Below are positions 1 to 64,000 of a stretch of 64,000 nucleotides of DNA, one piece after another. The notes under the pieces are model-generated. The model ran no database searches. It saw only the letters and a list, made by a program, of their open reading frames with translations, and was not told the origin of the DNA. Position numbers and translations under genes: made by a program. The stretch lies in assembly GCF_026967985.1 (NCBI RefSeq), contig NZ_JAPVBJ010000004.1, positions 248,001-312,000 of the forward strand, written 5' to 3'. The first letter of the stretch is position 1. Each line of letters starts with the position of its first letter. This DNA comes from Modestobacter sp. VKM Ac-2984 (GTDB lineage Bacteria; Actinomycetota; Actinomycetes; Mycobacteriales; Geodermatophilaceae).

Positions 1-1
1 C

Positions 2-43
2 ACCGTGAAGCGGATGCTGGAGGAGCGGGTGCTGGGCTCCTAG
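2..43 (+). CDS. C-terminal tail of an upstream gene (partial)
   Basis: The last 13 codons of a forward gene enter from the left edge and stop at TAG, reading TVKRMLEERVLGS. The tail is helical and basic/acidic. A C-terminal GatB (Asp/Glu-tRNA amidotransferase subunit B) helix would fit, because actinobacterial gatB often lies upstream of ilvD, but 13 residues cannot prove this. Confidence 0.4.
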   Translation, partial: TVKRMLEERVLGS

Positions 44-68
44 CCCCGCGGCGGCGGGGCGGGGCAGC

Positions 69-1220
69 TCAGAGCGGGGAGCCCGCCGAGGACGTCGGTG
101 GGAGCACCCGCAGCACCTTGTCGTCGTCCTCGGTCGGGGTGCCCACCCCGTCGCGGTTGGAGGTGGTGATCCACAGCGCGCCCTCGGCGTCCACGGCCAC
201 CGAGCGCAGCCGCCCGTAGTCCTCGTCCAGGAACGCGGTCGGCTCCTCGACCGGGACCCGCCCGCCGTCGAGCTCGGCGACGTGCACCTGCTGCCCGTCG
301 AGCGCACCCAGGAAGACGTAGGGGCCGGTGACCGCGCAGCCGCCCAGCCCGCCCTCCTCCCCGGGCACCTCGAGCACCGGTGGGATGCCGCCGGGGCCGA
401 AGTCGCCGCCGCCGACGAGGGCGTTGAACTCGTCGGGCCCCTGCAGCGCGTCGTCGGTGGCGTAGAGCTGTTGGTCCCCGCCCTGGCACAGCGCGGTGAC
501 GTCCCGGTGCCCGCGGGTGACGAGCGGGCCGGCGCCGGCCGGCTGACCGAACACGTCGATGGCCAGCACCTTGCCGGCCGGCGATGCCGGGTCGGCTGCC
601 AGCGCCGGGTCCCCGACGTCGCCGGTGCCCACGTACAGCACGCCGTCCGGTCCGAACAGCAGCCCGCCGCCGTTGTGCACCTCGCCGCGTGGGATGCCGG
701 TCAGCACCGGGTTGGGGGTGCCGCCGATCGGGAAGCGCACCACCCGGTTGTCGGTCGCAGTGGAGACGTAGGCATAGAACAGCCCGTCCTCGAGGAACGT
801 CGGCGACAGGGCCAGCCCGAGCAGCCCGCCGTCCCCGCCGGTGTCGACGCCGGGCACGGTCATCAGCTCCCGGGGCTCGGCGCCGTCGGGGAAGACCTGC
901 AGCAGCCGCCCGGTGTCCCGCTCACCGACCACCGCCGTCCCGTCGGGCAGCAGCACCAGGCCGGTGGGCACGGCCAGGTCGGTGGCGACCACGTTCGGGT
1001 CACCGGCCTGGTCGTCGTCGGCGCCCGGGGTGGACGGCTGGCCGGGGGCCGGGATCGCGGGGCTCGTCGGCGGCGGGGCGACCTGCGGTAGCTGCCCCTG
1101 CGGGACGTCGCGGAAGGGGCCGGCCGGCTCGTAGCCGCCGCCGCAGCCGGCCAGCAGCAGCCCGCCCAGGAACAGCGCCGTCCGTCGCCGGGCACCGGGT
1201 GCCGCCGTCCGCCGTCCCAC
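69..1220 (-). CDS. PQQ-dependent sugar dehydrogenase-like lipoprotein
   Basis: Predicted exported beta-propeller oxidoreductase of the glucose/sorbosone dehydrogenase family, 383 aa, anchored on the outer face of the membrane. Residues 1-26 form a lipoprotein signal with basic start RRR, hydrophobic core and lipobox LLAGC (Cys26). A Pro/Gly-rich linker runs to about residue 75, followed by propeller blades with HNGG near residue 182 and FGPDGVLYVGTGD just after. Many relatives have Arg after HNGG, where this protein has Gly, so real sugar oxidation is uncertain. The GTG start is supported by TACTGT ending 7 nt upstream (reverse strand), which fits a leaderless mRNA. It is divergent from the hydroxyacid dehydrogenase gene, only 65 bp away. 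Confidence 0.82.
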   Translation of the reverse strand: MGRRTAAPGARRRTALFLGGLLLAGCGGGYEPAGPFRDVPQGQLPQVAPPPTSPAIPAPGQPSTPGADDDQAGDPNVVATDLAVPTGLVLLPDGTAVVGERDTGRLLQVFPDGAEPRELMTVPGVDTGGDGGLLGLALSPTFLEDGLFYAYVSTATDNRVVRFPIGGTPNPVLTGIPRGEVHNGGGLLFGPDGVLYVGTGDVGDPALAADPASPAGKVLAIDVFGQPAGAGPLVTRGHRDVTALCQGGDQQLYATDDALQGPDEFNALVGGGDFGPGGIPPVLEVPGEEGGLGGCAVTGPYVFLGALDGQQVHVAELDGGRVPVEEPTAFLDEDYGRLRSVAVDAEGALWITTSNRDGVGTPTEDDDKVLRVLPPTSSAGSPL

Positions 1221-1285
1221 CCCGGCAACAGTACGGCGGCTGCCCGTCGCGCCGCCGCCGACCGACCCCCCTAGGGTCGGGACCC

Positions 1286-2251
1286 GTGCCCGACGTCACC
1301 GGTCCCGACACCGCCCCCACGCTGCCCCTGGGCCCGGAGGAGGCGCTGCACGTGCTCGTCCCGTCCCGGGCCCTCGCCGAGGCGGTCGCGGCCGTCTCGC
1401 CCCGCATCCGTGCCCACCGGCTCCCCGACGAGGGGCTGCCCACCGGGGAGGCGACGCAGGCGCAGGTGCTCGTGCCGCGCGGTGGCGGGGAGATCCCCGC
1501 CGAGGTGCTGGACGCCCTGCCGCGGCTGCGGCTGGTCCAGCTGATGAGCGCCGGTGCGGAGAAGTTCGTCGGCCGGCTGCCCGAGCGGGTCACGCTCTGC
1601 AACGCCCGTGGTGCGCACACCCCCTCGACCGCGGAGTGGACGGTCGCCGCGACGCTGGCCGCGCAGCGGGGCATCCCGCACTTCACCCGCGCGCAGGACG
1701 CCGGCCACTGGGACTTCCGCACCGAGCACTCGCTGATCGGCGCCAAGGTGCTGATGGTGGGCGCCGGCGACATCGGCCGCACGATCGGCCGGATGATGGC
1801 CGGCTTCGACGTCGACCTCACCTATGTCGGCCGGACCGCCCGCGACGGCGTGCGCGGCTTCGAGGAGCTGCCCCAGCTGCTGCCCGATGCCGACGTCGTG
1901 GTGCTCATCGTGCCGGTGACCCCGCAGACCACCGGCCTCGTCGACGCCGCCTTCCTCGCCGCCATGAAGGACGACGCCCTCCTGGTCAACGCCGCCCGCG
2001 GGGTGGTCGTGGACACCGACGCGCTGCTGGCCGAGCTGACCTCGGGCCGGCTGCGCGCCGCGCTGGACGTGACCGACCCCGAGCCGCTGCCCGCCGGGCA
2101 CCCGCTGTGGTCGGCGCCCAACCTGCTGCTCACCCCGCACGTGGCCGGTGCGGTGCCCGACACCAACGCCCGCGCCACCGCCGCCGTCACCGAGCAGCTG
2201 ACCCGCGTGCTGGCCGGCGAGCCGCTGCGCAACGTCGTCGCCGACTACTGA
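1286..2251 (+). CDS. D-isomer-specific 2-hydroxyacid dehydrogenase
   Basis: Cytoplasmic NAD(P)-dependent 2-hydroxyacid dehydrogenase, 321 aa, typical length for the family. The nucleotide-binding signature GAGDIG is at residues 159-164. NAARG carries the substrate-binding Arg, and TPHVAGA contains the catalytic His. The true substrate (glyoxylate, hydroxypyruvate, other 2-keto acids) cannot be read from sequence. I chose the GTG start because TAGGGT ends 8 nt before it (leaderless pattern) and the protein begins where homologues begin; the open frame upstream runs antisense through the lipoprotein gene. The gene is followed within 2 nt of its stop by a two-stem 3' element. Confidence 0.85.
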   Translation: MPDVTGPDTAPTLPLGPEEALHVLVPSRALAEAVAAVSPRIRAHRLPDEGLPTGEATQAQVLVPRGGGEIPAEVLDALPRLRLVQLMSAGAEKFVGRLPERVTLCNARGAHTPSTAEWTVAATLAAQRGIPHFTRAQDAGHWDFRTEHSLIGAKVLMVGAGDIGRTIGRMMAGFDVDLTYVGRTARDGVRGFEELPQLLPDADVVVLIVPVTPQTTGLVDAAFLAAMKDDALLVNAARGVVVDTDALLAELTSGRLRAALDVTDPEPLPAGHPLWSAPNLLLTPHVAGAVPDTNARATAAVTEQLTRVLAGEPLRNVVADY

Positions 2252-2253
2252 GA

Positions 2254-2307
2254 GGACCCCGTCCTCCTCACCCCTCGCAGGCTCGGGGCGAGCCTCTGGA
2301 CGGGGCC
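2254..2307 (+). terminator. Two-stem 3' element, copy 1 (after hydroxyacid dehydrogenase)
   Basis: The element starts 2 nt after the TGA stop. Outer stem: GG-A-CCCCGTCC pairs with GGACGGGG-CC, leaving a bulged A. Inner stem: CTCaCCCC pairs with GGGGcGAG with one A/C mismatch. The loop is TCGCAGGCTC. The architecture matches four other copies in the window. It lies between converging genes, so a termination or 3'-end role is likely, but no T-run follows. Confidence 0.75.
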
Positions 2308-2308
2308 G

Positions 2309-2671
2309 TCAGGGGGCGGGGATGCGGCCGCCGGAGAGGGCGGCGAGCCGGGGCAGGTCGCGGGCCCGGAGCACGGGCAGCTGCACCTGGGTCCCGGCGG
2401 TCGTGACCAGCCACAGGTCGGCGCGCTCGCCGACCCGGACGCCGGCCAGGTCGTCCCAGGCGACCGTGCGGCGGGCGACCGGCGACCGCACGGTGATCCC
2501 GTCGTCCCCGACGTCGACGCCGACCCGGAGGACCCAGACCGCCAACGCCAACGGCACCAGCAGGAGCAGGAACGCCCACGGGCCGGCGACGGTCACCGGC
2601 AGCACGCAGATGGTCAGGAAGAGGACGGGGACGAGCGAGATCCGGCTCATCCGCATCCGGGCGACAGCCAC
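2309..2671 (-). CDS. Membrane-anchored PH-domain protein
   Basis: Small protein of 120 aa. Residues about 10-47 hold two hydrophobic helices forming a membrane hairpin. The remainder (GVDVGDDGITVRSP onward, with VAWDDLAGV) matches the bacterial PH-like domain common in actinobacterial low-molecular-weight membrane proteins. No enzymatic residues are seen; a structural or scaffolding role is an inference. The start is GTG; in-frame ATG codons a few residues downstream (MRMSR) are alternatives. It converges on the hydroxyacid dehydrogenase gene, sharing the 3' element between them. Confidence 0.7.
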   Translation of the reverse strand: MAVARMRMSRISLVPVLFLTICVLPVTVAGPWAFLLLLVPLALAVWVLRVGVDVGDDGITVRSPVARRTVAWDDLAGVRVGERADLWLVTTAGTQVQLPVLRARDLPRLAALSGGRIPAP

Positions 2672-2716
2672 GTGGCGATGTTCCCAGATCCGGCACCCCG
2701 GCCGGCCGGGGACGCC

Positions 2717-3544
2717 TCAGCCGCGGCTCAGCCGGGCCAGCCGGGCGGCGCTGTCGGTGCCCGCGGCCGCCGTGTAGACGACCAGGTGCAGGTCGGGGGA
2801 GTCGGCCAGGGTGAGCTGGTGGTGCTCCAGCAGCAGGCTGCCCACCCGGGGGTGCTCGAAGCGGCGCTCGCTGGAGCTGAACGACTCGACGTCGTGGCTC
2901 GCCCAGCCGGCCCGGAAGTGCGCGCTGGCCTCCTGCAGCCGGGTGACCAGGTCGACGACGGCCGGGTCGTGCACCCGGCTGCCGACCTCGGCGCGGAACT
3001 GGGTGAGGAAGCGCCGGCTGTCGGTGGCCCAGTCGCCGAGCAGGTTCCGCACGGCGGGGTCGGTGAAGACCACCCACAGCAGGTTCCGCGCGTCCTCCGG
3101 CGCCGTGGCCACCCCGGGGTACAGCCGCTCGTAGGCGGTGTTCCACCCGAGGATCGACCAGCTGTGGGTGAGGACGAAGGCGGGGGAGGGGCCCAGCGCG
3201 TCCAGCAGCCGCACGGCGTGCGCCGGCAGCTCCGCCGGACCGGGTTCGGCCGGCGACGTCGCAGCGTGCCCGGTCAGCCGCAGCACGTACTGGTGCTCGG
3301 CCGGCGAGAGCTGCAGCGTGCGGGCGACGGCGTCCACCACCTGCCGGGACGGCGAGATGTCACGGCCCTGCTCGAGCCACGTGTACCAGGTGTGGCTGAC
3401 CCCGGACAGCAGGGCGACCTCCTCCCGGCGCAGCCCGGGGGCGCGCCGGGCGCCGTGCCCGGGCAGCCCGACCGAGGCCGGCGCCACCTGCCGCCGCCGG
3501 GACCGCAGGAACGCCGCCAGCTCGGTGCGCGGGGAACCGGTCAT
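2717..3544 (-). CDS. XRE-family regulator with MmyB-like ligand domain
   Basis: DNA-binding regulator of 275 aa. The N-terminal helix-turn-helix (GLRREEVALLSGVS, then WYTWLEQGRD) is the classic arrangement of actinobacterial XRE/MmyB-like regulators. The C-terminal ~180 aa form the MLTR/PAS-like ligand-binding domain (WNTAYERLYPG, NLLWVVFTD). Such regulators usually control a neighbouring dehydrogenase or transporter. Here the divergent BASS-type symporter 124 bp away is the obvious candidate target (inference). The start is ATG. Confidence 0.88.
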   Translation of the reverse strand: MTGSPRTELAAFLRSRRRQVAPASVGLPGHGARRAPGLRREEVALLSGVSHTWYTWLEQGRDISPSRQVVDAVARTLQLSPAEHQYVLRLTGHAATSPAEPGPAELPAHAVRLLDALGPSPAFVLTHSWSILGWNTAYERLYPGVATAPEDARNLLWVVFTDPAVRNLLGDWATDSRRFLTQFRAEVGSRVHDPAVVDLVTRLQEASAHFRAGWASHDVESFSSSERRFEHPRVGSLLLEHHQLTLADSPDLHLVVYTAAAGTDSAARLARLSRG

Positions 3545-3667
3545 GCGCCGACCTCCTCGGTCCGGGTGGGTGGTGGTGTCAGTACCAGCATCAACGCTCT
3601 CTTGTGCCCCCGTCCACCGGCCCGCAGGCTGGGCCGGCGCACCGCTGCTCGCGAAGGGGGATCAGGA

Positions 3668-4645
3668 GTGGACCAGGTCAGGGTCGTCAGCGCGTTCGTC
3701 GGGCGCTGGTTCGCCGTCATCGTCGTGCTCGCGGGCGCGCTGGCGCTGGCGGTCCCCGGGGCGTTCGCCGGGGGCACGGCGGCGGTCCCGTGGCTGCTCG
3801 CGGTGATCATGCTCGGGATGGGCATGACCCTGCGGCCGGTCGACTTCGCGATCGTGGCGCGCCGCCCCTGGGCGCTGCTGGCCGGGGTGGCCACCCAGTT
3901 CGTCGTCATGCCCGGGCTGGCGTTCGGGATCGCCCAGGTGCTCGACCTGTCGCCGGCGCTGTCGGCCGGCATGGTGCTCGTCGGCTCGGCGCCGGGCGGC
4001 ACCGCGTCCAACGTGATCGTCTACCTGGCCCGCGGCGACACGGCGTTGTCGGTGGCGATGACGTCGGTCTCCACCCTGCTGGCCCCGGTGCTCACCCCGC
4101 TGCTGGTGCTGTGGCTGGCCGGCCAGTACCTCCCGGTCGACGGCGCCGGGCTGTTCACCTCGATCCTGCAGATCGTGCTGGTGCCGGTCCTGCTCGGGCT
4201 GCTGCTCCGCCGGCTCGTCCCGCGGCTGATCGAGCGGCTGCTGGACCTCCTCCCGCTGGTCTCGGTCGCCGGGATCGCCGCCGTGGTGGCGATCGTCGTC
4301 GCGGCGAGCGCGGACACCCTGCTGTCGGTGGGGCTCCTCGTGGTGGTGGCGGTCATCGCGCACAACCTGCTGGGCCTGGGGCTGGGCTACGCGGTGGCCC
4401 GGGCCTGCGGCTTCGACGAGCAGGGCCGGCGGGCGGTCAGCATCGAGGTCGGCATGCAGAACTCCGGCCTGGCCGCGGCGCTGGCCACCGCGCACTTCTC
4501 CGCCGCGGCGGCGCTGCCCGCGGCGCTCTTCTCGGTCTGGCACAACGTCTCGGGCTCGCTGCTGGCCGGCCACTGGGCGCGCCGGAGCGCCGCGCCCGAG
4601 TCCGAGCCCACCCTCCCGGCCGGTGCCCCCGGCCCCCGTCCCTGA
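3668..4645 (+). CDS. Bile acid:sodium symporter (BASS) family transporter
   Basis: Integral membrane protein of 325 aa with about ten hydrophobic helices. The conserved BASS motif [10 protein letters not shown] sits near residue 105, and the helix-7 to helix-9 region ends in [14 protein letters not shown], a strongly conserved BASS sequence. The family co-transports organic anions (bile acids, pyruvate, pantothenate, keto acids) with sodium. Lying immediately upstream of ilvD it could carry a keto acid, but that is only inference. The GTG start is placed by an upstream AAGGGGGA ribosome-binding site 6 nt away. The stop is 13 nt before ilvD. Confidence 0.85.
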
Positions 4646-4658
4646 TCAGGAGCACGCC

Positions 4659-6410
4659 ATGACGACCACCCAGGCCACCGGCCTACCATCGCCGGTCGTG
4701 ACGACCGTCGAGGACCGCCCCACCAACAACGACCGCAGCGTCGACGTCAAGCCGCGCAGCCGCGAGGTCACCGACGGGGACGCCAAGGCCCCGGCCCGGG
4801 CCATGCTCCGCGCGGTGGGCATGGGCGACGACGACTTCGCCAAGCCGCAGATCGGCGTCGCCTCGTCCTGGAACGAGATCACCCCCTGCAACCTGTCGCT
4901 GGACCGGCTGGCCAAGCGGGCCAAGGAGGGCGTGTTCGCCGCCGGCGGCTACCCGTTGGAGTTCGGCACGATCTCCGTCTCCGACGGCATCTCGATGGGC
5001 CACGAGGGGATGCGGGCCTCGCTGGTCTCCCGCGAGGTCATCGCCGACTCGGTCGAGACCGTCATGTTCGCCGAGCGGCTCGACGGGTCGGTGCTGCTGG
5101 CGGGCTGCGACAAGTCGCTGCCCGGCATGCTGATGGCCGCCGCCCGGCTCGACCTGGCCAGCGTGTTCGTCTACTCCGGCTCCACTCTGCCGGGGAAGCT
5201 CGGGGACAAGGACCTCACCCTGATCGACGTCTTCGAGGGTGTCGGCGCCTGCGCCGCCGGGAAGATCACCCGCGACGAGCTGACCGCCATCGAGAAGGCC
5301 GCCTGCCCGGGGATGGGCTCCTGCGGCGGCATGTACACCGCGAACACGATGGCCAGCGTGGCCGAGGCGCTGGGCATGGCCCTGCCCGGCAGTGCGGCGC
5401 CGCCCGCTCCCGACGCCCGCCGGGACGCCATCGCGATCGCCTCCGGCGAGGCCGTGGTGAACCTGCTCCGCAAGGGCATCACCGCCCGGCAGATCATGAC
5501 CAAGGAGGCGTTCGAGAACGCCATCACCGTGGCCATGGCGCTGGGTGGCTCGACCAACGCCGTCCTGCACCTGATGGCGATCGCCCACGAGGCCGACGTC
5601 GACCTCACCCTCGACGACTTCAACCGGATCGGTGACCGCACGCCGCACCTGGCCGACGTGAAGCCGTTCGGCCGGTTCGTGATGACCGACGTCGACCGGA
5701 TCGGCGGCGTCCCGGTGGTCATGCGCGCCCTGTTGGACGCCGGCCTGCTGCACGGCGACGTGCTGACCGTGACCGGCCGGACGCTGGCCGAGAACCTGGC
5801 CGAGCTCAGCCCGCCGGACCCCGACGGCGCGATCATCCGCGCGATGTCCGACCCGATCCACAAGACCGGCGGCCTCACCGTGCTGCGCGGGTCGCTGGCA
5901 CCGGAGGGCGCGGTGGTGAAGTCCGCCGGCTTCGACGCCGACGTCTTCGAGGGGACCGCCCGGGTCTTCGACGGCGAGCAGGGTGCGATGGACGCCGTCA
6001 CCGAGGGCACCCTGGGCAAGGACGACGTCGTGGTGATCCGCTACGAGGGCCCGCGCGGTGGCCCCGGCATGCGGGAGATGCTCGCCGTCACCGGTGCGAT
6101 CAAGGGCGCCGGGCTGGGCAAGGACGTGCTGCTGCTCACCGACGGCCGGTTCTCCGGCGGCACCACCGGCCTGTGCGTGGGGCACATCGCGCCGGAGGCG
6201 GCCGACGGCGGCCCGATCGCCTTCGTCCGCGAGGGTGACCGGATCCGGCTGGACCTGGCCGCCCGCACGCTGGAGCTGCTGGTGGACGACGCGGAGCTGG
6301 CCCGCCGCCGCGAGGGCTGGGCGCCGCCCGCGCCGCGCTACACCCGCGGGGTGCTCGCCAAGTACGCCAAGCTGGTCGGCTCCGCGGCCCAGGGCGCGGT
6401 CTGCGGCTGA
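4659..6410 (+). CDS. ilvD: Dihydroxy-acid dehydratase
   Basis: Converts 2,3-dihydroxy-3-methylbutanoate and -pentanoate to the 2-keto acids of valine and isoleucine biosynthesis; iron-sulfur enzyme of the cytoplasm, 583 aa. Signatures are [22 protein letters not shown] (cluster cysteines) and [10 protein letters not shown]. The sequence closely follows the mycobacterial type, for example [10 protein letters not shown] near the N-terminus and ending AVCG. The ATG start has AGGAG 7 nt upstream. A competing GTG start at 4698 has TACCAT ending 8 nt before it, so a shorter leaderless form lacking 13 residues is possible. Confidence 0.97.
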
Positions 6411-6419
6411 CGTCCGCAC

Positions 6420-6455
6420 CGGCCCGGCCCCGCCCGAACGGGTGAGGCCGGGCCG
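6420..6455 (+). terminator. Hairpin after ilvD
   Basis: A 10-bp perfect stem CGGCCCGGCC/GGCCGGGCCG encloses a second small stem CGCCC/GGGTG. It begins 9 nt after the ilvD stop. There is no T-run, typical of actinobacterial intrinsic terminators. Confidence 0.7.
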
Positions 6456-6462
6456 TCCGCCC

Positions 6463-6491
6463 TGTTCCCGGCGCACTCCTGCGTCGACAGT
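6463..6491 (+). promoter_or_regulatory. Candidate promoter of the c-di-GMP gene pair
   Basis: TGTTCC and GACAGT are separated by 17 nt, and the -10-like box ends 6 nt before the GTG start at 6498, so a leaderless transcript would cover both overlapping genes. Both hexamers are weak matches. Confidence 0.4.
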
Positions 6492-6497
6492 CCTGAG

Positions 6498-9137
6498 GTG
6501 CAGCAGACGCGCCGGTGGCGGACCCGTGGGTGGCTGCTCGCCGTCCCGGTGCTCACCGGGGCCGCGGGCGGTGCCGCCCCGCTGGCTGCCGACCTCGTGC
6601 TGTTCGCTGCCGCGCTGGTCGCCGCCGGGCTGCTGTGGCGCATCGGGGGCCGGGGCTCCGGCGGCATGCGCGGCTGGCGCCTGCTCTCCCTCGCCGTGCT
6701 CCTCGGGCTGGGCACCAGCCTGCTCGCCGGGCTGCTGACCGACCCGCCGCCCGAGGGCCTGTTCGACGCCACCGGTCAGCTGGTCCAGCTGCCGGCCGGG
6801 CTGCTCGCGCTGGTCGCGGTGCTCACCCTGCTGTCCCCGGGGCGGCTGCGCCGCGGCGGTGCTCGGCTGGCCACCGAGACCGCCCTCTTCTTCTGCGCCT
6901 CCCTCGTGCTGGCCCAGGTGCTCGTGGTCGGACCGGCGCTGCGGACCCAGCCGCTGGAGGGTGCGGACCGGGTCGTCCTGGAGGTCGCCTGCCTGGTGAC
7001 CGCCTCGGTGCTGTCCGCCGTCCTGCTGCTGATCGCTGCGTCCCCGGGACCCCGGCGGGGCGCCGGGGCGCTGTTGCTGCTCGCCGCCGCGACCTGGGCC
7101 ACCACGCACGGCCTGGCGATCGCCGGGGAGGACCTGCAGCTCGCCGCCTTGGGCGGCGCCGCACCCGCCGGTGAGCTCGTCAGCCTGCTGCTGCTCTGCC
7201 TCGCGGCGCTGCGCGACCCGGGCGCCCACGACGAGGCACCCCCGACCCGGGCCAGCGCCCGGCTCAACGTGGTCGGCCAGCTGCTCCCGCACCTGGTGAC
7301 CGTGGCCGCCGGGGTGGCCTACCTGGGTGCGCCGCTGCTCGGCGCCGCCCCGTCCCCGGCCGCCACGGTCGCCCTGCTCAGCTGCCTGTCCCTCACCGCC
7401 GTCCACCGCGCCGCCGCCGCCCGGGACGAGCACCGGGTCGCCGCCCGGCTCCGGCGCAGCGAGGCCTACTTCCGCTCCCTGGTCCGCTCCAGCAGCGACG
7501 CGGTGCTCATCCTCGACGGCGACCTGCGGATCAGCTGGGTGGCTCCCGCGGTGGAGCCGGCCGGGGGGCCGGGCCTGCGGGGCCGGTTCCTGCCGGAGGT
7601 CGTGCACCCGGAGGACGCGGTCGAGGTGGCCGCGTGGCTCACCGGCGAGGGGCCGGACGGGGACGTCGTCGGCCTGCGCAGCTTCCGGCTGGCCGACCGC
7701 ACCGGTACCTGGCGGGTCTTCGAGGCCGGGGTCACCGACCTGCGCGGGGACGCCGACGTGGCAGCGCTCGTGCTGCACTGCCGCGACGTGACCGCCCGGC
7801 TCGACCGGGAGCTCGAGCTGCGCTCGCTGGCCTTCGTCGACCCGCTCACCGGGCTGCCGAACCGGGCAGCCCAGCGGCTGGCCCTGGCCGAGCTGCTGGC
7901 CGGCGAGGACGACGGACCGACCGACGCGGCGCTGCTGCTGGTCGAGCTGCACGGCCTGCGCGAGGCCCTGGAGAACGCCGGCAGCGAGGTCGCCGAGACG
8001 ACGCTGACCGAGGTCGCCCGCCGGCTGCGCGCGACGGTGCGCGGCGAGGACCAGGTGGCCCGGATCGGCACCGAGTTGTTCAGCGTGCTGGCGCACGGGA
8101 CCGGGGACGAGCTCGATCGGCTCGCCGCCCGCTGCCTGGCGGCGATCGAGGCACCGATCGTGACCGACGCCGGGATCGTGGACCTGTCCGGCGCGGTCGG
8201 GCTCGTCCCGCTGGACCCGGGGTTGTCCGAGGGCCAGGCGGTCGACCGGGCCGAGCTCGCCGTCGTGGCCGCCCGGGCGGCCGGCAGCGGCTCGGTGCGC
8301 CGGTACCGGTCCGAGCTGTCCGCAGCCCGCGACCGACGGGAGCAGCTGCGCGAGGACCTGGTCGGCGCCCGGGAGCGCGGCGAGCTCGCCCTCGCCTGGC
8401 AGCCGATCGTCGACCTGGGGGACCAGCGGGTCACCGGCGTCGAGGCGCTGCTGCGCTGGCAGCACCCGGGGTACGGGGAGGTGCCGCCGGAGGAGTTCCT
8501 GCCGGTCGCCGAGCGGGCCGGCCTGGTGGTCGACCTGGAGCGCTGGGTGCTGCGCGAGGCGACCGCCGCCGCGGTGACCCTGCCCCGGGACGGCGTAGCC
8601 CTCAAGCTGGCGGTCAACGTCTCGGCCGCCCACCTCGCGGCCGGCACGCTGGTCGGTGACGTGACGGCTGCCCTGCGGGACAGCGGCCTGCCGCCGGAGC
8701 GCCTGGTCGTGGAGATCGCCGAGTCCAGCCTCGAGGTCGGCGCGCTCGCCGACGACGTGGCGGCGCTGCGGCTGATGGGCGTGCGCCTGGCCCTGGACGA
8801 CTTCGGCAGCGGGCGCTCCTCGTTGCCCGCCCTCGGCGGACTGCCGATCGACATCATCAAGCTGGACCGGAGCCTGCTGTCCCGGGTCGACCGGGACCCG
8901 TACAGCCGGGCCGTCTGCCAGGCCGTGGTCTCGCTGGCCGCGACCCTGGGCATCGACGTCGTGGCGGAGGGCGTGGAGACGACGAGTCAGCTGACGGCGC
9001 TGCGCACCCTCGGCTGCGGGTACGCCCAGGGCTTCCTGCTCGCCCGTCCGATCGGGCTGGCCGGGCTGGTGCAGCTGCTGGAGTCCGGCACCGGGCGGCT
9101 GTGGCCCGGGGTGGCCGGCCGGGTGGGTGCATCGTGA
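6498..9137 (+). CDS. Membrane PAS-GGDEF-EAL protein with degenerate GGDEF
   Basis: Cyclic-di-GMP turnover protein, 879 aa. Residues 10-300 contain about eight to nine hydrophobic helices forming a membrane sensor. A PAS-like domain covers about 320-430. The GGDEF domain starts near 441 (FVDPLTGLPNRAA), but its active loop reads RIGTELF near residue 520 instead of GGDEF, so cyclase activity is not expected. The EAL domain (about 614-865) keeps EALLRW, NVSAAHL, DDFGSG, KLDRSLL and AEGVET, so phosphodiesterase activity is plausible. Its stop overlaps the start of the next gene (GTGA), indicating coupled expression. Confidence 0.9.
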   Translation: MQQTRRWRTRGWLLAVPVLTGAAGGAAPLAADLVLFAAALVAAGLLWRIGGRGSGGMRGWRLLSLAVLLGLGTSLLAGLLTDPPPEGLFDATGQLVQLPAGLLALVAVLTLLSPGRLRRGGARLATETALFFCASLVLAQVLVVGPALRTQPLEGADRVVLEVACLVTASVLSAVLLLIAASPGPRRGAGALLLLAAATWATTHGLAIAGEDLQLAALGGAAPAGELVSLLLLCLAALRDPGAHDEAPPTRASARLNVVGQLLPHLVTVAAGVAYLGAPLLGAAPSPAATVALLSCLSLTAVHRAAAARDEHRVAARLRRSEAYFRSLVRSSSDAVLILDGDLRISWVAPAVEPAGGPGLRGRFLPEVVHPEDAVEVAAWLTGEGPDGDVVGLRSFRLADRTGTWRVFEAGVTDLRGDADVAALVLHCRDVTARLDRELELRSLAFVDPLTGLPNRAAQRLALAELLAGEDDGPTDAALLLVELHGLREALENAGSEVAETTLTEVARRLRATVRGEDQVARIGTELFSVLAHGTGDELDRLAARCLAAIEAPIVTDAGIVDLSGAVGLVPLDPGLSEGQAVDRAELAVVAARAAGSGSVRRYRSELSAARDRREQLREDLVGARERGELALAWQPIVDLGDQRVTGVEALLRWQHPGYGEVPPEEFLPVAERAGLVVDLERWVLREATAAAVTLPRDGVALKLAVNVSAAHLAAGTLVGDVTAALRDSGLPPERLVVEIAESSLEVGALADDVAALRLMGVRLALDDFGSGRSSLPALGGLPIDIIKLDRSLLSRVDRDPYSRAVCQAVVSLAATLGIDVVAEGVETTSQLTALRTLGCGYAQGFLLARPIGLAGLVQLLESGTGRLWPGVAGRVGAS

Positions 9138-11923
9138 CCACGCTGCCCGCCCCGTCGTCCGCCGCCCCGTCGTCCGCCGTCCCGGCGCTGCCTCTCGTGC
9201 CCGCGGTGGCGCACTGGCCCCGGGCCGTGGTGCTGTCCCTGCTGGTCGCGGTCGCCGCCGGCCTCGCCGTGGTGGAGACGCTGTGGCCCGCGGCCTCGGC
9301 GCACTCGGCGCCGGCGGTGCTCAGCGCAGCGTCGCTGGCCATCGGCGTGCTCGTGGTGCGGCATGCGAAGCGGCTGGACCGGGAGTCGGCAGGGCCCTGG
9401 CGGGCGTTCGCCGTCCTCGCCGGCCTGCTGGCCCTGGGCGAGGCGATCGCCGCCGTCCGCGGCGCCGGGGTGAACCCGGTGACCGCCGGGCCGCAGGACG
9501 TCCCGTTGGTGGCCGCGGTCCCCTTCGCCCTGATCGGCTGCGCCCGGATGATCCGGTCGGCCGCCGTCGGGGTCGGTGCGCGGGTGGCGCTGGACGCCGC
9601 CGTCGCCCTGGTCGCCCTGTCCGCGCTGGCCGAGGTGGTGATCGGCACGGCGCTGGGTCGCACAGCCGACTCCGTCGACGACCTCATGGCGCGGGGCTAC
9701 CCCGCCGCCGGCGTGGTGCTGTGCACCGTCGGGCTGGTCACCTTCGCGGGGGTGGGCCAGGCTCGCCGGGCCGCCGCCGGGTGGTTGCTGGCCTGCTTCG
9801 CCTCGGTGGCCGTGGTGGCCGTCAGCGGCGCCATCGCCGTGGCCGTCCCCTCCGTCCTCGGCGACGTGGTCAGCGGCACCGCCTGGCTGGCCATGCTGGC
9901 CTTCGGCACCCTCGCCATCGCCGCCGACCCGGGGCGGTCCGCCGACCCGGACGAGCCCCCCGAGGTGCCCCTGCTGGGCGTCGTGATCGGTTACTGCGCC
10001 GCCTTCGGCGTGGTCCTCCTCCTGCTGGTCGGCCGGATCGCCGGGCGGTCGATCCTGCCGGTGGAGGCGGCCGCCGCAGCCCTGCTGCTGCTGCTCACCT
10101 TCGCCCGCACCCTGGTGTGGGCGGCGGACGGCGCGCGGCTGACCAGGCAGGTGCTGCGCACCGAGGCCTACTTCCGGACGCTGGTCCACAACGCGGCCGA
10201 CATCGCCATCGTGCTGGACCACCGCGGTCGGATCACCTGGGACTCCACCGCAGGTCACCACCCGCACGGCTGGACGGCGCGGGACCTCGAGGGCCGGCAG
10301 CTGGTGGAGTTCGTCCACGCCGACGACCGGGCGGAGCTGGTGGCGGCCCTCGCCGCTGGGGGCGACCTGGGGCAGGGCCGCGGGCGGGTGTTCCGGCTGC
10401 GGGGCAAGGACGGCAGCTGGCGGCCGTACGAGACCGTGCGGGTGGTGCCCTCGAGGACGCTCGACGCGCTGCCGAGCGCGGCGCCGGGGGCCCACGACGC
10501 CGCGGGCCTGGTGCTGCACCTGCGCGACGTCGACGCGCGCCGGCACAGCGAGCGCGAGCTGGAACGGATGGCCTACACCGACTACCTCACCGGGCTGCCC
10601 AACCGGGCCCGGCTGATGGCCGCCCTGGCCGGCGCCCGGAGCCGGGCCACAGAGGGCGAGGTCTCCTGCGTGCTGCTGCTGGACCTCGACGGCTTCAAGG
10701 CGGTCAACGACATCGCCGGTCACGAGGCCGGCGACCTGCTGCTGACCGAGGTCGCCGACCGGCTCCGCGCCTCGGTCCGGGACCGTGACCTGGTCGGCCG
10801 GCTCGGTGGCGACGAGTTCGCCGTCGTCGTCCGGGCCGACCTGGACGAGGCCACGGCGCTGGCCGAGCGGATCATCGTCGAGCTGGCCGGCGTCCACCGT
10901 TCGGTGCCCACCCCGGGCGCCGACCCGGACCTGGTGTTCGACGTCTCCTGCAGCATCGGGGTGACCGAGCTCAACCCGGCCGACGAGGTCCCGGTGGCGA
11001 TCCGGAACGCCGACCTGGCGCTGCGCGCGGCGAAGGCGGCCGGCAAGGGGTGCGTCCGCCGCCACGGCGAGACCGCCGACAGCGCCACCGTCCGGCGCAC
11101 CCGGCTGGCCCGGGACCTGCCCGACGCGCTGTCCCGGGGGGAGCTGCGGCTGGTCTACCAGCCCGTCGTCGGCGTCGCCGAACGCCGGGTGCTCGGCGTC
11201 GAGGCGCTGGTGCGCTGGGACCACCCGGTGCTCGGCGAGGTGTCGCCGGAGGAGTTCGTGCCGCTGGCCGAGGACGACGGGCTGATCGTCCCGCTGCAGC
11301 GGTGGGTGCTGGAACAGGCCACCGCCGAGCTCGCCGGGCTGGTCCGCCAGGGGCGTGACCTGCGTGTGGGCGTGAACATCAGCGTGCGGCACCTGCAGTC
11401 GGGCAGCCTCGTGCCCGACGTCGCCGCCGCCCTGGCCCGCGCCGGGCTGCCGGCGCAGCGCCTCATGCTGGAGGTGACCGAGTCGTTGTTCATCGGTCAG
11501 CCGGACCGGGCCGACGGTGACCTGCAGACGTTGCACGACATGGGCTGCGTCATCTCCCTCGACGACTTCGGCCGGGGGTACTCGACCTTCGCCTACCTGG
11601 CCCGGCTGCCGGTCGACGTGCTGAAGATGGACCGCGAGTTCCTCGCCGGCATCGCCGACGACACACGCAGCGCGGCGCTCGTGCACAGCGTGATCGAGCT
11701 CGGGGCGCGGCTGTCCATCGACGTCGTCGCCGAGGGCGTGGAGACCTCCGGGCAGCTGGCGGCGCTGCGCGACCTGGGCTGCCGGTACCTGCAGGGCTTC
11801 CTGCTGGGCCGCCCGACCAGCCCCGCGGAGCTGCCGGCGGTCATCGACGCGTTCGACCCGGACCTGCTCGACGTCGTGTCCGGGCAGGCGTCCTCGGCGG
11901 TCGCCGTCCCAGGAACCGTGTAG
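9134..11923 (+). CDS. Membrane PAS-GGDEF-EAL protein with intact GGDEF
   Basis: Paralogue of the preceding protein, 929 aa. The first ~330 residues are about nine to ten membrane helices. PAS starts near 341 (TEAYFRTLVHNAAD). The GGDEF domain (475-640) has an intact RLGGDEF near 555 and an RDRD inhibitory-site motif five residues before it. The EAL domain (about 655-920) has EALVRWDHP, DDFGRGYST, KMDREFL and AEGVET. It may both make and degrade c-di-GMP. The GTG start overlaps the upstream stop by 4 nt; no strong ribosome-binding site is seen, consistent with translational coupling. Confidence 0.9.
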   Translation: MTTLPAPSSAAPSSAVPALPLVPAVAHWPRAVVLSLLVAVAAGLAVVETLWPAASAHSAPAVLSAASLAIGVLVVRHAKRLDRESAGPWRAFAVLAGLLALGEAIAAVRGAGVNPVTAGPQDVPLVAAVPFALIGCARMIRSAAVGVGARVALDAAVALVALSALAEVVIGTALGRTADSVDDLMARGYPAAGVVLCTVGLVTFAGVGQARRAAAGWLLACFASVAVVAVSGAIAVAVPSVLGDVVSGTAWLAMLAFGTLAIAADPGRSADPDEPPEVPLLGVVIGYCAAFGVVLLLLVGRIAGRSILPVEAAAAALLLLLTFARTLVWAADGARLTRQVLRTEAYFRTLVHNAADIAIVLDHRGRITWDSTAGHHPHGWTARDLEGRQLVEFVHADDRAELVAALAAGGDLGQGRGRVFRLRGKDGSWRPYETVRVVPSRTLDALPSAAPGAHDAAGLVLHLRDVDARRHSERELERMAYTDYLTGLPNRARLMAALAGARSRATEGEVSCVLLLDLDGFKAVNDIAGHEAGDLLLTEVADRLRASVRDRDLVGRLGGDEFAVVVRADLDEATALAERIIVELAGVHRSVPTPGADPDLVFDVSCSIGVTELNPADEVPVAIRNADLALRAAKAAGKGCVRRHGETADSATVRRTRLARDLPDALSRGELRLVYQPVVGVAERRVLGVEALVRWDHPVLGEVSPEEFVPLAEDDGLIVPLQRWVLEQATAELAGLVRQGRDLRVGVNISVRHLQSGSLVPDVAAALARAGLPAQRLMLEVTESLFIGQPDRADGDLQTLHDMGCVISLDDFGRGYSTFAYLARLPVDVLKMDREFLAGIADDTRSAALVHSVIELGARLSIDVVAEGVETSGQLAALRDLGCRYLQGFLLGRPTSPAELPAVIDAFDPDLLDVVSGQASSAVAVPGTV

Positions 11924-11951
11924 CCGATTCCCACGACGTGGGACGACGCGG

Positions 11952-11980
11952 TTGACGGGTCGTGCTGCGGGGCGCACAGT
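11952..11980 (+). promoter_or_regulatory. Promoter of the ilvBNC attenuator
   Basis: TTGACG and CACAGT are separated by exactly 17 nt. The -10 box ends 6 nt before the GTG of the leader peptide, so transcription would start at or next to that GTG. Confidence 0.7.
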
Positions 11981-11986
11981 GTCCTC

Positions 11987-12022
11987 GTGCCACGCACTCG
12001 TCTGCTCGTAGCGATCCACTAG
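11987..12022 (+). CDS. ilvB leader peptide (attenuator)
   Basis: An 11-codon open reading frame starting GTG and ending TAG, encoding (V/M)[10 protein letters not shown]. Four of its last five residues before the His are Leu, Leu, Val and Ile (with one Ala), the amino acids made by the downstream operon. It appears to be translated from a leaderless mRNA. Stalling at these codons when charged tRNA is scarce would favour read-through of the terminator at 12052. Confidence 0.8.
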
Positions 12023-12049
12023 CGCGCCGGTCCCTCCCGACCGACGCGC
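12022..12049 (+). promoter_or_regulatory. Pause hairpin of the ilvB attenuator
   Basis: GCGCG pairs with CGCGC and CGGTC with GACCG. The first G of the stem is the last base of the leader TAG codon. The loop contains CCCTC, which could instead pair with GAGGG in the downstream terminator arm, giving mutually exclusive structures. Confidence 0.65.
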
Positions 12050-12051
12050 CA

Positions 12052-12084
12052 CCCCTCCGTGCCAGCCGGCACGAGGGGTTTTTT
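12052..12084 (+). terminator. Attenuator terminator upstream of ilvB
   Basis: CCCCTC-c-GTGCC pairs with GGCAC-GAGGGG around an AGCC loop and is followed by six T residues. This is a textbook intrinsic terminator placed 88 nt before the ilvB start, within a leader that also encodes a branched-chain-rich peptide. Confidence 0.85.
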
Positions 12085-12171
12085 GTTGGCCGGGCACCGC
12101 CTGGCCGACTCCCCGCCCACCGACAGGCGTCCGCCGCAGCACCCCACCCCGCGCCCAGGGAGATCGTCGAG

Positions 12172-15754
<3,583 letters not shown>

Positions 15755-15761
15755 GGCGAGA

Positions 15762-15801
15762 CGACACGACCCCCGCAGCGCCTGCTGCGGGGGTCGTGTC
15801 G
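15762..15801. terminator. Strong bidirectional terminator after ilvC
   Basis: A perfect 17-bp stem, beginning CGACACGACCCCC, encloses a 6-nt loop. It starts 7 nt after the ilvC stop and 15 nt before the stop of the converging repeat-protein gene, so it can serve both. Confidence 0.85.
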
Positions 15802-15815
15802 CGTTGCGGGGGAGG

Positions 15816-16856
15816 TCAGCGGGTGGCTGCCCGCTGGGCCCGGCGGGCGGCGAAGTAGCGGCTGGCCGGCTTGAGGCAGACCAGCAGGACCGTCGACACG
15901 GCGGCGGCGACCAGCAGCAGGGAGAACACGATGCCGCCCGGGGCGCCGTCGCCGAGGCTGCCGAGGAGCGTCAGGCCGGTGAACGCGATGGCGATCGACC
16001 CCCCGATGATCAGCAGCACCCGGCTGCGGCCGGTCAGCGCCCAGACCGAGCCCCAGATCATCAGCACCGTCCACAGGACCGTGATCAACCCGAAGGCCAG
16101 CGCGATCCCGCCCACGGCGCCGAGCCCGCCGCCGACGCCGGGGACGAGCTCCTCCTCGAAGCCCTCGAACCCCTCGGCGCCGGCGAGGGCCGCGGCGCCG
16201 AAGACGATCAGGAAGAAGCCGACCAGGACGCCGAACGCGGCCAGCACGAAGCCCAGGACGGCGGCGGTGATCACCCCGCCGGGGCGGGCGGTCGCCGGGG
16301 ACTCCCCGTAGCCGTACTGCCCGTAGGACTGCCCCTGCTGGCCGTACGGGTCGGGCTGGCCGTACTGCTGCTGGCCGTAGGGCCCGTACTGGCCGTACGC
16401 CTGCTGCCCGTACTGGGGCTGCCCGTACTGGGGCTGCCCGTACTGGGGCTGGCCGTACTGGCTCTGTCCGTACTGCTGTTGGTCGTACTGGGGCTGCCCG
16501 TACTGGGGCTGGCCGTACTGGCTCTGCCCGTACTGGGGTTGCCCGTACTGGGGTTGCCCGTACTGCGGCTGCCCGTACTGGGGCTGGCCGTACTGCGGTT
16601 GGCCGTACGGGTCCTGGCCGTACGCGGGCTGACCGGACCCTGCCTGCTGGCCGTACTGCTCCTGCCCCTGCTGCTCCTGGCTGTACGAGGGCTGGCTGTA
16701 GGGGAGCTGGGCCGGCTGCTCCCCGGGCTCGGAGCTCTGACCGAAGGCGGTCGAGCCGGTGGACCCGGGAGCCGGGGGCTGCGCTCCGTCCTCCGGCTGC
16801 TGGCCGAACGGGGTCGTCTCGTGACGGCCCTGGGCGTCGTCCCGGTCGCTGCTCAT
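15816..16856 (-). CDS. Gln/Tyr-rich YGQPQ-repeat protein with C-terminal membrane domain
   Basis: Protein of 346 aa with two parts. Residues 1-193 are disordered, rich in Gly, Gln, Tyr and Pro. Residues 84-153 are fourteen consecutive pentads of the YGQPQ type with few variants ([15 protein letters not shown]). Residues 194-330 form about four membrane helices, interrupted by a short acidic loop ([10 protein letters not shown]), and the C-terminus is basic. GGAGGAG just upstream supports the ATG. Similar Tyr/Gln-rich membrane proteins are frequent in actinobacteria but have no assigned function. The tail would face the cytoplasm or cell wall depending on topology, which I cannot fix. Confidence 0.8.
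16398..16607 (-). repeat. 15-bp tandem repeat encoding YGQPQ pentads
   Basis: Fourteen in-frame 15-bp units with highly similar DNA (tactggggctgcccg-like on the + strand). Units differ mainly at third positions and at Pro/Ser codons, so the array is likely to change length by slippage or recombination. Confidence 0.85.
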
Positions 16857-17016
16857 GATCTCCTCCGACGAGGCCGGTGGCACCGGCGCTTCGCCGCCAG
16901 CTTGGCGGTGCCGGGAGGGCCGGGCAAGCACGGGGGTCCACCCGCCGTGTCCACCCAGTGGGACCAGCGGACACCGGCGCGTCGCGGGGCCGACGGCGTC
17001 CCTACGCTGTGGAGCC

Positions 17017-18618
17017 GTGACCACGACCACGCCCGTCGTCCTGATCGCCGAAGAGCTCGCGCCCAGCGTGTTGGAGGTGCTCGGAGGCGACGTCGAGATC
17101 CGGCACGTCGACGGCGCCGACCGAGACGCCCTCCTGCCCGCCCTGGCCGATGCGTCTGCCGTGCTGATCCGGTCGGCCACCCAGATCGACGCCGAGGCGC
17201 TCGCGGCGGCGCCGCGGCTCAAGGTCGTCGCGCGGGCCGGGATCGGCCTGGACAACGTCGACGTCCCCGCCGCCACCGAGCGCGGTGTGCTGGTCGTCAA
17301 CGCGCCGACCTCCAACATCGTCAGCGCTGCCGAGCACGCCGTCGCACTGCTGCTGGCTGCGGCCCGGCACATCCCGGCCGCCGACGCCTCGCTGCGGGAG
17401 GGGAAGTGGGCGCGGTCGAAGTTCACCGGCGTGGAGGTCACCGAGAAGACCGTCGGCGTCGTCGGGCTGGGCCGGATCGGGGTGCTGGTCGCCCAGCGGC
17501 TGGCCGCCTTCGGTGTCACCCTGATCGCCTACGACCCCTACATCCAGCCCGGCCGGGCCGCTCAGCTCGGTGTCCGCCTGGTGTCCCTGGACGAGTTGCT
17601 GCGCGAGTCGGACTTCATCACCGTCCACCTGCCCAAGACCCCCGAGACCCTCGGTCTCATCGGTGCCGACCAGCTCGCCGCCACCAAGCGGGGCGTGATC
17701 ATCGTCAACGCCGCCCGCGGCGGGCTGGTCGACGAGGCCGCCCTCGCCGAGGCGCTGCAGTCCGGCCAGGTGGGTGCCGCCGGCATCGACGTCTACGCCA
17801 AGGAGCCCTGCACCGACAGCCCGCTGTTCGGGCTGCCGAACGTGGTCGTGACCCCGCACCTGGGCGCCTCCACCACCGAGGCGCAGGACAAGGCCGGCAC
17901 CGCCGTGGCGCGCAGCGTGCGCCTGGCGCTGCAGGGCGACTTCGTGCCCGACGCGGTGAACGTCCAGGCCGGCGGCATCGTCGCCGAGGACGTCCGCCCC
18001 GGCCTGCCGCTGGCCGAGAAGCTCGGCCGGGTGTTCACCGCGGTCGCCGGCGGGCTCGCCCAGTCGGTGAACGTGGAGGTGCAGGGCAAGATCGCCGAGT
18101 TCGACGTCTCCGTCGTCCAGCTGGCGGTGCTCCGCGGCGTCTTCTCCGACGTCGTCGAGGAGCCGGTCACCTACGTCAACGCACCGCTCCTGGCCGACCA
18201 GCGGGGCCTGGACGTCACGCTGTCCAGCAGCACGGAGAGCCCGCACTACCGCAACCTGATCACCGTGCGGGGGGCGATGGCCGACGGCGCCGAGGTGACC
18301 GTCTCGGGCACCCTCTACGGCAAGAACCAGGTGCCCAAGCTGACCGAGGTCAGTGGCTTCGAGATCGACCTCGCCGCCGACGGCTACCTGCTGTTCTTCG
18401 TCTACGCCGACCGCCCCGGGGTCGTCGGCACGGTCGGAGCCGCCCTCGGGGAGGCCGGGGTCAACATCGCCGGGGCGCAGGTCAGCCGCACCACCCAGGG
18501 CGGCGAGGCACTGATGGCCGTGACCGTCGACAGCCCGGTCAGCGGGGAGCTGCTGGCCGACATCGGCCAGCGGATCGGCGCCCGGCAGGTCCGGGCTGCC
18601 GACCTCAACCCGAGCTGA
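17017..18618 (+). CDS. serA: D-3-phosphoglycerate dehydrogenase
   Basis: First step of serine synthesis, 3-phosphoglycerate to 3-phosphohydroxypyruvate, 533 aa. This is the long mycobacterial-type enzyme: NAD-binding [14 protein letters not shown], substrate Arg in NAARGG, catalytic His in TPHLGAST, then an intervening domain (about 325-450) and a C-terminal ACT domain ([20 protein letters not shown]) for serine feedback. The GTG start is set by TACGCT ending 8 nt upstream, a leaderless arrangement. It stands alone with its own terminator. Confidence 0.97.
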
Positions 18619-18643
18619 CCCACCCGCACCCAGCGCGACCACC

Positions 18644-18674
18644 GGCCGCGCCGTCCCACCGGGACGGCGCGGCC
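18644..18674 (+). terminator. Terminator after serA
   Basis: A perfect 14-bp stem, GGCCGCGCCGTCCC with its complement, around a 3-nt ACC loop, starting 25 nt after the serA stop. Confidence 0.85.
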
Positions 18675-18760
18675 TCGTCGTGCCCGGGGTCGATCCGGCG
18701 GGTGCAGGTGGCGGGTGCGGGTGTGAGGCCGGGGCCGGGCGCCCACTAACCTCTGGCCTC

Positions 18761-19780
18761 ATGCGCCTGGCAGTGGTACCTGGAGACGGCATCGGTCCCG
18801 AGGTGGTGGCCGAGGGCCTCAAGGTCCTGGGCGCGGTCGCCCCGGACATCGAGAGCACCCCCTACGACCTGGGGGCCGCCCGCTGGCACCGCACCGGTGA
18901 GCTGCTGCCGGACTCGGTGCTGGAGGAGCTGCGCCAGCACGACGCGATCCTGCTCGGCGCCGTCGGTGACCCGGGCGTGCCCAGCGGCATCCTGGAGCGC
19001 GGGCTGCTGCTCAAGCTGCGCTTCGAGCTCGACCACCACGTCAACCTCCGCCCGGCGCGGCTGTTCGACGGCGTGCGCAGCCCGCTGGCCGAGCCCGGTG
19101 AGATCGACATGCTGTGCGTGCGCGAGGGCACCGAGGGCCCCTACGTCGGCAACGGCGGCGTGCTGCGGCGGGACACCCCGCACGAGGTGGCCACCGAGGT
19201 CAGCCTGAACACCGCCTTCGGGGTGGAGCGCGTCGTCCGGTACGCCTTCGAGCGGGCGGTCGCCCGGCCGCGCAAGCACCTCACGCTCATCCACAAGACC
19301 AACGTGCTCACCCACGCCGGGTCGCTGTGGTCGCGCACCGTCGAGGAGCTCTCCGCCGAGTTCCCGGAGGTCAGCGTGGCCTACCAGCACGTCGACGCCG
19401 CGGCGATGTTCTTCATCACCGACCCGGGGCGCTACGACGTGATCGTCACCGACAACCTCTTCGGCGACATCGTCACCGACGTGGCCGCCGCCGTCACCGG
19501 GGGGATCGGGCTGGCCGCCAGCGGCAACCTCGACGTGTCGGGGACCAACCCGAGCATGTTCGAGCCGGTGCACGGCTCCGCGCCGGACATCGCCGGGCAG
19601 GGCATCGCCGACCCGACGGCGACCGTGCTGTCGGTCGGGCTGCTGCTGGAGCACCTGGGCCGGCCCGAGCTGGCCAAGAAGGTCAACGCGGCGGTCGCCT
19701 TCGACCTTTCCACCCGGGACCCGAAGGCGACGATCCGCACCACCGAGATCGGCGACCGGCTGGCCGCACTGTCCGGCTGA
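18761..19780 (+). CDS. leuB: 3-isopropylmalate dehydrogenase
   Basis: Third leucine step, oxidative decarboxylation of 3-isopropylmalate, 339 aa, short actinobacterial form. Seen are the N-terminal [12 protein letters not shown], substrate-binding [34 protein letters not shown], and the metal/NAD region [11 protein letters not shown] and [20 protein letters not shown] ends 8 nt before the ATG, fitting a leaderless message. In this genome leuB is separated from leuCD by 14 kb. Confidence 0.96.
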
Positions 19781-19789
19781 GGACCCTGC

Positions 19790-19815
19790 GGGGCGCGGCC
19801 TGCCCGCCGCGCCCC
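19790..19815 (+). terminator. Terminator after leuB
   Basis: GGGGCGCGGC pairs with GCCGCGCCCC around a 6-nt loop, 9 nt after the leuB stop. It separates leuB from the cimA attenuator. Confidence 0.75.
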
Positions 19816-19849
19816 ACAGGGGCACCCGTCCCGCACAGTGGACGGCTCG

Positions 19850-19878
19850 TTCCGAGAACGGACTCGCCGTGCTTCACT
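19850..19878 (+). promoter_or_regulatory. Promoter of the cimA attenuator
   Basis: TTCCGA and TTCACT are separated by 17 nt. The -10 box ends 7 nt before the ATG of the leader peptide, the same leaderless geometry as at ilvB. Confidence 0.55.
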
Positions 19879-19885
19879 GGTGGTG

Positions 19886-19918
19886 ATGGACGCCACCCGC
19901 ACGATCATCATCAGCTAG
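19886..19918 (+). CDS. Isoleucine-rich leader peptide of cimA
   Basis: A 10-codon frame from ATG to TAG encoding MDATRTIIIS, with three consecutive ATC isoleucine codons placed three codons before the stop. Two in-frame GTG codons just upstream are alternative starts. The three Ile codons point to control by Ile-tRNA charging and therefore support an isoleucine-pathway role for the downstream synthase. Confidence 0.8.
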   Translation: MDATRTIIIS

Positions 19919-19946
19919 CGCGCAGTCACCTCCCCGGACTGCGCGC
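19918..19946 (+). promoter_or_regulatory. Pause hairpin of the cimA attenuator
   Basis: A perfect 10-bp stem GCGCGCAGTC/GACTGCGCGC whose first G is the last base of the leader TAG. The loop ACCTCCCCG can alternatively pair with the CGGGAGGT arm of the following terminator. Confidence 0.7.
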
Positions 19947-19973
19947 AACCTCCCGTACCCCGGGAGGTTTTTT
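19947..19973 (+). terminator. Attenuator terminator upstream of cimA
   Basis: AACCTCCCG pairs with CGGGAGGTT around a 5-nt loop and runs into six T residues. It lies 40 nt before the cimA start. Confidence 0.85.
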
Positions 19974-20012
19974 CGTGTCTGGGCCCAGTACCGAACCGAC
20001 CCGGGAGACACC

Positions 20013-21629
20013 GTGGCCACGCACCCCGCCACCGAGCTCGACCTCGACCCGACCGACTTCCACGTCTTCGACACGACCCTGCGCGACGGCGCCCAGCGCG
20101 AGGGCGTGAGCTGGTCCGTCGCGGACAAGCTCGCCGTCGCCCGGCTGCTCGACGAGATCGGCGTCGGCTTCATCGAGGGCGGCTGGCCGGGGGCACTGCC
20201 CAAGGACACGGAGTTCTTCGCCCGGGCCCGCACCGAGCTGGACCTCCGGCACGCGCAGCTGGTGGCCTTCGGCGCCACCCGCAAGGTCGGCGTCCGGGTC
20301 GAGGACGACCCCCAGGTGCGCGCGCTGCTGGACGCGCAGACCCCGGTGGTGTGCCTGGTGGCCAAGTCCGACGTGCGGCACGTGCGCGAGGCGCTGCGCA
20401 CCACGCCGGAGGAGAACCTGACGATGGTCGCCGACACCGTCGCCTTCCTGGTGGCGCACGGACGGCGGGTGTTCGTCGACTGCGAGCACTTCTTCGACGG
20501 CTACGCCGCCGACCCCGAGCACGGCGTCGCGGTGCTGGAGGCCGCCTTCGCCGCCGGGGCCGAGGTGGGCGTGCTGTGCGACACCAACGGCGGGATGCTG
20601 CCGATGGGCGTGGGCCGGGTGGTCGCTGACGTCCGCGCGCGGACCACCGGGAAGCTCGGCATCCACTGCCAGGACGACACCGGGTGCGCGGTCGCCAACA
20701 GCCTGGCCGCCGTCGAGGCCGGCGTGACCCACGTGCAGGGCACCGCCAACGGCTACGGCGAGCGGGCCGGCAACGCCGACACGTTCTCGCTGATCGGCAA
20801 CCTGGTCACCAAGATGGGGCTGCCGGTCGTGCCGGCCGAGTGCCTGCCCGAGTTGAAGCGGGTCAGCCACGCCATCGCGGAGCTGGCCAACATCGCCCCG
20901 GACGACCACCAGCCGTTCGTCGGCGCCTCGGCCTTCGCGCACAAGGCCGGCCTGCACGCCAGCGCCATCAAGGTGCGCCCGGAGCTGTACAACCACCTGG
21001 ACCCGGCCGTCGTCGGCAACGACATGCGCATCCTGGTCACCGAGATGGCCGGCCGGGCCTCGATCGAGCTCAAGGGGCGCGAGCTGGGGGTGGACCTGGC
21101 CGGGCAGGCCGACGCCATCGGCCGGGTGGTCGACCAGGTCAAGGTGCTGGAGGCCGACGGCTGGTCCTTCGAGGCCGCCGACGCCTCCTTCGAGCTGCTG
21201 CTGCGCGCCGAGCTGCCCGGGGCCCCCGCGCCGCTGTTCGAGCTGGAGAGCTACCGGACCTCCGTCGAGCACTGGGGGAACGGGGTGGTCGTCAGCGAGG
21301 CCACCGTCAAGGTGCACGTGCCGAAGGAGGACGGGACGACGGAGCGGGTGATCAGCACCGGTGAGGGCAACGGCCCGGTCAACGCGCTGGACAACGCGCT
21401 GCGGCAGGCCCTGGTCAGCCGGTACCCGCACCTGGCCGACGTCTCGCTGGCCGACTACAAGGTGCGCATCCTGGGCTGGAACGGCGGCACCAGCGCCACC
21501 ACCCGGGTGCTCGTCGACAGCACCGACGGGGTGGGGGAGTGGACCACCGTCGGGGTGCACGACAACATCGTCGAGGCGTCCTGGCACGCCCTGGTCGACG
21601 CCTTCACCTACGCGGTGCGGCGCCGCTGA
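20013..21629 (+). CDS. cimA: Citramalate synthase
   Basis: Member of the LeuA/CimA acyltransferase family, 538 aa. It would condense acetyl-CoA with pyruvate to (R)-citramalate, a threonine-independent route to 2-ketobutyrate and isoleucine. The HMGL-like TIM barrel begins VFDTTLRDGAQREGVS; EGGWPGALPKDTEFF, CDTNGGMLP and HCQDDTGCAVANS are typical of the CimA subgroup. The C-terminal LeuA-type regulatory domain follows from about residue 400. GGGAGA precedes the GTG. The Ile-rich attenuator upstream independently supports the isoleucine assignment over isopropylmalate synthase. Confidence 0.93.
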   Translation: MATHPATELDLDPTDFHVFDTTLRDGAQREGVSWSVADKLAVARLLDEIGVGFIEGGWPGALPKDTEFFARARTELDLRHAQLVAFGATRKVGVRVEDDPQVRALLDAQTPVVCLVAKSDVRHVREALRTTPEENLTMVADTVAFLVAHGRRVFVDCEHFFDGYAADPEHGVAVLEAAFAAGAEVGVLCDTNGGMLPMGVGRVVADVRARTTGKLGIHCQDDTGCAVANSLAAVEAGVTHVQGTANGYGERAGNADTFSLIGNLVTKMGLPVVPAECLPELKRVSHAIAELANIAPDDHQPFVGASAFAHKAGLHASAIKVRPELYNHLDPAVVGNDMRILVTEMAGRASIELKGRELGVDLAGQADAIGRVVDQVKVLEADGWSFEAADASFELLLRAELPGAPAPLFELESYRTSVEHWGNGVVVSEATVKVHVPKEDGTTERVISTGEGNGPVNALDNALRQALVSRYPHLADVSLADYKVRILGWNGGTSATTRVLVDSTDGVGEWTTVGVHDNIVEASWHALVDAFTYAVRRR

Positions 21630-21638
21630 GGGACCCGG

Positions 21639-22445
21639 TCAGCCGGGGCCGCGGCGCAGGTCCAGCTCGATCTCCCGGGCGGCGGCCTGGAGCGCGGGCA
21701 ACAGGTCGTCGCGGACCGCGTCCGGGGTGCTGTGTCGGGCGGAGGCGGAGATGTTCATCGCCGCGAGCACGGCGCCGTCGCCGTCCCGTACCGGCACCGC
21801 GATCGAGCGCAGCCCCTCCTCGAGCTCCTGGTCCACCAGTGCCCAGCCCTGGTCCCGGGTCTCGGTCAGGGCCTGGCGGAGCCGGTCGGGGTCGGTGACG
21901 GTGAACCGGGTCAGCGCGGTCAGCTGCGCGGTCTGCAGGTAGCGCGCGCGCTCGGCCTCCGGCTGGGTGGCCAGCAGCACCCGGCCCATGGACGTCGCGT
22001 GGGCGGGGAACCGGGTGCCGACGTTGATGGCGACGGTCATGATCCGCTTGGTCGGCACCCGGGCGACGTAGACGATCTCGTCGCCGTCCAGCACCGACAG
22101 CGAGCACGACTCGTGCACCTCGGCGGCCAGCTGCTCCATGTGCGGGCGGGCCACCTCGGGCAGGGAGAGCCCGGACAGGTAGGCGTAGCCGAGCTCCAGC
22201 ACCCGCGGACGCAGCTCGAACAGCCGGCCGGCGGAGCGGACGTACCCCAGCTCGACCAGGGTGAGCAGGAACCGTCGGGCAGCCGCCCGGGTGAGCCCGG
22301 TCTCCCGGGCGACCTCGCTGAGGGTCAGCTGGGTGTGCTCGGCGTCGAAGGCCCGGATGACGGCGAGTCCGCGCGCCAGTGACTGGACGAAGGCCTCCGG
22401 TCGCTCGCTGCCGCCCTCGTCGCCGGCGGGTGCCATCGCGTCCAT
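21639..22445 (-). CDS. IclR-family regulator (PcaR/PobR type)
   Basis: Transcription factor of 268 aa with N-terminal winged HTH (LTLSEVARETGLTRAAARRFLLTLVELGYV) and C-terminal IclR ligand domain (HESCSLSVLDGDEIVYVARV, VGTRFPAHATSMGRVLLA). The subgroup containing PcaR/PobR governs aromatic-acid catabolism. It is divergent from an ABC importer and a benzoylformate-decarboxylase-like gene, which are its likely targets (inference). AGGAGGAG precedes the ATG. Confidence 0.9.
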   Translation of the reverse strand: MDAMAPAGDEGGSERPEAFVQSLARGLAVIRAFDAEHTQLTLSEVARETGLTRAAARRFLLTLVELGYVRSAGRLFELRPRVLELGYAYLSGLSLPEVARPHMEQLAAEVHESCSLSVLDGDEIVYVARVPTKRIMTVAINVGTRFPAHATSMGRVLLATQPEAERARYLQTAQLTALTRFTVTDPDRLRQALTETRDQGWALVDQELEEGLRSIAVPVRDGDGAVLAAMNISASARHSTPDAVRDDLLPALQAAAREIELDLRRGPG

Positions 22446-22667
22446 CGAACTCCTCCTGGGCGGCTGCCTCGGCGCCCGATCACGGTTCCAGCACGAGCGT
22501 TGACGTGACTGGCCTCACGACCTACGTTCGTCACCTGAACGCACGTTCGGATGCCGCACACCGTAGCGGGATCCGGGTGGACCGCCACCCGTCGGCGGAC
22601 AGGTTCGACCACTCGCCCTCACCGTGGAGGACAGGGACCTGATGCACCTGCTCATCCAGGCAGCGCC
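22446..22667. promoter_or_regulatory. Divergent control region between iclR and the importer operon
   Basis: About 220 bp without a long gene. It holds the candidate operator GAACG-CA-CGTTC at 22537-22548, a nearby ACGTTCG at 22524-22530, and the start of a 9-codon upstream open frame at 22642. Promoters for both directions must lie here but I could not assign hexamers with confidence. Confidence 0.6.
22537..22548. promoter_or_regulatory. Candidate IclR operator
   Basis: Inverted repeat GAACG-CA-CGTTC, centrally placed between the divergent IclR gene and the importer operon. IclR proteins bind short palindromes of this kind; the assignment is inference. Confidence 0.45.
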
Positions 22668-22671
22668 ATGA
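22642..22671 (+). CDS. 9-codon upstream frame coupled to the importer operon
   Basis: ATG to TGA frame encoding MHLLIQAAP, with AGGGA 6 nt upstream. Its TGA overlaps the permease ATG (ATGA), while the permease itself has only a weak ribosome-binding site. It may therefore deliver ribosomes to the permease by termination-reinitiation. Expression is not demonstrated. Confidence 0.4.
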   Translation: MHLLIQAAP

Positions 22672-23501
22672 GCACGACGGAGGTGCGCCCCGCCCACGCG
22701 GGTGCCGAGCCGGTCCGCCGGCGCCGTCCCGAGCTCCCGTCCGCGGTCCTCGGCCTGGGCGGGCTGGTCGTGTTCGCCGCGCTGCTCGAGCTGCTGCCCC
22801 GCACCGGCATCGTGTCGGCGGACTACTTCCCGCCGTTCAGCGAGATGGTTCGGGCACTGGTGGAGGCGGCCGGCACCGACCGCTTCTGGGCCGCGACCGC
22901 GGAGACGGTCCAGGCGTGGGGGATCGGGCTGGGGATCGCGCTCGTGGCCGGCATCGGGCTGGGGCTGCTGATCGGCAGCGTCGAGCTGCTGCGCCGGTTC
23001 ACCGCCTCGACGATCGAGTTCCTGCGGCCGGTGCCGTCGGTCGCGCTGATCCCGCTGGCGGTGCTGCTGCTGGGCCTGGGCCTGCAGTCGACGCTGCTGC
23101 TGGTCGTGTACGCCTCGTTCTGGCAGATCCTGATCCAGGTCGTCTACGGGGTGCAGGACGTCGACCCGGTCGCCCGGGAGACGGCGCGGTCCTACCACCT
23201 GGGCCGCTGGGCCCGGGTGCGGTACCTGATCTGGCCGACCGCGCTGCCCTACGTGATGACCGGCGTCCGGCTGGGCGCCGCGGTCGCCCTGATCCTGGCC
23301 GTGACCGCCGGCCTGGTCGGCATCGGCACCGGGCTCGGTGCGGAGATCGCGCTGGCACAGTCGTCCAACGCCGTCCCACTGGTGTACGGCCTGGTCATCT
23401 TCACCGGCCTGCTCGGCGTGGTGGTCAACCTGGTCGCCCGCGCGCTGGAGCGCCGGACCCTGGCGTGGCACTCGTCGGTGCGCGCGGACGTGGGGGGCTG
23501 A
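22668..23501 (+). CDS. ABC transporter permease (NitT/TauT type), first
   Basis: Inner-membrane subunit of 277 aa with about six helices, belonging to the nitrate/taurine/SsuC permease group. The cytoplasmic coupling loop is ETARSYHLGRWARVRYLIWPTALPYVMTGVRLG (pos. ~162-194), the EAA-type motif. The ATG overlaps the stop of a 9-codon frame. Tandem with a second permease, so the pore is probably a heterodimer. The substrate is unknown; context suggests an aromatic or keto acid. Confidence 0.88.
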   Translation: MSTTEVRPAHAGAEPVRRRRPELPSAVLGLGGLVVFAALLELLPRTGIVSADYFPPFSEMVRALVEAAGTDRFWAATAETVQAWGIGLGIALVAGIGLGLLIGSVELLRRFTASTIEFLRPVPSVALIPLAVLLLGLGLQSTLLLVVYASFWQILIQVVYGVQDVDPVARETARSYHLGRWARVRYLIWPTALPYVMTGVRLGAAVALILAVTAGLVGIGTGLGAEIALAQSSNAVPLVYGLVIFTGLLGVVVNLVARALERRTLAWHSSVRADVGG

Positions 23502-23502
23502 C

Positions 23503-24291
23503 GTGAACCCGGTGCTGCGCTGGGGCAGGACGCTGGGCTTCGCGCTCACCCTGCCCGTCATCCTGGTCACGCTGTGGTGGGTGTGGTCGGCGGACAGCAC
23601 GAACTACTACGCGCCGCCGCTGCAGACCATCCTCACCACGTTCGGTGACGTCTGGTTCTCCGAGCGCCTGCGCGCCGACGTGCTGCCCAGCGTCACCCGG
23701 CTGGCGATCGGCTACACCGGGGCGGTCGTGGTCGGGGTCGGGCTGGGAGTGCTGCTGGGGGCCAACCGCACGCTGCGGCGGGTGACCGAGCCGGTGCTGG
23801 AGTTCTTCCGGGCCATCCCACCGCCGGCGCTGATCCCGATCCTGTTCCTGTTCGCCGGGATCGGGGACACCGCCAAGGTCATCGTGATCATCTCCGGTGC
23901 GGTCTGGCCGGTGCTGCTGAACACCGTCGAGGGCGTGCGCGCGGTCGACGACGTCCTGTCCGACACCTCGCGGTCCTACGGCGTCACCGGCGCGGCCCGG
24001 CTGCGCCATTTGGTGCTGCCGGCGGCCAGCCCGCAGATCGTCGCCGGCATGCGCCAGGCACTCTCGATCTCGATCATCCTCATGGTCATCAGCGAGATGT
24101 TCGCCTCCACCAACGGGCTGGGGTTCAGCGTCATCCAGTTCCAGCGCAGCTTCGCCATCCCGGAGATGTGGAGCGGCATCCTGCTGCTCGGCCTGCTCGG
24201 GTTCGTCCTGTCCCTGCTGTTCCAGCTCTTCGAACGGCGCAGCCTGCGCTGGTACCACGGCCTGCGCCGATCTCAGCGAGGAGAGAACTGA
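23503..24291 (+). CDS. ABC transporter permease (NitT/TauT type), second
   Basis: Second membrane subunit, 262 aa, about six helices. The EAA-type loop lies around DTSRSYGVTGAARLRHLVLP. The GTG start is 1 nt after the upstream stop, and the final TGA overlaps the ATPase start (TGATG), so the genes are translated as a unit. Partner of the preceding permease. Confidence 0.88.
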   Translation: MNPVLRWGRTLGFALTLPVILVTLWWVWSADSTNYYAPPLQTILTTFGDVWFSERLRADVLPSVTRLAIGYTGAVVVGVGLGVLLGANRTLRRVTEPVLEFFRAIPPPALIPILFLFAGIGDTAKVIVIISGAVWPVLLNTVEGVRAVDDVLSDTSRSYGVTGAARLRHLVLPAASPQIVAGMRQALSISIILMVISEMFASTNGLGFSVIQFQRSFAIPEMWSGILLLGLLGFVLSLLFQLFERRSLRWYHGLRRSQRGEN

Positions 24292-25151
24292 TGACCCAGC
24301 CGCTGCTCGACGTCGCCGGCGTGCAGAAGACCTACACCGGCTCGGGCCGCACCGTGGAGGCCGTCCGCGACCTGACCTTCTCCGTCGGGGACGGCGAACT
24401 GGTCTGCATCGTGGGCCCCTCGGGTGCGGGCAAGACGACGCTGCTCAAGTGCATCGCCGGGCTGCTGGAGCCCACCGCCGGCACGGTCACCCTCGCCGGC
24501 GCCCGCGTCGACGGGCCGCCGGAGGCGATGGCGGTGGTCTTCCAGGAGTACGGCCGCAGCCTGTACCCGTGGATGACCGTCGAGGGCAACGTCGAGCTGC
24601 CGCTGAAGCAGAAGAAGCTGGACAAGGCCCGCCGACGGGAGCTGGTGCGCGACGCGCTGGAGGCCGTCGGCCTGGCCGACGTGCACAGCGCCTACCCGTG
24701 GCAGCTGTCCGGCGGCATGCAGCAGCGCGTGGCGATCGCCCGGGCGGTGGCCTACGAGCCCAAGGTCCTGCTGATGGACGAGCCGTTCGCCGCCGTCGAC
24801 GCCCAGACCCGGGCCGACCTCGAGGACCTGATCCGCTCGCTGTGGCACAAGCTGGGGGTGACCATCCTCTTCGTCACCCACGACATCGACGAGTCGGTCT
24901 ACCTGGGGCAGCGGGTGCTCGTGCTGTCCTCCTCACCCACGGTGATCATGGAGGACCTCGCCATCGACCTGCCCGACGAGCGCACCCAGCTGGAGACCCG
25001 GTCCTCGCCGCGGTTCGCCGAGCTGCGCGGGCACGTCTACGAGCAGATCCAGCTGGCCAAGCACCGCAAGGGCGACCAACACCAGCGCGACGAGGTGACG
25101 CCTGCGCGCACCGCCCACGGCGCCACGGTCGCCGCCCAGCACGACTCCTGA
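24291..25151 (+). CDS. ABC transporter ATP-binding protein (NitT/TauT type)
   Basis: Cytoplasmic ATPase of 286 aa energising the importer. Walker A GPSGAGKTTLLK, Q-loop VFQEYGRSLYPW, signature LSGGMQQRVAIARA, Walker B VLLMDEPFAAVD, and H-loop TILFVTHDIDE are all intact. The C-terminus is about 30 residues longer than the minimal family fold, ending in a charged tail. GAGGAGAG precedes the ATG. Confidence 0.92.
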   Translation: MTQPLLDVAGVQKTYTGSGRTVEAVRDLTFSVGDGELVCIVGPSGAGKTTLLKCIAGLLEPTAGTVTLAGARVDGPPEAMAVVFQEYGRSLYPWMTVEGNVELPLKQKKLDKARRRELVRDALEAVGLADVHSAYPWQLSGGMQQRVAIARAVAYEPKVLLMDEPFAAVDAQTRADLEDLIRSLWHKLGVTILFVTHDIDESVYLGQRVLVLSSSPTVIMEDLAIDLPDERTQLETRSSPRFAELRGHVYEQIQLAKHRKGDQHQRDEVTPARTAHGATVAAQHDS

Positions 25152-25197
25152 GCCCGGTTCCGTCCCACCATCTCCGTACGTCGGCAAAGGAGCCCCC

Positions 25198-26166
25198 ATG
25201 CGCCGCCTGCTCGCCCCGATCACCGCCCTCACGCTGCTGACCACCGCCACCGCCTGCGGCGGTTCCGCCGACGAGCCGACCACCGAGACCGAGGGCGGCT
25301 TGGCCCAGGTGACCGTCGGCATCATCCCGATCATCGACGTCGCGCCCATCTACCTCGGGCAGGAGCAGGGCTTCTTCGAGGAGCGGGGCATCGAGCTGGA
25401 GCTGGTGCCCGGGTCCGGCGGCGCCGCGGCGGTGCCCGGCGTGGTCGCCGGGGACTTCGACTTCGCGTTCGGCAACGTGACGTCCCTGCTGCTGGCCCAG
25501 ACCCAGGGGCTGCCGCTGCAGATCGTCTCCAACGGGACCGCCTCCACCGGTGACCCGGCGACCGACTTCTCCGCCGTCGTCGTGCCCGCCGACAGCCCGG
25601 TGCAGACCGCCGCCGACCTGGCCGGCAAGACCGTGGCGGTGAACAACTTCAAGAACATCGGTGAGGTCACGATCCGCAAGGCGGTCGAGGACGCCGGCGG
25701 TGACTCCTCGACGGTCGAGTTCGTCGAGCTGCCCTTCCCGGACATGCCGGCCGCGATCGCCAACGGCAACGTGGACGCCGCCTGGGTGGTCGAGCCGTTC
25801 GTCACCGTCGCCACCGGCCAGGGCGCCCGGGCCGTGGTGCGCAACTTCGCCGAGCCGGTCGAGGACCTCACCGTGGCGACCTACTTCACCACCGAGCAGA
25901 TGCTCGCCGAGAACCCCGACCTGGTCGACGACTTCCAGGCAGCGATGGCCGAGTCGCTGCAGTACGCCCAGGACAACCCGGAGGAGCTGCGCCGGATCAT
26001 CACCACCTACACCAGCATCTCCCCGGAGACCGCCGAGCAGATCGCCCTCCCGGCCTTCCCGGAGGAGATCGACGTGGAGTCGATGGAGACGATCGCGGAG
26101 CTGATGGCGGAGTACGGGATCACCGAGGAGACCGCCGACGTCGACGCGCTGCTCGCGACCGACTGA
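25198..26166 (+). CDS. ABC transporter substrate-binding lipoprotein (NMT1/THI5-like)
   Basis: Extracytoplasmic binding protein of 322 aa. The N-terminus MRRLLAPITALTLLTTATAC is a lipoprotein signal with the Cys at residue 20. The fold is SsuA/THI5-like, with early sequence VGIIPIIDVAPIYLGQEQGF, then GDFDFAFGNVTSLLLAQ and a second lobe ANGNVDAAWVVEPF. It captures the importer's substrate outside the cell. AAAGGAG precedes the ATG; 46 nt separate it from the ATPase. Confidence 0.9.
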   Translation: MRRLLAPITALTLLTTATACGGSADEPTTETEGGLAQVTVGIIPIIDVAPIYLGQEQGFFEERGIELELVPGSGGAAAVPGVVAGDFDFAFGNVTSLLLAQTQGLPLQIVSNGTASTGDPATDFSAVVVPADSPVQTAADLAGKTVAVNNFKNIGEVTIRKAVEDAGGDSSTVEFVELPFPDMPAAIANGNVDAAWVVEPFVTVATGQGARAVVRNFAEPVEDLTVATYFTTEQMLAENPDLVDDFQAAMAESLQYAQDNPEELRRIITTYTSISPETAEQIALPAFPEEIDVESMETIAELMAEYGITEETADVDALLATD

Positions 26167-26168
26167 CC

Positions 26169-27800
26169 GTGCCCGACCCCACGACCCCTCCTGCGGCGCG
26201 CACCGTCCGGGACGTCACCTTCGACGTGCTGCGCCGGCTGGGCCTGACCACGATGTTCGCCAACCCGGGCTCGACCGAGGTGCCCTTCCTCGCCGGGCTG
26301 CCCGACGACATCGAGTTCGTGCTCGCGCTGCACGAGGGGTCGGTGGTCGGCATCGCCACCGGCTGGGCCATCGCCCACGACCGGCCGGCCCTGGTCAACC
26401 TGCACACCACGGCGGGGCTGGGCAACGCCGTCGGCGCGCTGGCCACCGCCCGGGTCAACCGGGCGCCGCTGGTGGTCGTGGTCGGTCAGCAGGACCGGCG
26501 GCACCTGGCGCTGGAGCCCTTCCTCGCCGGCCGGCTCGCCGGCCTGGCCGGTGACTACCCGGTCTGGGTCGACCAGCCGGTGCGCGCCCAGGACGTGCCC
26601 GGGTCGATCGCTCGGGCCCACCACGAGGCGGTCACCGGGCGGGGCCCGGCGATCGTGGTCGTCCCGATGGACGACTGGGCGCAGGAGATGTCCGACCCCG
26701 GCCCGCTGGCCGCGGCGGCCGTGGTGCGGCGCCCGGTCGGGGTCGACGAGGCGACGGTCGACGAGGTCGCCGAGCTGCTCGACGGTGCCAGGTCGCCGGT
26801 GCTCGTGGTCGGCGCCGGTGCGGACACCGTCGTCACCCGGGCTGCGCTGGTGCAGCTGGCCGAACGGCTCGCGGCGCCGGTGCGCCAGGAGGCGTTCGGC
26901 GCCCGGGCGGGCTTCCCGCAGGACCACCCGCAGTACCAGGGGCTGCTGCCCGCCGGCCGGGAGCGGCTGCGCCGGGTGCTGGCCGGCCACGACCTCGTGC
27001 TCGTGGTCGGTGCCCCGGCCTTCCGGCAGTACCCCTACGAGCCCGGGCCCTTCGTGGACCCCGATGCCCGGATCGTGCAGGTCAGCCAGGACCCGGCCGA
27101 GGTGCACCGGAGCCCGGCCGACCTGGCCGTGCTGACCGACCCCGGCGTCTTCTGCGCCGCCCTGGCCGAGCGGGTGACCGACCGCGGCCTGCCGCCCGGC
27201 CCGCCGCGGACGCCGCGCACCGTGCCGCCGCCGGCGCCGGGGGAGCCGCTGCGGGCGCCGCACGTCTACGCCCAGCTCGCCCGGCGCCTCGACCCGGACA
27301 CGGTGGTGGTGGAGGAGTCGCCGTCCACCCGCCAGGTGCTGGAGGAGATGGTCCCGTCCCGGCAGCCGCTGGGCTACCTGGGCGTGGCGATGGGCGGCCT
27401 GGGGTTCGGCATGCCGGCCGCCATCGGTGTCCGGATGGCCCGCCCGGACCGGCCGGTGGTCGCCGTCCTCGGCGACGGCTCGTCGATGTACGCCGTCCAG
27501 TCGCTGTGGACGGCGGCCCGCTACGGGGTCGGTGTCCTCTTCCTCGTCCTCGCCAACGGCGGCTACGCGATCATGGACAAGCTGGTCGAGCGGCAGGGGG
27601 CCGGCACGGCGCCGTGGCCGAGCTTCCCGGAGGTCCGGCTCTCCGCCCTGGCCACCGCGCTGGGCTGCCCGGCCCGGCGGATCAGCAGCCACGAGGAGCT
27701 GCTGGAGGTGCTGGACGACGTGCTGCCCCGGTTGCGGGAGCTCGATGCCCCGCTGCTGCTGGACGTCGACGTGGCACCGGAGGCCGAGTTCACCCCCTGA
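26169..27800 (+). CDS. Benzoylformate decarboxylase-like ThDP enzyme
   Basis: ThDP-dependent 2-keto acid decarboxylase family, 543 aa, most like benzoylformate decarboxylase. Conserved: Ser in NPGSTEVPF, the ThDP-activating Glu in LALHEGSVVGIA, and His in NLHTTAGLGNA, matching S26, E47 and H70 of the Pseudomonas enzyme as I recall it. The ThDP motif starts GDGSSMYAVQ and ends near LANGGYAI. The segment equivalent to catalytic H281 reads FRQYPYEPG rather than FRYHQYDPG, so that His is missing and the substrate or mechanism may differ. GTG start 2 nt after the binding-protein stop. Confidence 0.85.
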   Translation: MPDPTTPPAARTVRDVTFDVLRRLGLTTMFANPGSTEVPFLAGLPDDIEFVLALHEGSVVGIATGWAIAHDRPALVNLHTTAGLGNAVGALATARVNRAPLVVVVGQQDRRHLALEPFLAGRLAGLAGDYPVWVDQPVRAQDVPGSIARAHHEAVTGRGPAIVVVPMDDWAQEMSDPGPLAAAAVVRRPVGVDEATVDEVAELLDGARSPVLVVGAGADTVVTRAALVQLAERLAAPVRQEAFGARAGFPQDHPQYQGLLPAGRERLRRVLAGHDLVLVVGAPAFRQYPYEPGPFVDPDARIVQVSQDPAEVHRSPADLAVLTDPGVFCAALAERVTDRGLPPGPPRTPRTVPPPAPGEPLRAPHVYAQLARRLDPDTVVVEESPSTRQVLEEMVPSRQPLGYLGVAMGGLGFGMPAAIGVRMARPDRPVVAVLGDGSSMYAVQSLWTAARYGVGVLFLVLANGGYAIMDKLVERQGAGTAPWPSFPEVRLSALATALGCPARRISSHEELLEVLDDVLPRLRELDAPLLLDVDVAPEAEFTP

Positions 27801-27890
27801 GCGGCAGGACCGTGCCGGCCGGCCAGCCCGCCCGGGGCGGGATGCGGTGGCGACCGGGGGCCCGGCGGTGGGCCCGGCTAACCTCGGGTG

Positions 27891-28700
27891 GTGCGCATCG
27901 TCCGCTTCGCCCACCCAGCCGGCATGTCCTTCGGGGTCCTCGACGGGGACGGCCAGGTCGCCCAGATCGAAGGCCACCCGTTCGGTCAGATCTCCTTCAC
28001 CGGTCAGCGGTACGCCGCGGCCGACGTCCGGCTGCTCTCACCGATCCTCCCCAGCAAGGTGGTCGGCATCGGCAAGAACTACGCCGACCACGTGCAGGAG
28101 ATGGCGACCGGGGACGCGCCGAAGGAGCCGCTGGTCTTCCTCAAGCCGTCCACCACGGTGATCGGCCCGGGTGACGCGATCCGCATCCCGGCCGGCAGCA
28201 CGAACGTGCACCACGAGGTCGAGCTCGCCGTCGTCATCGGGGCGCGCGGTGCCCGCCAGGTCAGCCCGGAGCAGGCGCTGTCCAGCGTCTTCGGCTACAC
28301 GATCGGCAACGACGTGACCGAGCGGGACATGCAGCGCAACGACGGGCAGTGGACGCGGGCGAAGGGCTTCGACTCCTTCTGCCCGCTCGGCCCGTGGATC
28401 GAGACCGACCTGGCCGGTCTCGGCAAGGACCCGGCGGACCTGGAGATCACCTGCAGCGTGGACGGCGAGCTGCGCCAGTCCGGCCGGACCAGCCAGCTGC
28501 TCTTCGGCGTGCCGACGCTGATCTCGCACATCTCCCAGGTGATGACCCTGCTGCCCGGTGACGTGGTGCTGACCGGCACCCCGGCCGGCGTCGGCCCGAT
28601 CGCGCCGGGGCAGCGCGTCGAGTGCACGATCGAGGGCCTGGGCACGCTGACCAGCACGGTCGCCGGCGCCGACCCGACCTCCACGGCCGGCGTCCGATGA
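27891..28700 (+). CDS. Fumarylacetoacetate hydrolase-family protein
   Basis: FAH-fold hydrolase/decarboxylase of 269 aa. Metal-binding and core signatures: [52 protein letters not shown], and [10 protein letters not shown] at the C-terminus. The family cleaves C-C bonds of acylpyruvates or decarboxylates oxaloacetate; the substrate is not readable. TAACCT ends 6 nt before this GTG; the preceding GTG at 27888 would be too close to the -10. Its stop overlaps gltX (ATGA), the common actinobacterial pairing, so it may belong with gltX rather than the aromatic cluster. Confidence 0.88.
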
Positions 28701-30181
28701 CCGCCCCGGCCGGTCCGGTCCGCACCCGGTTCTGCCCGTCCCCGACCGGCACGGTCCACGTGGGCGTGATGCGGGCGGCGCTCTACAACTGGGCCTACGC
28801 CCGCCACACCGGTGGCCAGTTCGTCGTCCGGATCGAGGACACCGACCCGGCCCGCAACACCCTGGAGTCCGAGCGGCACCTGCTGGACTGCCTGCGGTGG
28901 CTCGGGCTGAACTGGGACGAGGGCCCGGAGGTGGGCGGTCCGCACGGCCCCTACCGGCAGTCCGAGCGGTCGGAGCTCTATCAGGACGTGGCAGCGAAGC
29001 TCCTCGCCTCCGGGCACGCGTACGAGTCGTTCTCCACCAACGAGGAGGTCGACGCCCGTCGCCGGGCTGCCGGTCAGGACCCCAAGCTCGGCTACGACAA
29101 CGCCGACCGGTTCCTGACCGACGAGCAGAAGTCCGCGTTCCGGGCCGAGGGCCGCGAGCCGGTGCTCCGGCTCCGGATGCCGGACGAGGACCTCTCCTGG
29201 ACCGACCACGTGCGCGGAGAGGTCCGGTTCGCCGCCGGCGCCGTCCCCGACTTCGTGCTCGTCCGCGGCAACGGCACCCCGCTGTACACGCTGGTGAACC
29301 CGGTCGACGACGCCCTGATGGGCATCACCGACGTGCTGCGGGGAGAGGACCTGCTCCCCTCGACCCCGCGGCAGATCGCGCTGTACCGGGCGCTCACCGA
29401 CATCGGTGTCGCCACGGGCACCCCGCGCTTCGGGCACCTGCCCCTGGTGATGGGGGAGGGCAACAAGAAGCTGTCCAAGCGTGACCCGCAGTCGAACTTC
29501 GACGTCTACCGGGACCGCGGCTTCCTGCCCGCCGGGCTGGTCAACTACCTGGCCCTGCTCGGCTGGTCGATCGCCGAGGACCGGGACATCTTCTCGCCGG
29601 CAGAGCTGGCCGCAGCCTTCGACGTGGACAGCGTCAGCGCCAACCCCGCCCGCTTCGACCTGAAGAAGGCCGAGGCGATCAACGCCACCCACCTGCGGGC
29701 GCTGCCGGTCGAGGAGTTCCTCGCCGCGGTGACGCCGTACCTGGCGAGCGCCGGGCTGGTCGGCGACCCGCCCACCGCCGAGCAGGCCGCCACGCTCGCG
29801 GCGATCGCCCCGCTGGCCCAGGAGCGGATGATCGTGCTCTCCGACGCTGTCGGGCTGCTCGGCTTCCTGTTCACCGAGGACGTCGAGATCGACCCCGCGG
29901 CGGCGGAGAAGCAGCTGGGCGCCGGCGCCGGTGAGGTGCTGGACGCCGCGACCGCGGCGCTGCAGGCCCTCCCGGAGTGGACGACCGCCGCGATCGAGAC
30001 GGCGCTCAAGGAGGCCCTCGTCGAGGGGCTCGGACGCAAGCCGCGGCAGGCGTTCGGTCCCGTGCGGGTGGCCGTCAGCGGCCGCACGGTCTCCCCGCCG
30101 CTGTACGAGTCGATGGAGCTGCTGGGCCGGGAGCGCACCCTCGCCCGGCTGGCTGCGGGCCGCGGGATCGCGACCGGATGA
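28697..30181 (+). CDS. gltX: Glutamyl-tRNA synthetase
   Basis: Charges tRNA-Glu (and possibly tRNA-Gln where GatCAB is used), 494 aa, class I synthetase. The N-terminus [21 protein letters not shown] carries the HIGH-type motif as [14 protein letters not shown] and the KMSKS-type KKLSKRD near residue 260 are present. Starts with ATG overlapping the upstream stop. tRNA-Gln and two tRNA-Glu genes lie only 1.4 to 1.8 kb downstream. Confidence 0.97.
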
Positions 30182-31500
30182 CCGGATGGGGCGACGGCGC
30201 CTGGGCCCGGGCGGAGCCGCCGTACACCGGCCCGCCGCCGACCGGCCGGTACGGCGCCCCGCCCCGGGTGCCCCTCGGCCCTCCGCCGGGCGGTCCCGGC
30301 TGGGCGCCGCCGTACCCGCCTGCGGCGTCCGGCCCGTACCCGCCTGCGGCGTCCGGCCCGTACCCGCCTGCGGCGCAGCACCCCCATCCGCCTCCCGCGC
30401 AGCCGCCGTCGGGACCGCCTCGACCGGTGGCCCCGCCCGGGGCACCCCCGCACGACACCCCCCAGCCCTACTTCCTGCTGATGCGGACGCGGGACTGGGC
30501 GTGGTGGCGTCCGGTGCTGGGCCTGCTGTTGTTCACCGTGCTCTACGGGGTGGCCGCCGTGGTGCTGGTGCTGGTCGTCGTGCTGACCGGGGTGGTGCCG
30601 GACCTCGCCATGCAGGACCTCACCGACATCAGGGTGCTGCTGGTCACCAACGCCTCGCTGATCGTGGCCATCCCGATCGTGTGGGTGTGCTGGCTGGTGC
30701 CGCACGGGCTGCGGATCGGCTGGTCGTCCTCGGTGCTGGGCCGGCTGCGTTGGCGGATGCTGCTGCCCTGGACCTGGCGTGCCCTGGCGACCCTCGGGCT
30801 CGCGGTCGCCGTCGGCCTGCTGCTCACCATCGCGGCCACCGACCTGTCGATCACCGGGCCGACCTCGTCCTTCGGTTGGCTGCTCCTCGTCGTCCTGCTG
30901 ACGACGCCGCTGCAGTGCGCGGCCGAGGAGTACTTCTTCCGCGGGTACCTGAGTCAGGCGATCGCCGGCTGGGTGGGCCGTCCGCAGGCCGGTGCGGTGG
31001 TCGCGGGGGTGCTGACGGCCGCGCTGTTCTCTGCCGCGCACGCGCCGCCGGACGTCGAGTCGTTCCTCTACCGGTTCGTCATCGGCCTGGTGTTGTCGGC
31101 AGCGGTCTGGCTGACCGGGGGGCTGGAGGCCGCCATCGCGCTGCACTCGGTCAACAACGTGGTGATCTTCATCATGGCCGGAGCGCTGGGGGAGGAGCTC
31201 GCCTCGGCCGACCCCGGCGGCGCGCTGAGCCTGGCGACGACCGTCCTCGGGATGACGGGCATGGTGGCCTTCGTCGTCTGGGTGGCCGTCGCCAGCCGGC
31301 GGCTGCGCCCGGAGCTGCTCAGCCCCGCGCTGCAGCTGACGGCGTCGGCCGGACCAGCTCAGCCGCGGTGGGGCGGGCCGCCGGCTCTGCCGCCGTGGGG
31401 TGGCTCGTCAGGTCCGCCGCCGTGGGGTGGCGGCGGAGCGCCGACGCCGTGGGCGGCGGGTCCGCCGGCGGGCGGCTGGGGTCGGCCGCCGGGGGGCTGA
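30178..31500 (+). CDS. CPBP-family intramembrane protease with Pro-rich tails
   Basis: Predicted glutamic-type CAAX-like intramembrane endopeptidase, 440 aa. Residues 1-97 are Pro/Gly/Ala-rich and contain GPYPPAAS repeats. The membrane core (about 105-380) has the motifs [11 protein letters not shown] (EExxxR), FSAAH (FxxxH) and HSVNN (HxxxN/D). The last ~60 residues are again Pro/Gly/Trp-rich. The ATG overlaps the gltX stop. Family roles include processing of peptides and immunity; nothing here identifies the target. Confidence 0.87.
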
Positions 31501-31585
31501 CCCGCCGACGGAGGGGGTGCCTGCGCCTGCTCCGTCGGGATCGGGTATTGTTTCTTCCCGGCGCCGCAAGGTGCTGAACGGCCAT

Positions 31586-31657
31586 TGGGGTATGGGGTAA
31601 TTGGCAGCCCGACGGTTTCTGGTTCCGTTAGTCTAGGTTCGAGTCCTGGTACCCCAG
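31586..31657 (+). tRNA. tRNA-Gln (CTG)
   Basis: 72-nt cloverleaf. The acceptor stem TGGGGTA pairs with TACCCCA, with discriminator G. The anticodon loop is TTCTGGT-like, with anticodon CTG, and the T arm has GGTTCGAGTCC. The CCA end is not encoded. TATTGT at 31545-31550 may be its -10 region. Confidence 0.93.
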
Positions 31658-31701
31658 CGAGGAGCACAGCTCCTCAGCACGACCGCACCACAGCACCACC
31701 T

Positions 31702-31774
31702 GGCCCCGTCGTCTAGCGGCCCAGGACGCCGCCCTCTCACGGCGGTAGCGAGGGTTCGAATCCCTTCGGGGCTA
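31702..31774 (+). tRNA. tRNA-Glu (CTC), copy 1
   Basis: 73-nt cloverleaf. Acceptor GGCCCCG pairs with CGGGGCT, discriminator A. The anticodon stem CCGCC/GGCGG encloses the loop CTCTCAC with anticodon CTC. T arm GGGTTCGAATCCC. No encoded CCA. Identical in sequence to the second copy 221 bp downstream. Confidence 0.95.
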
Positions 31775-31782
31775 CACCTGGC

Positions 31783-31814
31783 AGAGCCCCCGACCCACCC
31801 GGGTCGGGGGCTCT
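31783..31814 (+). terminator. Terminator after tRNA-Glu copy 1
   Basis: A perfect 14-bp stem beginning AGAGCCCCCGACCC around a 4-nt ACCC loop, 8 nt after the tRNA. Confidence 0.85.
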
Positions 31815-31922
31815 CGTCGTCTCTGCGCACTCCCCGGGCCGGGGCCTGGGCCCGGCGGCGCCACCGGGAGGGGTCTCGCGAGGGCGGTCGGACCGTCTGG
31901 CAGAATCGGCGCCGCAGCACCT

Positions 31923-31995
31923 GGCCCCGTCGTCTAGCGGCCCAGGACGCCGCCCTCTCACGGCGGTAGCGAGGGTTCGAATCCCTTCGGGGCTA
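31923..31995 (+). tRNA. tRNA-Glu (CTC), copy 2
   Basis: 73 nt, identical to the copy at 31702, including anticodon CTC and the absence of encoded CCA. It is part of the duplicated 122-bp unit. Confidence 0.95.
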
Positions 31996-32004
31996 CACCT
32001 GGCG

Positions 32005-32034
32005 GAGCCCCCGACCCACCCGGGTCGGGGGCTC
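32005..32034 (+). terminator. Terminator after tRNA-Glu copy 2
   Basis: A 13-bp stem beginning GAGCCCCCGACCC around the same ACCC loop; the outermost pair of copy 1 is lost through the single A to G difference. Confidence 0.85.
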
Positions 32035-32072
32035 TCGTCATCCCAGGGTGAGGCACCGCCCTGAGGCTGGCC

Positions 32073-32876
32073 TCAGGTGGACAGCAGCTCGCCGTCGGCC
32101 GGCACGCCGTCGCGCCCGTCGGCGGCTCCGGCCCGGAAGGCCATCGGCAGGCCGACGGCCCCGGCCAGCCCCGCGGAGTCGCAGAGCTGGACGTGCAGGT
32201 GCGGTTCGCTGCTGTTCCCCGAGTTGCCGCACTCGGCGAGCTGCTGCCCGGCGGTCACCCGGTCGCCGGGGCGCACCCGGGCCGAGCCCCGTCGCAGGTG
32301 GACCAGGGCCGCGTGTGCACCGTCGTCGGCGCGGACGACGACGTGGTTGCCGGCCAGCCAACGGGTGCCGCCGACCTGTCGGACGAAGCCCTCGACGACC
32401 AGCAGGTACAGGATCGACAGCCAGCCGCTGCGGGCCCGGTGGTCGCGTCGCCGCTGGTGCACGCGGACCACCACGCCCTCGACCGGGCTCAGCACCGGCT
32501 GCCCGAAGGCCGCGTACTCGCCGGGCCGGCGCCACTGCCCGCCGGACCCGAACTCCGGGCGGCCGCCGCCGGGCGGGTCCAGCACCAGGTCGACGGCGTA
32601 GGTCTGGCCGAGGCCGTTGACCCCGTGCGAGGGGACCTTCGTGGCAGGGGAGTTCAGTGCTCGCCAGGGGCCGCACACCGGCGGCTCGACGACCCGCACC
32701 GGGGCCGCGGGCGGCGTCACCCGGTCGAGCAGGCCGGACCCGACCAGGACGACGACGCCGGCCAGCGCACTCCAGGGCAGGAGACCGGCGACGTCGGCCA
32801 GGATCAGCAGCACGCCCAGGGCGGGCAGCGGCGGGCGGGAGCGGGCCACCAGCCGGCGGGCGGTCGCGCCGGTCAC
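32073..32876 (-). CDS. Membrane-anchored M23-family metallopeptidase
   Basis: Predicted peptidoglycan endopeptidase-like protein, 267 aa. Two hydrophobic helices (about 18-52) anchor it. The M23 domain follows, with YAVDLVLD near 110, FGQPVLSPVEGVV, LVHLRRGSARVRPGDRV and the zinc motif HLHVQ late in the domain. The first zinc ligand region is divergent (no HxGxD), so catalytic competence is not certain. The GTG start overlaps the upstream regulator's stop (GTGA), so the pair is co-translated. Confidence 0.8.
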   Translation of the reverse strand: MTGATARRLVARSRPPLPALGVLLILADVAGLLPWSALAGVVVLVGSGLLDRVTPPAAPVRVVEPPVCGPWRALNSPATKVPSHGVNGLGQTYAVDLVLDPPGGGRPEFGSGGQWRRPGEYAAFGQPVLSPVEGVVVRVHQRRRDHRARSGWLSILYLLVVEGFVRQVGGTRWLAGNHVVVRADDGAHAALVHLRRGSARVRPGDRVTAGQQLAECGNSGNSSEPHLHVQLCDSAGLAGAVGLPMAFRAGAADGRDGVPADGELLST

Positions 32877-33388
32877 GGGGCCACCGCCGCCAGGACGACG
32901 AGCAGCGGGACGACCCGCTCCGCCGGCACGCCGTAGCTGCCCCGGCCGGCCGTGCGCAGCCAGCCGGTGGCGGTCAGCTGGCGCAGGTGGTGGTGCAGCT
33001 GGCCGGTGGTGCCCAGCCCGTCGAGTGCGGCCAGCGCGGCGGTGGTGGTGTGCCCGCCCAGCACCTCCCGGAGCAGCCGGAGCCGGACAGGGTGGGCGAG
33101 CGCCGACAGGGCGGCGGCGAGGGTCTCGTCGTCGGGCCCCGCGGTGCGCAGCTCCTCGGCGTCGTGCGTCCGCTGCCAGGCGTACTCCTCGCCGCCGGGC
33201 AGGCGGACCTGGCCGCCGTAGGCGATCGCACCGCCCGGCAGCTCGGCCGCCTCGGCGGCCAGTGCCTGCAGCAACCAGAACCGCTCCGGTGTCGGGGGAC
33301 CGGGTGGGCGGTCGGTCGGCGGGTGGCCCAGCCGTTCCTCGATCGCCGCGAGCCGTTCCTCGATCCGGGTCAGCCGTGCGTCGTCCAC
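32873..33388 (-). CDS. ArsR-like winged-helix regulator
   Basis: 171 aa. Residues 1-25 form a charged coiled helix (RIEERLAAIEERLG), followed by a linker and a region of about 50 residues. The C-terminal winged HTH is ArsR-like (ALSALAHPVRLRLLREVLGGHTTTAALAAL, then LHHHLRQLTATGWL). No metal-binding Cys is seen, so metal sensing is unlikely. The GTG start sits 7 nt after TATCAT. Coupled to the membrane M23 protein, which it presumably controls. Confidence 0.82.
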   Translation of the reverse strand: MDDARLTRIEERLAAIEERLGHPPTDRPPGPPTPERFWLLQALAAEAAELPGGAIAYGGQVRLPGGEEYAWQRTHDAEELRTAGPDDETLAAALSALAHPVRLRLLREVLGGHTTTAALAALDGLGTTGQLHHHLRQLTATGWLRTAGRGSYGVPAERVVPLLVVLAAVAP

Positions 33389-33395
33389 CCGTCCG

Positions 33396-33424
33396 ATGAT
33401 ACGTAACTACGTACCAACGAACAA
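33396..33424 (-). promoter_or_regulatory. Promoter and operator of the ArsR-M23 pair
   Basis: On the reverse strand TTGTTC and TATCAT are separated by 17 nt, and the -10 ends 7 nt before the GTG, a leaderless layout. The spacer carries two TACGTA hexamers 2 nt apart (33400-33413), a probable autoregulatory operator because a bound dimer would block the polymerase. Confidence 0.65.
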
Positions 33425-33429
33425 TCGAG

Positions 33430-34131
33430 TCAGCGGGCGGCGCGGGAGATCGCCACGGCGGCGTCCAGGACGGCGGCGACCACCTCGGTGCTGGGGCGGC
33501 GGCCCAGCCGCTCGACCGGCCCGGAGATCGAGACGGCCCCCAGGACGCCGCCGGTGCTGTCGCGCACCGGGGCGGACAGCGAGGCAACCCCGGCCTCCCG
33601 CTCGGCGACGCTGTGCGCCCAGCCGCGGCGGCGGACGTCGAGCAGGGTGCGGGCGGTGAAGCTGGCCGCCGGCAGCAGGGCGGTGACCTCCTCGGCGGGG
33701 GAGAAGGCCAGGAGCACGTGCGCCGCGGACCCGGCGGTCAGGGGGAGGCGTGCGCCCAGGGGCACGGTGTCGCGGAGCCCGCTGGCGCGCTCGGCGACGG
33801 CGATGCACACCCGGCTGCCGCCGTCCCGGACGTAGAACTGGGCGCTCTCACCCGTGCTGTCGCGCAGCACCGCCAGGTGTCGACCAGCGAGGTCGCCGAG
33901 GTCGACACCGCCCCGCCCGAGCTCGGCCAGCGCCGGGCCGGGGGCCCAGGTCCCGGTGTCGGTCCGCCGCAGCAGCCGGTGTGCTTCCAGCGCCGTGGCG
34001 AGCCGGTGCGCGGTCGCCCGCGGCAGCTCGGTGCGGGCCACCAGCTCCGCGAGGCTGGCCGGCTCGGCCGAGACCGCGCGGAGGATGGCCACGGCTTTGT
34101 CCAGGACCGCGACGGGGTTAGGCTGTCCCAC
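33430..34131 (-). CDS. ndgR: IclR-type regulator of leuCD (NdgR/LtbR-like)
   Basis: 233-aa IclR-family factor: HTH LAELVARTELPRATAHRLATALEAHRLL, then the ligand domain with GESAQFYVRDGGSRVCIAVAE (pos. ~87-108). In Streptomyces (NdgR) and Corynebacterium (LtbR) the orthologue is encoded divergently from leuCD and represses it according to amino acid supply; the same arrangement is seen here, 49 bp from leuC. The GTG start (VGQPNPVAVLDKAVAIL) matches the family N-terminus; an upstream ATG at 34167 would overlap the candidate operator. Confidence 0.87.
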   Translation of the reverse strand: MGQPNPVAVLDKAVAILRAVSAEPASLAELVARTELPRATAHRLATALEAHRLLRRTDTGTWAPGPALAELGRGGVDLGDLAGRHLAVLRDSTGESAQFYVRDGGSRVCIAVAERASGLRDTVPLGARLPLTAGSAAHVLLAFSPAEEVTALLPAASFTARTLLDVRRRGWAHSVAEREAGVASLSAPVRDSTGGVLGAVSISGPVERLGRRPSTEVVAAVLDAAVAISRAAR

Positions 34132-34140
34132 GCAGCAATA

Positions 34141-34160
34141 CTCGCATCCCAACATGTGAG
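34141..34160. promoter_or_regulatory. Candidate NdgR operator in the ndgR/leuC gap
   Basis: Imperfect inverted repeat CTCGCAT-CCCAAC-ATGTGAG, six of seven arm positions paired, centred in the divergent promoter region 21 nt before the leuC start. Confidence 0.6.
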
Positions 34161-34180
34161 ATGGCAACGAGGAGGACCCC

Positions 34181-35605
34181 GTGGGCAGGACCCTGGCGCA
34201 GAAGGTGTACGAGCAGCACGTCGTCCGGCGGACGGCGGGAGAGCCCGATCTGCTCTACATCGACCTCCACCTCGTGCACGAGGTGACCAGCCCGCAGGCC
34301 TTCGACGGGCTGCGGGCCGCCGGGCGCACCGTGCGCCGGCCGGACCTCACCATGGCCACCGAGGACCACAACGTCCCGACGCTGGACATCCTGTCGCCGA
34401 TCGCCGACCCGATCAGCCGGGCCCAGGTGGACGCGCTGCGGCGCAACGCCGCCGAGTTCGGCATCCGGCTGGCCCCGATGGGCGACCGCGACCAGGGCAT
34501 CGTGCACGTCATCGGCCCGCAGCTGGGCCTCACCCAGCCGGGCATGACCATTGTCTGCGGCGACAGCCACACCTCCACCCACGGCGCCTTCGGCGCGCTG
34601 GCCTTCGGCATCGGCACCAGCGAGGTCGAGCACGTGCTGGCCACCCAGACGCTGCCGCAGCTGCCGGCCAAGCAGATGGCGGTCACCGTCGACGGCGAGC
34701 TGCCCCCGGGCGTCTCGGCCAAGGACGTCATCCTCGCCGTCATCGCCCAGATCGGCACCGGCGGCGGCCAGGGGCACGTCATCGAGTACCGGGGCAGCGC
34801 GATCCGGGGGCTGTCGATGGAGGCCCGGATGACGATCTGCAACATGTCGATCGAGGCGGGCGCCCGCGCGGGGCTGATCGCCCCCGACCAGACGACGTTC
34901 GACTTCCTGCGGGGCCGCCCGCACGCCCCGCAGGGCGCTGACTGGGACGCCGCCGTCGCGCACTGGTCGACGCTCACCACCGACGACGACGCCGTCTTCG
35001 ACCACGAGGTGCACATCGACGCGGCCTCACTCACCCCCTACGTCACCTGGGGCACGAACCCGGGCCAGGGGCTGCCGATCGACGCCGCGGTGCCCGACCC
35101 GGCCACGATCGCCGACGAGAACGAGCGGCTGGCCGCCGAGTCGGCGCTGGCGTACATGGGCCTGACCGCTGGCACCCCGCTGCGCGAGATCGACGTCGAC
35201 ACCGTCTTCCTGGGGTCGTGCACCAACGGCCGGATCGAGGACCTCCGGGTCGCCGCCGCCCTGCTGAAGGGCAAGCACGTCGACGCCAGCACCCGGATGC
35301 TGGTCGTCCCCGGTTCGGTGCAGGTGAAGCTGCAGGCCGAGGCCGAGGGGCTGGACCAGGTGTTCCTCGACGCCGGCGCCGAGTGGCGGGGCGCGGGTTG
35401 CTCGATGTGCCTGGGCATGAACCCCGACCAGCTGAAGCCGGGTGAGCGCTCGGCCTCCACCAGCAACCGCAACTTCCAGGGCCGGCAGGGCAAGGGCGGG
35501 CGCACCCACCTGGTCTCCCCGGCCGTCGCCGCGGCGACCGCGCTCACCGGCCGGCTCACCGCGCCCGCCGACCTGCCCGACGCCTCGATCCCCGCGGGAG
35601 TCTGA
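34181..35605 (+). CDS. leuC: 3-isopropylmalate dehydratase large subunit
   Basis: Aconitase-family iron-sulfur subunit, 474 aa; isomerises 2- to 3-isopropylmalate in leucine synthesis. Cluster cysteines lie in GSCTNGR and [25 protein letters not shown] is the family signature. GGAGG lies 5 nt before the GTG. Pairs with leuD 5 nt downstream. Confidence 0.97.
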
Positions 35606-35610
35606 CCGAC

Positions 35611-36216
35611 ATGGACGCCTTCACCACGCACACCGGCACCGCCGCCCCGCTGCGGCGCAGCAACGTCGACACCGACCAGATCATCCCGGCCGAGTACCTC
35701 AAGCGGATCACCCGCACGGGGTTCGAGGACGGCCTGTTCGTCGCCTGGCGCACCAACGAGCCGGACTTCGTGCTCAACCAGCCGCAGTACGCCGGCGCCT
35801 CGATCCTGGTGGCCGGGCCGGACTTCGGCACCGGTTCCTCCCGGGAGCACGCGGTCTGGGCCCTGCTGGACGGCGGCTTCCGGGTGGTGATCAGCTCCCG
35901 GTTCGCCGACATCTTCAAGAACAACTCGACCAAGTCCGGGCTGCTCACCGTGCTGATGACCGAGCCGGACGTCGAGGCGCTGTGGGCCGCGATCGAGGCG
36001 GACCCGGCCACCCCGGTGACCGTGGACCTGCGGGCTGAGCAGGTCACCTACGGCTCGGTCACGGTGCCGTTCGAGACCGACGACTACACCCGCTGGCGGC
36101 TGCTCGAGGGGCTCGACGACGTCGGCCTCACCGAGCGGCACCTCGACGACATCACCACGTTCGAGGCGCAGCGCCCGTCCTGGCTGCCCCGCTCGCTGCC
36201 GGCGCTCCCCGCCTGA
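35611..36216 (+). CDS. leuD: 3-isopropylmalate dehydratase small subunit
   Basis: Swivel-domain partner of LeuC, 201 aa. Signatures: [35 protein letters not shown] and [15 protein letters not shown]. The ATG is 5 nt after the leuC stop, so the heterodimer is co-expressed. In mycobacteria hupB follows leuD; here a two-stem 3' element and the converging mutT1 follow directly. Confidence 0.97.
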
Positions 36217-36220
36217 CGAA

Positions 36221-36276
36221 GGACCCCCTCTCCCCCCACCCCTCGCAGGCTCGGGGCGGGCCCCTGAGAGGGGGCC
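36221..36276 (+). terminator. Two-stem 3' element, copy 2 (after leuD)
   Basis: Starts 4 nt after the leuD TGA. Outer stem GG-A-CCCCCTCTC with GAGAGGGGG-CC (bulged A). Inner stem CCCaCCCC with GGGGcGGG. Loop TCGCAGGCTC. 3' linker CCCCT. It separates converging leuD and mutT1. Confidence 0.8.
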
Positions 36277-36280
36277 TGGG

Positions 36281-37249
36281 TCAGCTCCGGCCGGCGGCGC
36301 TCGGCGTCAGCGTGCCGGCCGGGGCCGCGGGGTCGGCGCTGAAGTCGCGGTAGTAGTCGGCGACGAGGGCACCGGGCCGGCCGCCGAGCGCCCACACGCT
36401 GCCCTTGGCCGACGGCGGCCACAGCGCCCCAGCGGTGCCGTGCCACCGCACCCCGAGGGCGAGCAGCACCGCGGGGATGGCGCCGCCCTGGCTGCAGATG
36501 ACCACCGGGCCGTCCGCGTCGGCGTCGGCCAGCAGTCGGGTCACCAGCTCGACGCCGGCCTGCGGGTCGGCGTCGAACCCCTCCTCGCCCAGCTCGGGCA
36601 CCGTCCCGACGGTCATCCCGAGCTCGCGGGCCAGCGGGGCGAGGGTCTGCCCGCAGCGCACCGGCGGGGCGGCCAGCAGCCGGGTCGGCCCGAAGACCGG
36701 CAGGACGGCGGCCAGCGTCGCGGCCTGCGCGCGGCCCCGCCGGTCCAGCGGGCGCTGGTCGTCCGGGCCCTCCCAGTCCGACCGGTCGCCGGCCGAGGCG
36801 TGCCGCACCAGCAGCACCCGGGGCGACCGGGGCGCGTCGGTGCGGGCGAGGTCCTCGAGCACCGCCCGGTCGTGGCTGTGGCTGACCAGCTCGACGGCCT
36901 CGGCCACCGGCAGCCAGCGCAGCTCGTCGACCTCGTCGTTGGGGGCGAACGCCCCGCCGACGGCCTCCATGACCCAGTAGTCGACCCGCTTGGGGCCCAG
37001 CCGGTGCGCATACCGGGTCTGCACGCTGCGCCGGCCGACGGCCACCTGCAGGCCGGTCTCCTCGCCGACCTCCCGGACGGCGGCGACCAGCGGGTGCTCA
37101 CCGGCGTCCAGCTTGCCCTTGGGCAGCGACCAGTCGTCGTACTTGGGCCGGTGCACCACCGCGGTCTCGACCGCGCCGCCGTCCCCGGTGCGCCAGACCA
37201 CGCCGCCGGCGGCGGGGATCAACCGGTCGTCCTCAGCCAGCGTTCTCAC
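36281..37249 (-). CDS. mutT1: Nudix hydrolase fused to histidine phosphatase (MutT1-like)
   Basis: 322-aa two-domain protein as in mycobacterial MutT1, which hydrolyses 8-oxo-(d)GTP and related nucleotides. The Nudix box is seen as [20 protein letters not shown] at about 53-72. The histidine phosphatase domain starts [11 protein letters not shown] (RHG-type motif). The GTG start ([16 protein letters not shown]) overlaps the end of ppk1 by 17 bp, implying coupling. The neighbourhood ppk1-mutT1 is conserved in actinobacteria. Confidence 0.92.
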
Positions 37250-39305
37250 CCCGTAGCGCCAGCAGCTCCTTCTGGTTGTCGCGCTCACCGGTGCGGGTCC
37301 AGGTCGCGTCGCCGGCCAGCTGCCAGCTGCGCACGTCCGGGGCCATCGCCTCGTCGAACATGCGCTTCAGCTGGCGGGCGGCCGCCGGGTCGTTGACCCG
37401 GAGCAGCACCTCGACCCGCCGGTCCAGGTTGCGGTGCATCAGGTCGGAGCTGCCCAGCCACCACTCCGGTGAACCGTCGTTGGCGAAGTTGACCACCCGG
37501 GAGTGCTCCAGGAACCGGCCGACGATCGAGCGGACCCGGATGTTCTCGCTCAGCCCGGGCACGCCGGGGCGCAGGGCGCAGATGCCGCGGATGACCAGCT
37601 CCACCGGCACTCCGGCCAGCGACGCCTCGTACAGCGCGTCGATGATCTGCTCGTCGACCAGCGAGTTCACCTTGATCCGGATGCCCGAGGGCTTGCCCTC
37701 CGCAGCGTGCCGGGCCTCGCGGCGGATCTTCTCCACCAGGCCGGTGCGGATCCCGTGCGGGGCGACCATCAGCGAGCGGTAGGTGGTCTGCCGGGAGTAG
37801 CCGGTGAGGGTGTTGAACAGGTCGGTGAGGTCCGCGCCCACCCGGGGGTCGGCGGTGAGGATGCCGAGGTCCTCGTAGATCCGGGCGGTCTTCGGGTTGT
37901 AGTTGCCGGTGCCGATGTGGCAGTACCGGCGGATGACGCCGTGCTCCATCCGGACGACCAGCGCGGTCTTGCAGTGGGTCTTCAGGCCGACCAGCCCGTA
38001 GACGACGTGGCAGCCGGCGCGCTCCAGCGAGCGGGCCCAGCTGATGTTGGCCTCCTCGTCGAACCTGGCCTTGATCTCGACCAGGACGACGACCTGCTTT
38101 CCCGCCTGCGCCGCCTCGATGAGCGCCGAGACGATCGGGGAGTCACCCGACGTGCGGTACAGCGTCTGCTTGATCGCCAGCACGTGCGGGTCGGCGGCGG
38201 CCTGCTCGATGAAGCGCTGCACGCTGGTGGCGAAGGAGTCGTAGGGGTGGTGCACCAGCACGTCCCCCTCCCGCAGCGTGGCGAACACGCTCTTGGGGGT
38301 CTCGCCCTCGCTGAGCCGGGGGTGCGTGGCCGGGACGAACGGCTCGTCCTTGAGCTCGGGCCGGTCCAGGTCGTAGAGCGCCATCAGCGACCCGAGGTCG
38401 AGCAGCCCGGGCACCGAGACGACGTCGGCCGGGCTGATCTCCAGCTCGTGCACCAGGACGTCGAGGATCTGCGGGTCCATCGTCTCGGTGACCTCCAGCC
38501 GCACGGCCGGACCGAACCGGCGCCGGGCCAGCTCCCGCTCGAGGGCCTGCAGCAGGTCCTCGTCGCGGTCCTCCTCGACCTCCAGGTCGGCGTTGCGGGT
38601 GACCCGGAACAGGTGGTGGTCGATGACGTCCAGGCCGGGGAACAGCGCGGTGAGGTGGGCCGCGATCAGGTCCTCCAGCGGGAGGAACACCGCCTCGGCG
38701 TCCGTGCTGTGCGTGCTCGCCCCGATCGGGATGAAGCGCGGCACGTTGTTGGGCACCTTGATCCGGGCGAAGCGGGGGGCGCCGGTGTCCGGGTCGCGCA
38801 CCGAGACGGCGAGGTTCAGCGAGAGCCCGCTGATGTAGGGGAAGGGGTGCGCGGGGTCGACCGCCAGGGGCGTGAGCACGGGGAAGACCTGGTCCCGGAA
38901 GTACTCCCGCAGCCGCATCGCGTCGGCCTCGGCCAGGTCCGACCAGTGGATGATCCGGATGCCCTGCTCGGCCAGCCGCGGGGCGACGTCCTTGTCGAAG
39001 ACGCTGGCGTGCCGGTGCACCAGGTCCTGGGTGCGCTCGGTGACCCGGGCCAGCTGCTCCCGGATGGTCAGGCCGTCGGGGGAGCGGACGGTCAGCCCGG
39101 TGCTCTGCCGCCGCTTCATCCCCGCGATGCGGACCATGTAGAACTCGTCGAGGTTGCTCGCGAAGATCGACAGGAACTTGACCCGCTCGAGCAACGGCAG
39201 CGCGTCGTCCTCGGCCAGCTCGAGGACCCGGGAGTTGAAGTCCAGCCACGAGAGCTCGCGATTGAGGAAGCGGTCGGCGGGCAGCGGTGGAGAGGCAGCG
39301 GGCAC
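37233..39305 (-). CDS. ppk1: Polyphosphate kinase 1
   Basis: Makes long-chain polyphosphate from ATP, 690 aa, membrane-associated. N-terminal [19 protein letters not shown] and [14 protein letters not shown] are diagnostic. The catalytic phospho-His lies in [20 protein letters not shown] at about residues 461-480. The start GTG ([14 protein letters not shown]) has CAGGAT ending 6 nt upstream. Followed by mutT1 with a 17-bp overlap. Confidence 0.97.
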
Positions 39306-39319
39306 GGGTCGATCCTGCC

Positions 39320-39949
39320 TCACCTGGCGGTGGAGGAGAGGAACCCCGTCGTCCGGGGCCCGACCCCGAGCTGCCGGGCGGCCGCCAGGTCGGCGGGGGT
39401 GTCGACGTCCTGACGGAGCCCGGGCCAGGCCCCGGTCAGGGAGACCGCTCCGCTCCCGGTGTGGGCGGCGGCGGACCCGGGCCCGAAGCGCGGGTCGAGC
39501 TCCCCGGCGGACACGGCCAGCAGCGTCGTCCCGGTGCCCGCGGTGTCGGAGACGAAGCTGCGTGGCCGGCCGGCCGCCTCGGCCAGCGCGCCGGACAGCT
39601 CGTCGGTCCGCAGGGCGGGCAGGTCGGAGTGCAGCGCGGCCAGCGGGCCGGCGCCGGCGGCCCGGGCGACGCGGGCACCGTGCTCCACCGCGGCGTTGAG
39701 GCCGCGGCCGGGCCGGTCCTCGACCGCGCGGGCGCCCAGGCCGGTGACCACGGCCGTGGCCTGCCGGTCGTCGGTGACCACGAGCACCAGGCCGACGGCG
39801 GGGCTGGCCAGCGCCGCGGCCACGGTGTCGCCCAGCAGGGCCAGCACCAGCTCCTCGTGCACGGCCGGGGTGCCGGTGGTCAGCGGTGCCAGCCGGGTCT
39901 TCGCCGCGGCGAGCCGCTTGGCCGGGACGACGACCGACCACCGCTGCAC
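39320..39949 (-). CDS. cofC: 2-phospho-L-lactate/phosphoenolpyruvate guanylyltransferase (F420 synthesis)
   Basis: 209-aa nucleotidyltransferase (CofC/FbiD) activating the three-carbon phosphate for coenzyme F420. Seen are [18 protein letters not shown] at the N-terminus, [22 protein letters not shown] and the late [16 protein letters not shown]. Located next to ppk1 exactly as Rv2983 is in Mycobacterium. The gene lies 14 nt upstream of ppk1 on the same strand. GTG start. Confidence 0.92.
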
Positions 39950-40077
39950 CGGTCAAGCTCAACACACCGGGTCCGGGTGAGGTGCACGGCCGGTGGCGGG
40001 GGGCCGCTGCACCGGTCACCGGGGAAGGTGATCTGCTCCCCCCACCACAGTCCTCCGGCCCCGAGGAGCCCGCGTCG

Positions 40078-41502
40078 ATGAGCACCACCCCCGACCGCAC
40101 CGCCGAGGTCGCCGCCGCCGCGGCGGGCCACCTGGAGTCGTGGCTGGAGCACCAGCGCCGTCGGCTGCGGGTGCCGGGCGTGCAGGCCGCCGTCCGGGTC
40201 GGTGGCGAGCTGGTGCTGGACAGCGCGCTGGGGGTCGCCGACTCCGACAGCGGGGCGCCGCTGACCCCCGGCCACCTGTTCCGGATCGCCTCGCACTCCA
40301 AGACCTTCACCGCCACCGCGGTGCTGCAGCTGGTCGAGGCCGGGCGGATGCGGCTGGACGACCCGATCGGGCAGTGGGTGCCGGCGCTCGAGGGGTCGGC
40401 GCTCGCCGTGGTCACCGTGCGGGAACTGCTCGGTCACCAGGGCGGGGTCATCCGGGACGGCCGGGACAACGACCACTGGCAGCTGGGCCGGCCCTTCCCG
40501 GACGCGGAGCTGCTGCTGCGCATCGCGGTCGAGGAGGGCGCGGTCCTCGGGCGCAACGAGCACTTCAAGTACTCCAACATCGGCTACTCGCTGCTCGGGT
40601 CGGCGATCGAGGCGGTCACCGGCACCTCCTACGCCGAGCACGTGCAGCGTGCGGTGATCGACCCCCTGGGCCTGGCCGACACCGGCCCGGAGTGGGACCC
40701 GGCCCGGGCCGGCGAGCACGCCACCGGGCACACCGGCCTGCTGGACGGGGACGACACCCGGCTGACCATCCCGGCCGTGGACACCCGGGCGATGGCCGCC
40801 GCGACCGGCTTCTGGTCGACCGCTCGCGACCTCACCGTCTTCGGCACGGCCCTGACCACCGGCGACACCCGGCTGCTGCGGGAGGACACCAAGCGGCTCA
40901 TGCGCCGGCCGGAGTCCGAGATCCGCGCGCACGGCGCCCCGCCGCGGCACTACGGGCTGGGCCTGGACCTGCGGACGGTCGGGGAACGCCGGCTGGTGGG
41001 GCACAGCGGCGGCTTCCCGGGGCACATCACCCGCACCTGGATCGACCCGGAGGCCCAGGTCGTCGTGACCGTGCTGACCAACGCCGTGGACGGGCCGGCC
41101 GACGTGCTGGCCCGTGGCCTGTTCGGCCTCCTCGACCTGGCGCTGGCCGCGCCTGCCGGGGAGCCGCAGCGCCCGGCGGCGGAGCTGGCCCGCTACGCCG
41201 GCCGCTTCGTGAACCTCTGGGGGGCCACGGACGTCGCGCTGCTGGGCGGCCGGCTGGTGCTGCTGCACCCCGGCGCCCCCGAGCCGGCGGAGGACCACCT
41301 CGAGCTCACGGTGGAGGGCCCGGACACGCTGCGCCAGGAGGCGGTCGCCGGGTTCGGTGCGGCCGGGGAGACGGTGGAGTACACCTGGGCCGACGACGGC
41401 ACCGCCGCCGCGGTGCGGTTCGGTGGCATCTCGGCCTGGCCGGCCGAGGTCTTCCGGGCCCAGCGGGCCGCCCAGGTCCGCGCCGGCGGGGCCGGCCGAT
41501 GA
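40078..41502 (+). CDS. Serine hydrolase, beta-lactamase class C/PBP fold
   Basis: 474-aa protein. SHSK near residue 71 is the SxxK nucleophile motif, YSN ([10 protein letters not shown]) the second motif, and HSGG (GHSGGFPGH) replaces the third. A C-terminal ~110-residue lipocalin-like extension follows. No signal peptide is visible, so it is probably cytoplasmic. Possible roles are esterase or D-aminopeptidase; beta-lactam hydrolysis is not implied. GAGGAG lies 9 nt before the ATG. Forms a two-gene unit with the overlapping amidohydrolase and interrupts the usual cofC-to-gpsA neighbourhood. Confidence 0.85.
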
Positions 41503-43043
41503 CCGCCCTGCTGTTGCGGTCGGCGTGGCTGGACGGCCGGACCCGCGACGTCCTGGTCGCCGAGGGGCGGGTGCGGGCGATCGCCGACGACCTGTCCTCC
41601 GGTGCCCCGGGGCTCGACCGGCTCCCCGTCCCGCTGGAGGTGGTGGACCTGGCCGGCGCCGTGCTGCTGCCCGGCCTGCAGGACGCGCACACCCACCTGG
41701 AGCAGTGGGCCGCGACCCAGCGGCGGGTCGACGTCTCCGGGGCGCAGTCGGCGAAGGAGGCCGCCGCCCTGATGGCCGCCGCGCTGCAGGCCGCGCCGCC
41801 CGCACCGGCAGCGGTGGTGCTGGGCCACGGCTTCCGGGACGCGCTGTGGGCCGAGCCGGCCACCGCCGCCGTCCTGGACGACGCCCTGGCCGGGGTGGCG
41901 CCGCCGGACACCAGCGTCGTCCTGGTCAGCGGCGACCTGCACACCACCTGGGCGAACACCGCCGCCACGCGGCGCTTCGGCCTGAGCGACCCGACCGGGG
42001 TGGTGCTGGAGCAGGAGGCGATGGACGTCGTGGCCCGGGCCGCCCGCGTCGACCCGGCCGTCCTGGACGGCTGGGTGCTGGACGCCATGGTCGTGGCGGC
42101 GGCGCGTGGCCTCACCTCCGTCGTCGACCTCGAGTACGGGGACCTGGTCAGCTCCTGGGCCCGGCGGGCCGGGCTGCGGGAGGGCGGTCCTGCGCTGCGC
42201 GTGCGGGCCGGGGTCTGGATCGACCGGCTGGAGGAGGCGATCGCCGCCGGGCTGCGCAGCGGCGACCCGCTGCCCGGGGTGAGCGACCCGGTCGCCGCCG
42301 ACCGGGTGCGGATGGGCCCGCTGAAGGTGTTCGTCGACGGCTCGCTCGGCACCCGCACCGCCTTCTGCCACGACCCCTACCCGGGGGCGGCGGGGGAGGA
42401 CGCGCACGGGGTGCTGCGCACCCCGCCGGCCGAGCTGGAGCGGCTGCTGCGCCGGGGGGCCGCGGCCGGGCTGGACCTCGCCGTGCACGCCATCGGCGAC
42501 CGGGCCGCCGCGGTCGCCCTGGACGGGTTCGCCGCCGCCGGCTGCACCGGCCGGATCGAGCACGCCCAGCAGGTGCACGACGCGGACCTGCCGCGCTTCG
42601 CCCAGCTCGGTGTGGTCGCCAGCGTCCAGCCCCGGCACGCCCTCGACGACCGGGATGCCGCCGACCAGCACTGGGCCGAGGGGACGGCGCGGGCCTTCCC
42701 CTACCGGTCATTGGTCGACGCCGGGGCAGAGATCGTGCTGGGGTCCGACGCGCCGGTGGCCCCGCTGGACCCCTGGGACGGCATCGCCAGCGCCGTCCAC
42801 CGGTCCCTGGACGACCGCCCGGCCTGGCACCCCGAGCAGCACCTGGACCTGGACACCGCACTGGCCGCGGCCAGTGGTGGACGCCGCGTCGTCCGGGTCG
42901 GGGACGTGGCCGACCTGGTGGTCGTGGCGGAGCCGCCCGCGACCGTCCTCGCCCGGGACGGTGCCGACGGACTCCGGGCGACGCAGGTGCTGGCCACCCT
43001 GGTCGGCGGCCGGTTCACCCACCGCGCACCCGGGCTCGGCTGA
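41499..43043 (+). CDS. YtcJ-like amidohydrolase
   Basis: 514-aa metal-dependent amidohydrolase of the YtcJ group. Metal ligands are visible in [14 protein letters not shown] (HxH), [36 protein letters not shown] and the catalytic Asp in [14 protein letters not shown]. Natural substrates of this group are poorly defined (formamides and N-acylated compounds). The ATG overlaps the serine hydrolase stop (ATGA); together they may hydrolyse successive bonds of one compound (inference). Confidence 0.88.
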
Positions 43044-43168
43044 CGGGCGCGCGGGAGGTCGCCGCCCGACACCCGGGGGCGCGTGCCGGCCGATCCGGGC
43101 CGGGGGGCACGATCATGGGCTGGGTCGTCGGTGCAGCGCCGGCGGGCCACGAGACGGAAGGGGGCCCG

Positions 43169-43234
43169 GTGTCCGAGCACCTGTCACCGCGCGCGGCCAC
43201 CGTGCCCGCCCCACGTACCGGGGCCGCCGCATGA
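43169..43234 (+). CDS. 21-aa open frame overlapping gpsA
   Basis: GTG frame beginning [10 protein letters not shown] and ending RTGAAA, with GGAAGGGGG 4 nt upstream. Its TGA overlaps the gpsA ATG (ATGA). gpsA itself has no clear ribosome-binding site, so this may be a translated coupling frame. An in-frame ATG at 43115 would make it 39 aa. Unknown product. Confidence 0.35.
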
Positions 43235-44226
43235 CCCGCGCCGCCGTGCTGGGCGCCGGCTCGTGGGGCACCACCTTCGCCAAGGTGCTCGCCGACGCCG
43301 GGTGCTCGGTGACCCTGCACGCCCGCCGTCCCGAGCTGGTCGCGACGATCACCGCGACCCGCGAGAACGCCGACTACCTGCCGGGCGTGCGGCTGCCCGA
43401 CGCGGTGCGGGCCACCGGCGACGCGGCCGAGGCGCTCGACGGTGCCGACGTCGTCGTGCTGGCCGTCCCCAGCCAGACGCTGCGGGCCAACCTCACCGGC
43501 TGGGCGCCGCTGCTGCCCGCCGGCTCCTCGCTGCTGTCGCTGATGAAGGGCGTGGAGCTCGGCACGACCAAGCGGATGAGCGAGGTGATCTGCGAGGTCA
43601 CCGGCGCCGGCGCCGACCGGGTGGCGGCGCTGTCCGGGCCCAACCTGGCCCGGGAGATCGCCGAGGAGCAGCCCTCGGCCACGGTCATCGCCTGCGTGGA
43701 CGCCGACCGGGCCGCAGCGCTGCAGGCGGCCTGCCACACCCGCTACTTCCGGCCGTACACCAACCCGGACCTGGTCGGCTGCGAGCTGGGCGGTGCGGTC
43801 AAGAACGTGATCGCGCTGGCCTGCGGGGTCGCCGCCGGCCTCGGCTTCGGTGACAACACGCGGGCCTCGTTGATCACCCGCGGTCTGGCCGAGACCGCCC
43901 GGCTGGGCATCGCGCTCGGTGCCGACGTCACCACCTTCGCGGGGCTGGCCGGGCTGGGCGACCTGGTGGCCACCTGCTCCTCGCCGCTGTCGCGCAACCG
44001 CACCTTCGGTGAGCACCTCGGCCAGGGGATGTCGGTCGCCGAGGCCGAGCAGATCACCAAGCAGACCGCCGAGGGCGTGAAGAGCTGCCGCTCGGTGCTG
44101 GACCTGGCCCGCGCCCACGGGGTCGACGTGCCGATCACCGAGGCGGTGGTCCGGGTCTGCCACGAGGGCGAGTCCGCCGCCCAGATGGTGCGCGAGATGA
44201 TGTCCCGAGAGGCCAAGCCGGAGTAG
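43231..44226 (+). CDS. gpsA: NAD(P)-dependent glycerol-3-phosphate dehydrogenase
   Basis: Makes sn-glycerol-3-phosphate for phospholipids, 331 aa. [19 protein letters not shown] binds the nucleotide. The catalytic Lys lies in [13 protein letters not shown], and [15 protein letters not shown] is the family signature. In relatives an acyltransferase (plsC) often precedes gpsA; here the amidohydrolase does. The start overlaps a short upstream frame. Confidence 0.96.
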
Positions 44227-44265
44227 CTCCCCGGGGCGCCGTCGCACACCCGTGGAGGACCGTCC

Positions 44266-45426
44266 GTGACCACTCCTGACCTGCCCGCCGACCTCGGCGA
44301 CGGCACCCGGCTGGTCCACGCCGGTGACGACCCGGCGGTGCCGGGCGCCCCCCTGCGTCCGTCGCCGGTCTTCGCCGCGCCGTACCACCTCGGGGACGAG
44401 GCCCCCGGCTGGCAGGGCGCCGACGGCTACGCCCGCCCGGACAACCCGACGCTGCGGGTGTTCGAACGTGCGGTCGGCGAGCTGGACGGCGGCGACTGCC
44501 TGTCCTTCGCCACGGGCATGGCGGCGATCAGCTCCGCCGTCCTGGCACTGGTCGGCCCCGGCGACCGGGTCGTGCTGCCGGCGGACGGCTACTACGCGAC
44601 CCGGGTGCTCGCCCGCGACGAGCTGGCCCGCTTCGGCGTGCAGGTGCAGCTCGTGCCCACCCTGGAGATCGAGGACGTCGCCGCCCGCGGGGACCTCGAC
44701 GGGGCGCGGCTGGTGCTGCTGGAGACCCCCAGCAACCCGCAGCTGGACGTCTGCGACATCGCCGCCGTCGCCCGGGCCACCCAGGCCTCCGGCGCGGTGC
44801 TGGTGGTGGACAACACCACGGCGAGCCCGATCGGGCAGCGCCCCCTGTCGCTGGGTGCCGACGTCACCGTGGGCTCGGACACCAAGGCCCTCACCGGGCA
44901 CAGCGACGTCCTGCTCGGGCACGTCAGCACGGCCCGCACCGAGCGCGGCCGGGAGCTGCACACCCGGATCGCCGCCTGGCGCAAGACCACCGGCAACACC
45001 CCCGGGGTGTTCGAGGCGTGGCTGGCGCACCGGTCGATGGGCACCCTGGACCTGCGGCTGGCCCGGCAGGCCGCCAACGCGGCCGCGCTGTCGGAGCTGC
45101 TGGCCGGGCACCCGGCGGTCAGCGGCGTCCGGTGGCCCTGGCGGCCGCAGGACCCGTCGTACGCGCTGGCGACCCGGCAGATGCTGCGCCCCAACGGCGT
45201 GGTCTCCGCCGAGCTCGCCGACGAGGCCGCCGTGGCCCGCCTGGTGCGCGGCAGCCGGCTGATCGCGGCCGCGACCAGCTTCGGTGGCATCCACACCACC
45301 GTGGACCGGCGGGCACAGTGGGGCGGGGACGCCGTCCCGGCCGGGTTCGTGCGGTTCTCCTGCGGCATCGAGGACACCGCCGACCTGGTGGCCGACCTGA
45401 CTTCCGCGCTCGGGACCCTCGGCTAG
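44266..45426 (+). CDS. Cystathionine gamma-lyase-type PLP enzyme
   Basis: Cys/Met-metabolism PLP-dependent enzyme, 386 aa. The active-site Lys is in VGSDTKALTGHSD. YARPDNPTLRVFERAVGELD and FATGMAAISS are fold-type I signatures. In actinobacteria the gene lying between gpsA and ddl is annotated as cystathionine gamma-lyase (cystathionine to cysteine, 2-ketobutyrate, ammonia); gamma-synthase cannot be excluded from motifs. GTG start with GGAGGA upstream. Confidence 0.85.
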   Translation: MTTPDLPADLGDGTRLVHAGDDPAVPGAPLRPSPVFAAPYHLGDEAPGWQGADGYARPDNPTLRVFERAVGELDGGDCLSFATGMAAISSAVLALVGPGDRVVLPADGYYATRVLARDELARFGVQVQLVPTLEIEDVAARGDLDGARLVLLETPSNPQLDVCDIAAVARATQASGAVLVVDNTTASPIGQRPLSLGADVTVGSDTKALTGHSDVLLGHVSTARTERGRELHTRIAAWRKTTGNTPGVFEAWLAHRSMGTLDLRLARQAANAAALSELLAGHPAVSGVRWPWRPQDPSYALATRQMLRPNGVVSAELADEAAVARLVRGSRLIAAATSFGGIHTTVDRRAQWGGDAVPAGFVRFSCGIEDTADLVADLTSALGTLG

Positions 45427-45436
45427 GGTCGGCGCG

Positions 45437-46600
45437 ATGACCGGGAAGGCGCGCAAGACCAGGGTCGCTGTCGTCTTCGGCGGGCGGAGCGCGGAACACG
45501 CGATCTCCTGCGTGTCGGCCGGGAGCGTGCTGGCCGCGCTGGACCCGGCGCGGTACGAGGTGGTGCCCGTCGGCATCACCCGGGACGGCCGCTGGCTGCT
45601 GCACGACGGCAAGGCCCTGGCCATCGACGACGGGCAGCTGCCCGAGGTCGTCGACGGCACCGCGGTGTCGCTCGTGGGCGACCCGGCCGGCCGGGGGCTG
45701 GCGGTGCTGGACGCCGGGCAGGCGATCGGCCGGCTCACCGAGGTCGACGTCGTCTTCCCCGTGTTGCACGGCGCCTACGGCGAGGACGGCACCATCCAGG
45801 GCCTGCTGGAGATGTCCGGGCTGCCCTACGTCGGCTCCGGGGTCTTCGCCAGCGCTGCGTCGATGGACAAGGAGTTCACCAAGAAGCTGCTCACCGCCGC
45901 CGGCATCCCGCAGGGTGACCACGTGGTGCTGCGCGACGCCTCCGGTGCGCTTTGCGCCGACCCGGCGCTGCTGGACGAGGCGGCCCGGGCCCGGCTCGGG
46001 CTGCCGGTCTTCGTCAAGCCCTCCCGCGCCGGCTCCAGCATCGGCATCACCAAGGTCACCGACTGGGCGCAGTTCCCGGCCGCCGTCGCGACGGCGGCCG
46101 CGGTCGACCCGAAGGTGGTGGTCGAGGCCGCGGTGCCCGGCCGGGAGATCGAGTGCGGGGTGCTCGCCGCGCCCGGCGCGGGGCTGCCCGACGTCAGCCT
46201 GCCGGCGGAGATCCGGCTGCGGCCGGGCACCGACTGGTACGACTTCGACGCCAAGTACCTCGAGGACGCCGTCGAGTTCGACGTGCCCGCCGACCTCACC
46301 CCCGAGCAGGTCCGGGCGGTGCAGGAGACGTCCCGCCGGGCCTACCTGGCCCTGGACTGTGCCGGCCTGGCCCGGGTCGACTTCTTCCTGACCACCGACC
46401 CGGCGACCGGTGCCGACCGGTGGGTCGTCAACGAGGTCAACACGATGCCCGGCTTCACCCCGATCTCGATGTTCCCGCGGATGTGGGCCGCCTCCGGGGT
46501 CAGCTACCCGGAGCTGGTCGACCGGCTGGTGGCCAGCGCCCTGGCCGGCCGGGTCCCGGACGGCAGCCTGCGGGACGGCGCCGTGCTGGGCGCCGGATGA
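45437..46600 (+). CDS. ddl: D-alanine-D-alanine ligase
   Basis: Joins two D-Ala for peptidoglycan synthesis, 387 aa. FGGRSAEHAISCVSA at the N-terminus, FVKPSRAGSSIGITKV, and the C-terminal NEVNTMPGFTPISMFPRMW are diagnostic ATP-grasp segments. TAGGGT ends 7 nt before the ATG, suggesting a leaderless mRNA in addition to read-through from upstream. The stop overlaps the following lipoprotein start. Confidence 0.97.
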   Translation: MTGKARKTRVAVVFGGRSAEHAISCVSAGSVLAALDPARYEVVPVGITRDGRWLLHDGKALAIDDGQLPEVVDGTAVSLVGDPAGRGLAVLDAGQAIGRLTEVDVVFPVLHGAYGEDGTIQGLLEMSGLPYVGSGVFASAASMDKEFTKKLLTAAGIPQGDHVVLRDASGALCADPALLDEAARARLGLPVFVKPSRAGSSIGITKVTDWAQFPAAVATAAAVDPKVVVEAAVPGREIECGVLAAPGAGLPDVSLPAEIRLRPGTDWYDFDAKYLEDAVEFDVPADLTPEQVRAVQETSRRAYLALDCAGLARVDFFLTTDPATGADRWVVNEVNTMPGFTPISMFPRMWAASGVSYPELVDRLVASALAGRVPDGSLRDGAVLGAG

Positions 46601-47244
46601 CCTCCCGGCTGCGGCGGGGCGCCGCGGCCGCAGTGCTGCTCGTCTCCCCGGTGTGCACCGGCTGCGCGTCCTCCGACGCCGAGCCGGTACCGGAGGCGGC
46701 GGCGTCGGTGGCGACCCCGACCAGCGCGGCCGAGCTGGAGGCGCTGCTGGTCGAGGAGGTGCCCTCCGGGCTGCCACGGGTGTCCGACGACGAGCTGGAC
46801 CCGCCGGCGGGGGAGAAGACGATCGACGACGTCGCCCGGTACGGGGAGGACGCGCAGCGCCAGCAGGAGGTGCTCGCCGACTACGGGTACACCCGCGGCT
46901 GGGAACGCTTCTGGCGGTCGGGCGAGGAGCTGACCAGCGTCTTCATCGACCAGTTCGCCGACCCGGCCGGCGCGGTCACCTACGCCGACGACCTCGCCCG
47001 CAACGACGCCGAGCACTACGGCGGCGACCTGGACCGCTCGCCCGGGGGGCTGCCGGACGACTGTGTGCTGCTCGCCCAGGACGACCCGGCGCCCGAGACC
47101 AAGATGTCCGGCCCGGCGGTCTTCGCGTGGTGCTCGGCCGGGGTCTTCACCGTCGCGGTCGCAGCCGTCGCCGATACCCCCGAGGCGGCGCGCCGCGAGC
47201 TGGAGGCGGTCACCACCGCTCAGCTCGACCGGCTCCCCGAGTGA
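46597..47244 (+). CDS. Lipoprotein of unknown function
   Basis: 215 aa. The signal ends in lipobox-like CTGC (Cys23), so the mature protein is lipid-anchored outside. An acidic, Ala-rich linker leads to a globular domain with YGYTRGWERFWRSGEE, then ITYADD-like AVTYADDLARNDAEHYGG and FAWCSAGVFTVAVAAVAD. The two later Cys may form a disulfide. No family recognised. The ATG overlaps the ddl stop, so it is expressed with ddl, and it is followed by a two-stem element on the opposite strand. Confidence 0.75.
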   Translation: MTSRLRRGAAAAVLLVSPVCTGCASSDAEPVPEAAASVATPTSAAELEALLVEEVPSGLPRVSDDELDPPAGEKTIDDVARYGEDAQRQQEVLADYGYTRGWERFWRSGEELTSVFIDQFADPAGAVTYADDLARNDAEHYGGDLDRSPGGLPDDCVLLAQDDPAPETKMSGPAVFAWCSAGVFTVAVAAVADTPEAARRELEAVTTAQLDRLPE

Positions 47245-47251
47245 TCGAGCT

Positions 47252-47307
47252 GGCCCCCGTGCAGGGTCCCGCCGCGAGCTTGCGAGTGGCGGGGGGCACG
47301 GGGGTCC
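47252..47307 (-). terminator. Two-stem 3' element, copy 3 (after the DUF3515 gene)
   Basis: Read on the reverse strand it starts 4 nt after the DUF3515 stop codon. Outer stem GG-A-CCCCCGTGC with GCACGGGGG-CC. Inner stem CCCGCCaC with GcGGCGGG. Loop TCGCAAGCTC, 3' linker ACCCT. It separates converging genes. Confidence 0.8.
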
Positions 47308-47311
47308 TTCC

Positions 47312-47929
47312 TCAGTCGGGCAGCGGGGCCGGGGTCGGGGCGGTGTAGGGGATCGCGCCGGCGATGAGCGGGCTCAACGCGGTGGGTGCGGCGCTGTCGG
47401 AGCTGGCCGGCACCCGCACCTGCACCGGGACGTTGCGGTCGACCGTCGTCCACACGTAGACGTCGGGGTCGGTGGTGTCGACGAACCACTCCACGCCGGA
47501 GACCAGCAGCGTCTGCGGGCCGCCGACGACGTAGCCGGCCGGCGGCTCGGCGCCGCAGATCAGCACGGTCGCCGGGTCGCCCCAGGCGTAGGCGAAGGGG
47601 CTGTCGGAGTCGACCCGGCGCGAGGTCTCCTCGGCCAGCTCGAGCGGCAGCTGGCTCATCAGCGCCGGGCAGGCGAGATCGGCCTCCGGGGTGATGTCCG
47701 GGGTGTCGACGGGCAGCGCCGGCAGCTCGGCGCGGGGCGCCGAGCTGGTGCCGGAGATCTCCGCGACCGCGTCCGGCTCCTCCTCGGCCTCGGTGCTGCG
47801 GCCGACCACGTTGACCAGCACGAGCAGCACGACGACCAGCGGCACCAGGACGGCGGTGGCGATCAGCGCCGCCCGCCGCAACGGGTCCGCGGGCGGCGGG
47901 GTGGCCTGGTCGGGCGCGGGGGTGCTCAA
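47312..47929 (-). CDS. DUF3515-family membrane protein
   Basis: 205 aa. Residues about 15-45 form one membrane helix; an acidic linker follows. The exported domain carries DUF3515 features ACPALMSQLPLELAEE, AYAWGDPATVLICGAEPP and VDTTDPDVYVWTTVDR. In Mycobacterium the equivalent (Rv2980) also lies next to ddl. The start is set at TTG 5 nt after the upstream Lrp-type gene's stop, since no ATG or GTG fits; this start is uncertain. Function unknown, probably cell-envelope. Confidence 0.75.
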   Translation of the reverse strand: MSTPAPDQATPPPADPLRRAALIATAVLVPLVVVLLVLVNVVGRSTEAEEEPDAVAEISGTSSAPRAELPALPVDTPDITPEADLACPALMSQLPLELAEETSRRVDSDSPFAYAWGDPATVLICGAEPPAGYVVGGPQTLLVSGVEWFVDTTDPDVYVWTTVDRNVPVQVRVPASSDSAAPTALSPLIAGAIPYTAPTPAPLPD

Positions 47930-47934
47930 GCGGC

Positions 47935-48168
47935 TCAGAGGTTGACGACGGGGCAGGTCAGCGTGCGGGTGATCCCGTCGACGGACTGCACCCGGGCCAC
48001 CACCAGCCGGCCGAGCTCGTCGACCGTGTTCGCCTCGGCGCGCACGATGACGTCGTAGGGGCCGGTGACGTCCTCGGCCTTGGTCACGCCGGCGATCTCG
48101 CTGATGCTCGCGGCGACCGCGGCTGCCTTGCCGACTTCGGTCTGGATCAAGATGTAGGCGTGGACCAC
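47935..48168 (-). CDS. Lrp/AsnC ligand-binding (RAM) domain protein
   Basis: Stand-alone RAM domain of 77 aa without a DNA-binding HTH, beginning VVHAYILIQTEVGKAAAV. Such proteins assemble into octamers that bind amino acids. GAGGAAGG upstream supports the GTG. Upstream of the DUF3515 gene by 5 nt, so they form a pair, divergent from thiL. Whether it sequesters small effectors or modulates full-length Lrp proteins is unknown. Confidence 0.85.
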   Translation of the reverse strand: MVHAYILIQTEVGKAAAVAASISEIAGVTKAEDVTGPYDVIVRAEANTVDELGRLVVARVQSVDGITRTLTCPVVNL

Positions 48169-48290
48169 GGGTTGACCTTCCTCGGGCAGTGCCTCGACGC
48201 CGGCTGCCACGTCGGCAGCGGCGGGGGGTGCGACCGGCCTGCCGAGCAGCGGGCCGATCGGCAACGTACCCCAGCCGGGGGGAGTGACCG

Positions 48291-49331
48291 ATGACTCGGC
48301 CCCGCCCCCTGGGCCTCCAGCCGGACCCGGACGACAGCGTCGGCGCGGTCGGGGAGTTCGCCGTCATCGGCCGGGTCGTGGCCCGCTCCGGCGCCGCCAC
48401 GGTGGCCGACGTGGGCCCCGGCGACGACGCCGCGGTGCTGCGCACCCCCGACGGCCGGGTGGTCGCCTGCACCGACGTCCTGGTGGAGGGGCGGCACTTC
48501 CGCCGCGACTGGTCCTCCGCCGAGGACGTCGGGCACAAGGCGGCCGCCGCGAACCTGGCCGACATCGCCGCCATGGGCGCCGTGCCGACCGCGTTGCTGG
48601 TCGGGCTCGCCTGCCCGGCGGGCACCCCGACCGCCTGGCTGGAGGACGTCGCGGTCGGGATGGCCGCCGAGTGCGCCCCCTTCGGTGCCGCCGTCGTCGG
48701 CGGGGACACCTCGGCCAGTGCGCCGGACTCCCAGGCGGTCGTGCTGTCGGTGACGGCGCTGGGCGACCTGGGTGGTCGGGCACCGGTGCTGCGCAGCGGC
48801 GCCCGTCCGGGGGACGTCGTCGCCGTCGCCGGGCGACTGGGCTGGTCGGCCTGCGGGCTGGCCGTGCTGCGCCGGGGCTTCTCCTCACCGATCGCCGCCG
48901 TGCGCGCGCACCGCCGGCCGACGCCGCCCTACGCCGCCGGCCCCGCCGCCGCGGACGCCGGGGCCACCGCGATGTGCGACACCAGCGACGGGCTGCTCGC
49001 CGACGCCGGTCACCTGGCCGCCGACAGCGGGGTGCTGATCGACCTGGACCGGGCCGCGCTCCAGGAGGCGTTCGTCGACCCCGCCGGGCCGCTGCCGCAG
49101 GTCGCGGCGGCGCTGGGTGGGGACCCGATGGCGTGGGTGCTGACCGGCGGTGAGGACCATGCGCTGGTGGCGACCTTCCCGGCCGGCACCGACCTGCCGC
49201 CCGGCTGGACGGTGGTCGGCGCGGTGCACGCCAGCGGTGGCGACGGGCCCGGCGTGCAGGTGGACGGGGTCCCCGCGGCCCGGGTGGCCGAGGAGCTGGG
49301 GGAGGGTGCGGGGCATGTCCACTTCGGCTGA
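48291..49331 (+). CDS. thiL: Thiamine-monophosphate kinase
   Basis: Phosphorylates thiamine phosphate to the active cofactor used by IlvB and the decarboxylase in this window. 346 aa. GPGDDAAVLRTPDGRVVACTD, HKAAAANLADIAAMGA and the late CDTSDGLLADAGHLA are ThiL signatures. GGGGGGAG precedes the ATG. Its end overlaps the GNAT gene by 17 bp. In Mycobacterium ung lies beside thiL; it is absent here. Confidence 0.95.
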   Translation: MTRPRPLGLQPDPDDSVGAVGEFAVIGRVVARSGAATVADVGPGDDAAVLRTPDGRVVACTDVLVEGRHFRRDWSSAEDVGHKAAAANLADIAAMGAVPTALLVGLACPAGTPTAWLEDVAVGMAAECAPFGAAVVGGDTSASAPDSQAVVLSVTALGDLGGRAPVLRSGARPGDVVAVAGRLGWSACGLAVLRRGFSSPIAAVRAHRRPTPPYAAGPAAADAGATAMCDTSDGLLADAGHLAADSGVLIDLDRAALQEAFVDPAGPLPQVAAALGGDPMAWVLTGGEDHALVATFPAGTDLPPGWTVVGAVHASGGDGPGVQVDGVPAARVAEELGEGAGHVHFG

Positions 49332-49848
49332 GGTCCCGGGGGTCGCGTCCGGGCCGGCGCAGCTGCGCGTCGTCGGCTACGCGGACCCGGTGGCGCAGCA
49401 CCTGATCGAGCGGGTGCAGCAGGAGTACGTCGTCCGGTACGGCGGCCGGGACGACGCGGTGGTCGACCCGGGCGAGTTCTCCCCGCCGCTGGGGCTGTTC
49501 CTGGTCGCCGAGGTCGACGGGGTACCGGCCGGCTGCGGTGGCTGGCGGGCACACGGGCACGGGGTGGCCGAGCTCAAGCGGATGTACGTGGAGCCGGGCT
49601 TCCGGCGCCGGGGGTTGGCCGCGCAGGTGCTGGCCGAGCTGGAGCGCACCGCGGCCGCGGCCGGGGCCGTGCGGCTGCTGCTGAACTCCGGTGACCGGCA
49701 GCCCGAGGCCCTGGCGCTCTACGACCGGGCGGGCTACACCCCGGTGGCCGGCTACGGCATCTACGCGGACTCGCCGGAGGCGGTCTTCCTCGGCAAGGAG
49801 CTCGTCGCCGACCGGCCGGTGGCGGAGGAGGACGCATGGGCGTCGTGA
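49315..49848 (+). CDS. GNAT-family acetyltransferase
   Basis: 177 aa. The acetyl-CoA binding motif A reads VEPGFRRRGLAAQVLAELE, preceded by AELKRMYV and followed by ALALYDRAGYTPV. Substrate unknown. GGGGGAGGG precedes the ATG, which lies inside the end of thiL; the 3' end in turn overlaps the next gene by 13 bp, so the three are co-translated. Confidence 0.88.
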   Translation: MSTSAEVPGVASGPAQLRVVGYADPVAQHLIERVQQEYVVRYGGRDDAVVDPGEFSPPLGLFLVAEVDGVPAGCGGWRAHGHGVAELKRMYVEPGFRRRGLAAQVLAELERTAAAAGAVRLLLNSGDRQPEALALYDRAGYTPVAGYGIYADSPEAVFLGKELVADRPVAEEDAWAS

Positions 49849-50462
49849 CGTTCTCGGCGTCCTTCGGGGCCGGCGGCGCCGAGATCGCCCCGGCCGTGGC
49901 CGAACGGCTCGGCCTGCCCTTCCACGACCGGGTCATCCCGGCGCAGGTGGCCGGTCGGCTCGGGGTCCCGGTGGCCGAGGCCGAGGCCAACGACGAGACC
50001 ATCGCCCGCGGGCTGTGGCGGCTGGTCAGCTCGCTGGGCACGATGCCCGACCCGGTGGGCGGGGTGCTGCCCACCGGTTCGCTGCCCGACGAGCGGGCCT
50101 ACCGGCAGCAGACCGAGTGGGTGGTGACCGAGATCGCGGCGGGGTCCGGGGGCGTCGTGCTCGGGCGCGCGGGGGCGATGGTGCTGCGCGACCGGCCCGA
50201 CGTCCTGCACGTCCGGCTGGACGGGCCGCCGGAGCGGCGGCTGGCGGCCGCGGTCGAACACCTCGGCGGGCCCGTCGAGGAGGTGCGCCGGGAGCAGGAG
50301 GCCGCCGACGCCGCACGGACGGCCTACGTGCGGCACTTCTACCGCTGCGACCCGGCGGAGGCCCGGCACTACCACCTCGTCGTCGACAGCACCGCGCTGC
50401 CGTACGCCACCGTTGTGGACCTGGTGGTCGCCGCGGCCCGCGCGCGGGGGATCGGCCACTGA
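49836..50462 (+). CDS. Cytidylate kinase-like family protein
   Basis: 208 aa, P-loop NTPase of the cytidylate-kinase-like group. The N-terminus VVTFSASFGAGGAEIA resembles a divergent nucleotide-binding loop; FHDRVIPAQVAGRLG and GVVLGRAGAMVLRD are typical of the group. The classic GxxGxGK is not met, so kinase activity is unproved. Last gene of the thiL unit, followed by a strong terminator. Confidence 0.78.
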   Translation: MGVVTFSASFGAGGAEIAPAVAERLGLPFHDRVIPAQVAGRLGVPVAEAEANDETIARGLWRLVSSLGTMPDPVGGVLPTGSLPDERAYRQQTEWVVTEIAAGSGGVVLGRAGAMVLRDRPDVLHVRLDGPPERRLAAAVEHLGGPVEEVRREQEAADAARTAYVRHFYRCDPAEARHYHLVVDSTALPYATVVDLVVAAARARGIGH

Positions 50463-50478
50463 GCCGGTCGGGAACGCC

Positions 50479-50515
50479 GAAGACCCCGGAGGTCCTCAGG
50501 ACCTCCGGGGTCTTC
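50479..50515. terminator. Terminator after the cytidylate-kinase-like gene
   Basis: An 18-bp inverted repeat beginning GAAGACCCCGGAGG with a 1-nt centre, 16 nt after the stop codon. The inner pairs must open to form a loop. Confidence 0.8.
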
Positions 50516-50540
50516 TCAGCTCAGCACTGCCAGGCTTTTC

Positions 50541-50594
50541 GGCCCCCTGCAGGGTCCCGCGGTGAGCTTGCGAACCGTGGGGGGTACGGGGTCC
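50541..50594 (-). terminator. Two-stem 3' element, copy 4 (after rpmB)
   Basis: On the reverse strand it starts 4 nt after the rpmB stop. The outer stem GG-A-CCCCGTAC with GCAGGGGG-CC is weaker than in the other copies (two mismatches). The inner stem CCCaCGGT with ACCGcGGG is fully compensated. Loop TCGCAAGCTC, linker ACCCT. Confidence 0.75.
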
Positions 50595-50598
50595 TTTC

Positions 50599-50790
50599 TC
50601 AGGCCCGAGCGACCTTGCCCGCGCGGATGCACGAGGTGCAGACGTTCATGCGCTGGCGGCCGCCACCGGTCAGCGCGGCGCGGACGGACTGGATGTTCGG
50701 GTTCCAACGGCGCGGCGTGCGGCGGTGCGAGTGCGACACCGACATGCCGAAACCGGGGCCCTTGCCACACACATCGCACACGGCAGCCAC
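50599..50790 (-). CDS. rpmB: 50S ribosomal protein L28
   Basis: 63 aa, normal length. Begins AAVCDVCGKGPGFGMSVSHS and keeps both CxxC pairs (CDVC and CTSC), so it is the zinc-binding form. RRTPRRWNPNIQ is conserved. GGGAG precedes the GTG. Divergent from the DAK2 gene, as in other actinobacteria. A zinc-free paralogue may exist elsewhere. Confidence 0.97.
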   Translation of the reverse strand: MAAVCDVCGKGPGFGMSVSHSHRRTPRRWNPNIQSVRAALTGGGRQRMNVCTSCIRAGKVARA

Positions 50791-51024
50791 GGTCGATCAC
50801 TCCCAGAGAATTGGTCCAGCTGAAGTCAGGTCCTGAAGTCAGGTCGCAGTGCGCGGCGGAGACCCGGGCGGGAGCCCAGGGCATGGTCCTGCCACGCACA
50901 ACTGGAGACCACTGTAGCCGGTGCCCGCGAGCCGTGTCGGACCGCCCCGTCCCTCGGGGCCGGGCGGGGGCGGGAAGGTCGTGGGCACCCGGTCGTGTCG
51001 GTGGCCCCCGGTACCCTGCCGCAC

Positions 51025-52626
51025 GTGCTGGAGGCGCTGGACGAGGCCGCGGTCGGCCGATGGAGCTCCGCCGTCGTCGACACGCTGACGCAGGCGCGTG
51101 GCCGGCTCGACGAGCTGAACGTCTTCCCCGTCCCCGACGGTGACACCGGCACCAACCTGCTGATGACCGCCCAGGCCGCGCACGCGGCGCTGACCGGCGC
51201 CGACGGCACCGAGTCCGCCTGGGACGTGCTGGCCCGTGGCGCCGTGCTCGGCGCGCGCGGCAACTCCGGGGCGATCCTGGCCCAGCTGCTGCGCGGGCTC
51301 GCGGACGGGCTGGCCGACGTCGAGCACGTCCACGGGCCGGTGCTCGCCGAGGCGCTGGCCTCGGCCGCCGGCACCGCCTACGCCGCGGTCGCCGATCCGG
51401 AGGAGGGCACCTTCCTCACCGTGGCCCGGGCCGGCGCCGATGCGGCCACCGCCGCCGTCGCCGCCGGGCAGGCCGGTCTGGCCGACGTCGTCCGGGCAGC
51501 CGCGGAGGGTGCGCTCACCGCCCTGCGGGCGACCACCGGCCAGCTGGCCGCGCTGCGCGACGCCGGCGTGGTCGACGCCGGGGGAGCCGGCTGGTGCCTG
51601 GTGCTCGATGCGCTGGTCGGCACGGTCACCGGCACGACGCCGGTCCGCGCGCCGCTGGACGGGCGGCCCGCCCGGCCCCGCCGGTCACCGTGGCCGGTGC
51701 CGGCTGCGCCCGCCCCCGGGCCGGGCAGCGAGGTGCAGTTCCTGCTCGCCGACTCCGACGAGGCCGCCGTCTCCCGGCTGCAGGCGCGGCTGGCCGAGCT
51801 GGGCGACTGCCTGGTCGTCGTCGGCGTCGACACCCCGGGCGGCCGGGAGTGGAACGTCCACGTCCACGTGAGCGACGTCGGCGCCGCGGTAGAGGCGGGG
51901 ATCGAGGCGGGGCGGCCGCACCGGATCTCGGTGACCCCGCTGGCCCCGGTGCGGGCGCCGGCCGCCGCGGCGGGCGTGCGCGCCGTGCTCGCGCTGGCCT
52001 GCTCCGCCGGGCTCGCCGAGCTCTTCGGAGCCGAGGGCGTCACCGTGCTGACCGCACCGGTCGACGCGGTCGACGAGGACGCCGTCCTGCAGGCGGTGCT
52101 GGACACCGGGGCCGAGCAGGTCGTCGTGCTGCCCAACCACTGGGAGGTCACCGCGGTGACCGCCTGCGCCGCCGACCGGGCGCGCGAGGAGGGGCGGGAC
52201 GTCGTGGTCGTCCCGACCCGGTCGGCCGTGCAGGGCCTGGCGGCGCTCGCCGTCGCCGACCCGGCCCGCCGCTTCGGGGACGACGTCATCGCCATGGCCG
52301 AGGCCGCGGCCGCGACCCGGTGGGCGGAGGTGACCGTCGCCGAGCAGGAGGCGCTCACCTCGGCCGGCCGCTGCGCCCCCGGGGACGTGCTGGGCAGCGC
52401 GGAGGGCGACGTCGTGGTCATCGGCGCCGACCAGGTCACCGTCGCCCGCGACCTGCTGGACCGGCTGCTGTCGGCCGGCGGGGAGATGGCCACCGTCGTC
52501 GTGGGGGAGGAGCCCGCCCTCGGCGACGCGGTCTGCGCCCACCTCTCCGCGGTGCACCCGACGGTCGAGGTGGTCCGCTACGCCGGCGGCGCCGGGGCCG
52601 TGCCCCTGCTGATCGGGGTCGAGTAG
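51025..52626 (+). CDS. DAK2-domain protein (FakA/DhaL-like)
   Basis: 533 aa. The N-terminal DAK2 domain carries ELNVFPVPDGDTGTNLLMT and GARGNSGAILAQLLRG, the nucleotide-binding segments of the dihydroxyacetone/fatty-acid kinase family. The C-terminal part (about 290-533) matches the FakA-type partner-binding region, including VVVLPNHWEVT-like sequence. Probably a fatty-acid kinase subunit; no DegV/FakB partner is in this window. The GTG start is set by TACCCT ending 7 nt upstream. Overlaps recG. Confidence 0.85.
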   Translation: MLEALDEAAVGRWSSAVVDTLTQARGRLDELNVFPVPDGDTGTNLLMTAQAAHAALTGADGTESAWDVLARGAVLGARGNSGAILAQLLRGLADGLADVEHVHGPVLAEALASAAGTAYAAVADPEEGTFLTVARAGADAATAAVAAGQAGLADVVRAAAEGALTALRATTGQLAALRDAGVVDAGGAGWCLVLDALVGTVTGTTPVRAPLDGRPARPRRSPWPVPAAPAPGPGSEVQFLLADSDEAAVSRLQARLAELGDCLVVVGVDTPGGREWNVHVHVSDVGAAVEAGIEAGRPHRISVTPLAPVRAPAAAAGVRAVLALACSAGLAELFGAEGVTVLTAPVDAVDEDAVLQAVLDTGAEQVVVLPNHWEVTAVTACAADRAREEGRDVVVVPTRSAVQGLAALAVADPARRFGDDVIAMAEAAAATRWAEVTVAEQEALTSAGRCAPGDVLGSAEGDVVVIGADQVTVARDLLDRLLSAGGEMATVVVGEEPALGDAVCAHLSAVHPTVEVVRYAGGAGAVPLLIGVE

Positions 52627-54827
52627 TGGCGATCTCCATGGACACGCCGCTGACCCGGGTCCTCGGCCCGAAGACGGCGAAGGTGATGGCCGAGCAGCTG
52701 GCGCTGCACACGGTGCGCGACCTGCTGCGGCACTACCCCCGCCGTTACGCCCGGCGCGGGGAGATGACCCGGCTGGACGGCCTGGAGGTCGGCGACCGCG
52801 TGACCGTGCTCGCGCAGGTGAAGAGCGTCAGCACCCGGCGGATGCAGCAGCGCCGCGGCACGCTCACCGAGGTGACCGTCGGCGACGGCGCGGGCAGCAT
52901 GCGGCTGGTCTTCTTCAACAACCGGCACGCGCACCTCGACGTCGGCGAGTGGGGGCTGTTCGCCGGCACCGTGGGTCTGTGGCGGGGGGACAAGCAGTTC
53001 AGCCACCCCGACTGCCACATCATCACCGGGGACGACGACGACTGGGCTCGGGCGCTGGTGCCCCTCTACCCGGCGAGCAAGGACGTCTCCAGCTGGGTCA
53101 TCCAGAAGTCGGTCAAGCTCCTGCTGGACGACGCCCACTCCCTGGAGCAGCTGCTCGACGACCCGATCCCGGCGACGGTCCGGGAGCGGCACGGCCTGGT
53201 CGACCTGGCCACCGCACTCCGGCAGAAGCACCGGCCGGAGAACCAGGAGCAGGTCGACTCCGCCGACGAGCGGCTCAAGTGGGACGAGGCGCTGGTGCTG
53301 CAGGCGACGCTGGCCGCCCGTCGCCGGGCCGCCGCGCTGGAGCCCGGCATCGCCCGACCGGGGCGCCGCGGCGGGCTGCTGGACGCGGTCGACGCGGCCC
53401 TGCCGTTCTCCCTGACCGACGGCCAGCGCGAGGTCGGCGAGGAGCTGGCCGCCGAGCTGGCCCGCGAGCAGCCGATGAACCGGCTGCTGCAGGGCGAGGT
53501 CGGCTCCGGGAAGACGGTCGTCGCCCTGCGGGCGATGGCCCAGGTCGTCGACGCCGGCGGGCAGGCCGCGCTGCTCGCGCCCACCGAGGTGCTCGCCGCG
53601 CAGCACGCCCGCAGCCTGGCCGCGATCCTGGGTCCGCTGGGGCGCGCGGGCGAGCTCGACGGCGACCCGGAGGGCACCCGGGTGACACTGCTCACCGGCT
53701 CGCAGAAGGCCGCCGTCCGCCGCGAGGCGCGGGCTGCGGTCGCCGACGGCAGCGCGGGCATCGTGGTGGGCACCCACGCGCTGCTGCAGGAGGGCGTGGA
53801 GTTCGCCGACCTCGGGCTGGTCGTCGTCGACGAGCAACACCGGTTCGGGGTGGAGCAGCGGGACGCGCTGCGCGCCAAGGGCACCCGGCCGCCGCATGTG
53901 CTGGTCATGACGGCCACCCCGATCCCGCGCACCGTGGCGATGACCGTCTACGGCGACCTGGAGACCTCCACGCTGCGCCAGCTGCCGGCCGGCCGTGGCG
54001 GGGTGTCCAGCTCGGTCGTGCCGGTGGGGGAGAAGCCGGCCTGGCTGGACCGTGCCTGGGCGCGGGTGCGCGAGGAGGTGGCGGCCGGCCGACAAATCTA
54101 CGTCGTCTGCCCCCGGATCGGCGACCTCGAGGACGGCGGCAAGGGCGACGACGGGCCGGACGACGCGGACGGCGCACCGCCGCCGGAGGAGAAGGGCGGC
54201 ACCAGCGACAAGCGCCCGCCGCTCGCGGTCCTCGATGTCGCCGAGGGGCTGCGTGCCGGTCCGCTGTCGGCGCTGCGGGTGGAGGTGCTGCACGGCCGGA
54301 TGCCGCCGGAGGAGAAGGAGGCGCGGATGCGGGCCTTCGCCGCCGCGGAGGTCGACGTCCTGGTCGCCACCACCGTCGTCGAGGTGGGGGTCGACGTGCC
54401 CAACGCCACGGTGATGGTGGTGATGGACGCCGACCGGTTCGGCGTCAGCCAGCTGCACCAGCTGCGCGGCCGGGTGGCCCGCGGGAAGCACGCCGGGCTG
54501 TGCCTGCTGGTCACCGAGGCGCCCAGCACCTCCCCGACCGGGCAGCGGCTGGCCGCGGTCGCCGCGACCACCGACGGCTTCGCCCTCGCCCGGCTCGACC
54601 TGGAGACCCGCCGGGAGGGCGACGTGCTGGGCGCGGCGCAGTCCGGCCGCCGGTCGAACGTGAAGCTGCTGTCCCTGCTGGACGACGAGGCACTGATCGC
54701 CGAGGCCCGGGTCGAGGCCACGACGCTGGTCGAGCAGGGCCGCGGGCTCGCCGACCACCCTGAGCTGGCCGCCGCCGTCGCCGCCCTGGCGCTGGACGAG
54801 CGCGCCACCTACCTGGAGAAGGCATGA
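52626..54827 (+). CDS. recG: ATP-dependent DNA helicase RecG
   Basis: Branch-migrating helicase that rescues stalled forks, 733 aa. The wedge/OB domain (about 50-165) is followed by helicase motif I GEVGSGKTVVALRAMAQ near 290, motif II VVDEQHRFG near 400, motif III MTATPIPRT, and the C-terminal HQLRGRVARGKHAG. An acidic, disordered insert of about 35 residues (near 500-535) precedes motif IV, as often in actinobacteria. GTG overlaps the DAK2 stop; an in-frame ATG at 52638 is an alternative. Confidence 0.96.
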   Translation: MAISMDTPLTRVLGPKTAKVMAEQLALHTVRDLLRHYPRRYARRGEMTRLDGLEVGDRVTVLAQVKSVSTRRMQQRRGTLTEVTVGDGAGSMRLVFFNNRHAHLDVGEWGLFAGTVGLWRGDKQFSHPDCHIITGDDDDWARALVPLYPASKDVSSWVIQKSVKLLLDDAHSLEQLLDDPIPATVRERHGLVDLATALRQKHRPENQEQVDSADERLKWDEALVLQATLAARRRAAALEPGIARPGRRGGLLDAVDAALPFSLTDGQREVGEELAAELAREQPMNRLLQGEVGSGKTVVALRAMAQVVDAGGQAALLAPTEVLAAQHARSLAAILGPLGRAGELDGDPEGTRVTLLTGSQKAAVRREARAAVADGSAGIVVGTHALLQEGVEFADLGLVVVDEQHRFGVEQRDALRAKGTRPPHVLVMTATPIPRTVAMTVYGDLETSTLRQLPAGRGGVSSSVVPVGEKPAWLDRAWARVREEVAAGRQIYVVCPRIGDLEDGGKGDDGPDDADGAPPPEEKGGTSDKRPPLAVLDVAEGLRAGPLSALRVEVLHGRMPPEEKEARMRAFAAAEVDVLVATTVVEVGVDVPNATVMVVMDADRFGVSQLHQLRGRVARGKHAGLCLLVTEAPSTSPTGQRLAAVAATTDGFALARLDLETRREGDVLGAAQSGRRSNVKLLSLLDDEALIAEARVEATTLVEQGRGLADHPELAAAVAALALDERATYLEKA

Positions 54828-54898
54828 CGCAGCAGTCCTGGCTCAGCCCGTCCGAGGCCGGCCCCGGAACGGAGCCGACCGGCGTGAGCCCCCGATGA
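54824..54898 (+). CDS. 24-aa frame joining recG and rsmD
   Basis: ATG frame starting MTQQSWLSP and ending GVSPR. It overlaps the recG stop at its start (ATGA) and the rsmD start at its end (ATGA). Such double overlap would let ribosomes pass from recG to rsmD. It may be a coupling frame with no functional product. Confidence 0.4.
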   Translation: MTQQSWLSPSEAGPGTEPTGVSPR

Positions 54899-55449
54899 CC
54901 CGGCTGATCGCCGGCGTGGCCGGCGGCCGTCGGCTCAAGGTGCCCCGGGCCGGGGTGCGCCCCACCGGTGACCGGGCCAGGGAGGGGCTGTTCAACTCCC
55001 TCGGCTCGCTGCTGGACCTCGACGGCGCCCGCGTGCTGGACCTCTACGCCGGCTCCGGGGCGCTCGGGCTGGAGGCGCTGTCCCGCGGCGCGGCCGAGGC
55101 GGTCTTCGTGGAGTCCGGTGCCGGCGTGCTGCCGGTGCTGCGCGGCAACATCGAGACCGTGGGCCTGCGCGGGGCGCGCGTGGTGCAGGGCAGCGTCCAG
55201 ACCGTGGTGGCCGCGCCGGCGCCGGCGGAGTTCGACCTGGTGTTCGCCGACCCGCCCTATGCCGCCCCGGTCGAGGAGGTGCTCGGCGTGCTCGAGGCGC
55301 TGGCCGGCAACGGCTGGCTGGCCCCGGACGCCGTCGTGGTGGTGGAGCGGTCCAGCCGCGAGAAGACCTTCCCGTGGCCGACACCCTTCGACGGACTGCG
55401 TGATCGGCGGTACGGAGAGGCGGTGCTCCGGTACGGTCGCTTGTCGTGA
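54895..55449 (+). CDS. rsmD: 16S rRNA (guanine(966)-N2)-methyltransferase
   Basis: 184 aa. Methylates G966 of 16S rRNA. RLIAGVAGGRRLKVP at the N-terminus, RPTGDRAREGLFNSL, SAM-binding VLDLYAGSGALGLEAL and the catalytic DPPY are all present. Paired with coaD as in most bacteria. ATG overlaps a 24-aa frame. Confidence 0.96.
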   Translation: MTRLIAGVAGGRRLKVPRAGVRPTGDRAREGLFNSLGSLLDLDGARVLDLYAGSGALGLEALSRGAAEAVFVESGAGVLPVLRGNIETVGLRGARVVQGSVQTVVAAPAPAEFDLVFADPPYAAPVEEVLGVLEALAGNGWLAPDAVVVVERSSREKTFPWPTPFDGLRDRRYGEAVLRYGRLS

Positions 55450-55931
55450 GGCGAGCGGTCTGTCCCGGTTCGTTCGACCCGGTCACCAACGGCCATGTCG
55501 ATGTGATCGCGCGCGCCGCCGGCCTGTACGACGAGCTGGTCGTCGCGGTGCTGGTCAACCCCGGCAAGGCCGGCCTCTTCGACGTCGACGAGCGGATGGC
55601 GCTGCTGCGTGAGGCTGTCGTCGACCTGCCCAACGTCACGGTCGACAGCTTCGAAGGGCTGCTCGTCGACTACTGCCTGGCCCAGCAGATCCCGGTCATC
55701 GTCAAGGGCCTGCGGGCGGTCGGCGACTTCGAGTACGAGCTGCAGATGGCCCAGATGAACCGGGAGCTCGCCGCCGTCGAGACCCTGTTCGTGCCCACCG
55801 CACCCCAGGTGGGGCACCTGTCCTCCAGCCTGGTCAAGCAGATCGCCCGCTTCGGTGGCGACGTGTCGTCCCTGGTGCCCAAGGCGGTCAACGACCGACT
55901 GGTGGCCCAGTCGAAGGGGAGGCAGTCGTGA
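55446..55931 (+). CDS. coaD: Phosphopantetheine adenylyltransferase
   Basis: Fourth step of coenzyme A synthesis, 161 aa. VCPGSFDPVTNGHVDVIARA contains the nucleotidyltransferase TNGH motif; LVKQIARFGGDVSSLVP holds the second signature. The GTG overlaps the rsmD stop, but TACGGT ending 8 nt before it could also give an independent leaderless transcript. Confidence 0.97.
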   Translation: MRRAVCPGSFDPVTNGHVDVIARAAGLYDELVVAVLVNPGKAGLFDVDERMALLREAVVDLPNVTVDSFEGLLVDYCLAQQIPVIVKGLRAVGDFEYELQMAQMNRELAAVETLFVPTAPQVGHLSSSLVKQIARFGGDVSSLVPKAVNDRLVAQSKGRQS

Positions 55932-56617
55932 CGGAGGTCGTGTACCGGCTCTACGAGACCGTCGACGAGCTGACGACGGTGATCGAGAACGCCCGCAGCG
56001 TGCCGATGTCCAGCTCTTGCATGGTGCCGCGCGACCACCTGCTCGACCTGCTCGACGACCTCCGGGAGAACCTGCCCGAGGAGGTCCAGCAGGCCGGGGC
56101 GATCGTCGAGCAGCGCGCCGAGATCCTGCAGCAGGCCCAGGCGGAGGCCGAGCGGCTCACCGGCCGCACCCGCAGCGAGAGCGAGCAGGTGGTCGTCGCC
56201 GCCCGCCGGCAGCGGGAGGAGCTGGTCGGCACCGCCCGCCGCCAGCGGGACGAGATCCTCACCGAGGCGCAGGCCCAGGCCGACGAGCTGATCGCCGGCG
56301 CGGAGGAGGAGGCCGAGCAGCTGCTCGTCGAGGCCCGCCGGCTGCGGGACCAGCTGGTGCGGGACGGGCAGGAGCAGCGGGCCGAGCTGATCGCCGCGGG
56401 TCAGGTCGAGCACGAGCGGCTGCTCACCGAGACCGAGGTCTACCGGACCGCCGTCGACCGGGCCGACGAGCTCGGCGCCCAGACGGCGGCCGAGGTGGCC
56501 CGGATGCGGGCCGAGGTGGACGACTACGTCGACAGCCGGCTGGCCGACTTCGGGAACACCCTGGCGCACATGGCACGTTCGGTGGAGAAGGCCCGGGACA
56601 ACCTCCGCAGCCCGTGA
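55928..56617 (+). CDS. sepIVA: SepIVA-like coiled-coil division protein
   Basis: 229 aa, almost entirely coiled coil rich in Ala, Glu, Gln and Arg. The N-terminus VVYRLYETVDELTTVIENAR is followed by a short DivIVA-like core and heptads to about residue 210. Gene order coaD-sepIVA-DUF177-rpmF matches mycobacteria, where the protein (Rv2927c) localises septal and intracellular membrane domains. The GTG overlaps the coaD stop (GTGA). Identity rests on synteny and architecture. Confidence 0.75.
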   Translation: MTEVVYRLYETVDELTTVIENARSVPMSSSCMVPRDHLLDLLDDLRENLPEEVQQAGAIVEQRAEILQQAQAEAERLTGRTRSESEQVVVAARRQREELVGTARRQRDEILTEAQAQADELIAGAEEEAEQLLVEARRLRDQLVRDGQEQRAELIAAGQVEHERLLTETEVYRTAVDRADELGAQTAAEVARMRAEVDDYVDSRLADFGNTLAHMARSVEKARDNLRSP

Positions 56618-56761
56618 CCGGTCCGCCCCACCCCTGACCGGGAGGTGTGGACGGAGGGATCGGGTAGGCTGGACGTCTGTCCGGCTGCTGCCGTCCTGCG
56701 TGCTCGTCCGGCGCGGGCCTCCCGCCGGGCACCCCCACCTTCGACGACGACGAGTACCGAC

Positions 56762-57487
56762 ATGCCTGCTTCCTCCGCGCGCTCCACGGGGCCGTCCTCC
56801 GGCGCTGCGTCCACCGACGCCCGGCGCCCGGTCGGCGACCCCGTCGACAAGCCGCTCCCCACGCCGGCCGAGAAGGCCGCCGAGAAGGCCTGGAAGATCG
56901 ACCTCCGGGAACTCGGCCGCCGCGCCGGCTCGATGCGTGAGTGGGAGAAGACCCTCCCGGCCCTGGCCGGCTGGGGCGTGGAGATGATCGGCGTCCCCGA
57001 GGGTGCCCCGGTCCAGCTCCACCTCCGCCTGGAGTCGGTGATGGAGGGCGTCCTGGTCACCGGCCAGGTCGAGCTCCCGGTCACCGGCCAGTGCGCCCGC
57101 TGCCTCGACCCGGTCGAGGACACCGTCGAACTCGACGTCCAGGAGCTCTACGCCTACGCGGGCAGCACCACCGAGGCCACCAGCGGCGAGGACGAGGTGC
57201 GCCGCATCGACGGCGACCGGCTCGACCTGGCGCCGCTGGTCCGTGACACCGTCGTCCTGACCCTCCCGCTGTCGCCCACCTGCCAGCCCGACTGTGCCGG
57301 CCTGTGCGTCGACTGCGGCGAGCGGCTCGACGACCTCCCTGCCGACCACTCCCACGAGGCGCTCGACCCCCGGTGGGCCGGGCTCGCCGCCCGTTTCACC
57401 GAGACGGCCGACAGTGCCGATCCGACCGACAGCGCGGCCGGACCCCAGCCGGGGTCCACCAACCGCACCAACCCAGAGGAGAACTGA
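56762..57487 (+). CDS. DUF177/YceD-family protein
   Basis: 241 aa. YceD proteins accompany rpmF in most bacteria and are linked to 23S rRNA maturation in plants and E. coli. Conserved C-terminal Cys pairs are seen ([22 protein letters not shown]), possibly binding a metal. The N-terminal ~45 residues are Ser/Pro-rich. A TAGGCT box at 56664-56669 predicts transcription start near 56677 and thus an 85-nt 5' UTR. The ATG at 56762 has no strong ribosome-binding site, so the start is uncertain. Confidence 0.85.
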
Positions 57488-57489
57488 CC

Positions 57490-57669
57490 GTGGCCGTTCC
57501 GAAGCGGAAGATGTCCCGGAGCAACACCCGCGCCCGCCGGTCGCAGTGGAAGGCCACGGCCCCCACCCTGGCGCCCTGCCCCAACGCGGCCTGCCGTGAG
57601 CTCAAGCCGCCGCACCAGGCGTGCCCCACCTGCGGCCAGCACGACGGCCGCCAGGTCCTCTCGGTCTGA
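57490..57669 (+). CDS. rpmF: 50S ribosomal protein L32
   Basis: 59 aa. [20 protein letters not shown] is the conserved N-terminus. Cysteines in CPNAAC and CPTC form the zinc site. GTG start 2 nt after the DUF177 stop, preceded by GAGGAGAA. Confidence 0.97.
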
Positions 57670-57685
57670 CCTGCGCGGCTCGAGC

Positions 57686-58504
57686 GTGGCGCAGCCGACC
57701 GGCACACCGGCGTCCTCGGTGCTGAGCTCCCACCCCGGGGAGCCCAGGGCCGAGGACGCCGGTGGTCGTGTGCCCGCCGGCGGTGCCGCACACGCCGAAC
57801 GGGCGGCCCGCTGGCTGCTCGGGGCACTGGACCTCGAGCTGCCCGGCGACCTGCTCGGGCTGGCGCTGACCCACCGGTCCTACGCCTACGAGAACGGTGG
57901 GCTGCCCACCAACGAGCGCCTGGAGTTCCTCGGCGACTCGGTGCTCGGGCTGGTGGTCACCGACGAGCTCTACCGCAGCCACCCCGACCTGCCCGAGGGT
58001 CAGCTGGCGAAGCTGCGCGCCTCGGTGGTCAACATGACCTCGCTGGCCCGCGTCTCCCGGTCCCTGGGCGAGGGGGGCATCGGCCCCCACCTGCTGCTGG
58101 GCCGGGGTGAGCAGGCCACCGGCGGCCGAGAGAAGGACTCGATCCTCGCCGACGCGCTCGAGGCGCTGATCGGTGCGGTCCACCTCGGGCTGGGGCTGGA
58201 GACCGCCTCGGCGGTCGTGCACCGGCTCTTCGACCCGTTGCTGGCCGAGTCGGCCACCCGTGGGGCCGGCCTGGACTGGAAGACCAGCCTCCAGGAGCTC
58301 GGCGCCTCCCTGGGCCTGGGCGCACCGGTCTACGAGGTCGAGGACGACGGCCCCGACCACGCCAAGACCTTCACCGCCGCCGTGCTGCTGGCCGGCGAGG
58401 TGCGCGGTTCGGGTGCCGGTCGGACGAAGAAGGCCGCCGAGCAGGAGGCCGCCGAGACGGCCTGGCACGCCCTGTCGGCCGACGGCGGACCGACGCAGGA
58501 CTGA
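57686..58504 (+). CDS. rnc: Ribonuclease III
   Basis: Double-strand-specific endonuclease for rRNA and mRNA processing, 272 aa. Signature [16 protein letters not shown]; the second acidic site lies in [13 protein letters not shown]. The dsRNA-binding domain ([22 protein letters not shown], ending [12 protein letters not shown]) is complete. The N-terminal ~45 residues before [11 protein letters not shown] are extra and low complexity. Starts considered: GTG 57686 (chosen) and GTG 57719. Confidence 0.95.
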
Positions 58505-58507
58505 GTC

Positions 58508-59386
58508 GTGCCGGAGCTGCCCGAGGTCGAGGTCGTCCGCCGCGGACTGGAGCGCTGGGTCGCCGGCCGGACGATCCGCCAGGTCGAGGTGCACCACCCC
58601 CGCGCGGTGCGCCGGCACCTGGAGGGGGCCGACCACTTCGTCGCCGCGCTCACCGGCCGGACGCTCACCGCCGCCCACCGCCGCGGCAAGTACCTCTGGC
58701 TGCCGCTGGCCGAGCCCGACGGTGCGCCGTCCGGGCAGGCCCTCGTCGCCCACCTGGGCATGAGCGGGCAGCTGCTGGTCGAGAAGCCCGACGAGCCCGA
58801 CGAGGTGCACCTGCGGGCCCGGTTCCGGTTCACCGACGGCGGCCGCGAGCTGCGCTTCGTCGACCAGCGGACCTTCGGCGGGCTCGCGGTGGAGGAGGCC
58901 CCGGCCGACGGCCTCCCGGCGCGGCTGGCGCACATCGCCACCGACCCCCTGGACCCCGGGTTCGACGTCGACGCCTTCAGTGCGGCCCTCCGCCGCCGGC
59001 ACACCGACGTCAAGCGGGCACTGCTGGACCAGACGTTGATCGGCGGGGTCGGCAACATCTACGCCGACGAGTCGCTGTGGCGGGCCCGGCTGCACGGGGC
59101 CCGGCCGACCGACAAGCTCACCCGCGCCCAGGTCAGCGACCTGCTGGAGGGCGTCCGGGATGTGCTCGGCGAGAGCCTGGCGCAGGGCGGCACCTCCTTC
59201 GACTCGCTCTACGTCGACGTCAACGGGCAGAGCGGGTACTTCTCCCGGCACCTGGCCGTGTACGGCCAGGTCGACCGCCCGTGCCCCCGTTGTGGCACCC
59301 CGATCCGCCGGGAGTCGTTCATGAACCGCTCCAGCTACAGCTGCCCGCAGTGCCAGCCCCGCCCGCGTCCCCGTCCGGCCCGATGA
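58508..59386 (+). CDS. mutM: Formamidopyrimidine-DNA glycosylase
   Basis: Removes 8-oxoguanine and formamidopyrimidines, 292 aa. After Met removal the catalytic Pro1 and Glu2 head [13 protein letters not shown]. The RGKYLWLPL loop holds the conserved Lys, and GNIYADESL follows. The C-terminal zinc finger [20 protein letters not shown] is intact (two CxxC pairs). Starts 3 nt after the rnc stop. Confidence 0.96.
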
Positions 59387-59658
59387 GCGCGCCCCGGCGG
59401 GTGGTCGCCCTGGTCGACGGGCAGGTGCAGGGCGTCGGGTACCGCTGGTTCGTGCGGCAGGCGGCGACCGGGCGTGGCCTGACCGGGTCGGCGACGAACC
59501 TCCCCGACGGCCGGGTGGAGGTCGTCCTCGAGGGCCCGGACGACGACGTGCGCGCCGTGCTCGCCGAGCTCTCCGGGCCGCGGGCCCCGGGTTCGGTCAC
59601 CTCGGTGGAGCACCGGGACGACGACGTGCAGGCGGTGCCGGACTTCACCGTCAGGTGA
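59383..59658 (+). CDS. acyP: Acylphosphatase
   Basis: 91 aa, full length. Hydrolyses carboxyl-phosphate bonds of acyl phosphates. The phosphate-binding loop is [16 protein letters not shown] with catalytic Arg, and the catalytic Asn lies in [11 protein letters not shown]. The ATG overlaps the mutM stop (ATGA). Confidence 0.95.
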
Positions 59659-59806
59659 CGAAGACGACATCCCCCCGACACGGTGGCGTCGCCGTACTGC
59701 CGTTGACCCACGTCGGAGCTGGTGTCACCCTGAGGACACCAGCCCGCGCAGACCGCCCCCCGGCGGTGCGACGGGACCTCCTCCTGCAGTGAAAGGCCGC
59801 TGAGCC

Positions 59807-59998
59807 ATGGCCAAGGCCCTGTTCGGTTCCGTCGTCGCTCCCCACGAGCTGCGAGCAGCCGAGGAGAACGCCGCCCTGCGGGCGAAGGTGCGCCGGCTCG
59901 AGGCGCAGCTCGCCGTCCTCCGCGAGGAGCGCGACGCGGCGATCGCCCGCGAGCTGCTCACCATGGCCCACGAGTCGGCCGACGCCGTCCTCGCCTGA
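59807..59998 (+). CDS. Small coiled-coil protein upstream of smc
   Basis: 63 aa. A short N-terminal segment MAKALFGSVVAPHELRAAEE leads into an amphipathic, leucine-heptad helix (about 18-55). No signal peptide and no enzyme motif. Its position directly before smc is notable but similar proteins in actinobacteria have no known function. ATG start; AAAGG lies 9 nt upstream. Followed within 4 nt by a two-stem 3' element. Confidence 0.7.
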   Translation: MAKALFGSVVAPHELRAAEENAALRAKVRRLEAQLAVLREERDAAIARELLTMAHESADAVLA

Positions 59999-60002
59999 AG
60001 AA

Positions 60003-60057
60003 GGACCTCGCTGCCCCCACCGCTCGCAAGCTCGCGGCGGGCCCCTGCAGCGAGGCC
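60003..60057 (+). terminator. Two-stem 3' element, copy 5 (after the coiled-coil gene)
   Basis: Starts 4 nt after the TGA. Outer stem GG-A-CCTCGCTGC with GCAGCGAGG-CC. Inner stem CCCaCCGC with GCGGcGGG. Loop TCGCAAGCTC. This is the only copy between genes pointing the same way (toward smc). Confidence 0.8.
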
Positions 60058-60186
60058 GGAAGAGCCCCATTGATCCCAGGGACCTCTCCCGTGCACAGCG
60101 GGAGGGGCGATCGGCGTGTCGTGGGTGAGGATGGGGCCGCCCTGCGCTGAGCAGGACTGTCGTACCTCCCCGGGAGCCTCTCCACC

Positions 60187-63100
60187 GTGCACCTGTCCAG
60201 CCTGACGCTCAAGGGCTTCAAGTCCTTCGCGTCGCCGACGACGCTGCGCCTGGAACCGGGGATCACCGCCGTCGTCGGCCCCAACGGGTCGGGCAAGTCC
60301 AACGTCGTCGACGCCATCGCCTGGGTCCTCGGCGAGCAGGGTGCCAAGAGCCTGCGCGGCGGCAAGATGGAGGACGTCATCTTCGCCGGCACCGCCGGCC
60401 GCCCGGCCCTGGGCCGGGCCGAGGTCACCCTCACGATCGACAACGCCGACGGCGCCCTCCCGATCGACTACACCGAGGTCTCGATCACCCGCCGCATGTA
60501 CCGCTCCGGGGAGAGCGAGTACGAGATCAACGGCGACAAGGTGCGGCTGCTCGACGTCCAGGAGCTGCTCAGCGACTCCGGCATCGGCCGGGAGATGCAC
60601 GTGATCGTCGGCCAGGGGCAGTTGGACGCCGTGCTGTCCGGCCGCCCGGAGGACCGGCGGGCCTTCGTCGAGGAGGCCGCCGGCGTCCTGAAGCACCGCA
60701 AGCGCAAGGAGAAGGCGCTCCGCAAGCTCGACGCGATGCAGGCCAACCTCGACCGGCTCGGCGACCTGACCGCCGAGCTGCGCCGCCAGCTGAAGCCGCT
60801 GGGCCGCCAGGCCGAGGTCGCCCGCCGTGCCGCCGGGGTCCAGGCCGATCTGCGCGACGCCCGGCTCCGGCTGCTCGCCGACGACCTGGTCGACCTGCGC
60901 GACGCACTGGACGCCGACATCGCCGACGAGACCGCCGCCCGCGCTCGGCGGGCCACCGTGGAGGCGGCGCTGGGCGAGGCCGCCGGCAGCGAGTCGGCGC
61001 TGGAGCGGCAGCTCGCCGCCGACGCCCCGGTGCTGGCCGCGGCCCAGGACAGCTGGTTCCGGCTGTCCACCCTCGCCGAGCGGTTCCGCAGCGTGGCCCA
61101 GCTCGCTGCCGAACGGCACCGGCACCTGGCCGCCGTCCCCGCCGCCGCGCCCGGTGGCCGGGACCCGGACCAGCTGGACGCCGAGGCCGACCGGGTCGAT
61201 GCCACCGAGCGGGAGCTGGCCGCCTCCCTGGAGGCCGAGCGGGCCCGGCTGGCCACCGCCGTCGCCGTCCGCGGCGAGGTCGAGACGGCGCTGGCCGAGG
61301 CCGAGCGTGCGCTGGTCGCCGCCGCCCGCGCGCTGGCCGACCGGCGTGAGCAGCTGGCCCGGCTCTCCGGGCAGGTGGCTGCGGGCCGGTCCCGAGCCGC
61401 GGCCGGCGAGGCCGAGATCGAGCGGCTCGCTGCCGCCGCGACCGAGGCCGCGGACCGCGCCCAGGTGGCCGCCGACCGGCTGGAGGCCCGGCGCGACGAG
61501 CTGAGCGCGGACGCCGGCGGCGACGAGGGGCTGGCTGCCGAGCACGCCGCCGCCGTCACCGCACACGCCGCGGCCGCCCGGGCGGTCACCGAGCTGACCG
61601 CGGCTGAACGCGCCGCCGAACGGGACCGGGCCGGCTGGCGGGCCCGCCGCGACGCCCTGGCCCTGGGCCTGGCCCCGGCCGACGGCGCCGCCGCGGTGCT
61701 CGCCGCGGGGCTGCCCGGGGTGCTCGGTCCGGTGCCCGACCGGCTGGCCGTCCAGCCCGGGGCGGAGGTCGCGCTGGCCGCTGCCCTGGGTGGGCTGGCC
61801 GACGCCGTCGTGGTCGATGGGGTCGAGCAGGCGGCCGCCGTGCTCACCCACCTGGCGAGCACCGACGGTGGCCGCGCGGGCCTGCTGGTGACCGGTGGGC
61901 TCCCGGCCGTCTCACGGGACGGCTGGCCCGAACTGCCCGCCGGCGCCCGGTGGGCCCTCGACCTGGTGGCGGCCCCCGCCGAGCTCGCCCCCGCGCTGGC
62001 CCGGGCGCTGGAGCGGGTCGCCGTCGTCCCCGACCTGCCGGCCGCCGTCTCCCTCGTGCGCACCCACCCCCGGGTCCGGGCGGTCACCGACACCGGTGAC
62101 CTGCTGGGCGCCGACTGGTCGGTGGGGGGCCAGGCGAACGCGCCCTCGGGGCTGGAGGTGCGTGCGCGTGTCGACGAGGCCGCCGCCGAGCTGGACCGGG
62201 CGACCGCGCACGCCGCCGGGCTGGCCGAGGAGCTGGCCCGGGCCCGCGAGGACGCCGCGGCCCGTTCGGCCGACGTCGACGCCGCGCTCACCGCCCGGCA
62301 GGCCGGCGACCGGGCGCGGTCCGCGGCCGCCGCCGAGCTGGCCGAGCTCGGTGCCGCGGCGCGCTCCGCCGTGGCCGAGGCCGAACGGCTGGACGCCGCC
62401 CGGGTGCGGGCCGAGCAGGCGCGCGAGCAGGCCGTGGCCGGGCTGGTCGAGCTGGAGGAGCGGCTGGCGGCAGCCGAGACCGCGCCGATGGAGGAGGAGC
62501 CCTCGACCGACGAGCGCGACCAGCTGCGCGCCGAGGCGAACGCCGCCCGGCAGGCGGAGACCGAGGCCCGGCTGGCCGTGCGCACCGCCGAGGAGCGGGC
62601 CCGGTCGCTGGCCGGCCGCGCCGAGTCGCTGCGCCGGCAGGCACGGCAGGAGCGGGCGGCGCGCGAGCGGGCCGCGGCCGCCCGGGTGGCCCGCGAGCGG
62701 GGCGCCCGGGTGGCTGCGGAGGTGCGGGCCGGTGCGGAGGAGGCGCTGACCCACCTGGCGACCTCCCTCGCCCGCGCGGCCGCCGAGCGGGACGCCCTGG
62801 CCGAGGCACGCACCGGTCGGGAGGCCGAGCTGCTGGTGGTCCGGGCCCGCGTGCGGGAGCACACCGCAGAGCTCGACCGGCTCACCGACGAGGTGCACCG
62901 CGACGAGGTGGCCCGCGCCGAGCAGCGGCTGCGGATCGAGGCGCTGGAGTCCCGGGCGGCCGAGGAGTACGGCGTCGACCTGCCGACCCTGCTCGCCGAG
63001 TACGGGCCGGCCGCGCCGGTCGCCCCGACCCAGGCGCAGCTGGCCGCGGCGGAGGCGGCGGGGGAGCCGGAGCCCCAGCCGGTGCCCTACGACCGCGGCA

Positions 63101-63753
63101 CCCAGGAACGCCGGGCCGCCCGCGCCGAGCGGGACCTCGCCGCGCTGGGCAAGGTCAACCCGCTGGCCCTGGAGGAGTTCGCGGCCCTGGAGGAGCGGCA
63201 CACCTTCCTGGCGACCCAGCTCGAGGACCTCAAGGCCACCCGCCGCGACCTGCTCACCGTGGTCCGCGAGGTCGACGCGCGCATCCACCAGGTCTTCGCC
63301 GAGGCCTTCGCCGACACCCAGCGGGAGTTCGAGCAGGTCTTCGCCACCCTCTTCCCCGGCGGGGAGGGGCGGATCTTCCTCACCGACCCGGAGAACCTGC
63401 TGACCACCGGCGTCGAGGTGGAGGCCCGGCCGCCCGGCAAGAAGGTCAAGCGGCTGTCCCTGCTGTCCGGTGGCGAGCGGTCGCTGACCGCCGTGGCGCT
63501 GCTGGTCGCCATCTTCCGCGCCCGGCCCTCTCCGTTCTACGTCCTCGACGAGGTCGAGGCGGCGCTGGACGACGTCAACCTGGGCCGGCTGCTCACCTTG
63601 ATCGAGCAGCTCCGCGCCACCTCGCAGCTGATCGTGATCACCCACCAGAAGCGGACGATGGAGATCGCCGACGCCCTCTACGGGGTGAGCATGCGCGGCG
63701 ACGGCATCACCGGTGTGATCAGCCAGCGGCTGCGCGAGCTCGAGCCGGCGTAG
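60187..63753 (+). CDS. smc: Chromosome segregation ATPase SMC
   Basis: 1188 aa, normal length. Walker A GPNGSGKSN at 31-39, first coiled coil to about 500, hinge about 505-660, second coiled coil to about 980, then signature LSGGERSLTA near 1091 and Walker B FYVLDEVEAALDD near 1116. The coiled coils are unusually rich in Ala, Arg and Glu. Works with ScpA/ScpB, not present here. GTG start; no clear ribosome-binding site. Usually ftsY follows smc; here a converging gene does. Confidence 0.97.
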   Translation: MHLSSLTLKGFKSFASPTTLRLEPGITAVVGPNGSGKSNVVDAIAWVLGEQGAKSLRGGKMEDVIFAGTAGRPALGRAEVTLTIDNADGALPIDYTEVSITRRMYRSGESEYEINGDKVRLLDVQELLSDSGIGREMHVIVGQGQLDAVLSGRPEDRRAFVEEAAGVLKHRKRKEKALRKLDAMQANLDRLGDLTAELRRQLKPLGRQAEVARRAAGVQADLRDARLRLLADDLVDLRDALDADIADETAARARRATVEAALGEAAGSESALERQLAADAPVLAAAQDSWFRLSTLAERFRSVAQLAAERHRHLAAVPAAAPGGRDPDQLDAEADRVDATERELAASLEAERARLATAVAVRGEVETALAEAERALVAAARALADRREQLARLSGQVAAGRSRAAAGEAEIERLAAAATEAADRAQVAADRLEARRDELSADAGGDEGLAAEHAAAVTAHAAAARAVTELTAAERAAERDRAGWRARRDALALGLAPADGAAAVLAAGLPGVLGPVPDRLAVQPGAEVALAAALGGLADAVVVDGVEQAAAVLTHLASTDGGRAGLLVTGGLPAVSRDGWPELPAGARWALDLVAAPAELAPALARALERVAVVPDLPAAVSLVRTHPRVRAVTDTGDLLGADWSVGGQANAPSGLEVRARVDEAAAELDRATAHAAGLAEELARAREDAAARSADVDAALTARQAGDRARSAAAAELAELGAAARSAVAEAERLDAARVRAEQAREQAVAGLVELEERLAAAETAPMEEEPSTDERDQLRAEANAARQAETEARLAVRTAEERARSLAGRAESLRRQARQERAARERAAAARVARERGARVAAEVRAGAEEALTHLATSLARAAAERDALAEARTGREAELLVVRARVREHTAELDRLTDEVHRDEVARAEQRLRIEALESRAAEEYGVDLPTLLAEYGPAAPVAPTQAQLAAAEAAGEPEPQPVPYDRGTQERRAARAERDLAALGKVNPLALEEFAALEERHTFLATQLEDLKATRRDLLTVVREVDARIHQVFAEAFADTQREFEQVFATLFPGGEGRIFLTDPENLLTTGVEVEARPPGKKVKRLSLLSGGERSLTAVALLVAIFRARPSPFYVLDEVEAALDDVNLGRLLTLIEQLRATSQLIVITHQKRTMEIADALYGVSMRGDGITGVISQRLRELEPA

Positions 63754-63787
63754 TCGGCGGGCCGGCCTGGGCGGCGGGCGGGCCTGG

Positions 63788-64000
63788 TCAGCTGGTCGAC
63801 GGCACGGCCAGGTCGACCAGCAGGGGGTGGTGGTCCGACGCCCCCGCGCTGTCCAGCACCCGGGCGCCGCGCACCGTCACACCCGCGGACACCCACACCT
63901 GGTCGATCCGCACCCGCGGGCGGCTGGCCGGGTGGGTCAGCCCCTGGCGGGCGTGCCCGGAGAAGCGCCCGGCCTGGTCGCTGCGGTCGGCCGCCAGCTC
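63788..64000 (-). CDS. Endonuclease/exonuclease/phosphatase family protein (partial)
   Basis: The C-terminal 70 residues run off the right edge. The end matches EEP-fold enzymes: RIDQVWVS followed by the catalytic-type SDHHPLLVDLAVP. The N-terminus and so substrate (DNA, RNA or phospholipid-type) cannot be seen. It converges on smc with a 34-bp gap. Confidence 0.8.
   Translation of the reverse strand, partial: ELAADRSDQAGRFSGHARQGLTHPASRPRVRIDQVWVSAGVTVRGARVLDSAGASDHHPLLVDLAVPSTS

Follow-up and report, generated by a model that had tools for sequence, protein, structure and literature searches.

A dispersed two-stem palindromic repeat behind stop codons in Modestobacter, probably a REP-like mobile DNA element

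The window, as we call the whole stretch of 64,000 nt of Modestobacter DNA that was analysed, carries five copies of a structured element of approximately 58 nt. All five were found at the coordinates and on the strands at which a sequence-only reading had placed them, and every copy lies on the sense strand of the preceding gene, behind an in-frame sense TGA at a spacing of 2-4 nt. Four of the five stand between converging genes, as that reading had also stated. The copies, two parts of copy 2 and a neighbouring hairpin are the following:

2252..2307, plus strand: element copy 1, 8-bp outer stem class, 62.8 bits
36219..36276, plus strand: element copy 2, 9-bp outer stem class, 86.4 bits
36221..36222, plus strand: GG of the outermost GG/CC pairs of copy 2 (partner 36275-36276), with the bulged A next, taken from the alignment
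36243..36252, plus strand: apical loop TCGCARGCTC of copy 2, an exact loop match, taken from the alignment
47252..47309, minus strand: element copy 3, behind the TGA of a DUF3515 gene, 83.8 bits
50479..50515, minus strand: separate perfect hairpin downstream of copy 4, behind rpmB; a similar hairpin is present in loci L136-L140
50541..50596, minus strand: element copy 4, outer stem imperfect, behind the TGA of rpmB, 63.7 bits
60001..60057, plus strand: element copy 5, behind the TGA of a small gene (59807-59998), 79.4 bits

Copy 1 is located directly behind the TGA of a 2-hydroxyacid dehydrogenase gene, and the stop of the converging gene is 1 nt further. Copy 2 follows the TGA of a leuD-like gene (35611-36216; Aconitase_C), and the rpmB gene upstream of copy 4 occupies 50599-50790 (Ribosomal_L28). 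The small gene before copy 5 has no Pfam match and lies upstream of smc in a codirectional context. When the whole window was searched with the Rfam covariance models at the gathering score, three tRNAs and no element were matched, and around copy 2, the one region searched at this threshold, there was no match up to an E-value of 1; a known Rfam family was therefore rejected as the identity of the element. The window also holds a row of three tRNA genes (31586-31995), two of them with equal scores.

The element is built as AAGG-A-outer stem (8-9 bp)-inner hairpin-CCCT-outer stem-GGCC, and the inner hairpin has a common A/C mismatch and a TCGCNNGCTC loop. Some of the uniformity first ascribed to the family does not extend to all of its members. 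The loop described as fixed, TCGCARGCTC, is exact in all five window copies but in just 49 of the 112 copies found in the genome, of which 88 fit TCGCNNGCTC; the A/C mismatch of the inner stem is found in 84 of 126 aligned rows; and the outer stem at 50541-50594 is imperfect. The outermost pairs (helix 1) are paired in 97.6% of the cells of the 126-row alignment. Folding energies of the five copies (z of -1.6, -0.9, -2.7, +0.3 and -3.5, in DNA of 75% GC) are by themselves unremarkable in three, so the case rests on the family rather than on stability. Behind copies at different sites (L222, L203, L227, L207, L200 and others) a 3' flank like GYTCCAGCACGTCAC recurs, and the unit may accordingly be longer than the 58-nt element.

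Compensation in the stems is real and the covariation is strong. Among 16 ungapped copies, double changes were observed at 10 of the 18 pairs, and the covariation score of 0.326 was reached by none of 500 shuffles and compares with at most 0.111 in the slid controls, which bears out the earlier statement that partner strands change together. In 126 distinct rows, obtained from 128 matches from 97 chosen sources with orthologues included and with the alignment fitted to the structure, 16 of the 18 pairs have double changes, and there are few intermediates.

Within the window the exact loop occurs at five places, every one of them a listed copy, and the loop with one mismatch is not enriched (9 found, 15.2 expected). 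Genome-wide, 56 exact matches were found, compared with five for the control pattern read backwards; 49 of the 56 lie within an element and the other seven (L010, L012, L019, L025, L026, L028, L038) were dropped. A covariance model was built from the 16 of these 49 copies that are 58 nt long and ungapped. With this model the genome was found to contain at least 112 copies (E up to 0.1), a lower bound, as 150 of 9,884 candidates were scored; in genome G007, 148 of the 150 scored candidates are copies. The search of related genomes, a check put forward together with the sequence-only reading, did find further copies in relatives: 32 of 59 genomes have matches, namely all 23 of the genus Modestobacter (own genome included), 9 of the 12 other genomes of the Geodermatophilaceae and none of the 24 genomes from other families of the order. 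A class-wide draw of 296 genomes gave three with matches, the own genome and two of one other family (here f18), and a phylum-wide draw of 396 genomes searched with a broader model gave two, the own genome and one of f18; in both draws 14-18 candidates were scored per genome, and diverged relatives can be missed at this depth. In the plasmid collection the best E-value was 0.09, and no place spanned 80% of the query. The f18 elements agree in the loop and have a comparable inner hairpin, but their outer stems differ:

L240, L241, L243, L245, L247, L249 and L251 (genomes G335 and G060): related two-stem elements of family f18

Some of these elements stand directly behind CTAG or CTAA stops, and one locus has tandem units. 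An in-frame C-stop lies within 5 nt upstream at three of the seven loci (L240, L243, L247), and at L251 there is a GTAA 6 nt upstream of the element.

The position behind stop codons extends well beyond the window. Altogether 81 of the 112 own copies begin beside a coding-like sense stop (from -2 to +9 nt, by a codon-score test), 53 of them at a spacing of 2, and the same is true for 57 of the 69 copies compared in four genomes. The usual start context is CTGANG followed by AAGG, and bases -6 to -1 over the 112 copies are mostly C, T, G, A, mixed and G. At spacing 2, the C before TGA (position -6) is found in 52 of 53 copies, against a background of 817 of the 1,215 called TGA stops in the four regions. 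Elements occupy 52 of 1,348 called gene stops in the four genomes, none of the 25,758 stop words in coding interiors and 14 of the 3,750 remaining stop words between genes, among them some stops of missed small genes. The 52 copies at called gene stops are distributed over 21 convergent and 31 codirectional gaps. The remaining 31 own copies fail the stop test: two lie in an antisense frame, and 29 form a mixed class that includes the copies at rpmB and at another small gene missed by the test, the second units of tandem copies, and seven copies behind TAGNNN where no gene was found to end:

C1:384096, C20:115232, C17:88165, C16:141720, C1:356246, C12:568772 and C1:354793 (own genome): copies behind TAGNNN

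Four of these seven precede a start codon by 16-28 nt and may coincide with promoter -10 regions. Targeting of a replication strand was considered and rejected; the 148 copies of G007 divide into 87 on the leading and 61 on the lagging strand, a count that assumes the terminus opposite dnaA and is uncorrected for gene-strand bias.

Copies are dispersed over the genome, and relatives mostly do not share them at the same sites. Of 107 own copies, 25 match a second copy at another locus of the genome with at least 95% identity, and 63 with at least 90%; copy 2 and the copy at C1:768443 are identical at 57 of 58 positions. Synteny was examined by comparing the own contig (C16) with approximately 380 kb from each of three relatives. 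The four genomes gave 90 model matches at E up to 0.01, of which the 69 with at least 40 bits were used and 21 dropped, and 204 of 207 possible site comparisons could be made, with mean flank identities of 91.6-95.4%. At an identity threshold of 0.8, 67 comparisons found the same element, 22 a different one, five an inverted one and 110 none, and in 54 of these 110 there are at most 12 nt in place. This threshold is lenient, as 384 of 1140 non-orthologous pairs reach it, and the inverted class depends on it. At 0.9, reached by 13 of 1140 such pairs, that class disappears, and 29 comparisons found the same element, 51 a different one and 124 none. Since real orthologues can drop below 0.9, the true number of the same elements lies between 29 and 67. 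The 69 copies make up 39 sites, 18 of which are occupied in a single genome.

The window copies illustrate this turnover. In the gap of copy 1 all three relatives have other elements (identity 0.68-0.82), and at the syntenic place of copy 2 none of them has an element, two having short hairpins there. The site of copy 3 holds the same element in G018 (0.93), one on the opposite strand in G001 (0.90 when reversed) and none in G008. That of copy 4 is empty in G018 and has a short hairpin in G001 and a different element in G008, and copy 5 is shared with G008 (0.93) and absent from G018 and G001. At the sites of copies 1 and 3 (sites 29 and 30; 2252-2307 and 47252-47309) the element of one relative lies on the opposite strand, behind the stop of the other gene. 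At rpmB the element is present at 6 of 18 loci of the genus (L136-L147, L149-L154). Many empty sites retain AGG...GGCC remnants resembling those of deletion, so some of the absences are losses and deletion is common; short outer-stem hairpins are often left where the inner part is gone. At one site two genomes have a copy and are 57 nt longer than the two without it; in G008 this copy lies inside a called antisense gene. No clear target-site duplication, a criterion for MITEs, was seen at the sites compared among the four genomes.

The sequence-only reading regarded the compensatory changes as the hallmark of selection on RNA structure. RNA helices tolerate G-U but not A-C, and DNA helices treat both alike. 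In the 126 rows, the stems without the closing pair contain 28 A-C and 18 G-U cells, and with it 28 and 32, counts that leave out the pair of column 30 (40 A-C cells) and include decayed copies. As a control, 37 distinct tRNAs of the genus were counted over their acceptor, anticodon and T stems, which have 5 A-C and 22 G-U (Fisher p 0.0006; 0.017 when the closing pair is included). The tolerance of G-U and avoidance of A-C that characterise structured RNA are thus not seen in the stems; the closing pair of the outer stem alone, with 14 G-U and no A-C, fits them. As A-C is as common as G-U, the double changes are not a hallmark of RNA selection, and a hairpin recognised as DNA, or correction of one arm against the other by template switching, suits them better.

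The strongest of the alternatives is an RNA element that acts in cis at the 3' end of mRNAs, serving as a stability cap, a Rho-terminated end or a protein-binding hairpin, repeatedly regenerated and selected for its structure. Sense orientation with a spacing of mostly 0-4 nt behind stops speaks for it, as do the strong double changes and the frequent persistence of short outer-stem hairpins after the inner part has gone, and the tight sense-strand position would fit selection for a 3' function as well. We consider it unlikely: A-C is as frequent as G-U, in contrast to tRNAs, a relative has no element in 110-124 of the 204 comparisons, some copies are found in 5' regions or within coding frames in antisense orientation, and the element is limited to few lineages in the draws searched. 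Of the undescribed RNA 3' element originally proposed, the structured family and its sense-strand place behind stops have stood, and the literature, as far as titles and abstract openings show, contains no description of the Modestobacter repeat; as a primary reading, RNA is weakened by the turnover, the dispersed copies of at least 95% identity, the A-C and G-U counts and the lack of a U-tract.

An intrinsic terminator is very improbable, whether it acts forward or in reverse, where the opposite strand has the hairpin followed by TCCTTCNTCA and could stop antisense transcripts that arrive from converging genes. The forward version was rejected because no copy out of 112 has a U-tract (at least four T within the 8 nt that follow). 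A GC-rich hairpin does fill convergent gaps, and of the two terminator-like patterns found in 45000-62000 one is copy 4 read in reverse, yet this is the chance level (1.2 expected, sd 1.2), and 31 of the 52 copies at called stops lie in codirectional gaps, which counts against a reverse terminator. Separate perfect hairpins also persist downstream. The one at 50479..50515, found behind rpmB in element-occupied and empty loci alike, is probably the terminator of rpmB itself and distinct from the element. A further perfect hairpin of at least 9 bp is present in 10 of 35 occupied gaps (counted where at least 30 nt follow the copy; 17 of 52 were too short) and in 132 of 760 unoccupied ones; the element therefore does not stand in for them.

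Least credible of all is the view of the copies as ordinary palindromes at hotspots, their arms corrected against each other by template switching with neither mobility nor selection, which would explain the double changes with few intermediates and the symmetry of A-C and G-U but not the A/C mismatch in 84 of 126 rows, the TCGCNNGCTC loop in 88 of 112 copies, near-identical copies at other loci or the precise location behind CTGA; such switching could well operate in addition to mobility.

We therefore regard the family as probably REP-like, a palindromic DNA repeat of approximately 58 nt that is mobile but non-autonomous, a reading that brings together the dispersal, the turnover, the position and the DNA-like pairing observed here. 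Such a repeat would spread by being copied, its hairpin read as DNA, and would insert in sense orientation immediately behind a C-plus-stop word (CTGA NG, followed by AAGG), and a copy would soon be deleted or replaced by another. The folded single strand might be recognised by a protein or a replication-coupled process, and selection against damage to coding or promoter DNA may contribute to the post-stop placement. As a by-product, a 3'-UTR hairpin approximately 5 nt behind the stop may hold up ribosomes during termination or protect the end of the mRNA, and a secondary RNA or 3'-UTR effect of the element is possible.

Y1_Tnp (PF01797) is encoded in none of 20 genomes of the genus, in 2 of 14 genomes of other families and in 5 of 14 named controls; on these grounds a RAYT-driven REP was rejected. 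A composite mobile unit between outward-facing copy pairs (L009, L013) was likewise rejected, the middles matching only in repeats and short weak stretches, and no autonomous partner was found between these pairs. At L009 (994-1569) a single gene, which looks broken in this genome, seems to contain one of the two outward-facing copies and to have the other at its end.

Integron attC sites are also imperfect hairpins of conserved structure behind stop codons, with 7-bp GTT/AAC core boxes and an arrangement in cassette arrays. The Modestobacter consensus lacks these boxes and its copies are scattered over contigs, which sets them apart from attC. Closer to the element are the GTAG/CGTC REPs. As described in a REP survey, these are short palindromes that occur in many copies and have an unpaired tag and alternative complementary stems, located mostly between unidirectional or convergent genes near gene 3' ends; GTAG REP ends often supply the stop codon, some copies lie inside genes, G-T pairs are frequent in GTAG REP stems, and the CGTC class lacks a linked transposase gene (PMC3733652). 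The Modestobacter repeat is likewise a palindrome of high copy number that lies mostly outside genes, near their 3' ends. It differs in its usual context, (CTGANG)AAGG instead of GTAG/CGTC, with a few copies having GTAG or CTAG before AAGG, and in that the Y1 (RAYT) transposase associated with the GTAG class was not found in the 20 genomes of the genus searched for it. It is also longer, with two stacked stems in approximately 58 nt compared with 20-40 nt in those REPs, and has no excess of G-T pairs (PMC3733652). Because known REPs also lie near gene 3' ends, supply stops and occur in genes, the family is placed with them and not as a new RNA class, and this placement as a REP variant holds although tag and transposase differ. 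The main text of the survey does not mention actinobacteria, Geodermatophilaceae or Frankia. Rickettsia palindromic elements, treated in its section 15, are palindromic insertions that can lie in coding frames (PMC3733652); compared by description only, they differ in phylum and in place, the Modestobacter copies being mostly post-stop. In E. coli, REPs located no more than 15 nt from a stop codon are said to stall ribosomes (cited in PMC12306157), and the Modestobacter hairpins close behind stops resemble them in position and in a possible effect on translation. According to that paper, 446 of 4,072 predicted E. coli REPs are this close to a stop, compared with 81 of 112 near a stop, mostly at fixed spacing, in Modestobacter; predicted REPs are listed there for three Actinomycetota, and Modestobacter, Blastococcus and Geodermatophilaceae are not mentioned in its main text (PMC12306157).

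More tentatively, the elements of Modestobacter and f18 could together represent a new class of mobile DNA hairpins, marked by the A/C mismatch and the TCGCNNGCTC loop and spread over two or more actinobacterial families, that insert at stop codons (C-TGA, C-TAG, C-TAA) through a non-Y1 enzyme able to read the folded strand; we hold this wider proposal to be possible, but rather doubtful. Strong covariation in multi-copy hairpins is by itself no proof of RNA function, and the count of G-U against A-C pairs provides a cheap test of RNA versus DNA pairing. For the Geodermatophilaceae, the repeat adds a REP-like family with another tag, a two-stem shape, near-exact placement at stops and no Y1 transposase found, and the question of what copies such palindromes becomes testable. 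Through their post-stop position the elements look like RNA signals, yet they evolve like mobile DNA.
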